Shown: in pieces, positions 1 to 64,000 of the stretch
How positions within the stretch are numbered: position 1 is the first letter of the stretch
Layout: the number at the start of each line of letters is the position of its first letter
Origin: Salvelinus alpinus
Lineage: Eukaryota; Chordata; Actinopteri; Salmoniformes; Salmonidae
NCBI RefSeq assembly: GCF_045679555.1
Contig: NC_092120.1
Location: 10,101,305 to 10,165,304 of the forward strand
Reading direction: 5' to 3'
Length of the DNA: 64,000 nucleotides
The notes under the pieces: generated by a model
Databases searched by the model: none
What the model was told of the DNA's origin: nothing
What the model saw: the letters and a program-made list of their open reading frames with translations, nothing else
Made by a program: the position numbers and the translations under genes

Positions 1-3000
1 ATCCCTCCCCCTTTTCCCATTAATCCACTTCCATTGACTCCCTCTGTAACAAATAACAACTAACCAGAAACTACAGTCTATTCCCAGTATAGCTGTGCAT
101 CCACAGGACAGATCCTTAAAGCATCTTAATCTAAATGAAGATATCTTCTCGCTCCAGTAGATACCTGATCATTACATTTAGGTTCTGGTTATACACCTTT
201 TAATCACTGACATACAATTATTCTCAATCACCTGCACCTTCCAACAACTTTATATTATATGAGTGCTTGGGCCATTCAGGGTAAAAGTCCATCATTTACA
301 CAATCAATGAACACATGGATGCATGCCAAACAAGCAGCCGCAGTACAAGGAATCTCAAACCCTTCGAAAACATAACTTATTTTACAATCTCCTTCAAATC
401 TGCTTTGCAAAATAGATCAATTCTGGATTTCAATACTATGACCCAGGACCAGGTCCAAGCTTAAGTCACTCTGGCCTGGAGTCTTAGAACAGGCTCCAAG
501 TCACACTGCCTGACACAGCTGAGAAGCTTGTGCCCCAGGTCTTTGTAGTTCAGAACGACTGCTTGCGCTACCCAGAGACACCCAGTCAAGCTTAACATCT
601 GATGTAAGGGGAAGCAGTGGATAATGGAATACCTGGGGATGCTATGCTGGGGATGTAGAGAGAGGGAGATGTCGGTCACGCTAACTAAGGATTAGCTGCA
701 TGTCAGATCTTCTGTGGGGACATATTGGATTAGAGATATCTGGGGACTTCCATGCTGGGGATAGAGGGAGTGTGTAATGTAAGAAGGGACTACGAGGGAA
801 GCAGTTAAGACTGATGTCAAATTGTGTTGGCTTTGAGGGGTGAGAGTGCTGGAAACAGCATTATTTTGGGGTTGCTCAAGAAGGAAACCTTAATCATTTG
901 TTTTTAGTAGTCGTTTTTTTCCATTTGTGCTTGAAATCAGAGGCATAAAGCGAATGATGATATTATTTATCATCTATGTATGCCATATAAAAGCAGCCAA
1001 GCTCAGCTGTGCCTTATGAGTTCCCAGCTGTATTCCACACAGTCAGAATGCAAAGCCCATCTTTACCACTGCAGCCCTGCATTCGCCCCTGTGCCCCGGA
1101 GTGTGATTAAGTGTTAAGTCTATGGATAAATTCACCACCCATCTGGGTGCTCATAATAAGCAGAAGGGGGGCTATCCAGAACACTGAGGACAGGGACCCC
1201 CGGCCCCATCCCCCTAGCTTTCCCTCACACTCCACCCCCACAAAATCCCAAATCTCTACCACTCAGCCCCAGATTGTGACCCCAGCCCCTAAAAGGTCAT
1301 GAGAGAGTTGGGTGAGGGGACTGAGGGGGCCGGCGGAGGACAGCTTGCATTCGGTCACCAAAGCAGCCCCCTACCCCAGTCCCTTCATTGTTTATTGTCG
1401 CCTCAGACTTGGCAGTGAACTTCACAGTTTCCATTGTGACTGTGGCGCGAAGGTGGCTAAGCCCCCCAGGACGATGAAAAGGGGGTTCAGGGTCGAGGCA
1501 GAGAAAGCAAACACAAGTAAATCCCTTCATTGGTTGCGTCCTCTCTATATTTTTCCCTGTGTCGGTTTGTATGTTTTTGTGTGTGTGGGGGGGGCTGCTA
1601 GTGAGTCAAGCCCAGTTGCAAGTGTGTCGCAGAATCCTTAATTGACTTGTCCCATACTATCCCCTCTCCCTAACCCTGGGAACCCCTGCATGAAGGGGAG
1701 AGGCCGACTTTGGAAATAGACGGATGCCATAGTGAAAATTTACGTATTTTATGTGTGCTTCACTGTATTCACAGTGCTTTCTCACATTTTTTGTGTTGAT
1801 AAGCTCCATTAGGTGAAATGGACAAGATCAATGACCATGCTATAATAAGCATAGAATTCTAAAGGCCTAGTTGTATTATCAGCTCAAGTCGTACCACAGG
1901 AAGACCCTCTGGTATAGGCATAAACATGCCTTATTACCAGTGGATATTGCTATAGCCAGCAGCTCTCCCTCTCTCCTTTCACCTTTTCCTTCACTAGCCT
2001 CCTTCACTCTTCATCATAGCAGAGGGATAGGCACAGATGATGTCTACTGAATTAGGCCCATGCAGGCAGGCAGGCATAATGGATGGAGGGGAGGGGGGGA
2101 GATAGGCCTGTATAAGTATTGGGGACTGATTCCTGGGCCCAGCTGGGATTGAGGATTGGGGGTGCTGGGTCAGGGGGCTGTGTGGATTTGGGGACTGACG
2201 TCGCAGGGCTGGGCCTATTGTCCCACTAATAGGAGTTAAACTCCCCTCTCTACCCCTCTCCCAGCCCTCCCCCCTTGACTAGCTGCATGGCACGCTCTTC
2301 TTTATGGCTGCCGATGGTGCACCAGCAGATCTGCTCCCAGCATAGCTCCTCTCCTATTGTTTAAACAGCCACTTCTTCATTAATTGCCAGCCAATTTGGC
2401 ATTCGCGTGTGTGTGAACACGAGACCCTTTTCCCATTGCGCTAATCAATTCACTTCCGCATACAAGCTATTCCTTACACACCCATGGGTGTGTTCAGCAA
2501 GGGTAGGGGGCATTTAATGACCAATAATTACAAGGGGTGGCGTTGTAGGAATGTGGGCAATGTTGGCAACAGACCAAGCATCCATTATGCAATGTTTTGA
2601 GATAACATATTTAGCTTGTCTGTTATTCATCATTCTACAACCCTTAATAGCCTATTTAATGACAATACATTCTAATGACAACACACTGTGATGATTAATT
2701 CATCAGTATTTTAACACTTGTTCTAACTACATGCTCCAAGCATATTTTTCATTTATTTTGAGTCTGTATTAAAGCGAAAATCACTTTCCTCAATTTTTCT
2801 CACACCCAGTTTGCTGTAAATGGGTTAGGCATATAATTCTTTCAGCACACTGTGGCCATGTAAAAACAGCACAATCGAAATAAGAAAGATCCGAAATGAT
2901 CCAACTTCGCTTTCCCTTTGCCTCGGCCTGAGTTGCTCAGAAATATATTAGAGAGATGCAGTGGAGCGCATTTTGTCAAGGCAATCGCAACCCGAATCGG

Positions 3001-3192
3001 GATGACCAAAATGTATTGACATTGTTGCACAGAAATTGCCTATGTCATCTTGTACTGCTGCTTGTGAAAGTGGCTTCTGTCAAGAAGTCAACATCAGGTC
3101 TCATTGGCCACCAGCATTTGATTGAATGGATTTCACTTTCAAGAACAGGAAGTCTAGTTTATCTTTAATTGAAAACAATGCCAGAACAAAGG
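1..3192. other. No gene recognised
   Basis: Only short chance reading frames are present. The stretch includes purine-rich and GGGG-rich tracts around 2080-2200 and an AT-rich part near 2580-2800. No transposon family was recognised. The less repetitive 2270-2420 part could be conserved non-coding DNA, but this is a guess. Confidence 0.5.
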
Positions 3193-4150
3193 TTGTTCCA
3201 TGTTTCTATTCAGTAAAAGGGGCATCGGTATTGTTCCATGTTTCTATTCAGTAAAAGGGGCATCGGTATTGTTCCATGTTTCTATTCAGTAAAAGGGGCA
3301 TCGGTATTGTTCCATGTTTCTATTCAGTAAAAGGGGCATCGGTATTGTTCCATGTTTCTATTCAGTAAAAGGGGCATCGGTATTGTTTCATGTTTCTATT
3401 CAGTAAAAGGGGCATCGGTATTGTTCCATGTTTCTATTCAGTAAAAGGGGCATCGGTATTGTTCCATGTTTCTATTCAGTAAAAGGGGCATCGGTATTGT
3501 TCCATGTTTCTATTCAGTAAAAGGGGCATCGGTATTGTTCCATGTTTCTATTCAGTAAAAGGGGCATCGGTATTGTTCCATGTTTCTATTCAGTAAAAGG
3601 GGCATCGGTATTGTTCCATGTTTCTATTCAGTAAAAGGGGCATCGGTATTGTTCCATGTTTCTATTCAGTAAAAGGGGCATCGGTATTGTTCCATGTTTC
3701 TATTCAGTAAAAGGGGCATCGGTATTGTTCCATGTTTCTATTCAGTAAAAGGGGCATCGGTATTGTTCCATGTTTCTATTCAGTAAAAGGGGCATCGGTA
3801 TTGTTCCATGTTTCTATTCAGTAAAAGGGGCATCGGTATTGTTCCATGTTTCTATTCAGTAAAAGGGGCATCGGTATTGTTCCATGTTTCTATTCAGTAA
3901 AAGGGGCATCGGTATTGTTCCATGTTTCTATTCAGTAAAAGGGGCATCGGTATTGTTCCATGTTTCTATTCAGTAAAAGGGGCATCGGTATTGTTTCATG
4001 TTTCTATTCAGTAAAAGGGGCATCGGTATTGTTCCATGTTTCTATTCAGTAAAAGGGGCATCGGTATTGTTTCATGTTTCTATTCAGTAAAAGGGGCATC
4101 GGTATTGTTTCATGTTTCTATTCAGTAAAAGGGGCATCGGTATTGTTTCA
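3193..4150. repeat. 38-bp minisatellite, 25 full copies plus a partial one
   Basis: The unit begins TTGTTCCATGTTTCTATTCA and continues AGT-type sequence to ATCGGTA, 38 bp in all. Starts fall exactly every 38 bases from 3193 to 4105, with a partial copy at 4143. Copies are nearly identical. The only variant I saw is C to T in TTGTTCC/TTGTTTC, in copies 6, 22, 24 and 25 and in the partial copy. There are no spacers, so this is not a CRISPR array. Confidence 0.97.
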
Positions 4151-7314
<3,164 letters not shown>

Positions 7315-8132
7315 ATATATAGAAATGTCCTTGTTTTTGAAAGAAAAGCACACTTTTCTTTTAGTCCATTAAAATAACATCAAATTGATCCGAAATACAG
7401 TGTAGACATTGTTAATGTTGTAAATGACTATTGTAGCTGGAAACGGCAGATTTTTTATGGAACATCTACATAGGCGTACAGAGGCCCATTATCAGCAACC
7501 ATCACTCCTGTGTTCCAATGGCACGCTGTGTTAGCTAATCCAAGTTTATAATTTTAAAAGGCTAACTGATCATTAGAAAACCCTTTTGCAATTATGCTAG
7601 CACAGCTGAAAACTGTTGTGTTGATTAAAGAAGCAATAAAACTGGCCTTCTTTAGACTAGTTGAGTATCTGGAGCATCAGCATGTGTGGGTTTGATTACA
7701 GGCTCAAAATGGCCAGAAACAAATAACTTTCTTCTGAAACTCATCAGTCTATTCTTGTTCTGAGAAATGAAGGCTATTCTATGCGAGAAATTGCCAAGAA
7801 ACGGAAGATCTCGTACAATGCCGTGTACAACTCCCTTCACAGAACAGCGCAAACTGGCTCTAACCAGAATAGAAAGAGGAGTGGGAGGCCCCGGTGCACA
7901 ACTGAGCAAGAGGACAAGTATATTAGAGTGTCTAGTTTGAGAAACATACACCTCACAAGTCCTCAACTGGCAGCTTCATTAAATAGTATCCTCAAAACAC
8001 CAGTCTCAACGTCAACAGAGAAGAGGCAACTTCTGATCAGTTTGATGTTATTTTAATGGACAAAAAAAGGGCTTTTCTTTCAAAAACAAGGGCATTTTCA
8101 AGTGACCCCAAACTTTTGAACGGTAGTGTATA
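7315..8132 (+). mobile_element. Internally deleted Tc1-like transposon
   Basis: Inverted ends are visible. The left end has AATGTCCTTGTTTTTGAAAG and the right end its complement (CTTTCAAAAACAAGGGCATT), followed by CCCCAAACTTTTGAACGGTA. In between, 7781-8020 encodes the N-terminal helix-turn-helix part of a Tc1 transposase (MREIAKKRKISYNAVYNSL, then RKRSGRPRCTTEQEDKYI). The DDE catalytic part is missing, because the frame jumps to the 3' end near 8022. The outermost bases of the left end are also gone. It is non-autonomous. Confidence 0.8.
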
Positions 8133-8134
8133 TA

Positions 8135-9529
8135 CAGCTCATTCAGAAAGTATTCAGACCCCTTGACTTTTTCCACTTTTTGTTACGTTACAGACTTGTT
8201 CTAAAATTGATTAAATAAAACATTTATGCAAATGTATTAAAAATAAAAAATAGAAATACCTTATTTACATAAGTATTCAGACCCTTTGCTATGAGACTCG
8301 AAATTGAGCTCAGGTGCATCCTGTTTCCAATGATCATCCTTAAGATGTTTCTACGACTTGATTGGAGTCCACTTGTGGTAAATTCCATTGATTGGACATG
8401 ATTTGGAAAGGCACACACCTGTCTATATAAGGTCCCACAGTTGACAGAGCATGTCAGAGCAAAAACCAAGCCATGAAGTCGAAGGAATTGTCGGTAGATC
8501 TCTGATCTTGTGTCGAGGCACAAATCTGGGGAAGGGTACCAACAAATGTATGCAGCATTGAAGGTCCCCAAGAACACAGTGGCCTCCATCATTCTTAAAT
8601 GGAAGAAGTTTGGAACCACCAAGACTCTTCCTAGAGCTGGCTGCCCGACCAAACTGAGCAATCGGGGGAGAAGGACCTTGGTCAGGGAGAACCCGATGAC
8701 TACTCTGACAGAGCTCTAGAGTTCCTCTGTGGAGATGGGAGAACCTTCCAGAAGGACAACCATCTCTGCAGCTCTCCACCAATCAGGGCTTTATGGTAGA
8801 GTGGCCAGACTGAAGCCACTACTCAGTAAAAGGCACATGACAACCCGCTTGGCGTTTGCGAAAAGTCATCGAAAGGACTCCCAGTCCATGAGAAACAAGA
8901 TTCTCTGGTCTGATTAAATCAAGATTGAACTCTTTGGCCTGAATGCCAAACATCACATCTGGAGGAAACCTGAAACCATTCCTACGGGGAGGCATGGTGG
9001 TGGTAGCATCATGCTGTGCAGATGTTTTTCAGCGGCAGGGACTGGGAGACTAGTCAGGATCGAGGGAAAGATGAACGAACAAAAGTACAGAGAAATCCTT
9101 GATGAAAACCTGCTCCAGAGCGCTCAGGACCTCAGACTGGGTTCAAGGTTCACCTTCCAACAGGACAACGACCCTAAGCACACAGCCAAGACAACGCAGG
9201 AGTGGATCTGCAGAGAAGAATGGGAGAAACTCCCCAAATACAAGTGTGCCAAGCTTGTAGCGTCATACCCTAGAAGACTCGAGGCTGTAATCGTTGCCAA
9301 AGGTGCTTCAACAAAGTATGAGTAAAGGGTCTGAATACTGTAATATCTCAGTTATTTTTTTTCAATACATTTGCAAACATTTCTAAAAAACAGTTTTTGC
9401 TTTGTAATTATGGGGTATTATGTGTAGATTGATGAAGAAAAAAAACAATTTAATACATTTTAGAATAATGCTGTAACGTAACAAAATGTGGAAAAAGTGA
9501 AGGTGTCTGAATACTTTCCAAATGCACTG
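8135..9529 (+). mobile_element. Full-length Tc1-like transposon, decayed
   Basis: Imperfect inverted ends (GAAAGTATTCAGACCCC at the left, its counterpart TCTGAATACTTTCC at the right) lie inside TA flanks. The length is about 1.4 kb. A transposase pseudogene lies within. The element starts two bases after the end of the neighbouring deleted Tc1 copy. Confidence 0.85.
8473..9325 (+). pseudogene. Tc1 transposase pseudogene
   Basis: Fragments in different frames resemble a Tc1/mariner transposase. They are a paired-like DNA-binding part (SRHKSGEGYQQMYAALKVPK, WKKFGTTKTLPRAGCPTKLS), a middle part (FAKSHRKDSQSMRNKILWSD) and a catalytic part with QQDNDPKHTAKTTQEW. Stops and frameshifts separate them near 8493, 8719 and 8917. 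The end is altered after EEWEKLPKYK, where the usual SPDLNPIE region is missing or out of frame. It is not functional. Confidence 0.85.
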
Positions 9530-9666
9530 TATATATATATATATATATATATTAACACTTAACTTGACACCCAGCATCATAACATGTTATGACACGGGCA
9601 TAACCATGTCATGTCATAACAGCTGACATAACTTGTCATAATATAGTCATAACACTGTCATGACAT

Positions 9667-10600
9667 ATCAAATCAAATTTTATTTGTCACATGTGCCAAA
9701 TACAACAGGTGTAGACCATACAGTGAAATGCTTACTTACAAGCCCTTAACCAACAACGCCGTAAAAAAAAAAAAAGTGTTAAATTATTTACTCAAATAAA
9801 CTGAAGTAAAAAAGAAATAAAGAAAAAAGAACAAAGAAAAAAGAGAAATAATTAAAGAGCAACAATAAAATAACAGTAGCGAGGCTATATACAGTACTTG
9901 GGGTACCGGGACCGAGTCAATGTGCGGGGGCACAGCTTAGTCGAAGTAATTAAGGTAATATGTACATGTAGTGACTGTGCATAGATAATAAACAGAGAGT
10001 AACAGCAGTGTAAAAATGTGTGTGTGGGGGGGGGGGGGTCAATGCAAATAGTCCGGGTTGCCATTTGATTAATTGTTCAGCAGTCTTATGGCTTGGGGGT
10101 AGAAGCTGTTAAGAAGTCTTTTGGACCTAGACTTGGTGCTCTGGTACCACTTTCCGTGCAGTAGCAGAGAGAACAGTATATGACTAGGGTGGCTGGATGG
10201 CAGGAAGCTTGGCCCTAGTGATGTACTGGGCTGTTCGCACTACCATCTATAGTGCATTGCGGTCGGAGGCCGAGAAGTTGCCATACCAGGCGGTGATGCA
10301 ACCAGTCAGGATGCTCTTGATGGTGCAGCTGTATAACTTTTTGAGAATCTGAGGACCAATGCCAAATCTTTTCAATCTCCTGAGGGGGGAATAGGCGTTG
10401 TCGTGCCCTCTTCATGACTGTCTTGGTGTGTTTGGACCATGATAGTTTGTTGGTGATGTTGACACCAAGGAACTTGAAGCTCTCAACTGGCTCCACTACA
10501 GCCCCGTCAATGAGAATGGGGGTGTGCTCGGCCCTCCTTTTCCTGTAGTCCACCATCATCTCCTTTGTCTTGCTCACGTTGAGTTAGAGGTTGTTATCCT
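9667..10600 (-). mobile_element. 5'-truncated L2/Rex-like LINE fragment
   Basis: The 3' end on the minus strand shows the (ATTTGAT)-type tail at 9667-9680, followed by the familiar untranslated region. At 10380-10577 is the end of the reverse transcriptase reading frame (YRKRRAEHTPILIDG, SFKFLGVNITNKLSWSKHTK), with frameshifts. It is truncated at about 10600. Confidence 0.85.
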
Positions 10601-12260
10601 TCAGGAGCAGGACAAGACACCCTCTTTTTGATTGATGACTGACATAAGGGCATGTACTGTACGTGATAGGCCTATCTGGCATTATGATGGTCATAATGCT
10701 TCATGACAGTGCCATAAAGTGTATTTTCAACAAGCTATTTAAAATACGATGAAAAAAGATCACTGTAAAGAATTCATTACAACAACAACAACAAAGGAAT
10801 TAAGAAACAAACTTTCAAACGAAAGGAAACTTCTTAGCAGGGGATAAACTCATTTGAATAAAGTCATCATGTTGTTCCTCTTTGGTGTCTTTTTTCTCTC
10901 CTAAAAAAGTGGATTCTTGATGATGAGAAGGGGAAGCATATTGTACTGCAGCTTTACTAAAAACACAGTCATAGTAGCTACAAGCAAGTTGAAGGTCTGT
11001 TCAATGAAGACCATTCACCAACTCAAGTCATCTCATCATCTCAACTCCACCAGCCTCAAAGAAGTTCTCAACCTTGGGTACAATAACGAATGTTTAAATA
11101 GAAAAACACATTCAGCCACCCTCTGCCCCAACGGTCCTCACTATGGCTCCATTACCAAAGCTGTTGGAATGGAATGCGGTGCGGCTCACAGTAGGACAGA
11201 CCAGCCAATTAACAGGCATCTGCCCCCCAACACACACAATACGCACCCCTCTTAAGGGAGAACAACAGGCTAGTGGCAGCGTGTTATTCATTAGGTAGTC
11301 TTCTGTTCATATAAAGGGATCTAATTGGGGATCGGTCCAAGTGGGAGTGGCCTGGTCTATTATGAGGGAGATATCAACATGCAAAACAAGGATCTGGGAG
11401 GAGAATGAGATGCATGTTTTTTAGCCATCTGAGGGAAGAGGCATAGATCCTACCTACACACAGTTTTTGTTATCTTCTTAACTAGCTCATTAGTAAGTAG
11501 CTCAGTGACTGTTCCTATCCTAATCCTCCTGGTTCTCACCATCATTAAATCTGATCCTCATCATCTGACGAAGAGGACCGTTTTCTTCTTCTATGTAATG
11601 GTAGTGTCTAATGAAAGTCAAATTTTGCATCTTTTATCAAGTGAATGAATGAGTATCTATATAATTGTTTTAGATTATATCAAAAGTATACTGTCTTTAG
11701 AATAGTAGTTCAAATATAATACTATTGCGCAATAATACTTAATAGACCTCTTACAAAAAGTAACAGATCTTCTGGTCACTCATCCTACTCTAAAATCAAG
11801 CTTACTGTCCCATGCTCCCCACCCACAGTACAACTTTTATTAAACTCACCATACAATGTACTCCCCCTTAAAACATTTTTTACACATCTTGAACACCAAA
11901 TATAATGTTTTACACAGTCTGGTAAGGGAGTGAAGGTGGTCATGCTTGCCAATTTTACTGGACAACATCAATCAACTGTCCCCCATGGGCTCGTTAAAAC
12001 TATACTACAGCTGTATCAGCATCTCATATCATATATTCTCCTAATCTGGCCATTAAAGTTGCTAGGGGGATAGAAAGGACATGAAAATATATATATAATT
12101 AGGGGTCTGGTCCAACTGGGAATGTCCAGAGATATATACATATGCAAAGAGTCAGAGAGAAACAGACACAAAACATGTCTACCCATTCCAGCTTTAAAAA
12201 AAGGTATAGACAGTCACCCCTCAGCCCACACCCCTTTGTGATTTTCTTAGCGAACTCATT
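10601..12260. other. No gene recognised
   Basis: AT-rich anonymous DNA. Short frames only, with no codon pattern or splice context supporting a gene. Confidence 0.5.
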
Positions 12261-12403
12261 AGGCAGCCCAATTCTGATATTTTTCCCACTATTTAGTCCT
12301 TTGACCAATCACATCAGATGTTTCACATCAGCTCTTTTTCAGAGCTGATCTGATTGGTCAAAAGACCAATTAGTGGAAAAGAAATATCAGAATTGCGCTG
12401 CCT
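12261..12403. mobile_element. Palindromic MITE-like element
   Basis: Long inverted arms. AGGCAGCCCAATTCTGATAT at the left pairs with ATATCAGAATTGCGCTGCCT at the right. Further in, CCTTTGACCAATCACATCAG pairs with CTGATCTGATTGGTCAAAAG. The centre is about 20-30 bp. It has no coding capacity. The arms resemble short hAT-type MITEs, but no clean 8-bp target duplication was found, so the superfamily is uncertain. Confidence 0.6.
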
Positions 12404-14000
12404 GTCTAAGCGCAGCTTTTGTGATTTCTCATAATCATCCTGGTTCTTCTCACCACCAATAAATCAGTTCCTTCTGAAAATGTACCTTCATCTGCTGAGC
12501 CCAGTATGTTTAAATCTACATACTGCAAGTATCATATGGTGTCAATGTGTACATAATGTTTTGTAGACTCGTAGTGAAGCCGATCAGGCTTTACTGTGCA
12601 ACATCACTCAAATATCCCTCATTGACAATAAACCTCTGTATGATGCAGTAGGTTTAAGAACAAAACATCTAACCTCATATATTGTCCTAATCTAGCCAGT
12701 AAAGGTTGGTGTCACAGAGATCAGATCAGAGAGCAGATGGCTTGAAGATGGTTGTTGCTATGGTATTACAGGTCTGGACAGTGCGAAGTTATCCATGTCT
12801 TATCGATCAGTGAGAGGTTATTATGTCTCTAAGGTCTCTAAGGGCAACATCATACATTTCAGAGTGCTTCAGGACTTTATAGAAGAGAAGATAAACTAGT
12901 ATTGTCTGTTTGGAGTATGTTAATTTACTCAAATCGGTCAAATTCATATTTTGTAGCACATACAATTCTGTATATGTTATCACAATTGAAAGGAATTCAG
13001 GGCTTCAGAATGAAGTTACTTTGGATTCAACATTCAAATTACAGGGATGCTCAACACTCAACAAACTGACATGAACCTTCAACCTGAAATGCATCAGACG
13101 ATGTGAATCAGTAATCTTACCCTGCAGGTACATCAGCTTATAATAGCCTATGATATTTCACCCAAGAGGAAATGGCAAAGGGCATTTCAATCGATAGGAG
13201 CACTTTATCCTCCATAGTATGCATAGAGACTAATAGAGTTATTCCCAGGCATCTGTGGTTAAACAGTGAGCAGTAAGCATGGCTGTATTGAGAGCCCTCT
13301 GTAGCTCATTGTCCGCCCAGCAGTAGCAAAGCTTTATCCTGTTAGCCACATAATGGGGTTTAGGGTTTCACATAGCGACGATCACAGTGGTCTAATCTGA
13401 GCTGGCCTGGCAAGACCGCCTCTCACTGCATGCATACGGCTCAGATTTTCACACCATTCCTCTCTACAAGACTTGTGGTCATGGAGGAAATAGGATGGAG
13501 GAGAGTAGAGATAAAGATGAAGATTATTTGCTTCCCCACCTTTGACTTTTCCCTGTTTACATTATAGAAAACCAATATTTCCTGTAGCAGACTTGTCCTT
13601 GACTACACAATATACCAGAAACTACATTCCATTTCATTGAATAGTAAGTCGTCAGAAAATAAACAAGCTGAGGCGTATAAAGAAGACCAAAAAACAGGGG
13701 GCAAAACAACCCAACACCCAACACCCTGCCCAACCGCCAGTGAAAAAAGACCACTTTGATATATGTTCTTGAAATAAAGGTGTCATGTACTGACTTATAC
13801 TGACAGTGGAATAAAAAGGTCCATGGCAACTGGACCAGATGAACTGGTTTGGAACGTATATCCCACTGGGCTGATACAACTACTGAACAATGTAGATCAG
13901 ACAGAGCTTTAGTGTAAGATGACACCGCTACATAACCTTATGCAGGATACAATGGTCTCATACTGATTATGAGTATATTGTGTGTGTGTGTATATATATA
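12404..14000. other. No gene recognised
   Basis: Anonymous sequence. Short reading frames at 13557-13925 on the minus strand show no protein family resemblance. A short GT/TA tract at 13979-14000 precedes the next transposon. Confidence 0.45.
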
Positions 14001-15570
14001 CACTGCTCAAAAAAATAAAGGGAACACTTAAACAACACAATGTAACTCCAAGTCAATCACACTTGTGTGAAATCAAACTGTCCACGTAGGAAGCAACACT
14101 GATTGACAATAAATGTCACATGCTGTTGTGCAAATGGAATAGACAACAGGTGGAAATTATAGGCAATTAGCAAGACACTCCCAATAAAGGAGTGGTTCTG
14201 CAGGTGGTGACCACAGACCACTTCTCAGTTCCTATGCTTCCTGGCTGATGTTTTGGTCACTTTTGAATGCTGGCGGTGCTTTCACTCTAGTGGTAGCATG
14301 AGACGGAGTCTACAACCCACACAAGTGGCTCAGGTAGTGCAGCTCATCCAGGATGGCACATCAATGCGAGCTGTGGCAAGAAGGTTTGCTGTGTCTGTCA
14401 GCGTAGTGTCCAGAGCATGGAGGCGCTACCAGGAGACAGGCCAGTACATCAGGAGACGTGGAGGAGGCCGTAGGAGGGCAACAATCCAGCAGCAGGACCG
14501 CTACCTCCGCCTTTGTGCAAGAAGGAGCAGGAGGAGCACTGCCAGAGCCCTGCAAAATGACCTCCAGCAGGCCACAAATGTGCATGTGTCTGCTCAAACG
14601 GTCAGAAACAGACTCCATGAGGGTGGTATGAGGGCCCGACGTCCACAGGTGGGGGCTGTGCTTACAGCCCAACACCGTGCAGGACGTTTGGCATTTGCCA
14701 GAGAACACCAAGATTGGCAAATTCGCCACTGGCACCCTGTGCTCTTCACAGATGAAAGCAGGTTCACACTGAGCACATTTGACAGTCTGGAGACGCCGTG
14801 GAGAACGTTCTGCTGCCTGCAACATCCTCCAGCATGACCGGTTTGGCGGTGGGTCAGTCATGGTGTGGGGTGGCATTTCTTTGGGGGGCCGCACAGCCCT
14901 CCATGGGCTCGCCAGAGGTAGCCTGACTGCCATTAGGTACCGAGATGAGATCCTCAGACCCCTTGTGAGACCATATGCTGGTGCGGTTGGCCCTGGGTTC
15001 CTCCTAATGCAAGACAATGCTAGACCTCATGTGGCTGGAGTGTGTCAGCAGTTCCTGCAAGAGGAAGGCATTGATGCTATGGACTGGCCCGCCCGTTCCC
15101 CAGACCTGAATCCAATTGAGCACATCTGGGACATCATGTCTCGCTCCATCCACCAACGCCACGTTGCACCACAGACTGTCCAGGAGTTGGCAGATGCTTT
15201 AGTCCAGGTCTGGGAGGAGATCCCTCAGGAGACCATCCGCCACCTCATCAGGAGCATGCCCAGGCGTTGTAGGGAGGTCATACAGGCACGTGGAGGCCAC
15301 ACACACTCCTGAGCCTCATTTTGACTTGTTTTAAGGACATTACATCAAAGTTGGATCAGCCTGTAGTGTGGTTTTCCACTTTAATTTTGAGTGTGACTCC
15401 AAATCCAGACCTCCATGGGTTGATACATTTGATTTCCATTGATAATTTTGGTGTGATTTTGTTGTCAGCACATTCAACTATGTAAAGAAAAAAGTATTTA
15501 ATAAGAATAGTTCATTCATTCAGATCTAGGATGTGTTATTTTAGTGTTCCCTTTATTTTTTTGAGCAGTG
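14001..15570 (+). mobile_element. Full-length Tc1-like transposon with intact ends
   Basis: The terminal inverted repeats are nearly perfect. CACTGCTCAAAAAAATAAAG at the left mirrors CTTTATTTTTTTGAGCAGTG at the right. They are flanked by TA-rich target sequence. The length is 1,570 bp. It holds one transposase gene that is almost open. Confidence 0.93.
14253..15312 (+). pseudogene. Tc1 transposase, two frames split near 14780
   Basis: The first part (14295-14780, frame of [20 protein letters not shown]) has the helix-turn-helix DNA-binding regions ([40 protein letters not shown]) and the first catalytic Asp in VLFTDESRF. The second part (from about 14780 to the TGA at 15310-15312) has GGGSVMVWGGISL, the second Asp in LLMQDNARPH and the catalytic Glu in DLNPIEHIWD, so the DD34E triad is present. 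The two parts are in different frames. A small indel in the segment after STFD (about 14778-14795) seems to break the gene. Confidence 0.88.
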
Positions 15571-15640
15571 TATATATATATATATACACACACATATATA
15601 TATATATACACACATACATACACAAATAAGTTTTTCCCAG
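15571..15640. repeat. TA/CA-rich simple repeat
   Basis: Alternating TATA and CACA tracts lie between two Tc1 elements. Confidence 0.8.
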
Positions 15641-16763
15641 TTCTTGCTGTGAGATGTTACCCTACTCTTCCACCAAGGCACCTGCAAGTTCCCAGACATT
15701 TCTGGGGGGAATGGCCCTAGCCCTCACCCTCCCATCCAACAGGTCCCAGACGTGCTCAATGGGATTGAGATCCGGGCTCTTCGTGGGCCGTGGCAGAACA
15801 CTGACATTCCTGTCTTGCAGGAAATCACACAGAACGAGCAGTATGGCTGGTGGCATTGTCATGCTGGAGGGCCATGTCAGGATGGGCCTGCAGGAAGGGT
15901 ACCACATGAGGAGGATGTCTTCCCTGTAATGCACAGCGTTGAGATTGCTTGCAATGACAACAAGCTCAGTCCGATGATGCTGTGAAACACCGCCCCAGAC
16001 CATGACGGACCCTCTACCTCCAAATCAATCCCGCTCGAGAGTACAGGCCTCGGTGTAACACTCATTCCTTCGGCGATAAACGCGAATCCGACCATGTGTT
16101 TGTGCCCATAGGCGCGGTTGTTGCCGGTGATGTCTGGTGAGGACCTACCTTACAACAGGCCTACAAGCCGTCGGTCCAGCCTCTCTCAGCCTATTGCGGA
16201 CAGTCTGAGCACTGATGGAGGGATTGTGCGTTCCTGTTGTAACTCGGGCAGTTGTTGTTACCATCCTGTACCTGTCCCGCAGGTGTGATGTTCGGATGTA
16301 CCAATCCTGTGCAGGTGTTATTACACGTGGTCTGCCACTGCGAGGACGATCAGCTGTCCGCCCTGTCTCCCTGTAGCGCTGTTTTAGGCATCTCACAGAA
16401 CGGACATTGCAATTTATTGCACTGGCCACATCTGCAGTCCTCATGCCTCTTTGCAGCATGCCTAAGGCACGTTCACGCAGATGAGCAGGGACCCTGGGCA
16501 TCTTTCTTTTGGGGTTTATCAGAGTCAGTAGAAAGGCCTCTTTAGTGTCCTAAGTTTTCATAACTGTGACCTCAATTGCCTACCGTCTGTAAGCTGTTAG
16601 TGTCTTAACGACCGTTCCACAGGTGCATGTTCATTAACTGTTTATGGTTCATTGAACAATCATGGGAAGCCGTGTTTAAACCCTTTACAATGAAGATCTG
16701 TAAAGTTCTTTGGATTTTTACGAATTATCTTTGAAAGACAGGGTCCTGAAAAAGGGACGTTTC
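15641..16763 (-). mobile_element. Degenerate Tc1-like transposon, 3' end truncated
   Basis: On the minus strand, 16145-16501 encodes the N-terminal DNA-binding part (MPRVPAHLRERALGMLQRGM, then RSGRPRVITPAQDWYIRTSH). 15662-16003 encodes the catalytic part (MVWGGVSQHHRTELVV, then SPDLNPIEHVWDLLDGRVR). Frameshifts lie between. Its 5' terminal region with AGGGTCCTGAAAAAGGGACG lies at 16721-16763. The opposite end is lost in the simple repeat. Confidence 0.82.
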
Positions 16764-16813
16764 AAAAAAAGAAACATCCCTTTATCAGGACCCTGTTTTT
16801 CAAAGATAATTCG
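16721..16813. repeat. Near-perfect 43-bp palindrome, 7-base loop
   Basis: The arm 16721-16763 (CGAATTATCTTTGAAAGACA, then GGGTCCTG...GTTTC) pairs with 16771-16813 (GAAACATCCC..., then CTGTTTTTCAAAGATAATTC). A run of A forms the loop. It appears to be two Tc1 terminal regions meeting head to head. Confidence 0.88.
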
Positions 16814-17037
16814 TGTGCAAAGCTGTCATCAAGGCAAAGGGTGGCTACTTTGAAGAATCTGAAATCTAAAATATATTTAGATTTGTTTAACAGTTTTTTG
16901 GTTACTACATGATTCCATATGTGTTATTTCATAGTTCTGATGTCTTCACTATTATTCTTCTACAATGTAGAAAATAGTAAAAATAAAGAAAAACCCCGGA
17001 ATGAGTAGGTGTGTCCAAACTTTTGACTGGTACTGTA
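16814..17037 (-). mobile_element. Tc1-like terminal fragment
   Basis: The segment contains the terminal sequence common in fish Tc1 elements (GTGTCCAAACTTTTGACTGG at the outer end, near 17012). It also has GGTTACTACATGATTCCATA and ATGTAGAAAATAGTAAAAAT inside. It has no transposase sequence. Confidence 0.75.
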
Positions 17038-20000
17038 TATATACACACAATTTAACAATATTTGCTGCTTTATCTTGCCTGAAAACATTTCAATACTTCA
17101 GAACAAAGACGGGTCAGAGAATACTGTTTGAGGATGTAATTTAGAGCCGCTCTAATACTATTGTTAGGCAGAGAGAAAATCATACTGTACATTAAATCAC
17201 AAGAAACCTGAACTTTGGGGAATCTGTGTGTATTTTCTTCTATAAAACAAGACATTTACAACTGAAGTCACATCCATATAAATTACAACAGCAAACACAA
17301 TATATTTTAAATACAGATCTCCTCTCTTCATTCCTTTGCTCACTTAACGGAACAGACAATATAAATGTCCCTTATATTCACTTGCAGTCCGGTGCATTGA
17401 AATCATGGCCATAAATGTAATATTGCCTACGTTGGGGAACAAATCTACCTTCCTTATTTTTATAATCCATCTTCGGGCTGGGAAATCTCAAATTATACAC
17501 CATTTTATCAACCTACTATCCATACAGTTCACTATTTTTGACCAAGAGCCAAATAGAGTGTAATTAGTCTTAACTCAAGTCTTAACTTTTAAACAGCATT
17601 CCCTCTTGCGTCTCCTTTACGTCATGACCACTGATAGGTCATTTGAATAAACAGGTTCCCACCATGTTATTACTAAAGACATGTCAATTCCAAGACCAGT
17701 GTTGCCTTAGCATGTTCAAGCCCAATTCAACCTACCAATGGCTAGAACTGGACTCTGTATGCCCTACTGCCCTCTACTGGTTGAGAATGCTCAATGCTTT
17801 GCTCCAGTCTGTATATCCCTGTTGACTGGATGGCTGTGTGCAAACAATGTCTCCCTTGTACTTTAATGATATATGGGTAGACTCACAATGATATCAGTGC
17901 CATCTGAAATATCTCAACCTCAGGTTAAGACTAAAATATGAGATATGAAAATTGTTCTCGCTACAACTTCACATCCCTAGTTGTAAATACAGCTTTACTC
18001 CCCAGGTGGGACAATAATTTCTGTCACTCACACAATCTTCAAAGGCAGAACACAAGGTATTCTCTCGTGACTCTGCTATATAACACTGCAAGAACAAAAA
18101 CAATATATGACGGTGACAGAGGCATTTAACAGTGTGGCAACAATATATGAAATTGAAAGAAAATGAAAAGTCCATTGTGCAATTAATTTGTTTTCATATA
18201 CAAAGCTGAACAACAAATAAAGTGTTAAAATAAGAGGGGAAAAGGCCTCACAGGTACTGTACATGAAAACAAGAACCTAGTAGGTAAGTATGTGCTCCAC
18301 AGTGAAGTACCTTCTTCTCTTTAAACCCTTCCACTCAAGTGGATCTTCTGAAGTTCTTTGATCTCTGCCAAAAATTCTTAACCCACTACTGGCCTAAATG
18401 TGTGGTGAATGAAAAACTGGTGATATGTGACTCAAGTTCCATCACAGTCTACTACTACTAAAGGTCCATCACAGTCATTTCCTTGTGGACCATCCTCCCA
18501 GACAAATCACTCCCGTTGAACACGGGAAAAGAGGTATGAGATGAGGTAAATACGCATAAAACATGAGAAAACACATGACATCATACATACCATAATCAAC
18601 CCCCCTTCTACACGTTTTTCTTTTTTTCTTCTGTCAGCCACTTTCTGCAACAAATGCCTCAATCACTGAGAATCAGTTCTTGAACTGAGAACCCCCAATC
18701 ACACTTCAAATTCACAAGAACAGTACAGGGAATTAAAAACACAATACAACTGATAAATCCTGTATGCAATATGTATGTGTGTCCATGTATGAAAAGTCCT
18801 TCCTGGTTGTGATGTAGGGGTGCAGGACTGGGGTTTTATAGGACTCGTTGATTCTCCTTGAATGTCAGTGTCTGTTCCCAGTCACACCCTCTCTCCGCTT
18901 CCTGCCTAACCCGAATGTTGCAGGCATAGAAAGACGCCTGAGCAGAGTTCCCACTTCCGTCAGGTTGAAAATACTGTATCCCTGAAAACCGGATGTTAGC
19001 ATTTCTGGCGACTCTGCATAGGCTATTTCCTGCCTTACCCAAAGTTTGACCATAGCTCCATTCCACACCATGAGCTGGAAAACACACACACTAAGGAAAC
19101 CATAGTGATAGTGATTAAACCATTACAAAGCTGATCCCCAGTGCTCCCCATCTGCTCCCAAAACCGATAATTAACATCATACTCTCCCAAAATCAATAGG
19201 AAACAACATCCTTTCCCAGAGTTGACATCATCTCCCAAATTTGACATCATCCTTTCCCAGTCAACATCATCCTTTCTTAGTTGACATAATTCTCTCCCAG
19301 ATTCGACATCTGAGTTGACATAATCCTTCCGAAGATATCCTCTCCCGAAGTCGATAATCAATATCATCCTCTCCCAGAGTAAACATCCTCGTTTGGATTG
19401 GCTGAGACTTGCTGAAGCAGTCTCATCCCAAAGTGATATACTTTACCACCAATGTCCAGTTGACAGAATTCATTCCAGAGGGTGAAAAAGAGCAAGAGAG
19501 GCATGAAATGCGATCTAATCTAAAGGTTTTGACTGTGACTGTGAGTGATTGGTATGTACCCTTGCAATGTAATGTATGTGTTACAGTTCGATGATAGACA
19601 CTTCCCATCACATCAAGGATCACTAGACATCTCCCACTCATGAGATTTTCTGCTGAAAGCAATGCAAATTATAGAATATGTTCACATTGAATGCATAGAT
19701 TGCAGGTCAGTAATATGCCTTACATGTTGCATACGAATGAAATGCATGGTTTATGACCTACAAACCAGTATGAGTTATATTGGTGAGGCAGAGGCCATGT
19801 ATATATGAGCAACGAGCAAAGTCCAAGGGGGCTGGGCTGTATGTACCAGGTCCAATAATCCCTGTAACCAAACTATAGGACGAGAGGGCTGTGTTTAGTT
19901 ATTGAGGAAGCTGTCCAAAGGCCAGTTGCACAATGGAAATGAATGAAGGTCAAATGTAGATATCGGGTTCACATAAACAAAGATAGTGAGATATAGTTGC

Positions 20001-20208
20001 ACAGTCAGGGGGCTTTTATAGGGTGGCCAAGCTGTGCTCGGTGGCAGCACAGCGGAGAAGTCCAAAGTGAAGGCAGAATTTTCTGTCTGTTTTCTGTCTA
20101 GCTTTCCAATCCCTTCTTCTTGGCAGCTGGGTATCAGTGTTCTAGGGAGCGGAGGCAGCAGCGATGGGGGCGGATCTGGATTGGAGTGGGTGGAGGCTGC
20201 AGGTGGTA
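17038..20208. other. Downstream flank or 3' UTR of dennd4b; no other gene seen
   Basis: No transposon or coding exon was recognised. The part next to 20208 must contain the dennd4b 3' UTR. I found no convincing minus-strand AATAAA close to the stop, so the transcript end is not placed. At 19140-19380 there are several degenerate repeats of a CTCCCA-TTGACATCAT motif. Confidence 0.45.
19150..19385. repeat. Degenerate short repeats (CTCCCAGA...TTGACATCATCC)
   Basis: A unit of about 20-25 bp with CTCTCCCAGAGTTGACATCA-like sequence recurs imperfectly, for example near 19183, 19215, 19232, 19257, 19291, 19327 and 19368. It is a decayed minisatellite. Confidence 0.6.
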
Positions 20209-23200
20209 TCAGCACTCGAGGGGCAGCAGGAAGCTCCGTCTGCAGTCCACAGCCTTGGGGCTAGGTGGCTGGGCTCGCTTCCTGCGGAGCTCCTCGCGAC
20301 CCAAGGAGCCACTCAGCCGTTGGTACGCAGCCTTGTATTTCTTATCAAACGCAGCTATAAGACAGAGAAAGTGCTGTAAGCAATAAGCCTGGTTGGTCTG
20401 AAACTATAGTGAAGTTCTAGTATTCCAACTGTGTTTAAAGTGTCTTAAAGAGGCTGCTTACCAACGTGATCTCTACCCATGGCAGCCAGCGTGAGGAAGA
20501 GCATCTCTCTGTACAGACTCCTGGACACACAACACAAAGTACTATCAATCACAATTGTGCAATCATATAACCAAAACAGTGCCTTGAGAAAGTACAGTAT
20601 CACACCCCTTGACTTATTCCACATTTTGTTGTGTTACACCCTGAATTCAAAATGGATTAAATATATTTTTTTCTCACCCATCTACACACAACACCCCATA
20701 ATGACAAAGTAAAAACATGTTTAGAAATTCTTGGCAATTTATTGAAAATTAAATACAGAAATATCTAATTTACATAAGTATTCATACCACTGAGTCAATA
20801 CTTTGTAGAAGCACTTTTGGCAGCAATTACAGCTGTGAGTCTTTCTGGGTTAGTCTCTAAGAGCTTTCCACACCTGGATTGTGTAACATTTACCCATTAT
20901 CCTTTTCAAAATTCTTCAAGATCTGTCAAGTTTGTTTTTGATCATTGCTAGACAACCATGATTTTCTTGCCATAGATCTTGCCATAGATTTTCAAGTAGA
21001 TTTAAGTCAAAACTGTAACTCGGACACTCAGGAACATTCACTGTCTTCTTGGTAAGCAACTCCAGTGTAGATTTGACCTTGTGTTTTAGGTTATTATCCT
21101 GCTGGTGAAAAGCAGACAATTAGGTATTCCTCTGTGCTTAGCTCCTTTCCGTTTCATTTTTATCCTGAAAAACTCCCCAGTCCTTAATGATTAGAAGCAT
21201 TCCCATATCATGATGCAGCCACCACTATGCTTGAAAATATGGAGAGTGGTACTCAGTAATGTGTTGTATTGGATTTTCCCAAAACATAACACTTTGTATT
21301 CAATACAAAAAGTGAATTGCTTTGCCACATAATTTTTTGCAGTATTACTTTAATGCCTTGTTGCAAACAGGATGCATGTTTTGGAATATTTTTATTATGT
21401 ACAGGCTTCCTTTTCACTCTGTCAATTAGGTCATTATTGCGCACTAACTACAATGTTGTTGATCCATTCTCATGTTTCTCCTATCACAGCCATTAAACTC
21501 TGGAACTGTTTTAAAGTCACAATTGGCCTCATAGGGTAATCCCTGAGCGGTTTCCTTTCTCTCCGACAACTGAGTTAGGAACGACGCCTGCATCTTTGTA
21601 GTGACTGGGTTTGTTGATACACCATCCAAAGTGTAATTAATAACTTCATCAAGGATATTCAATGTCATAATTTTTTTTTTTTTACCCATCTACCAATAGG
21701 TGCCCTTCTTTGCGAGGCATTGCAAAACCTCCCTGGTCTTCGTGGTTGAATCTGTGTTTGAAAATCACTGCTCAACTGAGGGACCTTACAGATAATTGTT
21801 TGTGTCGGGTACAGAGATGAAGTACTAAAAATCATGTTAAACACTATTCATGAAACTTATTATGTGACTTGTTAAGCACATTTTTACTCATGAACTATAT
21901 AAATGCAACATGCAATAATTTGAATGATTTCACTGAGTTAGTTCATATAAGGAAATCAGTCAATTTAAATAAATAAATAAATTAGGCCCTAATCTATAGA
22001 TTTCACATGACTGGGCTGGTGCGCCTCTGCCCGCCCCTAATCAGAATGAATTTTTCCCCCACAAAAGGGCTTCATTACAGACAGAAATACTCCTCAGAAG
22101 TCGGGTGTGGAGGTCCTGGGCAGGCGTGGTTACATGTGGTCTGCGGTTGTGAGGCCGGTTGGACGTACAGCCAAATTCTCTAAAACGACGTTGCTTTTAG
22201 TTTTTATAAGCTTTTAGAGCTTATAGTAGAGAAATTAACATCAAATTCTCTAGTAACAGTGGACATTCCTGCAGTCAGCGTACCAATTGCACATCTGTGG
22301 CATTGTGTTGTGCGACAACGGCACATTTTAGAGTGGCCTTTTATTGTCCCAGGCACAAGGTGCACCTGTGTAGTTATTATGCTGTTTAATCGGCTTCTTG
22401 ATATGTCACACCTGTCAGGTGGATAGAGGAGACATGCTCACTAACAGGGATGTAAACAAATTTGTGTACAACATCTTAGAGAAATGTGCTTTTGTGCGTA
22501 TGGAACATTTCTGGGATGTTTTATTTCAGCTAATGAAACATGGGACTAACACTTTACATGTTGCGTTTATTTTTTTCAGTATATTTAGGCTTGCCATAAC
22601 AAAGGGGTTTATTACTTATTGACTGAAGACATTTCAGCTTTTCATTTTTAATTAGTGAGTGTGTAGGCCAGTGACAATTCTTTTTATATTTAATCAATTT
22701 TAAATTCCGAGTGTAACAACAAAATGTGAAAAAAGTCACTTTCTGAAGGCACTATTACTTACACAAACAAAAAATGCTATCAACATTTGATGATTCAGAG
22801 GCAATTTCCTGCACTCACCTTTGTATCTTGGGCGTGCCTGGTTGCTTGGCAATGGTTTCCAGGAAGAGAGTGATTCCCTTGTGTACCTCGTTCATGCCGA
22901 CCCAGCGCAGCACTTCCTCCAGGAAGGCCAGGGTGAAGGGGTGGTTGTGCCTCCGCCAGCTGTGGTTCCGCATGGGTACGCCACCTGAGTGAGTGAGTGA
23001 GTGAGTGAGTGAGTGAGTGAGTGAGTGAGTGAGTGAGAGAGAGCGAGAGCGAGAGAGAGCGAGAAGGCACGAAAGCGCGACAGAGCCCGAGAGAGAGCGA
23101 GCGAGAGAGAGCGAGAGATGTAATTCATGAAAGGATCTGAACCTGTATCATCTGACTATATCCATGTGAATAACGTGTTTATCTTACTGTGTATCCTCCA

Positions 23201-23635
23201 CAGGATGTAGAGGGGGGGCCAGTAGTCTGTGTCAGGGGTCAGTGTGTCCCACAGCAGCCTCACCCTCACTGCTGAGTTCTCTGAAGTCTGACACACAGAC
23301 AGGAGCTCAACATTAGAATGAGGACATTATGTATTGTAATATACTAATGCTAATAATTCATCACTAGGCCCCAAGAAGCCTGGGAGCGGAGTTACCTGTG
23401 CTAGTTGGTTGGCCAGCGGTGAGGAGCGAACCAGCTGCAGCAGGTTGCTGGGCAGACCCAGGCGATGGAAGTACCACACCATGTTCCAGAAGATGATGGA
23501 GTGGCTGTCCAGGAGCTGGCCCTGTGACAGCACCGCCTCGCCCTCGTTCTCCAGCAGGCTCTCAAGCTCCTTGCGCAGCACCAATGGGCTCAGGTAGGCC
23601 ACCGTCACCTGGGGCGACCCACCCACCGATGAACC
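20209..23635 (-). CDS. dennd4b: dennd4b exons 22-26: conserved C-terminal domain
   Basis: Residues about 1261-1496. It contains [79 protein letters not shown] and [17 protein letters not shown], ending in AFDKKYK and a basic tail. Exon 24 (22984-22819) has a TCAC microsatellite as its upstream pyrimidine tract. Intron 24 (20521-22818) is filled by a degenerate Tc1 element with another one inside it. The stop codon TGA is read at 20209-20211. Confidence 0.92.
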
Positions 23636-26600
23636 CTGGAGTCAATAACACGTTAACTGTGGGTATAGCTAGATTGAATATTTCCCAGAAGTCAACAGAT
23701 AAAGATGAAAAATAAACCAGTGTAGGTAGAGTACCATGGTAGCGCTGCTGCTCTCAGAATAACTGCTGGTCTCAGAGCTGGAGTCCTCACTCACACCGTT
23801 GTGACCCAGGATGTCCCCCTGGTCACCAGGGGACTTGGCTGCGCTCTCCACCTCCTCGTCCATGTTCCAATTGGTACGTTCCAGGCTGTGGTGAACGCTT
23901 TGTTAGTCAAAATGAAGGGATTGGGTGACAAAAAAAGCCTAAAGTTCATTCAGTTTAAGAATCATACAGTCCTCACTATACAGTCCTCACCATACAGTCC
24001 CCACCATACACCATACAGTCCTCACCATACATTACAGTCCTCACACAGTCCTTACCATATGTATTTAGACAGTAAAACCGTAGCTTCACTTTCCAAATAC
24101 ATATGGTGAGGACTGTACATGGCCCTGAATAGACAGATTGAATAAGAATAGGAGTCAAAATGAAGGGATTTTGACTTCTACGGGCCCTGGTCAAAAGTAT
24201 TGCACTATATAGGGAATAGGGTGCCATTTGAGACACACTTAAATGTTAGGGTGATGTTATGATGAGAGGAGTAGTCCTACCTGCTGACGGGTCCTAGGTC
24301 ACAGATCTCAGCGTTGAGAAGGGGGACGAAGGTGGTTGAGCAGAAGGGACAGCTGGAGTTGAGGTTGGAGTCGTCAGACGTCCACCCGGCCATTATCTCC
24401 TCGTCATAGACCAGGGAGTTACAGCTCCGACACAGGGAGCAGCTCGACATCAACACCTCTAGTCCCGCTCCCTCTTGGTTGGTGTCCCAGGACTTGCGGA
24501 GAGGAAAGGCCAAATTGGTGGTTTCAGGGAGGTCGACGTCACTCCCCACCGACAGAGAACTCTACAGAGGGAAAGGATGGAGGAACATTAAGCACGTTTT
24601 GACAGGTTTGATAACTCTCTCTACATCTGCAAATGCATTTTACCACAAGTTGGCCAATACAGTATAGTAAGACTATAAGCTACAACAACCCACATGTTGT
24701 CCCCTCACCTCAGAGGTAGCACTGTAGAGCCTCTCCTTAGCCTTCAGCAGGCTCTCAGCCACCTGGGCTTTTCGGGACGGCCTCTGTTCCGACACCCTGC
24801 GCACCGGCCCGTTTTCACCCCCCGAGCGCCGTGCGTCTACACTGGCGGCCCGCCGCCCCGAGACTCGATGACGAGTAGGTGTGAGCAGCTGCTGCAGTTT
24901 CCCTGCCAGGCTTCCCCGACTCGGCGGTGACACATTATTGTAGTTCTCGTCAACGGGCTTGCGGCTCACAGTGTCTCTCGGCCCAGGTGGCCTACATTGA
25001 GAACAGAGGAATAGACTCTTATAGTATATCTGAGTGATTTTCAAACTGTACTCCAAAAACATATCAGAACATTTCAGCCTCAGCTTCTCCACCCCCTCAC
25101 CTGCCGTCTCTGTCCCCAGGCTGGCAGCTGCAGTCGGGCTCGGAGACGGCCGTCTCGGCACAGTCTTTGTAGAAGGTGGACAGGCACACCTGGTCGCGGC
25201 GCACCAGGACACCACCAGGGGGAAAGGGAGAAGGGGTGGAGGTGTCTCGTGGCCCCACGGGGGGCTTACGGGAGGCAGGATTGCTGCAGCCATTGGCACC
25301 TGCGTTCCGGAGCACCGCCTTCATTGAGAGCTTAGACTCTGTGGGGTGGAAATTGTTAGGAGGGTGGTTCCCAAACATTAGACACAGTTGTTTGATGAGA
25401 GTGTTATGTTCCATTAAACCTTAAATCAAATCACATTTTATTTCTCACATGCGCCAATAACAACAGGAGTAGACCTTACCGTGAAATGCTTACTCACAAG
25501 CCCTTAACAAACAATGCAGTTAAAGAAATAGAGTTAAGAAAATATCTACTAAATAAAGTGAAAATACTGGGGGTACCGGTACCGAGTCAATGTGCGGAGG
25601 TACAGGTTAGTCAAGGTAATTTGTACATGTAGGTACTGGTAAAGTGACTATGCATTGATAATAAATAGTGAGTAGCAGCAGTGTAAAAATGGAAATAGTC
25701 CGGGTGGCCATTTTATTAATTGTTCAGCAGTCTTATGGCTTGGGGGTAGAAGCTGTTAAGGAGCCTTTTGGACCTAGACCTAGACCACTTGCCGTGTGGT
25801 AGCAGAGAGAACAGTCTATGACTTAGGTTACTGGAGTCTGACCATTTTTTGGGCTTTCCTCTGACACTGCCTAGTAAATAGGTCCTGGATGGCAGAAAGT
25901 CTGGCCCCAGAGATGTACTTGGCCACACGCTCTACCCTCTGTAGTGCCTTCCGGTCGGATTCTGAGCAGTTGCCATACCAGGCGGTGATGCAACCGGTTG
26001 TTGCCTACCTTTACCACCTGGGGGCGGCCCATCAGGAAGTCCAGGAACCAGTTGCAGAGGGAGGTGTTTAGTCCCAGGGTCCTTAGCTTAGTGATGAGCT
26101 TTGTGGGCACTATGATGTTGAACGCTGAGCTGTAGCCAATGAACAGCATTCTCACATAGGTGATCCTTTTGTCCAGATGGGAAAGGGCAGTGTGGAGTGC
26201 AACTGAGATTGCGACGTCTGTGAATCTGTTGGGGCAGTATGCAAAATGGAGTGGGTCTAAGGTTTCCGGGATGATGGTGTTGATGTGAGCCATGACCAGC
26301 CTTTCAAAGTACTTCATGGCTACCGACATGAGTGCTAATGGGCGGTAGTCATTTAGGCAGGTTACCTTCGCTTTCTTGGGCATAGGGACTATGGTGGTCT
26401 GTTTGAAACATGTAGGTATTACAGACTCGGTTAGGGAGAGGTTTAAAATGTAAGCGAAGACACTTGCCAGTTGGTCCGTGCGTGCTCCGAGTACACGTCC
26501 TGATAATCCGTCTGGCCCCAAGGCCTTGTGAATTTTGACCTGTTTAAAGGTCTTGCTCACATCGGCTACGGAGAGCGTGATCACACAGTCGTCCGGAACA

Positions 26601-29600
26601 GTTGGTGTTCTCGTTCATGCTCCTGTGTTGCTTGCCTCGAAGCGAGCATAAAAGGCATTTAGCCCGTCTGGTAGACTTGTGTCACTGGGCAGCTCACGGC
26701 TGGGTTTCCCTTTGTAGTCCGTAACAGTTTGCAAGCCCTGCCACATCCGACGAGCGTCAGAGCTGGTGTAGTAGGATTCAATCTTAGTCCTGTATTAACG
26801 CTTTGCCTGTTTGATGGTTCATCTAAGGGCATAGCGGGATTTCTTATAAGCGTCCGGATGAGTGTCCTGCTCCTTGAAGGCGGCAGCATTTAACTCGGTG
26901 CAGATGTTGCCTGTAATCCATGGCTTCTGGTTGGGATATGTACGTACGGTCACTGTGGGGACGACGTCGTCAATGCACTTATTGATGAAGCCGGTGACTG
27001 AGTTGGTGTACTCCTCAATGCCATTATATAACATTCCAATTACCGTGCTATTTCTATAAAATAGATATCCGTCACTCACTGTCTGTTGAGCCTCTCATGC
27101 TGTTCAGGCTGTTGCTCTTCACCATAGACCCCGTCAGCGATTCGTGGCTGGAGCTTTCACTCAGGCCGCTCCAGCTGGACTGACGAATCAGGTTAGATTG
27201 TGGGCGGGACCGTTGGTTACTGTCCATTGTATCTATTTAAAAAGACAAAACATGTTTCACCGCTATGTTTTAACATATATAATGATTTTAATTCAAACCA
27301 TTAAAAAGGCCACTCTAAAACCAATGACTATTTATTGTTACAAACAATAGTAAGAAACAAATAACATGTAAATATGTCCTGACCTGTCCGCGAGCCTACT
27401 GAACCACTCTTCTGACGTTGTCTGATTGGCTGTCTGAACTGCGCCACGGCCATCAGAACGTTACGCAACTTGGCCCAGCGCAGACGGCCACCCTGATTGG
27501 TGGAGGGCCACTTGCTCTCCAGCACTGCCTGAGGAGAGAGGGCCGAGCCAGAGGTGAGTCAATATGGGGGGAAAAAGACAACACTACAGACGGGATCACA
27601 GACGGGATTGAACTCTATTTTTAATTCAAGTAAATAATGTCTCACCTTGTTGTAGTATGCATAGGTGATGGTGTTGGGTGTGATCCCAGCTTTCTTCATC
27701 TCCAGAAGTACCCTAACAGCGAGCACAGGCTGCCCGTACTGCCCACACAGCTGCATCAGGATCCTGTAACACACCTCATCCGGTAGTACCACCTTCCTAG
27801 TCTCCATGTGCTTGAGCACCTCGTATGCCGTTTGCAAGGCACGCACCTTGGCACTCTCCGCCCGCACAAAGGTGGGCAGGTAGATGAACCACAGCCCATA
27901 GCAGTGGCCAAGCAGGCATTTGGACCACATGTCGGGCACTGCCGAGTATATCTGTGCCCGCTTCTGCGCCAGCTTAATCTCCTAAAGGAGAAACCCGGAT
28001 ACAGGAGTTAGGTAATCCAATCTAGATTCACTAAAGCCGTAATAATGTGGTTCCTATGTGTCCTAGTAGGCCAACTTAACAACCCTGAAGGGTGCTTGGG
28101 GTATTCACCCAAAATACACAGCCGCCAATGTGCTTCCTGCTTTTAAATATTGAATGAAGGATGAAATATGAATGCTCATTAAATTCAAATGGCACAGAAA
28201 AACAGTGAACCATGTTCCCTCTTTAGCTGTGGAAAACTGGGTTATCATAAAGCTAACTGGGGAGTCTTGAACAGATCAAGTTGATTGATGCTATATGATA
28301 AACAGAGAGTAGCAGCAGCGTAAAAGAGGGGTTGGGGGGCGCACACAAATAGTCCTCAAAAGGTTCTACAGCTGCAACATCGAGAGCATCCTGCCTGGTT
28401 GCATCACTACCTAGTACGGCAATTGCTCGGGCCTACGACCGCAAGGCACTACAGGTAGTGCATATGGCCCAGTACATCACTTGTTTTGATTTGCAGGCAG
28501 GGTAATGCCCTTAATAAAATAATAAAGATTGAAATTAAACTGCGTGAGTCAGCCTCTTAATATTATTGTATAGTTGTGTTGGCTTTCAACGGTGTTGCAG
28601 TGTGTTTTAAGGGGCTCTGGCACAGCATGTTGGGGTCTGTACCTGTTTGGTCCGTCGCGGGGCAGGGCTGCTGGGGGCACTCCCCTTGGTAGGGACACGT
28701 AGCTGGTCCTGAGGCCGGTCAAAAAGATCCATGCAGAGCACAGGGAATGTCTCATAGCTGTAAACATACAAACACGCTGTCACTGGTCACAGCATCAGAC
28801 AGTATAAAGTGCTGGGGCCCTTATTTGTGCTCATCTAGAATCAGATCAACCTTCGTATTCTTTATTATTTAAAAGACTAAACTGATCCTAGTCCCAGCCC
28901 TACTTTGAGAAGCTTAGAGAACACGAACCCTGCTATATGTAGAGCCTGTGTTACCTGTAGTGAGTGGGGCACTCTGAACCGTCTGGCTCCTGGGGTTCCT
29001 CTGGGGGCATGATGAAGACCGTGTGCTCCCCACTGTGGGCCTCGTCCAGGTCTATCAGACGCACCTCCTCAGGCTTCTCCACATCCGACTGCTTACACAC
29101 ACCACATATATATATATGTAGATACATGCCACAAACACAGGTCACATACACAGGTATACACAAACATTGACGTAGAGGGCAGGAATGGGATCACACACAT
29201 TTCCATTAGTTGTGCAAATACAAAAAGGCTCATCCGGTTTCAGTATTAGAATCAACACACTAAAAGCTTCCATAAGATATGGTGCGTCACTAAACATCCT
29301 GTAAAACAAGAAGATGTGATTCTGACCTTCTGGACACACTCGTCGAAGAACTCGAGACAGGCATGGCGATCACTGACGAATGAGCACTCCTCGATGAACT
29401 GAGTGAACATCTGGGTCCTGGTCAGCTGGGTGTAGAACTTCTGGTGGGTGCGTTCACGAGACTTCAGGAAGCCTGCAAGAGCCAGGGAGGGGTTAACTTC
29501 AGACACACATTAAAACACTAGCTTCACAGGGATGCTGGTTATCGACACAGTAAGTAGGTGAGGTAAAACCCCCACACACATGTACTCAGCTAGAATGTTA

Positions 29601-32600
29601 TATAATATTTGTGCACATTTTTTGTTTGTTATTTGTCACACACACAGGCAGCCACCCCCTCCCATACTGACCCTGCAGGTTGAAGAGGGAGCTGCAGTCG
29701 GTGGTCCTGTCTGAGGGGGCCTGGGTGATGGGCAGCAGGTAGGCGCGGTAGCCCCTCAGCAGGCAGCTCATGAAGCGCAGGAAGGCCTCCTGGATCTCCA
29801 GCTCCAGCTGCTTCTGACGCCCGTAGATCAGGTCATAGTCCGTCAGCAGGAACTCCAGGGTGGCCTCCTCTTGGCCAGTGGTGTAGACTGATGGAGAAGA
29901 ATGTGGGGAGAGGGGAGAGGAAAAGTGAGGGAAATGGGGGTAGTGGTGGAGAGGCAGAGAGAGAAAATGATGAAGATACAAAGCATTGGCACATAGAATT
30001 ATCAAGAGTCAGATGTATTGCACCAATATGTTTTAGCTTGTACTCATTTTCCAGCATCAGTCCCTAAATGGGCTTCAGAATAAGTAGGCTAGATGATGTA
30101 AAATTATTGACAGAAGGGAGAAGAGAGTGCATGTCATGCATGGTCTCCAGCCATCACTCACTTTTCTCCAGAGTCTTCATCAAGTTGGTGAGGGTATTCA
30201 CCAGCATCTTGCCTTGCTTCCTTGGTAGCGATCGCCATGACAACGGCTTCTTGTCCTCTGCTCTGCAGGAGAAGAGAAAACAAAACTATGGATTTCATCC
30301 TTTCAAACGTGTGTATGTTTGTTTTGTTGCTTCCTCTTCCATCAGTTGCATCCTGGTCCAGGCCCTTCAAGGTCAGTGTACTCACTGAAAGATGGTGTTG
30401 GTGTCCAGGTCAACACACACCACGTCAGTAGGGGGGTCATAGAGGTCAAAGTAGCTGGAGTGGACGCCCACGATGAAGGGCATGGGTGCACACAGTACGT
30501 CTGCCAGCCGCAGCGGGCACAGGGGGATATACGGGCAGTGCCAACGCAGAGGGAACGTCATCTAGAGGGATAGTGCATTATTTTATTTATTTTTTAAATT
30601 AGTACAGTGGGTTAACTGCCTTGTTCAGGGGCAAACGACAGATTTTTACCTTATCAGCTTGGGGATTCGATCTAGCATCATTTCGGTTACTGGCCCAACG
30701 CTCCAATGACTAGGCTACCTGCCGCCCCCTTGGAATGAGTGTGTGTGTACGTATATGTCTTTGTGTGTGTGTATGGCGGTGTGTGTAGGTTTGGCGTGTG
30801 TGTGACTCACAGACACCAGGGCCTCGCTGACGGAGGTGAGGACGTCGGGGCGGAGGGAGTGTAGCAGTAGTTTGTGCTCCGTCAGCACAGCCAGCAGCAG
30901 GACACAGGCGTTCTCAGGGCCCAGGTTCTGCAGCAGCTTCACAAAGCTGGCACCACTACAGACAGAAAAGAACAGCCTCTTTATCAATTCATTATTGTTT
31001 TAATGGATTCACTTCAACATGATAATAGAAATCCCTCAGGGGAAACTAAGTCATGGTTGGAGAGATAGCGCCTAGCGCAGAAGAACGCATTCCACCACAT
31101 AGTTTACTGCGACTCGACCTAATGCAGATTTACTGTACTGACCTGAGCAGTAAGGGGGAGGAGACGGGCTGACAGAGGAGAAGGTTGTCATAGGGGGAGA
31201 GCTGAAATGACACAAACATTTTTCATTAACAAACCAACATGGTGGACAATAATCTACAGGTCTAAGGAAGAACGTTTAGCCATGCTTCAATTTCATAGAC
31301 CACCATTCACCAAATTGATATCTGTTGATTTGAAACAAGCAATTAGGAATCAAGTTTGAAAAGCCCCATGAGACTCGATTTGAGTTTTCTAGAAATCCCC
31401 AAACTACTTAAACAATCGTCTCTACTTTCTAGAGCCGGAAGGATCATTCAGTGATGTTAAATTATTTTAAATCCACAGTAAATTATAGATTGTTTTGATT
31501 GGGTGTTATTTTTACCCTGTCCATCTGCACACACTAACCAGTGAAACCATCAATTCATTCAACGCCCATTTCCTGTGGGGGAGGAAGTCACATCTTTAGT
31601 GAGAAACACCACAATGCTACTGGTGTCAAACTCAAATAGAACTCAAGCTGAGGTTCCGCTTGTAACGCACACACAGAGAAAGCTTTTGTTCTAAACTAGC
31701 ACTAAAACGCCTGATTCAGCTAATAATCACAGTCATGCCTTACTTGAATTAGGTATTTTAATGCTGCCTTCTGTATAGCCCTGAGCTAAATCAATGCTTA
31801 GCTAGGTTTTCCACTCCACCCGTCTGATGCTTTAAAGTGCTTTGATGTGTTAATAAGGAATAAAGATAAGAGAATGTGAATTGAGTTAAAGACAGGTGTC
31901 CCTACCTGCACTAGGATGCGAGGCCGCTGAGGGGAGGGGAAGGGGACGTTGTGCATGAAGCTGGAGATGTGCCTGGAGAGAGCAGAGTTCATGTTAATAA
32001 ATCAACCAAACAACCAACCATAACATGAATCAACAGCCAATAGGCTGAAGGTATGTTAGCCAGTAGATTAGCCAGTTTAGGTTTATAAAGACACATAGCT
32101 GATATTTGCCATGAAGGACCACTGACTTCTCAAGGGGCAGCACGTGGGGTCCGGAGATGGAGTATCGGTAGACGAAGGTGAGGAACTTCTGGAAGACGGT
32201 GAAGAAGGGCCAGTGGGAGAGAACACACACGCTCTTCTTCACTTGCAGGGTGCGGTTGGTGATAGGCCGCCGGTCCACCACGCTCACCAGGCCCAGACGG
32301 ACGCTCTGCCGCTCCGAGAGGCACTCCCGTGGGAACGCCTCGTAGAACTGGATGGCAGCACCGTAAACCTGGGACGGGAAGAGGAGACACGGGAGTGTTA
32401 AAAAGTAAGGATTTAGCTAACGCTAGATGCTTTGAACTGTGTAAACAGTTAGCAAATGCTAGATACTGTGAGAAATAGTGGAGTTACATTTTTTTTATTA
32501 AACTGTGAGCGAGTTCATACTTAAGTCATTTGCATCTCAATGTTGTTGTTTTTATTGCTTTATCGCAGATAAAGTCTATACAGTGGGCCAATTTAAAACT

Positions 32601-35600
32601 TGTAATTGAGGTAGGCAAGCATGATATTGAATAGCTGCATTGGTAAATAACTACACACAAGTCAAGCAACAAATAGTTGGTCTTTATCAACATTAGAACA
32701 TTAGGATTTGTCAATCTTCATACATCACACTTGATATACATTTCTTTGTGAGTGTATATTTCTGAACCTTGTCAGCCACCGTAGGTCATGGCATTTTGTG
32801 GAATTAGAAATATTTCAGCCCATTTGGTTCTAGAATTAGATTTTGTTGTCGCAACCATAGAATTAGCAACATACTCCTTACTGGTGGCCTCACTGGCGTG
32901 TCACTGTGATGTCATCACTCATGATGCTGATTCCCTGATCATAATCAGATGAGTTCTGAGTTACCATAGTGATGATTACTATATCATCAAACAAAATCAA
33001 TGGAACATATTCCAAAATCGTCAGTCTGTGAAAAATCCTTTGAAGAGACAACCTTGCTATTTCTGCAGATTTTTTCAAGCTGATTTCACACATTCATTGG
33101 ACCCTCTGTTCAACAAAGCAATGAATCGACGACTAAGCGTGTCCATGTCTCGAAGAAGTGCAGTTTCTGATGAGAAAATTGTCAGCCGTGGGAGAGGCCG
33201 ATCGAGGGCTAGATGCCACTACCCTACTTCGGTAAACCAGCCAATACATAAGACTGTAATTATTAGTAACACAGATGTTCTGTAATAAACTTTTTGAGTT
33301 CTGTTTCAAATGAATGCAAATTTCAGAGTGGTCTTGGCTGAGAGTTGTTTAATTTTGTCCATACAAAGGAGAGAGAAAGCCCTGACTCTGTGACCCAAAC
33401 AGTGAAACACCCTCAGAAGGCAGAGAAGGATGTAATGAATCGTGGACGGAGTGCGTCTGTCGCTCGAAGAAGGGGAAGATCTGTAAATGTAAAAAATCAT
33501 ATGAAAATGTTGTTTTAATACGGTAGCTAAATCTCAGATTTCTTAATCTGATGCCATATACTAATCATTCTTGATCCATGTCATGTTCATGGTGATAAAA
33601 CATGTTCTATTTTCAGGAGGATGAGAAATCTGTTTGCCGTGAGAGAGGCAGATCCAGGATCAGACGCCACTGCCCAATTTTGGTAAACCAGTCCTTATAT
33701 TCATTGGTTAATACAGTATGGAGGAACACTGACATTTTCTGAAAAGTTAAAAAAAATTGTTTATACCTGTTTCTGCCTCAACTTTCAAAGTAGGCTAACA
33801 GTTATTTCATTGTCTTAAAAGATCCATACAAAGAGAGACAGCACTGACTCTGTGTCCCAAACAGTGGACTACTCTCAGAACGCAGAGAGGGACGTAATGA
33901 CTCACGGATGGAGTGTGTCATCTATCCCTCAAAGAATGGCAATAACTGTGAGTTAAAAAAACATACAAAAAAGCTTTAAAAACATGCTACCCTAATCTCA
34001 AATTCTTAATCTCATGCCATATGCCAATCAATCTTGAACCATGTCATGTTCTTGTCATAATGATAATTGAAACGTTTTCTTTTTCAGGAAGACGAGAAAA
34101 CTGTCTGCCGTGAGAGAGGCAGATCCAGGACCAGACATCACTGCCCAACTTCGGTAAACCAGCCCATATATTCATGTATTAACACTGGCATTTACATCTT
34201 TTCAGATCTGTTTCAAGTGAAGGCAAATGTGAGAGTGGTCTTGGCTAAACTCTCCATATAGGCTAAGTGTTGTTCCATTTGCCCTAACAGATCCGTACAC
34301 AGGAGAGAGACGGCACTGACTCTATGAACCAAACCGTGGAATACCCACAGAAGGCAGAGGGGAATGTAATGAATCGCGGACGCAGTGTGTCTATCCGCCC
34401 AAGAAGGCCAATAACTGTGAGCAAAAAAATAAACTCCGAAATATTGTCAAAACACGGGAGCCTATTGTCAGATTTTCTGATGCCATATGCTAACCATTCT
34501 TGATCAATGTCATGGTCTTGTTTGCATGATTATATGGAAACCTTTTATTTTTTCAGGATGACAGGAAAATTGTCAGCCATCAGAGAGGCCGTTCCAGGAC
34601 CAGACACCACTGCCCAACTTCGGTAAACACTGGCATTTTCTGATTCGCTTTTCTGCTCTGTTTCAAGTGAAGGCAAATGTGAAAGTGGTCTCGGCTAAAT
34701 TTCCATATAGGCTAATAGTCGTTTCATTTTGTCTTAACAGATCCATACAGAGAGAGATGGCACGGACTCCCAAACAGTGGAGCCTGCACTGACTCCCACT
34801 GACTCCCAAACAGTAGAGCACCCTCAGAAAGCAGGGGGAAATCACATGAGGAAAAAACAGGACCTAACCCCTTTTGAACAGAAATGTAACAGAATGTTAA
34901 AGAGCGAGAGGGAGTGGTTGGAGAACAAGAGGAGAGAGATCAGAAAGAGGGAGATCCTATGGAGACAGAGAAAACTGGAAGTCGAGGGAAGATACCGAGC
35001 CAAGATGGAGGGATTGCTAGAGGACATGGCTTGGCAGGTCCAGGCATTGGATTTGTTCACAGAGAAAGATGGAGAAACAAAGAGTGGTCAATCAAAGGTG
35101 AGCTTTAGTGACTATTTCAGCACTATAATGTTGTTTCTACTATCCTTCTGTTGAGTAAACTATCATCTTTTCAACATAGCCATTTTAGAACGAATACAGT
35201 AGAAGCAGTAGTACAACTAAACATGGATCAGTAGGTATACTAGTATTTTGTTATTGCAGTTAAACAATACTTGTCATCTTTCTTAGAAGAATGGCCAGGT
35301 CCCCTTGGTGACAGGACAGCACAAGGCAGGGGATAAGAAAACACGGCTTGAGAACAAGGCTGAGAAGAGCAGAAAAGGAAGGATAGGGAACAGAGAAAGA
35401 AAAAGGGGAGGAGGGTGGTGATGGAGATGATGATGGCGCAGGGAAAGAATAAAGGGGTGGTTTGGCTTGATATAGGTCTGAGGAGGGTCTGGAAACGGTT
35501 GAAGAAAGGGGTCAGGTTCATCCTGGGCACATCCTACTAGGATGATATGATTTACTTTTTGGAATAAACTGAGCTTTTATTAGAAAATGTTTTGCTTGTC

Positions 35601-37364
35601 TGGATTTAATATCATATAGAGAACCTTCCTACACAGCTTAACACATAACCCAATGGACTCAATAGCTTAGCCACTGCGCAGTGTTAGAGTGTTGGAGAGT
35701 GTGTGTGAGAGGGAGGCAGGCAGGTGGACCCACCTTGTCGCCACTGGCACTGGTGAGGACGAAGGTAGAGAAGACAGGGAGCTGGTACTTGGTGTTGAGG
35801 GGCCAGCTCTCCACCGTCACACCCATGGGCAGACAGAACATAGGCACAGACTCTGGCAGGGGGAACGACTCCACGTCTGCTTCCGGATACCGACTGATCA
35901 GACCTGGGAAACACACACACAGAGAGACAGACAGTTAATAATAGTTTGATTAGTGACTACAGAGATACTTTCATTTTTGGTAAATCTTTCTACTTCTAAA
36001 TGTCTTTAATTATGAAAAAGTAGGTCAATATGCCTTCTCTGTTTACAACATCACATATGGCGACGCAGCAGAATGAGTGCTGTGATACCATCAGAATGGA
36101 ACAGTCTACACTCACCTGCTTCATAGACTAGGGCATTGGCTTTGGCTACAGCTCTCTTGTAGCACAGGTATAAGGCTGGACCCCACTGTGGAGCCAAAAC
36201 AACAAAGCGCAGTGAGAGAGAGAGAGGGATGGAGGAAGAGCGAGAGAGATTAAGAATTACATTTAAAAAAATACAGAGTAGAAAAACAGAGCGCTTCAAA
36301 ACGCACTATGCCAGTGTTGAGGTTCTTCTCCACCCGGCAGAAGGTGTGGGGGGCCACCTCCCCCTTGCTGGGCAGCAGGAGGGAGATGTCTGTGACCCCC
36401 AGGGTGTGGAGGGCCTGGGACTCTGGGGCACGGCGGTAGGTCAGGAAGGTGCGGTGGGTGGCAGGCCCCCCGGAGCTCAGGCTGGCTGAGCGGCTATAGG
36501 GGGTGGTCTCGATCACATACCAGCCCTGCTTCACCACCTCTTTGCCCTCGTACAGCACCCTGGGGACCGGGGGAGGGGACAGAGTCAGGACAATCAGTCA
36601 GTCAATGTCAGTAGTTATACAGTTCACAGAAACCAATTTCTATCACTCATTCAAGGAAAGCTTTTCTTTGCATGTTTAGAAGACATCCCACACTTTGTCC
36701 CAAATTAATGTATCATGTGACGTGCATAGCTCTTTCCATTAAAGAATCTATGGGTATGTATACAATTACATTTCGCAGTCATGTATGGCTTGGCCAGACA
36801 TGCTTAATTTAATGATTATGGCAGTTTAGGGCTACGTAGCAATAGCATACAATAAAACCTTTGTGGTCAGATGTACATGGTTACAGCATGCATTATGTCG
36901 ATAATTGCATAATGCAAATTCAAAGCATTGTTATGCATTAGCTACTGTATGTGAACTCCAAGCACCATGCATAGCTTTACATTGATGTTGTGGCTAATGT
37001 CTGTGACTCCAGCACACATTAGAATAGAATGGTCATTTTTTTAAATCACTGCTGGAGTGTCTCACCCGAGGTCGAGGATGGGTGGCTTGTCATGCCCACG
37101 GCGGTAACACAGGTACATGTGGGGGTTGTTGATGAGTCCGGCGCTCAGCTCGGCCGGGTGGCCCCCCTGGGTCTTCTCGATACAGGTGAAGCCCTCGGGC
37201 ACCTCCTCCCCCAAGCCCCGGGCGATCACCGCCAGGTCTGTAACCGGCTCCACCACCCGACACCCTCTCTGCTGGCCCTCTTCGTCCAGTGGGGCCGAGC
37301 CCCCTGGAGCCAGCCCTGCCACCACAAAGTAGTCCACTAGCTGGGGGCATTTCTCCTCCGTCAT
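20209..37364 (-). CDS. dennd4b: DENN domain-containing protein 4B, 26 coding exons
   Basis: DENND4 proteins are guanine-nucleotide exchange factors, reported for Rab10, acting in membrane traffic. Coding exons, high to low coordinate: 37364-37066, 36559-36307, 36185-36116, 35903-35734, 32368-32127, 31972-31906, 31201-31143, 30955-30811, 30561-30386, 30262-30162, 29887-29672, 29472-29327, 29088-28955, 28757-28643, 27981-27646, 27528-27384, 27232-27080, 25338-25101, 24991-24709, 24561-24281, 23885-23735, 23635-23396, 23287-23188, 22984-22819, 20520-20462, 20354-20209. All junctions are GT-AG. Phases close exactly to 4,491 nt, or 1,496 residues. I chose DENND4B over 4A and 4C because the N-terminus (DYFVVAGLA), the [10 protein letters not shown] stretch and the C-terminal AFDKKYK...KAVDCR...EC end match what I remember of DENND4B. 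No stops or frameshifts were seen. It may be one of two salmonid duplicates, which cannot be told from this window. Isoforms are not resolved, and exon 13 could start three bases earlier at 29091. Confidence 0.93.
20577..22753 (-). mobile_element. Decayed Tc1-like transposon in dennd4b intron 24
   Basis: Ends are inverted: CAGTGCCTTGAGAAAGTACA at the left, and CACTTTCTGAAGGCACTATT at the right. Internal remnants include a minus-strand transposase scrap at 20916-21119 ([19 protein letters not shown], then [12 protein letters not shown]), with the usual motifs altered. It is interrupted by another element. Confidence 0.75.
21888..22590. mobile_element. Second Tc1-like element nested in the first
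   Basis: Related inverted ends (ATAAATGCAACATGCAATAA at the left, TTACATGTTGCGTTTATTTT at the right) bound about 700 bp of degenerate sequence that contains short Tc1 scraps but no open transposase frame. Confidence 0.6.
22988..23120. repeat. (TGAG)n and GA-rich tract at a splice acceptor
   Basis: About 12 GAGT units (22988-23036) are followed by a GA/CG-rich purine tract to 23120. On the minus strand this is a (CTCA)n and CT-rich sequence leading straight into the CAG acceptor of dennd4b exon 24. Confidence 0.93.
23735..27232 (-). CDS. dennd4b: dennd4b exons 17-21: low-complexity middle and Cys cluster
   Basis: Residues about 892-1260. It is rich in Ser, Arg and Pro and probably disordered. 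It includes [20 protein letters not shown] in exon 19. Exon 20 carries a cysteine cluster (CSLCRSC near residue 1157, then CPFC near residue 1187) around the conserved [19 protein letters not shown], which looks like a small metal-binding motif. Intron 17 (25339-27079) is mostly a LINE remnant, but exon phases across it match, so no exon seems lost. Confidence 0.9.
23964..24060. repeat. Short tandem CAGTCCTCACCATA repeats in dennd4b intron
   Basis: A 14-19-bp unit with CAGTCCTCACCATA is repeated about six times with length variation. Confidence 0.8.
24048..24116. repeat. Inverted repeat in dennd4b intron 20
   Basis: The left arm CAGTCCTTACCATATGTATTT pairs with AAATACATATGGTGAGGACTG, leaving a loop of about 27 bases. 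The left arm overlaps the tandem CAGTCCTCACCATA array. Confidence 0.8.
25425..27060 (-). mobile_element. L2/Rex-like LINE remnant in dennd4b intron 17
   Basis: The 3' tail is at 25425. 25871-26584 encodes a reverse transcriptase palm fragment ([54 protein letters not shown]). 26819-27060 encodes the upstream part ([20 protein letters not shown]). It is frameshifted and lacks the FADD segment, so it is inactive. Confidence 0.85.
27384..29088 (-). CDS. dennd4b: dennd4b exons 13-16: linker and PPR-like helical region
   Basis: Residues about 649-891. The acidic [18 protein letters not shown] segment is followed by a Ser/Pro linker with basic residues ([10 protein letters not shown]). Exon 15, the largest coding exon at 336 nt, encodes the helical pentatricopeptide-like segment ([73 protein letters not shown]). 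Exon 16 adds [23 protein letters not shown]-like repeats next to DENN are a known feature of DENND4 proteins. Their function here is inferred from the family only. Confidence 0.92.
28288..28495. mobile_element. Two LINE scraps joined in opposite orientation
   Basis: 28288-28356 matches the minus-orientation 3' region of the local LINE family (GATAAACAGAGAGTAGCAGC). 28357-28480 matches the plus-orientation reverse transcriptase end (AAAAGGTTCTACAGCTGCAA, then ATCGAGAGCATCCTG). They meet at a shared TCCT. Confidence 0.65.
29327..32368 (-). CDS. dennd4b: dennd4b exons 5-12: tripartite DENN catalytic region
   Basis: Residues about 265-648. The exons encode the rest of uDENN ([15 protein letters not shown] and [14 protein letters not shown]), the cDENN core ([35 protein letters not shown], then [47 protein letters not shown]) and dDENN ([58 protein letters not shown]). 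This fold is the Rab exchange module. Exon 5 is separated from exon 4 by the 3.4-kb intron that hosts the unrelated plus-strand gene. The intron after exon 8 (30562-30810) carries a SINE. Confidence 0.93.
30575..30727 (-). mobile_element. tRNA-derived SINE in dennd4b intron 8
   Basis: On the minus strand it begins GGGCGGCAGGTAGCCTAGTC, then the B-box-like part (GATCGAATCCCCAAGCTG), then AAAAATCTGTCGTTTGCCC and GGCAGTTAACCCACTGT. It ends before the usual CTAGTTAAATAAA tail. Confidence 0.85.
33121..35421 (+). CDS. Unrecognised multi-exon gene nested in dennd4b intron 4
   Basis: I do not recognise this gene. Exons with GT-AG borders and phase-0 ends: 33121-33231, 33369-33482 (acceptor doubtful), 33617-33682, 33822-33947, 34088-34153, 34291-34416, 34557-34622, 34741-35097, 35287-35421 (TGA). 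The total is 388 residues, or 350 if the second exon is skipped. Two exon types alternate. One has 22 codons, rich in Arg and Ser ([15 protein letters not shown]). The other has 42 codons (RDGTDS...QTVE...QKAE...VMNRGRSVS). The last large exon reads [20 protein letters not shown] and then a Lys/Arg/Glu-rich stretch of about 60 residues that should form a coiled coil. The end is basic. No signal peptide or membrane segment was seen. It runs opposite to dennd4b. The ATG at 33121 (MNRRLSVS) is the first in frame, and an upstream exon is possible because an acceptor-like CAG sits at 33066-33068. It could be a lineage-specific nuclear protein, or a decaying gene. Confidence 0.6.
33165..34740 (+). 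repeat. Tandem array of ~470-bp two-exon genomic blocks
   Basis: The start of the small exon recurs at about 33167, 33617, 34088 and 34557, spacings of about 450, 471 and 469 bp. Similarity extends into introns. For example, GTAAACCAG follows the small exon in three units, and a segment like GAGTGGTCTTGGCTAAA precedes the larger exon in units 1, 3 and 4. Whole exon-intron-exon-intron blocks were therefore duplicated. Confidence 0.8.
35563..35568 (+). promoter_or_regulatory. Polyadenylation signal AATAAA of the nested gene
   Basis: A canonical AATAAA lies about 140 bases after the TGA at 35421, followed by a T-rich stretch with TTTGCTTGTCTGG. This supports transcription ending inside the dennd4b intron. 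Confidence 0.6.
35734..37364 (-). CDS. dennd4b: dennd4b exons 1-4: N-terminus and MABP-like region
   Basis: Residues 1-264. Exon 1 opens with a short Pro/Gln stretch, then [12 protein letters not shown], a charged linker, and the start of the MABP-type beta-prism region ([16 protein letters not shown], then [17 protein letters not shown]). Exon 2 carries YEGKEV, a [10 protein letters not shown] segment and the LTYRRAPES strand. Exon 3 is a small 70-nt exon ([23 protein letters not shown]). Exon 4 begins the upstream DENN region ([15 protein letters not shown]). The start codon at 37362-37364 follows a splice acceptor (CAG at 37384-37386) by only 19 bases, so the 5' UTR must begin in another exon. 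Confidence 0.92.
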
Positions 37365-37383
37365 GCCGCCTGTCTGCCAACTG
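37365..37383 (-). other. dennd4b: dennd4b 5' UTR part of first coding exon
   Basis: These 19 transcribed bases lie between the acceptor CAG (37384-37386, preceded by a CT-rich tract) and the ATG. They show that the gene has an upstream non-coding exon. Confidence 0.75.
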
Positions 37384-39130
37384 CTGTGGAGAGGGAGGGA
37401 GAGGGGGAGAAAAAGAGAACGAGAAGTAGAGGGAGGGGGAACCAAGGTGAGATTTATGTTTATGTAAACATACAACTGGCTGAGCAGTAGATGAATCATG
37501 GATTTCTTCCTTCCGACAGTCTTATAGAAACAAAACCTTATCATCCAGACAGACAATATTTGGTTCTCATCATTGGCAATAGATCAACAACCAGGACAGT
37601 GATAACAATATCATTGCATGTAGATGCACACACAGTCCCACACACAAATATTTATTTTTGACTTAAAGACCTTTAGTCATTCTCATTTCATACAGATCTG
37701 ACTGGTCTGAGAGATCAACAATAAGCTGCTGAGTTCTGCTGAGAGGGGAGATCCCACCAATTACCACTCACCCATTAGTTTAGTTAGTTTATTTCAGTAT
37801 ACATGGCAACTAAAAGTTGGATTTCATATGCATCAGGAAATACAACAAGAAAACAAAACAATAAATGTGATACAGTTGGCAAATCAAGAAAGTTCAGAAG
37901 TCATGGATGGGATCAGGCTTGTTGTTGCACTTCGGATGGTCAGCGGAAGTCCGTAGCCTCAGCAGCATAGAGCACACCCCTCCATTACCAACTTACTCTC
38001 CGTCGGTTGGGCTTCGTAGATAAGCCTAACCCTACCCTAACCCTTTGTAGATGCCACTCCTGCCACTGGCGCACAGGCTCACCATACATTTTGTGACAGA
38101 GTAGTGGACAATCTTCACTACTGCAAGCCATCTCTGCTAATGCAGTCCTATTTGCTTCTGCAGTGTTGCGGCATTCAAAGCTAGCTATTTAAAGCTAGCT
38201 AGCTAACATCGATAGTTAGGTAAACCAAACGATACGTCAAATCTAATTAAAAACGGATTAAAAAAAACAAATAATGTGGATGAAAAGTCAAAAAATAAAA
38301 AGATCATAAGAGGCCATTCACATGAATGTAATTTTCCCTCTGGATTCCCTCTCCAATCATTTCAGAGGGAGCATTACTGTCTAGAACAGCATTTATACAG
38401 GATGGATAGGCCATCCTCACAGAGCGGATGAATCGTTAAGTCACGACTGCTAGGAAGACAGGACAGTGTGTGTTGCGTTTTTATTTCCACTGTGCTTGGT
38501 CACAAAATGAATGTGTGATTAAACTAAAAGTGCACTGAGAGTGGAGGGGAGGGTTGGAGGGCATAAAAATAGGATGCTGTTGTGTCACAGTCAGTAGAAA
38601 CTGTACCAGTAAACCCCTCTTATGTAACCTAGGCTCTCCCCCTCTCTCTTTCTCTCTCTGCAACCAGCCCAACGTTTTTCTCTTGTTCTTTCTAGTCGTA
38701 ATAGGCTTGGGATGACTGGGGGTTTGCTTTGCGCTGTCAATCTGTTGCTCTCTGATAAAGCACTGATACAACTGCTTATCAGGCATTTCCAGAACAAGAG
38801 TCATAAGATTGAACAGAGATTAGGCTAACGAAAGTTGTAGCCTGCTACCGAGTATGCTTGAGACTAGTAGCCTACTGTATTTAGCACATCTAACGTGTAA
38901 GAGTACTATACATGCCTAGAGAGTGAGATAATTACGAAAAGGGCCTTGAAAAAGTGAGAGTAGAGGAAATCGATGCAGGTTGGGCTCCAAAGGTTAACTG
39001 GCAAACAGGAAGTGGCCACTGGCAGCCTGTTTCCTGTTATATTCCAAGAGTTTATCTGTACCTTCCTAGTGACACTGGAGCACGGTGACACTTCTCCAGG
39101 GGGGAAATTATGACAGGACACAGGAGGTGA
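37384..39130. other. Start of presumed dennd4b intron 1; no gene recognised
   Basis: It contains an unassigned, possibly repeat-derived stretch at 37770-38330 and a short telomere-like CCCTAA run (38026-38044). No coding exon was recognised. Confidence 0.45.
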
Positions 39131-39136
39131 TAATAT

Positions 39137-39978
39137 ACAGTGAGCTCCAAAATTACTATTTTACTATTTGTTGTTTAACTGTACTCCAGCACTTTGGATT
39201 TAAAATGATACAATGAATACAATAACTATGAGGTTAAAGTGCAGACTGTCAGCTTTAATTTTAGGGTATTTTCATCCATATCGGGTGAACCGTTTAGAAC
39301 TGTTTGTACATAGTTCCCCCATTTTAGGGGACCAAAAGTATTGAGACAAATTCACTTATATGTGTATTAAAGTAGTCAAAAGTTTAGTATTTGGTCCCAT
39401 ATTCATAGCACACAATGATTATATCAAGCTTGTCACTCTAGATATTTGATGGATGTATTTGCTGTTTGTTTTGGTTGTGTTTCAGATCATTTTGTGCCCA
39501 ATAGAAATGAATGGTAAATAATGTAGTGTGTCATTTTGGAGTCACTTTTATTGTAAATAAGAATAGAACATATTTCTGAACACTTCTACATTAATGTGGA
39601 TGCTAGCATGATTACGGACAATCCTGAATGAATTGTGAATAATGTTGAGAGAGAAAGTTAGACGCACAAATACAATACCCCCCAATAACGCTAACCTCTC
39701 CTGTTATTGTAATGTTGACAGGTTAGCACGTCTTCGGGGTATGATATTTGTGCGTCTGTAACTTTCTCACTCATCGTTATTCACGATAGATTCAGGATTA
39801 TCCGTAATCATGGTAGCATCCAAATTTCTTCCAATTTCTAAACGGTTCCCCCGATATGTATTAAAATAGCCTCAGTCTGCACTTTAACCTCATAGTCTTT
39901 GTATCACTTCAAATCCAGTGCTGGAGTATAGAGTCAAAAAATGTATTACTGTCACAAAAGTTTGAGCTCATTGTATAT
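39137..39978. mobile_element. Non-autonomous Tc1-type element with long inverted ends
   Basis: The left end (TACAGTGAGCTCCAAAATTA) and right end (AAAGTTTGAGCTCATTGTAT) are inverted, and similarity continues inward for over 100 bp (ATGAGGTTAAAGTGCAGACT against AGTCTGCACTTTAACCTCAT). A second inner inverted pair occurs around 39655-39770 (GACGCACAAATACAATACCC against GGGTATGATATTTGTGCGTC). There is no transposase. Confidence 0.8.
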
Positions 39979-42900
39979 TTATCTTATGAAAATGAATATT
40001 TCAGTGCAGAATTTGATGCAAAACAACCACACCAGTATAACGGATCTGTTAGGCCCTAAGGCCTACAATGGTACTATAATAAAAGGGTGTTGCCCTGCTG
40101 GGAACTTATCAAGGACACTGAACCTCAGGATTTTCCAGAAATTGCTGATGTAGGCTAATAATTGTTGGTTCCCTTTTCATAATATCCTACGTACATGGTA
40201 ACGTGCACCGTCTCTCTCACACACACATAAGCTTACGCTCGCGAATGTACACACAAAACGGAAAGCCCCTTTTGAGTACTGAATTGCCCCAATGTCCAAC
40301 ATGTCTTAATATTGGTCACAATCCTTGCGACTGCAAGTCATTTCAATATCTTTGTCAACATAACTGAGACATGAATTCATTAAAACTGTCAGTGGTTTGA
40401 GCGAGAGAGAGAGAGAGAGCAAGAGAGAGCAAGCTCTGGAACTAGAGCACCCACATCCTGACAAGAGGCTTTTGAAGTCCCATTCGTAAGAAACCCAGTG
40501 CATCATAGATATAGAATTGAAAACGCCATATTTAGACAAGCAACAAGAGAGCAGTAAAAGTCTTATTCCCAGAATTATGACGTGTCTGACAGTGCACGTC
40601 AGCCTGGAAGCAGTGGACCACCACGATCACACGAGCTGACCAACGTGAAGTATTGGACCATGGCCTACTATGGAATGGGAGAAGTGGAGCTAAGAAGAGG
40701 GGTTGTTTTAGTCTGTCATTCTGCTAGTTCTCTTTCCTCCCTGGCACTTCATTGATAAATCAGACTGATAACCAAGTGCGAACATCACGGACTAGAGTTA
40801 TGCATCCCTGCTAGGTTGAACTAATGTCAGAGTTTGACTCATAACTCATAAATAACATCCACAGGCATACACAGAAATGACATAAGATTTCAAACAAGTT
40901 GAGCACATGAATTCGGGTCGCTACCCACTTCTCCATCTAGTCTGTACTGCATCTTGAACTTACCAGCCTCTCCCTCTGGCTGTTTTTCCAGATATAATAA
41001 TTTACTGGTGTGATTATTCAGTGGGGTGATACAATACTTAAACACAGAAAAACAAAGTTGTGTGCAGCCTGAGGGTTCACCAAGAACTCATTGAGAAACA
41101 GTGGCGTACACAAATTTGTCAAAATAGGCTAGCTAATGCTCAGAAACAAAACTGCAACTGAAAGCCTTCCAGCCACTCACATCATACCTCAACCTCCTCA
41201 GAACAGTAGCTTCAAACAAGCAGGAAATAAAAAGAGCCACAAGATATTTAAAACAGGTCATGAGTTTGGTTCTTCTTTTAATTCACCTGCTTTTGTTGAG
41301 CACCAGCCAGGCTGGAAGGCTTGAATATATATTTCCACAAGATTATAATCCTCTAAAGCAAGCTACTGAAGAATGAGTCATCTCAATGAACGTTTGAGGA
41401 AAGGAGAGATTCTCTACCTTACGTAGGTTAAATCCCCATATCAGTCAAATATAGCAGTTACTTATAGCTCACTGTGTATGTGTGTGTGAATTACAGAGTA
41501 GCCTTGCCTCCAACTGATTGAGAAGAGTTATTTCTGAGCCAGTGCAGTGACAACACTCAACCCGCGCCCCCACATCTCTCCAGGTGTGAGCTCGTGATAA
41601 GAACACCCCAAACGGACAAGGAGAGCTCTGTTCAGGCTTGGCAGCTAGAGATCCTGCCCCCGAACTGGCAGACTGGCCCTCTCACTCTTCCTTTCCAGCA
41701 GGTTCTCAAACTCCTGACATGTTTGAGAATGTGTGAAATTATGTGTGTGAAGAGGGGCTACACGCATCATTTCACACATCAACATTCCTTCATGGCTTTG
41801 TCAATAACACCCTCGAAAGTACAGATTTTTACTTTGTGTTATGCAATAGCTGGGGCAACATTTTGACATGACAAAATTGTGGAGATTTTTCAAAAAAACT
41901 CCCAGATAATTTCAAATACTCACCACAGCACTCACAAAATGTATTTTAAATACAGCAGAAATGTACAGTGCTAAAAGCTGTTACAAATACTTGTATCTTG
42001 CAACTTAATGCAAAACATTCTTCCTCAAAATATGCTTGCCAGCTGATTTACCTGTCTAAACAATGCTTAAGATAAAGTTGTTAGGGATGAATGCTGTCCA
42101 GAGGCAGTGCCTTTGTGCTTGTCAGAATGCTGCTGCCTGTGGCTGGCCTTCAACCAGAGCCACAGCTAGTGACAGAGGAGGTATTCAGGGTCGCTCTTCC
42201 CAGCGAGATGATGCTGGAAGTCAGCGACGGTGGAGAGATGCCTGGTACAACCACGCCCACACCAACTCAGGGGCATCGCCACAATACCACCCTAAAATGG
42301 AGGCCCGGAAGGCCCACAATGCTCCTTTTGTGTGCACGGGGCAAGCACGTGATGACGTTAAGAGGGGAAATACATTCACACACACACACAGTGAACAGAG
42401 TTAGGCCCAGAGGGGAGTACTGCACCACAATGATCATTTCACAAGCTCACTACAATAAATAGCATTATCCAAAGTATTGACCACAGTGAGAAAAATACAT
42501 TATCACACACTGTTTACCAAAGACCACAACTCTGACTTAACAGAGCTGCCTGGGGCAAAATGTAGGCGAGAAGAGCAATAGTGGAACCTTCCATTAGTGT
42601 GAACTTAACTTGAAGGGGTATGATGATTAAATATTGTAGGGTGGTGGGGGGACAAATCCTTCTCTGTCCAGTCAGCATGTTGTTATGAAGGTGATCTTGG
42701 CCCATTAGACCACTAAAGAGAAGGCATGACCTACACCAGTGTTTTTGGAAGTTATCAGGATTCGACAAGCTATGCTTCTCGGAGTCAGTGCTTCTTAACT
42801 AAAACAAGCACTAGAGGGTAGACTAAAATTGGTGTTAGATCATCAGATGTACGAGTAAATGACATCTCATGGGCCAGTGCCATGGAAGACAAACTAGGTC

Positions 42901-43449
42901 AACAATCCAACCTAAACATGGCCTGGCTGAGACATTCTACCTGAGGAATCGGTATAAGGTTGATACAGATTAGGCCTAGGCCTACCTAATAAGCTTCATG
43001 TGGACACTGTGTTTATTTTTAAATCATCACTTTGTATTCAGCAAGTCAATAGTAAACAGCATGCACCACGTGTTGTTCTATATTTGACTCTGGGATTTTC
43101 AAAGTAGTTCTTAAACATTGTCTTGCTGATGTTGCAACACATACTGGCAGAACTTAAGGATCAGGGAGCAAGAGTGTCTTCGATGTGGATAACTTCCAGA
43201 GTTGCTCCTCGATAATGCTTTGATCAATCTAAATGCCATCCACAATTCAATTCAGGAAACTTGATACATGCAACCACAGTGGGAAAGGTTAGTCATTTCA
43301 ATTACTCCAAAAAAACACGACTAGGCCTACTTGGTCTCAATTCTCAACCAAAACGTATTCCTCTGCTAGTCACTCTCCTCCTACTCACTTTCCTAGGCCA
43401 TAAACTAAAAGGAGTCGAGAACAAAACCAACACAGAGAGCCTCTCAGGC
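39979..43449. other. Intronic sequence, no gene recognised
   Basis: Anonymous DNA with a short GA tract at 40402-40430. No recognised coding exons or transposon ends. Confidence 0.45.
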
Positions 43450-45704
43450 TGCATGGTCCCCTGACCACATCACAACATTGTCCAGGGTGTCTGAATTCAC
43501 CCTGGTAATACCTCAGGGCAAGGAAGACACACCACTCTCAAGACCACAGAAGATTCTAATAACAGTTCTGGTTGGTTCACCCAAAGTCAGAGAGAGCCAA
43601 ACAGATTCCGGGGCCTCGGTGGCCCTAACACCAGGGTTCATGCCACCAGCGTTGTTAATTCCGCTCCAGCAGCGTCCATCGAGGCACGTGGCTGGCACTG
43701 TCTCTGACTGTCAGCACTCCTGAGAGCAACACATCTGCCACGCTGATCCTCAACACTGGAGCTCCCCAGGGGTGCATGCTCAGTCCCCTCCTGTACTCCC
43801 TGTTCACCCACGACTGCATGGCCAGGCATGACTCCAACACCGCGTGCTCAGTCCCCTCCTGTACTCCCTGTTCACCCACGACTGCATGGCCAGGAACGAC
43901 TCCAACACCATCATTAAGTTTGCAGACGACACAAGTGTCACCTGATCACCGACGAGACAGCCTATAGGGAGGAGGTCAAAGACCTGGCCGGGTGGTGCCA
44001 GAATAACAACCTATCCCTCAACGTAACCAAGACTAAGGAGATGATTGTGGACTACAGGAAAAGGAGCACCGAGCACTCCCCCATTCTCATCGACGGGGCT
44101 GTAGTGGAGCAGGTTGAGAGCTTCAAGGTCCTTGGTGTCCACATCAACAACAAACTAGAATGGTCCAAACACACCAAGACAGTCGTGAAGAGGGCACGAC
44201 AAAGCCTATTCCCCCTCAGGAAACTAAAAAGATTTGGCATGGGTCCTGAGATCCTCAAAAGGTTCTACAGCTGCAACATCGAGAGCATCCTGACCGGTTG
44301 CATCACTGCCTGGTACGGCAATTGCTCGGCCCCCGACCCCAAGGCACTTCAGAGGGTAGTGCGTACGGCCCAGTACATCACTGGGGCAAAGCTGCCTGCC
44401 ATCCAGGACCTCTACACCAGGTGATGCCAGAGGAAGGCCCTAAAAATTGTCAAAGACCCCAGCCATAGACTGTTCTCTCTAAATCAAATCAAATCAAATT
44501 TTATTAGTCACATACACATGGTTAGCAGATGTTAATGCGAGTGTAGCGAAATGCTTGTGCTTCTAGTTCCGACAATGCAGTAATAACAACAAGTAATCTA
44601 ACCTAACAATTCCACAACTACTACCTTATACACACAAGTGTAAAGGGATAAAGAATATGTACATAAAGATATATGAATGAGTGATGGTACAGAACGGCAT
44701 AGGCAAGATGCAGTAGATGGTATAGAGTACGGTATATACATATGAGATGAGTACTGTAGGGTATGTAAACATAAAGTGGCATAGTTTAAAGTGGCTAGTG
44801 GTACATGTATTACATAAAGATGGCAAGATGCAGTAGATGATATAGAGTACAGTATATACATATACATATGAGATGGGTAATGTAGGGTATGTAAACATTA
44901 TATTAAGTGGCATTGTTTAAAGTGGCTAGTGGTACATTTTTACATAATTTCCATCAATTCCCATTTTTAAAGTGGCTGGAGTTGAGTCAGTATGTTGGCA
45001 GCGGCCGCTAAATGTTAGTGGTGGCTGTTTAACAGTCTGATGGCCTTGAGATAGAAGCTGTTCTTCAGTCTCTCGGTCCCTGCTTTGATGCACCTGTACT
45101 GACCTCGCCTTCTATTACCGCATGGCAAGCGGTACCGGAGAGCCAAGTCTAGGACAAAAAGGCTTCTCAACAGTTTTTACCCCCAAGCCATAAGACTCCT
45201 GAACAGGTAACCAAATGGTTACCCGGACTATTTGCATTGGGTGCCCCACCCCCAAACCCTCTTTTACGCTGCTGTTACTCTCTGTTTATCTTATATACAT
45301 GGTGACTTTAACTATACGTTCATGTACATACTAGCTCAATTGGCCTGACCAACCAGTGCTCCCGCACATTGGCTAACCGGGCTATCTGCATTAGGTCCCA
45401 CCACCTGCCAACCTCTCTCTTTACGCTACTTCTACTCTCTGTTCATCATATATGCATAGTCACTATAACCATACCTACATGTACATACTACCTCAGTAAG
45501 CCTGACTAACCGGTGTCTGTATAAAGCCTTGCTACTCTTATTTTCAAATGTCTTTTTACTGGTGTTTTATTTCTTTACTTACCTACACACACACACACCT
45601 TTTTTTTCTTCGCACTATTGGTTAGAGCCTGTAAGTAAGCATTTCACTGTAAGGTCTACACCTGTTGTATTCGGCGCACGTGACAAATAAACTTTGATTT
45701 GATT
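43450..45704 (+). mobile_element. L2/Rex-like LINE, interrupted by a second LINE tail
   Basis: The reverse transcriptase palm is seen around 43760-43930 (GAPQGCMLSPLLYSLFTHDC, then KFADDTS). The downstream part at 44041-44424 reads [35 protein letters not shown]. The 3' end with ACAAATAAACTTTGATTTG is at about 45704. A block of about 70 bp in the palm is duplicated, and another element is inserted at 44480-45110. It is inactive. Confidence 0.87.
44480..45110 (-). mobile_element. 3' end of a second LINE, inserted in the first
   Basis: The minus-oriented 3' tail (AATCAAATCAAATCAAATTT) is followed by the non-coding 3' region. The host LINE resumes at TCTATTACCGCATGGCAAGC. Inside, a unit of about 120 bp (GGCAAGATGCAGTAGATGRT...GGCTAGTGGTACAT) occurs twice, at about 44701 and 44822. 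Confidence 0.8.
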
Positions 45705-47679
45705 ATTTCAAACGACGCTTCTATTTAAAGCCTGCTCAGAGAGTCGGTTCTGCCTCAAATAAAGAGACTTTAGACAGCTTCAGCAGCACTCGTCTTCTCT
45801 CTTTGTTGTTGCTGAAGTATTAGAATTCAAATTCAAACGTCTCCAGGTATTTGTGTGATAACTGACTAGCACTTGAACAAACAGTAGGTTCTCAGGATGT
45901 CTGGAAAACTGTCTCCCGTGGGCCTCGTCCGAATTTTAAGGATTAGCCTATTGCCAAACAACATGGGAAAAGACGACAGACCTAACTGTTGAAATGGGAG
46001 AGAAATGACAGACACTTGAAGGAGATTAAGATATCTAGTTATAAATATCCAAGACTCCCTACTGGGAGAGGCTGAGAGCATCATGAAAGGCACTTCAGTC
46101 AATGCTGGCTTAAGTGTACAATATGATGCACCAACCAACTGTCTCATCTCGATTTTGGATACTATCCATGAAGATTAAAAGTGTCCGTAATTTTTTTTAG
46201 ACGCTAGAACCAAGATGTATCCATCCACATTTAGCAGTAGGTAGGGTACTAGACAATGTTAGAGATGTTGGTGTGGGCAATTGCCAATAATTGTGATTGT
46301 TCTACCAAGACCAAATGCCTATCTTTTCCTTGTTGTGATGCACTGGGATTTTACCTAACCCCTATGGTAATGTGGCTAAAGTGTTTATGCTAGTTTAGTG
46401 GATAGAGGACGGAGGGACAGACTGTGCCTTTAGCTGACAGAGATGGAGTTCGGAAAGAGAAAGGAAGGAGGGATGAACTACAGGCTGTAGCAAGAGAACT
46501 GGATCTCTGTGTGTACGACAGGGGGGATAGGCGCAAAGTGTGTGTGTGTGTATTTGTGTTGGTGACACACTGAAGGTTGCCAAGTCAGCTAGGGCTGACA
46601 GAAAGTATGAGCAGAGGAAGAGAGGATTGAAGGGACAGATGACAGGGCAGTGGCAGAGAGCATGATAGACAGAAAGAGAAAATGAGAGGAAGGAAGCGTA
46701 GAGAAGTTTATTTTGAGGCGTCGCCAGGTTTGAATTAGCAAGCACAAGCGGGATGATCATTACATTACAGTGGACAATATATTCCCTGACGTTGAACGAG
46801 GTGGACTATAAATGTGGCTGGCTGGTGCAGTGTTTGCTTGTGTTTGAAGCTGTGTGAGTGTGTGCATATAACTGATATTCATGCATTTCCCTACTAAAAC
46901 TTTACATAATTTCTCCTCTGTGTTGCATAATACAGCATACAGTAGTCCTACATATTACACACGGTATGAGGCTTAAGTGACGCTCTGTTTTGAAAACAGT
47001 AATTTGCACTGCGTTAGCCATACAGGGTGCAAGTGAAAAGAGGAGACATCCATCGCAGATGGTTACATAATCTTGACTTGGCCGTTTGCCAATGGAGCTG
47101 AAGGCTATAGAGTTGTTCTCAGAGCTAATCAGAGTGTATGCGAGTGCAGACAACCCAACAATTGCAATACAGGGCTAAGCATTGTGAACCAGGCCCTAAA
47201 GCACAGTGTATAATGCTGCTGTTACAGCAGTACAAAGGAGAGATTATTGGACAGGTGACGGTTACTAAGGCTGTTTCTTCAACAACATCAGGTTTGCTTT
47301 TAGACCCTGTATGAGAGGAGAGGGGCTGACATGACACACAGTTTCAGGCTTACAGAGGAATTGCATGAGTTTCAACGGCCTCCCAACCTGACTTCGTTGT
47401 GGAGTAGGCTGCACCTGGACTCCACCAGAAGTAGACCCAACCTGCATCATCCCACAAACCTACTCACATCATATTCTCCCAACACTACCCCCACTTCCTA
47501 ATCTGATATTCAGTAGTTTGATGACATGCCACTTCCTCAGATTGTATTATTTCTTTCTGGCAGCTGTGACAGCTGCCTAAGCACTTTCAACACGCGAATG
47601 TAAGACCTCGTTCCTCTTCTCTTATGATGACGAGGGAGGGCCATACACATCTGGGAAGGACTCTAGCCTTTCCTCAGAA
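45705..47679. other. Intronic sequence, no gene recognised
   Basis: No recognisable exon, transposon end or RNA gene was seen. Confidence 0.45.
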
Positions 47680-47731
47680 TCAAATCAAATTTTATTTGTC
47701 ACGTGCCAAATACAACAAGCATCACCGTGAT

Positions 47732-47924
47732 TTATTTTTTATTTTACATTTATTTAACTAGGCAAGTCAGTTAATTAAGAACATATTCTTACTTTCAATG
47801 ACGGCCCTTGTTCAGGGGCAGAATGACAGATTTTTAAATTAAATATATATTTATTTTTTTACCTTGTCAGCTCAGCTTTTGGTTACAAGTCCAACGCTCT
47901 AACCAATAGGCTACCTGCCACCCC
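47732..47924 (-). mobile_element. tRNA-derived SINE inserted in a LINE 3' region
   Basis: The tail TTTAACTAGGCAAGTCAGTT and TTCTTACTTTCAATGACGGC are at the low end. The tRNA-like head (complement of TTGGTTACAAGTCCAACGCT, then CTCTAACCAATAGGCTACC) is at the high end. The LINE reads on at TAAAATGCTTACTTTCAAGC. Confidence 0.85.
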
Positions 47925-48008
47925 ACTAAAATGCTTACTTTCAAGCCCTTAACCAACAATGCAGTTCAAGAAAGAGTTAATAAAATATTCACAAAATAAA
48001 CTAAAGTA

Positions 48009-48037
48009 AAGAAAAAAAAAAAAAAAAAAAAAAAAAC
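48009..48037. repeat. Poly-A tract within LINE
   Basis: A run of about 28 A bases, a common length-variable site in this LINE 3' region. Confidence 0.9.
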
Positions 48038-49231
48038 AATCAAAGTAACAAGAAATGTACATAACAATAACGAGGCTATATACAGGGGGTACCGGGTCAA
48101 TGTGTGGGGGCACAGGTTAGTCCAGGTAATTTGTAAAGTGACTATGCATAGATAATAAACAGCGAGTAGCAGCAGCATAAAAACAAAGTGTAGACAGTCT
48201 AATTAATTGTTCTGCAGTCTTATGGCTTGGGGATAGAAGCTGTTAAGGAGCCTTTTGGTTCTAGACTTGGTGCTCCGGTACCGCTTGCCATGCGGTAGCA
48301 GAGAGAACAGTCTATGACTTGGCTGACTGGAGTCTGACAATTTGTTGGTCCTTCCTCTGACACCGCCTAGTATATAGGTCCTGGATGTACTGAGCCGTAC
48401 GCAATACCCTCTATAGTGCCTTACGGTCAGATGCTGAGCAGTTGCCATACTAGGCAGTGATGCAAACGGTCAGGATGCTCTCGATGGTGCAGCAGTAAAA
48501 CTTTGAGGATCTGAGGACCCATGCCAAATCTTTTCAGTCTTCTTTACAACTGTCTTGGTGTGTTTGTACCATGATAGTTTGTTGGTGATGTGGATACTAA
48601 AGGAACCTGAAGCTCTCAACCCGCTCCACTTCAGTCCCGTCGATGTGAATGGGGGCCTGTTCGGCCCTCCTATTCCTATAGTCCAGGAGCTCCTTTATCT
48701 TGCTCACATTGAGAGAGAGGTTGTTGACATGGCACCACACTGCCAGGTTTCTGATCTCCTCCCAATAGGCTGTCTCATCGTTGTCATTGATCAGGCCTAC
48801 CACTGTTGTGTCGTCAGCAAACTTGATGATGGTGTTGGAGTCATGTTTGGCCACGCAGTTGTGGGTGAACAGGGAGTACAGGAAGGGACTAAGCACGCAC
48901 CCCTGAGGGGCCCCAGTGTTGAATCAGCGTGGCAGATGTGTTGTTGCCTACCCTTACCACCTGGGGGCAGCCCGTCAGGAAGTCCAGGATCCAGAGGGAG
49001 GTGTTAAATCCCAGGGTCCTTAGCTTAGTGATGACATTTGTGGGAACTATGGTGTTGAACGCTGAGCTGTAGTCAATGAACAGCATTCTCACATAGGTGT
49101 TCCTTTTGTCCAGGAGGGAAAGGGCAGTGTAGAGTGCAATTGATATTGCGTCATCTGTGGATCTGTTGGGGCAGTATGCGATTAGGAGTGGGTCTAGGGT
49201 TTCTGGCATGATTGTGTTGATATGAGCCATG

Positions 49232-50684
49232 AGACTGGCTTCCTGGTAAGGCAAGGGCTGATTTCAAGGTTTTACTGCTAACCTACAAAGCATTACATGG
49301 GCTTGCTCCTACCTATCTTTCTGATTTGGTCCTGCCGTACATACCTACACGTACGCTACGGTCACAAGACGCAGGCCTCCTAATTGTCCCTAGAATTTCT
49401 AAGCAAACAGCTGGAGGCAGGGCTTTCTCCTATAGAGCTCCATTTTTATAGAATGGTCTGCCTACCCATGTGAGAGACGCAGACTCGGTCTCAACCTTTA
49501 AGTCTTTATTGAAGACTCATCTCTTCAGTAGGTCCTATGATTGAGTGTAGTCTGGCCCAGGAGTGTGAAGGTGAACGGAAAGGCTCTGGAGCAACGAACC
49601 GCCCTTGCTGTCTCTGCCTGGCCGGTTCCCCTCTCTCCACTGGGATTCTCTGCCTCTAACCCTATTACAGGGGCTGAGTCACTGGCTTACTGGTGCTCTT
49701 TCATGCCGTCCCTAGGAGGGGTGCGTCACTTGAGTGGGTTGAGTCACTGACGTGATCTTCCTGTCTGGGTTGGCGCCCCCCCTTGGGTTGTGCCGTGGCG
49801 AAGATCTTGTTGTCTCAGGATGGTAAGTTGGTGGATGGTAAGGATGGTAAGTTGGTGAAGATATCCCTCTAGTGGTGTGGGGGCTGTGCTTTGGCAAAGT
49901 GGGTGGGGTTATATTCTTCCTGTTTGGCCCTGTCCGGGGGTATCATCGGACGGGGCCACAGTGTCTCCTGACCCCTCCTGTCTCAGCCTCCAGTATTTAT
50001 GCTGCAGTAGTTTATGTGTCGGGGGGGCTAGGGTCAGTTTGATATATCTGAAGTACTTCTCCTGTCTTATCCGGTGTCCTGTGTGAATTTAAGTATGCTC
50101 TCTCTAAAATTCTCTCTCGGAGGACCTGAGCCCTAGGACCATGCCTCAGGACTACCTGGCATGATGACTCCTTGCTGACCCCAGTCCACCTGGCCGTGCT
50201 GCTGCTCCAGTTTCAACTGTTCTGCCTGCGGCTATGGAACCCTGACCTGTTCACCGGACGTGCTACCTGTCCCAGACCTGCTGTTTTCAACTCTCTAGAG
50301 ACAGCAGGAGCGGTAGAGATACTCTTAATGATCGGCTATGAAAAGCCAACTGACATTTACTCCTGAGGTGCTGACTTGCTGCACCCTCGACAACTACTGT
50401 GATTATTATTATTTGACCATGCTGGTAATTTATGAACATCTTGGCCATGTTCTGTTATAATCTCCACCCGGCACAGCCAGAAGAGGACTGGCCACCCCTC
50501 ATAGCCTGGTTCCTCTCTAGGTTTCTTCCTAGGTTTTGGCCTTTCTAGGGAGTTTTTCCTAACCACCGTGCTTCTACACCTGCATTGCTTGCTGTTCGGG
50601 GTTTTAGGCTGGGTTTCTGTACAGCACTTTGAAATATCAGCTGATGTAAGAAGGGCTATATAAATAAATTTGACTTGATTTGAT
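49232..50684 (+). mobile_element. LINE 3' portion inserted in the minus-strand LINE
   Basis: The segment interrupts the host LINE between GATATGAGCCATGA and CCAGTCTTTCAAAGCAT. It ends in GCTATATAAATAAATTTGAC and TTGATTTGAT, a LINE-type tail. It contains the familiar stretch TTGAAGACTCATCTCTTCAG. There is no intact reverse transcriptase. Confidence 0.8.
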
Positions 50685-51612
50685 GACCAGTCTTTCAAAG
50701 CATTTCATGGCTACTGATGTGAGTGCTACGGGGCAGCAATAATTTAGGCAGGTTACCTTTGCTTTCTTGGGTACAGGGACTATGGTGGTCTGTTTGAAAC
50801 ATGTAGGTATTACAGACTCGGTCAGGGAGAGGTTGAAAATGTCAGTGAAGACACTTGGTAGTTGGACCGTGCATACTTTGAGTACACGTCCTGGTAATCC
50901 GTCTGGCCCCGCGGCTTTGTGAATGTTGACCTGTATAAAGGACTTGCTCACATCAGCTACGGAGAGTGTGATCATACAGTCGTCTGAAACAGCTAGTGCC
51001 CTCATGCATGCTTCAGTGTTGCTTGCCTCGAAGCGAGCATAAAAGGCATTTAGCTCATCTGGTAGGCTCTCGTCACTGGGCAGCTCATGGCTGGGTTTCC
51101 ATTTGTAATCCATAATAGTTTTCAAGACCTGCCACTTCCAACCAGCGTCAGAGCCGGTGTAGTAGAATTACATTTTAGTCCCGTATTGACGCTTTGCCTG
51201 TTTGATGGTTCGTCTGAGGGCATAGCGGGATTAGCGTCCGGATTAGTGTCCTGCTCATTGATAGCAGCAGCTCTAGCCTTTAGCTCGGTGTGGCTGTTGC
51301 CTGTAATCTATGGCTTCTGGTTTGGAAATGTACGTACTGTCACTGCTGGGACGACGTCGTCGATGCACTTATTGATGAAGCCGGTGACTGAGGTGGTATA
51401 CTTCTCAATGCTATTGGATGAATCATGGAACATATTCCAGTCTGTGCTAGCAAAACAGTCCTGTAGCGTAGCATCCGCGTTATCTGACCACTTCCGTATT
51501 GAGCGAGTCACTGGTACTTCCTGCTTTAGTTTTTGCTTGTAAGCAGGAATCAGGAGGATATAATTATGGTCAGATTTTCCAAATGGAGGGCGAGGGAGAA
51601 TCTGTGTGACAC

Positions 51613-53265
51613 TGGGTCATAAAGCAAGGGTCAGTGGTTTGATAAACTTGGTGAGGAATGAGGCCAAATTTCACTATTGAGATGAAATGGAATATGGCCG
51701 CTGGCTGGTATGATGATATCATAGAGACACCGTCCCTGTATTAGCCAACTGAACATGTCTTAAGACAAACCCTGGTTCCTCCTTCTAAACATTCCGTTTC
51801 CACTTCATTGTTATGACATTCGACATGGACCATTATATTTTGCATTAACTTACAGGCTTTTATGTAAATGTAGCACTAGTGTGAAAGGTTAAGCAGAAAC
51901 ATACGCAATCCGTCATGCACAAAGCATAGCCTACCTCTGCAATGAGATATGATGTGAAAGGGAACTGGGAGTCCTGGGAGATAGTGTAAACACTAAAGGT
52001 GGAATGCTGAGGAGAGTAGGTAAGAAGCGAGGCACAGACTGTTGGAGACTAGGCTCTAACACTTCATGATCAGACTATACTTTGAGCATTCAGCTTGTAT
52101 TCAGAAATTGAAAAATCATAATTCAAAGTAAAAAGCAACCTTCAATTCTGGAATTTGAATTTCTTGACTGAATTGAAATGTTTAATGACCCCCAACCCTA
52201 GTGGGCAGAAAGTTATAAACACTGACAATGTGTTGCTTTGAGGTGCCTTTCTTCAAGAAACATTCCCCAGCCGTAGCAAACCCCTAACAAGAGGTGACAG
52301 GACCCAGGTGTGATCACAATCTCAGGTATCATGCAAACATGTCTACTGACATGAGGAGGAGGAGTCTGTGAAAGAACACTGGAGAGCCATAGAGAGGTAT
52401 ATTTAGCAAAAGCTGATAGGTAGGCCTAAATGAGGACAGAGTACACTCCGGAAACTATGTCCCAAATTCTACTACTAGGCTACATTGAGTGCTTTAGATG
52501 CATGGGGGTTTTGAGAAAGTTGTCACCATGCCTTATGGGTTTTGTGACGATGGGTGGAAACATAGTCAGTAGACTTTTAGTTGTCACAAAAAGACTTCCC
52601 CAAAGAAACACACATTTTCCTGCATGACGTTGTACATAAATGTATGGGTAAACTTTTGTGTTACAAAGTCGTTAGAGGCTATTCTTTATGAAGATCCCAA
52701 ACTAGGTAGAGGAATTAAGATGGTACTGTACCAAATGTGTTTTGCTAAATCAATGCTGATTAATTAGTTGGCGCATGGTTAATCTAACCTTACACTAGTG
52801 GAAAATGAGTGACAAGTAAGTGATGAAGATATGGAACAATCAACAATGCAAGCCTCCGTTGTCTATACAGAGGAGTAGCTAAGTAGGCCAGCCAGCAGCG
52901 AATAGCAATTGTAATATTACTCATTTCATGTCAGATAGGCTCAGTTCCTCTACTACTTAGAATAGCTTATCTCCATTTTAGAACTTAGTGTAAAGAAACG
53001 TATCGTCTAAACCATCTGTCCAAACCTGTGCCCACAACATCTATAGATAGATTTAGACAGCGTGCTTCTCTGTGCAAGCTCAGTAAACCACAACAAAGTA
53101 GGCCCACACATCTACAGCTTATTTTCCCCTACATGAAAATCTAGGTGTGTCAAGTTAAAATTGTATTTATTATATTTTGTCTGGAATTTAGTAATCTGTA
53201 AGGAATGAAAGGGCAAGAATAGATGGTGATGATTACTGACAGCATGTCGATATTGAGCTCAGGGG
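51613..53265. other. Intronic sequence, no gene recognised
   Basis: Anonymous DNA with no coding exon or transposon end recognised. Confidence 0.45.
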
Positions 53266-53267
53266 CT

Positions 53268-53450
53268 GCAGGTAGCCTAGAGGTATGAGCGTTGGGCCAG
53301 TAACCGAAAGGTTGCTAGATTGAATCCCCGAGCTGACAAAGTAAAAATCTGTCGTTCTGCTCCTGAACAAGGCAGTTAACCCACTGTTCCTAGGCCGTCA
53401 TTGTAAATAAATTTGTTCTTAACTGACTTGCCTAGTTAAATAATAATAAT
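53268..53450 (+). mobile_element. tRNA-derived SINE
   Basis: Head GGGGCTGCAGGTAGCCTAGA with an A-box-like start, B-box-like AAAGGTTGCTAGATTGAATC, body AAAAATCTGTCGTTCTGCTC, and LINE-like tail TTCTTAACTGACTTGCCTAG followed by TTAAATAATAATAAT. Confidence 0.9.
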
Positions 53451-54050
53451 AATATGACATGTGCGAATTGTTATTTTAACAACAGGGGTATGTAACACAG
53501 TAATGTTTAAACATCAGGAACAGATAGTGAGACCATGCCATGAGACCGACACTATACACTGAGTGTACAAAACATTACATGACTGACCAAGTGAATCCAG
53601 GTGAAAGCTATGATCCCTTGTTGATATCACTTGTTAAATCCACTTCAATCAATGTAGATGAAGGGGAGGAGACAGATTAAAGAATAATTTTTAAGCCTTG
53701 AGACGTGGATTGGGTATGTGTGCCATTCAGAGGGTGAATGGGCAACACAAAAAATGCGAAAACATGAAACACATGGGATTAACATTTGTTTGAAACATTG
53801 TAAATGGGCAGAATATTCAAACGACCTTATTGCCAAAATGATAAGATAAATCAAATCAATGACAGACTTGGGGCAAGATGCATGATGCTGTCAAAAAAGT
53901 TACGTTATGGCATTGAGAGTATCATTCTTTCTGAGGTATTCCCCACTGGCAGAGCACCCACCCAAAGCGAGGGGGACCCACGGGCTCAGATTCTTGCCGG
54001 CAAGGAAACTTTATTTTTTAGTTATTTGAGCTTAAAAATAACATTTTGGG
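53451..54050. other. No gene recognised
   Basis: The segment 53556-53800 (ACTGAGTGTACAAAACATTA and following) resembles a Tc1 terminal region of the kind scattered in salmonids. It is too short to assign firmly. Confidence 0.4.
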
Positions 54051-54051
54051 G

Positions 54052-54293
54052 ATCTTTATATTTATTTATTGAACCTTTATTTAACTAGGCAAGTCAGTTA
54101 AGAACAAATTCTTATTTACAAATGACGGCCTACCCCAGTCAAACCCAGACGACGCTGGGCCAATTGTGCGCCGCCCTATGGGATTCCCAATCACGGCGGG
54201 ATGTGATGCAGCCTGGATTCGAACCAGGTACTGGAGTGACGCCTCTTGCACTGACATACAGTGCCTTAGACCGCTGTGCCACTTGGGGAAATT
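54052..54293 (-). mobile_element. tRNA-derived SINE, second head type
   Basis: On the minus strand it begins CCCCAAGTGGCACAGCGGTC, a tRNA-like A-box region, then CCTGGTTCGAATCCAGG as the B-box. The tail complement AACTAGGCAAGTCAGTTAAG is at 54083-54102. Confidence 0.92.
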
Positions 54294-55727
54294 ATTGTTT
54301 TTAGGATTTTCGAAATACTTTCAATATTATTCATTTCCATGTCGGCTCTGCGCCTGGAAATGCCCCTGTCCGGAGCAAAGGATACCCATTTCAAACTCTA
54401 AAAAAAAAAGTGTTTAATTTAAATTTAAAAAATCTCTCTCAAAACTGTGATTCTTAAAAGATGTGTCCGAGGATTTTGTCAACTCCGTCAGATTTCTCTA
54501 AAATCCTAAATTAAAATCAGGAATGAGCAAGATCAGCATAAGGACCCCTTATTCATATCCTCATTACATGTAGTGCAACAAGAAGTTGTTATCAACTTTT
54601 GACAGGTTTAAACAAACAATATTGGAATCACCATGGTCAAAACCATAAACTGTCAACTGCATCTGCCTGAAACTCACTTAGTTAGGTTTTAGAATCATAA
54701 AGCAACTGTTAAAAAACAAAATTGATACTGTCTGTGTATACCACTTGAATAAAGACGAAACATGTACTATTTTTGTCAACTCCGTAAAACAAATTCCATC
54801 AGAATGCCTGAAGATCTGATAAAACAACCATTCTTAATAGGGTATTTTCAAATGAATAATTTTCTGTATTTTACAAATGTATTTAAATTTTCTACAAATT
54901 AAAAAAGTTAAGAGAAACAAATATGTCTGTCTTGGGTATCTGTTGTCAACTCCGTCAATGATTGAAGTCAATATTTTTCCTGGTCAATATTCTGATTAAA
55001 TATTGTTCGAACCTTGAGGGGCCCACTAAACTACGCAACTGGTATTCCAATGTCGTCGTGGAATGAGGCGTTTGCAGGATTTATGTATGCTGAATACTCA
55101 AGCAGAAACACGATAAATGCGCATAATGCATTTTCCTAATCCACAAAGTAAAATGAATGGACAACACAGTATATGAGATGGCCAATGTAGAGAAATGCGT
55201 TCTAATGAAAAGCGTGATGCACGCGCAGTGCAACGTGAAATATCCTTGATCAATGTCCGCGCTGGCAACATATTTTAACATGTTGGACTAGGGGCAGGGA
55301 GCACCAGGCAATGTAGTATAACTACCAACCTTTAATTGCTTTAAAATCCGTTGTACCATATACATTTGGGTCAGTGCTTGGTACCACTCATTGGATCACG
55401 ACAATAGCCTAACGTTACACACAGAAATAGCCTAACGTTACACACCAACCTTACTGTTGTATCGCTTCGCACATTAGCCGGTTAGCGAAGCACTACGGCC
55501 ACAGATACGTTCGTATAATGGCTAACAACTATTATTGTGGGTTTCGAATAAAACAAATCGACAGAGGATTTGGGTTTGAGTTGTCACCGCTGGCGCACCA
55601 TACCTGAATTGTGTGACATTAATCCAAAGCAGATGCAAGCATTCGCTAGCTAACGTTACTTAGCTTCCTAGATAGCTAACAAAATATTGTTGGGACACTA
55701 CCACTTTTTAACTAGCAATCTATTTAC
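54294..55727. other. Intronic sequence with a recurring GTCAACTCCGT motif
   Basis: GTCAACTCCGT occurs at about 54478, 54776 and 54945 within AT-rich sequence. This may be a decayed repeat. No coding exon was recognised. Confidence 0.45.
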
Positions 55728-55980
55728 CTTGTAATCCTTGCTGGCAGTTCCGATTGCTCACTTTGGATATCATCCTGCTTAGGTCATATTTAGACATTTA
55801 ACGTCCATGTTTGCGGTCGTGTGCACCATAGAGTAGGTTTCTAATTCTGAGCCAGCGCAGATGTCTGTCGTATCAGTCCGCTTCTTGCTGGCCGGGAGGT
55901 TAGCTGCCAACAGCTCATGCGGTCGAGATGGGAAACTAAAACACTGTCGTACTTCCAGTGCCACAGACCGAAAGAGCTCT
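55728..55980 (-). other. dennd4b: Candidate non-coding first exon of dennd4b
   Basis: On the minus strand this segment ends in AAG followed by gtaaat at 55727, a good donor. It is the only promoter-proximal-looking exon I could find upstream of the 37384 acceptor. No long coding frame joins it to the known exons, so it would be 5' UTR. The start near 55980 is a guess because no TATA box was seen. It could instead be the first exon of an unrelated transcript. Confidence 0.35.
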
Positions 55981-56198
55981 CAGAACACAGAAAATTGCGC
56001 TACTATTTCACTAATACATACAAACTAGTTAATTTGTGAAACTCCCTGCCGTCTATTGTTATGCATTTAAAAACATGTTTGCTGTGGTAATATTCATTAT
56101 AAAACTAGAGGAAAGGAAATTGCGAGAGTAAAAACAATTGGTGGACACCCCCGCGTGCATGCAGCTGTTGGGTTTTGTTTACAGCGGTCACTGTACTG
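55981..56198. other. Presumed dennd4b promoter-side DNA up to the Harbinger insertion
   Basis: About 220 bp separate the candidate first exon from the transposon end. No TATA box or clear initiator was recognised. Confidence 0.3.
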
Positions 56199-57326
56199 GG
56201 GCCTGTTGCACAAAACTAGGATAAGGGATTAAGCCAGGATATCTTGGTGATCCTGGCTCAATTGATCCGTAATCCGGTTGCACTAAAGATGGATAGGGGG
56301 CAGGAGGATATGTTATGGTATAAATTACCATGGAGATTTATTCTGTGGAGCTAGCCTGCTCCAGACCAGGCTAAATTCCAGGATCTATTTAATCTCATCC
56401 CTAATGTCAGTCAGCAGTCACCACAAATGGAAACCAATAGTTATTTCACTGCTCACTATACATTGTTATCACATATAACTAGACCCACTGTTATTATTTA
56501 AACGTTTGTGATCATTAATTTCAATGATTTTGGATAAAAAATGATTTTTAGATGATGTTGCTATCATTAGATAATTTACAGTTTCCCATAGACTATAAGG
56601 CTATATATAAAATGATAGAATATTAGGGCCACAGAGGGGAAAAAAACACAAGTCATAATATTGTAACCAGTTGTTTTAAAGGAGGACAGTTGTTAAAATG
56701 ACAGATGTGGGGCATTTCGTGAAATTGTACTTCAGTATGGTTTCATAAACAAAGACATGCTGATGTGCCAGAATATTAAGTATCACATTGTCATAAGTAT
56801 CAAAACTGTAAAAACAATATGTAGCTTTTCTGCAGAAAGAACCAGCCTCATAAATTTATGACTTTATCCTTTTTCTTCAGTGTGGCCCTAGTACTCTGTC
56901 ATATAAACAAATACACATTCCATATGAATATAAAAACACAATGTGTAACATTATGTTCCTTTATTGAATAAGGACAAAACAAAGCAGGTAAACCATCAGC
57001 TCCTTTCGAAACTGAAGTCACAGTGACTCTACAAGATGGAAAGCACAGAATCCAAGCATATTATACAAAATGATACATACACATTCAAAGGTCTGTATAT
57101 AACACACCCTGCATGTCTGCACACTAAAATAAATGCAGGACAAATCCATACACATCAACTGAACAGACAAATGAATGGATGCAGTAGCCTCCCTGCAGCC
57201 TTGTATTACACACAGTATACCGCACAAACATCATAAGAGGCCAAATTCGTCAAAAAACGAACCCAAAAAAACCCAAATTCCTCTGCCACCGCAGGACATA
57301 TTTAACCAAAATTGAAAGCACACATA

Positions 57327-58616
57327 CTAACTAAAATAATTCAACACATATTGGTCCCTCAGCAGCCGACCACTGTCGTCATCAGGGAAGATTGCCGGAT
57401 TGTCCCAGTCCATGGCTGGTGGCACTCTGGGGGCCCTCTCCTTCCTCAGGCAGGCCACATTGTGGAGGACAGCACAAGCCACAGTAATATCACATGCCCT
57501 AACAGGGCTGACCCTTAATTTGTGAAGGCAGTGAAAGCGTGCCTTCAGGAGGCCAAAGGTCATTTCAACTCTGGCCCTGGTCCTGGCATGGGCATGGTTG
57601 TAGGCCTGCTGTGCTTCCTGGGGGTCTGTGAAAGGTGTCAGGAGAAAAGGCTGGCAGCCATACCCCCTGTCTCCCAGCAACACACCAGAGAATTCACCTG
57701 TCAACACAAAATCTCATCATTACTACCTCATAAACACAGTGATATTCTTGACACAGCCATGATGGTTATAAATAGGGGTTGTGTGGCTTACCTTGTGATA
57801 GGCACTGATAGATTTCAGAGGCCCGAAAGATTCTGGAGTCATGACTGAGCCAGGCCATTTTGCCACAACATTGCTGATCACACAGTCAACATTGCAGACC
57901 ATCTGAAATCATAAGATGAGGAATATTACACCAATCAATGCACATCACTGGCAATGCAGAGTGTTCGTCAATGGACAATATCAAAAAGTTATGTTCACCT
58001 GAACATTAATGCTGTGAAAGGATTTCCTATTCACAAAATCGGCCTCATGGGCACCTGAGGGGGCTTTTATCCTTATGTGTGTGCAGTCCACTGCACCAAT
58101 GACATTGGGGAAACCTGTCACACAAAGTAATGAGTATCCTACTATGTGTTAACAGTTGTCCTGTAATTTGTAGATCCTCTTACCTGCAATCCTATAGAAC
58201 TCCTCTTTGATGTCACAGAGTCTTCTGTGGCCAGGGAAGGAGATGAAGACATCTGCTAATGCTTTGATAGCCAGACACACACTCCTTATTGTGCGGCAAA
58301 TTGTGGCCTTGTTCAGCTGTTCTGCATCCCCCACTGAGTACAGGAAGGCTCCACTAGCAAAAAAGCGCAAGGCCACACAAACCATTTGCTCCACACTCAG
58401 TGCATGGCTCCGTGCAGTGCGGTGCTTAATCCTGGGACCCAGTAGTCTGCATAGATACCTGATGCCATCTGCAGAAAACCTGTATCTTTCATATAGATGG
58501 TCATCAGGGAAGGCCAGTGGGTCCAACCGGTCCCTGAAGACCCTTTCTCGCCTGAAGGCTCTCCTCAGCACAAGTGCTTCTTCATCCACCACATCTCGCA
58601 CGAATGGGCATGCCAT
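57327..58616 (-). pseudogene. HARBI1-like Harbinger transposase with a one-base lesion
   Basis: DDE nuclease that would cut and rejoin the transposon. Exons: 58616-58184, 58114-57999, 57902-57792, 57697-57327. Exon 1 has YRFSADGIRYLCRLLGPRI, an N-terminal DNA-binding region. Exon 2 has [17 protein letters not shown] with the first catalytic Asp. Exon 3 begins NVDCVISNVVAKWPGSV. Exon 4 has LLGDRGYGCQPFL with the third catalytic Asp, then ARVEMTFGLLKARF and the C-terminus DQYVLNYFS. Exon 3 is 111 bases, but the flanking phases need 112. The frame slips just after GSV, at about 57840, where the HDS motif with the second catalytic Asp would be, and a stop soon follows in exon 4. It would be about 343 residues if whole, near HARBI1 size. 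A sequencing error is possible. Confidence 0.85.
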
Positions 58617-58836
58617 TGTCAGAGCAGAAAGGAACACACAATTTTGGGCCTTCATATAGGCTAGTGGCCACACCTGGTGCTGGGGGGGTGGGCAAAAGAG
58701 GGCGATGCCTTATAACGATGACTTGGTTGTACTGATTGCTGGGAAAATAAAAAAAACCTTAGAAAGATGCCACCGTCCTGTGTGCTCACAATAAGAGCTC
58801 ATATGTCATGGCTCACTTGACTTTACGAGAATATAC

Positions 58837-59976
58837 CTAATTTTTATTTTGAGCTGTGTCATCTTCTTGGAGCTGGGGGAGGAAAGAAAAATAATGATTA
58901 ATACATTTGTGTTACAGTTAGCATACAGTGTACATTGAAGGCATATCTCACCTCCCTCTCAAGTTTTTTTATTTCAAGGTCCAGTTTCCTAATTGTCCTC
59001 TTTTTTATTTCGGACTCCAGTGCAAGATTTTCCATCTTTTTCTTCTTGTACTGAATGTCTATGTCTGCCAGTTCTATTTGGCGCCGGAGGTGGTTGCCAT
59101 ACAACTTTCTGATAGCTTGTGAGCTCTGTGAACACAATACAATTAGCGCAGCTGGAATTTGGCAGGATGTGGTGTCCTTTTATTAATACGCACTATGTTG
59201 CCAGGCTGGTTTTCCCACTGTATAGCATCTGGGTCCTGTAAAAGAAATTAGATTTTTTGATTTTGATGAGGACTCCTCACCATTGTAGAGTAAATAGTAC
59301 TTTCACAGTCTTAACATGATACCTCATGCCTTCTGGAATCCAGAGAGATGGTCTCCTCCTCATCATCGTCTCCATCATGTGCTGTTGCTGCTGCACTGGG
59401 GCCTTCACCCTATCACATTTAATCGGATTCATATTGAAGCTAGTAGACAAGACATGCCAGGCCTACAGTATGCCTTTGATGGAGTACTCACTGGATCAGC
59501 ATCGTCTGGTGCTTGTGCTGGTGGCTCTAACAGGAACACAGTGCTGCCAGACACTGCAAGGCAATAGGTAAACCAAAGTCAGACAGTCCAAATTGATTCA
59601 ATATGAATGTGGTTGTATCCCATGTAGAGATGGAAGGACATACCTTGAATGAAGCGGGTGGCATCTTGGGAGGAACCTATGCTCGTCTCTTTCCCCCCAG
59701 GGATCCCCTCTAAGACGGGCCTGCCTTTATTTAGCTCCAAGGCCATGTCCTCTGCTGGGGTAAGGTCAGCCTTTGGTGACCCACCACCCGTGCCTTGTCT
59801 GTGGGTATTCTTTTTCACTGCTAAAACAGTACAGACAATGTGTGAGCAGGCACCTTCTGGGTACAATATATGCTTGTGCTTTGTTAAATATTAGTCAGGG
59901 ACCATACCATTCTGCAGAATGTTCTTGTATTTGATTTTGACCTGCTGCCATGTCCGTTTTGGCCCGTTCATGTTTA

Positions 59977-60010
<34 letters not shown>

Positions 60011-60429
60011 TTAATGGAGTCACACTGCAAAAAATTACTTGGTATTTTTGTCTTGTTTTCAGTAAAAATATCAAAAAATTTATCATAGCTTTATACAGTG
60101 TGATGGAGTTACTTTACACAATTTCACTCATATCTGCAGTGCATTTCAATTAAAAATTTAACCGTTTCATAATTACAGTACAACTGCATTTTTGGAGATG
60201 TGAATTAAATATTTGAATTGTAATTGTGATGTTTCAGCGGAGCGGTGAGTGTGTAATTGTGCACTACTTACGCATTCAGGCGGTCTGCAATACTTTGCCA
60301 CGCTTTTTCTCTTTGCTTTATCACTGTGGCGGTGTTGCCTTTCTTCTTAATTATATCTTTTACCTCCTCGTATGCCTCCATGAGGATTTGTGCTTCCGAC
60401 GGGGAAAAGTACGCGGCTCTAGTTGCCAT
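58837..60429 (-). CDS. Harbinger Myb/SANT-like DNA-binding protein, intact
   Basis: In Harbinger elements this partner protein binds DNA and helps bring the transposase to the nucleus. Exons: 60429-60272, 59978-59908, 59820-59644, 59553-59492, 59409-59323, 59235-59194, 59125-58952, 58872-58837. All have GT-AG borders and matching phases, giving 268 residues with no stop or frameshift. Residues 1-76 form the Myb/SANT-like domain (YFSPSEAQILMEAYEEVKDI, KQREKAWQSIADRLNA, KRTWQQVKIKYKNIL, with Trp residues in the expected helices). The middle is acidic and low-complexity (DGDDDEEETISLDS). Residues about 199-256 are a Lys/Glu-rich coiled coil (IELADIDIQYKKKKMENLAL). The short last exon, ending in TAG, is inferred from phase and a CCCCCAG acceptor. 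A CA microsatellite sits in the first intron. Confidence 0.85.
59980..60011. repeat. (CA)n microsatellite in the Harbinger Myb gene intron
   Basis: An ACACAC tract of about 30 bp at the acceptor side of the first intron. Confidence 0.9.
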
Positions 60430-60656
60430 GGTAAATCAGTTAATCTGTGATCTGTGGCGGGGTCTATTTGAGTGAGCCGTGAGCGCGCACCTATCCAGGA
60501 TTGGTTTCACCTGGCTTAATGAATCCGTGTCTGCTCATCCTGGCTTGGTCTTTGTGCAACCAATTAAGCCTGGACGCACATGTTTTGGCTTCATTGAGCT
60601 CAGCTGAGTCATTTATCCCGGATGTCTTAATTCTACTTTTGTGCAACAGGCCCCTG

Positions 60657-61675
60657 GAGACCAGTGAATCTGTTATGACAACCCGGATAATAATAATACA
60701 GTCTTTGACAGGATTTTTTCTATGCTTTATTTTTTGTAAAATGATGTGATGGTACAAATATTTTCTTGTTAGGTTTAAGATGCACAGTGGTTTAGGAATA
60801 TTATTTACAACATCGATGGGTTCCCTGGATATTATACATTTAAATGTAATTACTCTGAAAACGCAAAATACATATGATTTTGACCATAAACATGAAGCAA
60901 AAATGTTCACTACAACCGTAAAATACACTGAACAATAACACAGCAATTAATATGGCCATCTGACTGATCCCTATCACACAACTTCACTGTTCAACAGCAG
61001 CCCCTACTGGCAGTGTTATTGCCGTGCATGGTCTTCAACTACAACGTTAACGTTATTACATAACAGACAGATGCTGAGATCAATGAAGTTGTAAGCGCAG
61101 CCTCTTTGTGGTACTAAAAATCAGAAATGAAACCTCAGGTTCGTTCAGCCGTTCCTATGGAGGAAATTAATGTAGTTTGGGGATAAACGCCGCAAATAAG
61201 GTCCGAGGTTAACACATGCTTTGATGATTTTCTATGCTTTGTTCAACGAGATATGTCTATGAACATGACCTTTATGAATTATGAAGCCTTTATGTGCTTA
61301 TTTTGATTACACAAATGCTTCAAAATAAACAAAAAAGTAACTTTAGGTGATAGATGATCTCATAGAACAAAACAAAGCCTGTGTTCTACACACAGACCTT
61401 ATTTTTTGTGTTTATCAAAACAAACCCCAAAATAATTTCTCCATAGCCTAGCTCTGTTAGTGCCTACAAAACGACCACATTACTATTGCTTTCTATAGGC
61501 ATGACAGCTGAAGCATCAAATTGCAGCTGTGAAGAATTGCCAAGATGTGAGACAAATTCACTTAGTATAACTAACTAATACAGAGGGGGAAAACATGAGC
61601 AAATATTGCTCCTTTTCGCAGTAAAAAAAAACTGCAGTGAACATACTCAAACTTTTGGATAAACATGGTAATTTT
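60657..61675. other. No gene recognised
   Basis: Anonymous AT-rich DNA outside the Harbinger element. Confidence 0.45.
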
Positions 61676-61900
61676 GGGCTCCCCAGTGGCACAGCGGTCT
61701 AAGGCACTGCTTCACAGTGCTTGAGGCATCACTACAGACCCTGGTTTGATTCCAGGCTGTATCATAACCGGCCGTGATGGGGAGTCCCTTAGGGCAGCAC
61801 ACAATTGGCTCAGCGTCGTCCGGGTTTGGCCAGGGTAGGCCGTCATTGTAAATAAGAATTTGTTCTTAACTGACTTGCTTAGTTAAATAAAAAAAGTTTA
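61676..61900 (+). mobile_element. tRNA-derived SINE
   Basis: Head GGGCTCCCCAGTGGCACAGC with A-box, B-box in CCTGGTTTGATTCCAGG, body GATGGGGAGTCCCTTAGGGC, and tail TTCTTAACTGACTTGCTTAG then TTAAATAAAAAAAG. It is the same family as the minus-strand copy near 54100. Confidence 0.92.
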
Positions 61901-61904
61901 AAAA

Positions 61905-64000
61905 ATATATATATATAATAATTACCTGAAGAAAAGTGACCGATATTTCTCTGAGGCATTGCGTAACATTGTCAAAGATTCTAAATCAAACAACTGGTAG
62001 AGCAAACATGCTTCACCCTGGACTAATCAAGCAGGACAACCAATGGCGGGCGTGTTCTTGTGTTTTCAAATGACAAAGTGCAGAATAACAGTAAAATGAC
62101 ATTCTCTGCATTTCAAGTCTGTTCTCACGCCAGGTGAAGATAGAGATCATATAATCATCACACCTCTCGAGTCAACTGCCAGCGCTGACCCTGAAATGAA
62201 CTGGTACTTCATCAGAATACCCTTCAGATCCAATCCAAAATATACTAGCCACACTTACATGATTCCTTCTAAACAGACAAGACATTTCATCCACTCTCAA
62301 ATTAAAAAAGGCCTCATTCAAATCTCCATTAAATAGCCTATCAATTCAAATATCACTTCAAAATAATATTTTCAGTTTTGGTTGGGAATGGTCCACAGTG
62401 CAGAACTAAACCAAATCAGAAATACAGGAAACCTGCCACAGAAAATAGGGAACACAGGACTAAGAAATGCAGAAAAACTTGTAACACTTAAATATGATTT
62501 TCACACTAACTTTTATTTTATTTTTTATACCTCCTCATTTATGGCTAAATTGGAAATGCATTATTATGACTCTTCAAAACGACTTGTGGTCTTACCAACA
62601 CCACCAGCCTAGTAAGAAGCAAGATATACACGAGGCACAAAGTTGGCTCACAGTGGTAAAAGGGGACTTTGCAAACCCACACTATTACTGTTGGCTAGGG
62701 GGCAGTAGTGAATGGGTTTTACCATAGGTTTGATACTCAAACCACTTCAACCACCACTCCTGTCAAAACAGATTTGCATTTGGCTCATATGATCAGTGTA
62801 AAAGCAATATGGTTGAAATAAAGCATACCGGTAATTAGAGGTACTTCAATATCTGTCAATAAGGGGTTTAAATTCTATGTTAGCACAACTTCAGAACAGC
62901 ACTACTTCATTTTAGGATGATGTTTTACCAATCTATGATGTAACAGTTGCATACAGCTTTCTATATCCAAATTGCAACGCTTGTGTTTTATTAAGTCTGT
63001 CAAACATGGCCTCTTTCAGTCCACACTGGAAAGAAGGGCTGATTTCCATAATCTTTGTCATTATGAAAGTTAAACGATATTATCTCATGCGCTCTAACTT
63101 CCTGTTGCTGCCACACAATGTCAAACTTACAGTAGTCTTTAGACACCAATATCAAAAATTGTCACCAAAGCAAAATATGACCATTTAAAAACACAAAAAA
63201 TATTTTCGCTACAATAGTATGATTCAAATGTACTATATGAAAAATTGTATTTGACAACTCCCAGACAGTCACACAAGACATGCACAAGAACATTTTGCAT
63301 AGCAAATGGACTACATTGTTCAGAACCTGTTGCTTTTCAAATCATGCAACCAGTTTCAGGGTGTTGCGGAACCAAACAGCTTCTCTTCTTAAATATATTC
63401 TCAGTTATTTATATATTTATATACAAAGACATAGACCACCTTTAATTTAAAAAAATACAACTTAATAGTAATAACTACTTTGTTACATAAAAATATGTTA
63501 CTATAATCTGGCTATGGCCCTTGCTGTGGCAAGACAGGTGCAGCAGGTGGGAGGAGTTAGAGGTATCAATCACAGTGGCTAGGATTACCTGACTAAAACG
63601 GACACTAAAGCTCCAAGGCCTTAGGATAGTAGTAACAGTTACAATACATACTATGGCAAAATTTTTGCTATGCATTCGTCTACTTGGTTTTGGCCTTGCC
63701 GTTTCCCAATTACTCAATGATAAAACATACAACTCCAATTCATGTCATTGAAATGTATTGAGGGCTTTTGCCCCCTCTTTCTTTTTCATGTCAACAATGC
63801 CAATTCTCTTGATGGAAGGCAGACACTTTGTGAATAGTACACATTTAAAAACAAACAGTCCCTAGTTGCTTCAAAGGGAATGTGTAGAAGAGGGTAGGTC
63901 TAAGATCTAAGGGGGAGCTAGCAGGATAGCAGGCACACAGGGGTGGTACATAGCAAAAGGTCCTCGGCTTAAACTTACAGAGAAGCTCCATGGTATAGAA
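61905..64000. other. No gene recognised
   Basis: AT-rich sequence, without exons or transposons I can name. It could be a 3' UTR of the next gene outside the window, but nothing here proves it. Confidence 0.4.

Follow-up and report, generated by a model that had tools for sequence, protein, structure and literature searches.

A probable module-built protein-coding gene nested antisense within dennd4b in a salmonid-like fish

In the 64,000-nt stretch of DNA analysed here (the window), an intron of a DENND4-type gene contains, on the opposite strand, a nine-exon structure that the sequence comparisons strongly support as a real protein-coding gene. The initial annotation had already argued for a real gene at this position, and that view is greatly strengthened by the contrast between the intact window copy and a decayed copy elsewhere in the genome (C4), and by an intron-less junction within exon 1. 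The best explanation, which we consider probable, is a single-copy protein-coding gene lying on the opposite strand of a dennd4b intron in a salmonid-like fish. The sequences show that a two-exon module was amplified before the locus was duplicated and that the window copy survived and the homeologous copy decayed, with host exons 4 and 5 intact at both loci. The transcript would be spliced as modelled and translated, and selection would have kept its frame and splice sites.

The model extends over 33121-35421 on the plus strand, and each of its exons has GT donor and AG acceptor borders and a length divisible by three. Exon 1 (33121-33231, 111 nt) provides the start codon and consists of the tail of one module, B, fused to another module, A, without an intron. 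Exon 2 (33369-33482, 114 nt) is module B1, which has lost the acceptor of its sister B copies by deletion; a weak in-frame AG further downstream was assumed. Modules A2, B2, A3, B3, and A4 follow as exon 3 (33617-33682, 66 nt), exon 4 (33822-33947, 126 nt), exon 5 (34088-34153, 66 nt), exon 6 (34291-34416, 126 nt), and exon 7 (34557-34622, 66 nt). Exon 8 (34741-35097, 357 nt) starts as module B4 and continues into a long helix, and exon 9 (35287-35421, 135 nt) encodes a basic tail with a 16-residue bipartite-NLS-like stretch at residue 361 of the product. Once joined, the exons yield 388 codons followed by a TGA stop at 35419-35421. A candidate poly(A) signal, AATAAA, is located at 35563-35568 on the plus strand and is retained at C4; a second one at 35448 on the same strand is altered in the C4 copy. 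The GC content is 50% for the nine exons combined and 28-39% for the eight introns. The eight or nine phase-0 GT-AG exons described earlier, closing on a stop codon and followed by AATAAA, thus correspond to nine exons, 388 residues, a TGA, and two AATAAA motifs.

All modelled exons, and the statement covers these exons only, lie inside one host intron, on the opposite strand, between protein-coding exons of the host. These flanking minus-strand exons, whose borders were read by eye, are coding exon 4 (35734-35903) and coding exon 5 (32127-32368), leaving a 3.4-kb intron at 32369-35733 (32371-35734 in the scripts); it is intron 4 when coding exons are counted by eye from the MTEEK start. Joined, host exons 4 and 5 match the Pfam models of uDENN (1.8e-18) and the start of DENN (3.2e-5), so that the antisense position in dennd4b intron 4 given by the initial annotation is borne out. 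In addition, the two N-terminal host coding exons, taken together, hit an MVB12-type model (6.5e-6), and a PPR match (1.5e-13) lies near 27.6-28.0 kb. We take this combination of uDENN/DENN, MVB12-type, and PPR matches to fit a DENND4 protein; the label DENND4B is our presumption, for a DENND4-type gene not separated from DENND4A or DENND4C.

Most of the nested gene is an array with the unit A (66 nt), intron, B (about 126 nt), intron, in which there are four copies of A (about 22 codons) and four of B (about 42 codons); the fourth B contains a 30-nt insert and continues into the unique C-terminal part. Within aligned blocks, no gaps separate the A exons of the window units and gaps of 3 and 3 nt occur among B1-B3, whereas 25 of the 35 gaps in pairwise intron comparisons have lengths not divisible by three (the pairs are not independent). 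The frame conserved over many small exons had been put forward as an argument for the gene; all exons are indeed in phase 0, but this observation weighs less than it seems, since copying of one two-exon module produced exons 1-7 and the start of exon 8.

The beginning of exon 1 is more telling. It opens with a B tail joined straight to A, its first 48 nt agreeing with the B1 tail at 33/48 positions and with the B3 tail at 32/48, and on either strand of the window no other ungapped match reaches 28/48, apart from the segment itself. The B/A intron is absent there and is present, at the predicted splice sites, in the three other junctions. The predicted borders thereby gain support that does not depend on consensus scores, and the comparison of exon 1 with the other units would represent a precise intron gain or loss within one gene, in either direction. 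It is a small and clear example of such a change inside a single gene.

The splice sites were also scored, with rough hand-written matrices that served in the chain tests as well. With these matrices, the donor of exon 8 ranks first among the 189 GTs of the host intron, and of its 277 AGs the acceptor of exon 7 comes first and that of exon 5 second; some sites are weak, notably in exon 2, whose donor ranks 50th and acceptor 29th, and at the acceptor of exon 4 (32nd). The longest in-frame GT-AG chain on the plus strand of the host intron measures 1359 nt in any phase and 1329 nt in phase 0, overrunning the borders of the model by several exons because the search maximises length. In both tests, chains of 1167 nt or more were absent from all 500 dinucleotide shuffles, whose maxima were 768 nt (any phase) and 639 nt (phase 0). 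Among 70 other window stretches of equal length, five reached 1167 nt in any phase and one in phase 0, the latter being a Tc1-type transposase region; since such stretches exist, chain length alone does not prove a gene.

A search of the genome (2.37 Gb, 928 contigs) revealed a second dennd4b locus with the same array, on C4 near 43.37 Mb. All 8 DNA matches and all 17 protein matches (E up to 1; the counts are lower bounds) fell in the window and C4 loci. We examined 9.5 kb of C4, where the host intron and exon 5 are 88.7% identical to the window over the longest aligned piece. The host translations agree at 81 of 81 residues in exon 5 and at 48 of 49 in the part of exon 4 that falls within this stretch. 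The nested copy, in contrast, carries 14 exon indels, 11 of which are not multiples of three; one of these frame-breaking indels, a 32-nt deletion, removes the acceptor of exon 6. There are three in-frame stops (a TAA brought in by an insertion in exon 1, and TGA and TAG codons in exons 6 and 8, respectively), and the donors after exons 3 and 6 are lost. Three codons were counted as changed to a stop by a single base; only those in exons 6 and 8 are true stops, the third codon being doubly changed, and the inserted TAA completes the three stops given here. In total, C4 has 16 disabling lesions (11 indels, 3 stops, and 2 donors) and the window copy has 0, a split with a one-sided probability of about 1.5e-5 if lesions hit both copies equally. 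With the other repeat units as outgroup, inspection by eye suggests that C4 carries the derived states in exons 1-7 (exons 8 and 9 have no such outgroup), less clearly so for the first exon-4 indel, where the window copy is itself 3 nt shorter. The longest exon chain in the 5' piece of C4 is 516 nt, versus 963 nt in the matching window piece; for the whole intron it is 729 nt, starting within an insert, versus 1359 nt. Since host exons 4 and 5 are intact at both loci, it is the nested gene, not the host, that was lost from one of them. The insert, 1,451 nt long with inverted ends (ACTCAGCAAAA...TTTTGCTGAGT), is located in C4 intron 8 (L004 7111-8561) and is probably a DNA transposon.

The two loci also allow the array to be placed in time. 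When the repeat units are placed in a tree, every window unit groups with its same-numbered C4 counterpart, with a support of 1.0 for units 1, 2, and 4 and of 0.94 for unit 3. Jukes-Cantor (JC) distances range from 0.06 to 0.10 for homeologous pairs and from 0.21 to 0.45 for different units, so the internal repeats have diverged about 2 to 8 times as much as the homeologs. This pairing means that the module expansion is older than the locus duplication and that the gene is not recent, contrary to the alternative of a recent gene raised in the initial annotation. The locus duplication would be the salmonid duplication (Ss4R), which both the 2.37-Gb genome and the divergence fit; Lien et al. 2016 (PMC8127823) date this event to 80 million years. 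We conclude that the window gene is very probably real and fairly old.

Selection on the residues themselves was assessed by several counts. Between the window and C4 copies (364 codons used, 24 masked), dN is 0.065 and dS 0.130, a ratio of 0.50, and intron divergence is 0.097; this is the pattern expected if one lineage drifts neutrally and the other is constrained. As many synonymous changes arose in 597 of 20,000 neutral simulations. Split by part, dN/dS is 0.52 across exons 1-7 and 0.39 in exon 8; in exon 9 it reaches 2.5, dN (0.049) exceeding dS (0.019) with just 5 changes. A hand codon alignment polarised by the other units assigns 13 changes to the window lineage (5 synonymous and 8 nonsynonymous) and 28 to the C4 lineage (9 and 19, respectively), with 9 left unresolved overall. 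A column-wise relative-rate count gives window:C4 ratios of 16:24 in exons and 26:37 in introns (8 and 21 unresolved, respectively); neither ratio is significant, and the window lineage shows no stronger slowdown in exons than in introns. Among the repeat units, dN/dS lies around 1 (0.30 to 3.4, small samples), which indicates that constraint at the residue level is weak. Frame and splicing look protected, as far as these alignments tell, and the residues appear to evolve fast. Over 33121-35418, differences between the two copies are mostly transitions in exons (55:30) and mostly transversions in introns (39:59).

Four other explanations were weighed against a protein-coding gene. A chance exon chain or an artefact of the gene model appears highly improbable: any-phase chains of at least 1167 nt do occur in 5 of 70 other window stretches, but they occur in 0 of 500 shuffles in each test, and chance accounts neither for the intron-less repeat junction of exon 1 nor for the fact that the decay at C4 falls inside modelled exons and splice sites. 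That a transposable element or another repeat mimics the gene structure, as the internal repeats and the TE-rich window might suggest, is next to inconceivable; it is contradicted by the finding of only two loci in the whole genome (from lower-bound counts), and no Pfam family scores above the cut-off.

The two remaining explanations accept a gene and differ on what it does. It could be a real gene acting mainly through RNA, with antisense transcription over the uDENN-coding intron tuning dennd4b and the frame being secondary. Its location on the opposite strand within a host intron, the weak residue-level constraint, the distal poly(A) signal retained in both homeologs, and an upstream stretch conserved in both, including the one with a dead frame, all agree with such a role. 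We nevertheless regard it as improbable: it leaves unexplained why there are 0 frame or stop lesions here versus 14, plus 2 lost donors, at C4, and no Rfam family reaches its gathering score in the host intron. Alternatively, the gene could be recently dead or dying, intact by luck and with no function today. The similar window:C4 substitution ratios in exons and introns and the weak acceptor of exon 2 are compatible with this, and function may have been lost very recently in the window lineage; in view of the 16 disabling differences at C4 against 0 in the window copy, a dead or dying gene seems quite improbable. The functional protein-coding gene is therefore the explanation we retain.

The conserved upstream stretch, at 32851-33030 ahead of exon 1, shows 4 mismatches in 180 positions between homeologs versus 98 in 1081 for the nested introns, and this conservation holds although the C4 gene is dead. 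It is a candidate promoter or intronic dennd4b element, the conservation at the dead copy fitting both equally. It includes TGATGTCATCA, which we take to resemble a CRE. Comparison of the stretch preceding exon 1 with the upstream portion of module B hinted at homology for B1 only (2 of 300 shuffles; 33, 159, and 81 of 300 for B2, B3, and B4, respectively), and homology is not claimed.

Several mobile-element remnants lie elsewhere in the window, for which the names Tc1 and Harbinger are our presumptive labels, with Pfam supporting a Tc3-type transposase helix-turn-helix and DDE_Tnp_4. Two Tc1-type transposase regions lie in opposite orientation at 14211-15309 (+), which matches HTH_Tnp_Tc3_2, and 15665-16549 (-), judged from its ORFs alone. 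A Harbinger-like locus (57330-58709 and 60271-60435) carries on its minus strand a DDE_Tnp_4 endonuclease piece at 57330-57713 (3.2e-16) with a Myb/SANT-like DNA-binding piece upstream of it (5.3e-11); Pfam returned no match for the intervening ORF (58152-58709). Near this transposase, a weak tblastn match to the exon 8 region at 58919-59173 on the minus strand (E 0.002 and 3e-4), obtained with a charged helix as query and no composition correction, was set aside as compositional. Reverse-transcriptase-like LINE fragments were found at 25874-26614 (-), matching RVT_1, and, judged by eye from ORFs, at 43918-44421 (+), 48892-49263 (-), and 50640-51167 (-). A long CA/TG dinucleotide repeat at 5000-5359 reads as a His-Thr run.

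The 388-residue product contains 60 Arg, 36 Ser, and 14 His and has a computed pI of 10.6, so that its description as Arg/Ser/His-rich repeats was accurate. RxxS/T motifs number 16 in residues 1-250 against a shuffle mean of 9.3 (13 of 2000 shuffles have as many), and RGRS occurs 7 times against a mean of 0.04; both motifs are copies of one module and hence not independent. RS/SR dipeptides are not enriched in residues 1-250 (15 versus a shuffle mean of 13.2; 664 of 2000 shuffles have as many). For exon 8, AlphaFold2 run on the single sequence predicts one 70-residue helix (exon residues 44-113), with pLDDT values of 93-99 by block over residues 41-100. Of the charged C-terminal coiled coil proposed earlier, the long charged helix is thus predicted, but the heptad (3.5-residue) hydrophobic periodicity is absent over 64 residues of it (1657 of 2000 shuffles are equally or more periodic), which makes a single charged helix as likely as a coiled coil.

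No family could be assigned to this protein, in agreement with the initial annotation, by searches of Pfam, NCBIfam, the PDB, and this genome. With E up to 10, Pfam returned no family for the C-terminal part of the product and no RRM domain; for the repeat part, four families appeared, all short of the cut-off (best E 0.14). The NCBIfam and PDB-by-sequence searches of the product found no relative, nor did a Foldseek comparison of the exon 8 model with the PDB. Scans with exon 8 gave 3 pattern matches in viral contigs and 48 in genome contigs, none of which was confirmed; in such prokaryote and virus collections a relative was not expected. Titles and abstract openings listed from the open-access literature on dennd4b, nested genes, duplicated exons, salmonid orphans, and fast-evolving coiled-coil orphans make no mention of such a nested gene, for which a RefSeq or Ensembl locus number is possible.

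What the protein might do can be sketched tentatively. It is a possible, although doubtful, reading that the product is a mostly disordered basic nuclear protein (the disorder of the repeats being deduced from composition), whose repeated modules bind acidic partners under the control of phosphorylation. In such a protein, the RGRS-type modules would bind RNA, DNA, or chromatin, phosphorylation of the RxxS/T sites by basophilic kinases would switch them, and a long charged helix and then a basic tail would follow the modules. A role in the germline, which fast evolution would suit, seems rather unlikely. A broader proposal, speculative yet worth keeping in mind, is that the gene is one of an undescribed and rapidly evolving family of Arg-rich repeat proteins that extends among teleosts far outside the salmonids, long resident in the dennd4b intron, nuclear, and perhaps active in germ cells; the strong divergence of the internal repeats relative to the homeologs points this way. 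If this family exists, salmonids would provide a natural experiment, with a live and a dead nested gene at the two dennd4b homeologs.

With this gene, a fish genome gains an orphan protein that is probably functional. The two dennd4b loci also provide a clean comparison within one genome, the nested gene being live at one and dead at the other, which makes it possible to test the effect of nested antisense transcription on a host and what a basic protein built from modules does.

Among known systems, SR/RS-domain nuclear proteins and other Arg-rich disordered proteins share Arg-rich, Ser-containing basophilic repeats with the window product; it differs from them in lacking RS/SR enrichment, an RRM, or any Pfam domain above the cut-off. 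The fate of the locus resembles that of Ss4R singletons described by Lien et al. 2016 (PMC8127823): a pseudogenised homeologue fragment was found for 56% of 9,162 singletons, so decay of one copy is an ordinary fate for a salmonid gene. As in those cases, one homeolog is intact and the other is a pseudogene at the expected place, here within the same host; unlike in them, host exons 4 and 5 are intact at both loci. The 88.7% identity of the longest window/C4 stretch fits the classes given in the same paper (about 87%, 90-95%, and over 95%; PMC8127823). As for the nested arrangement, a close parallel is provided by the opposite-strand nested protein-coding genes of vertebrates, such as lrrtm1-3 in introns of alpha-catenin genes (PMC3933685). 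There too, a whole protein-coding gene occupies the opposite strand of an intron between host coding exons, and the nested partner can disappear while the host persists; the window gene differs in having nine exons, mostly an amplified module, and in encoding an orphan basic protein instead of an LRR receptor. The arrangement of the gene is of a known kind, and its product is a new orphan protein.
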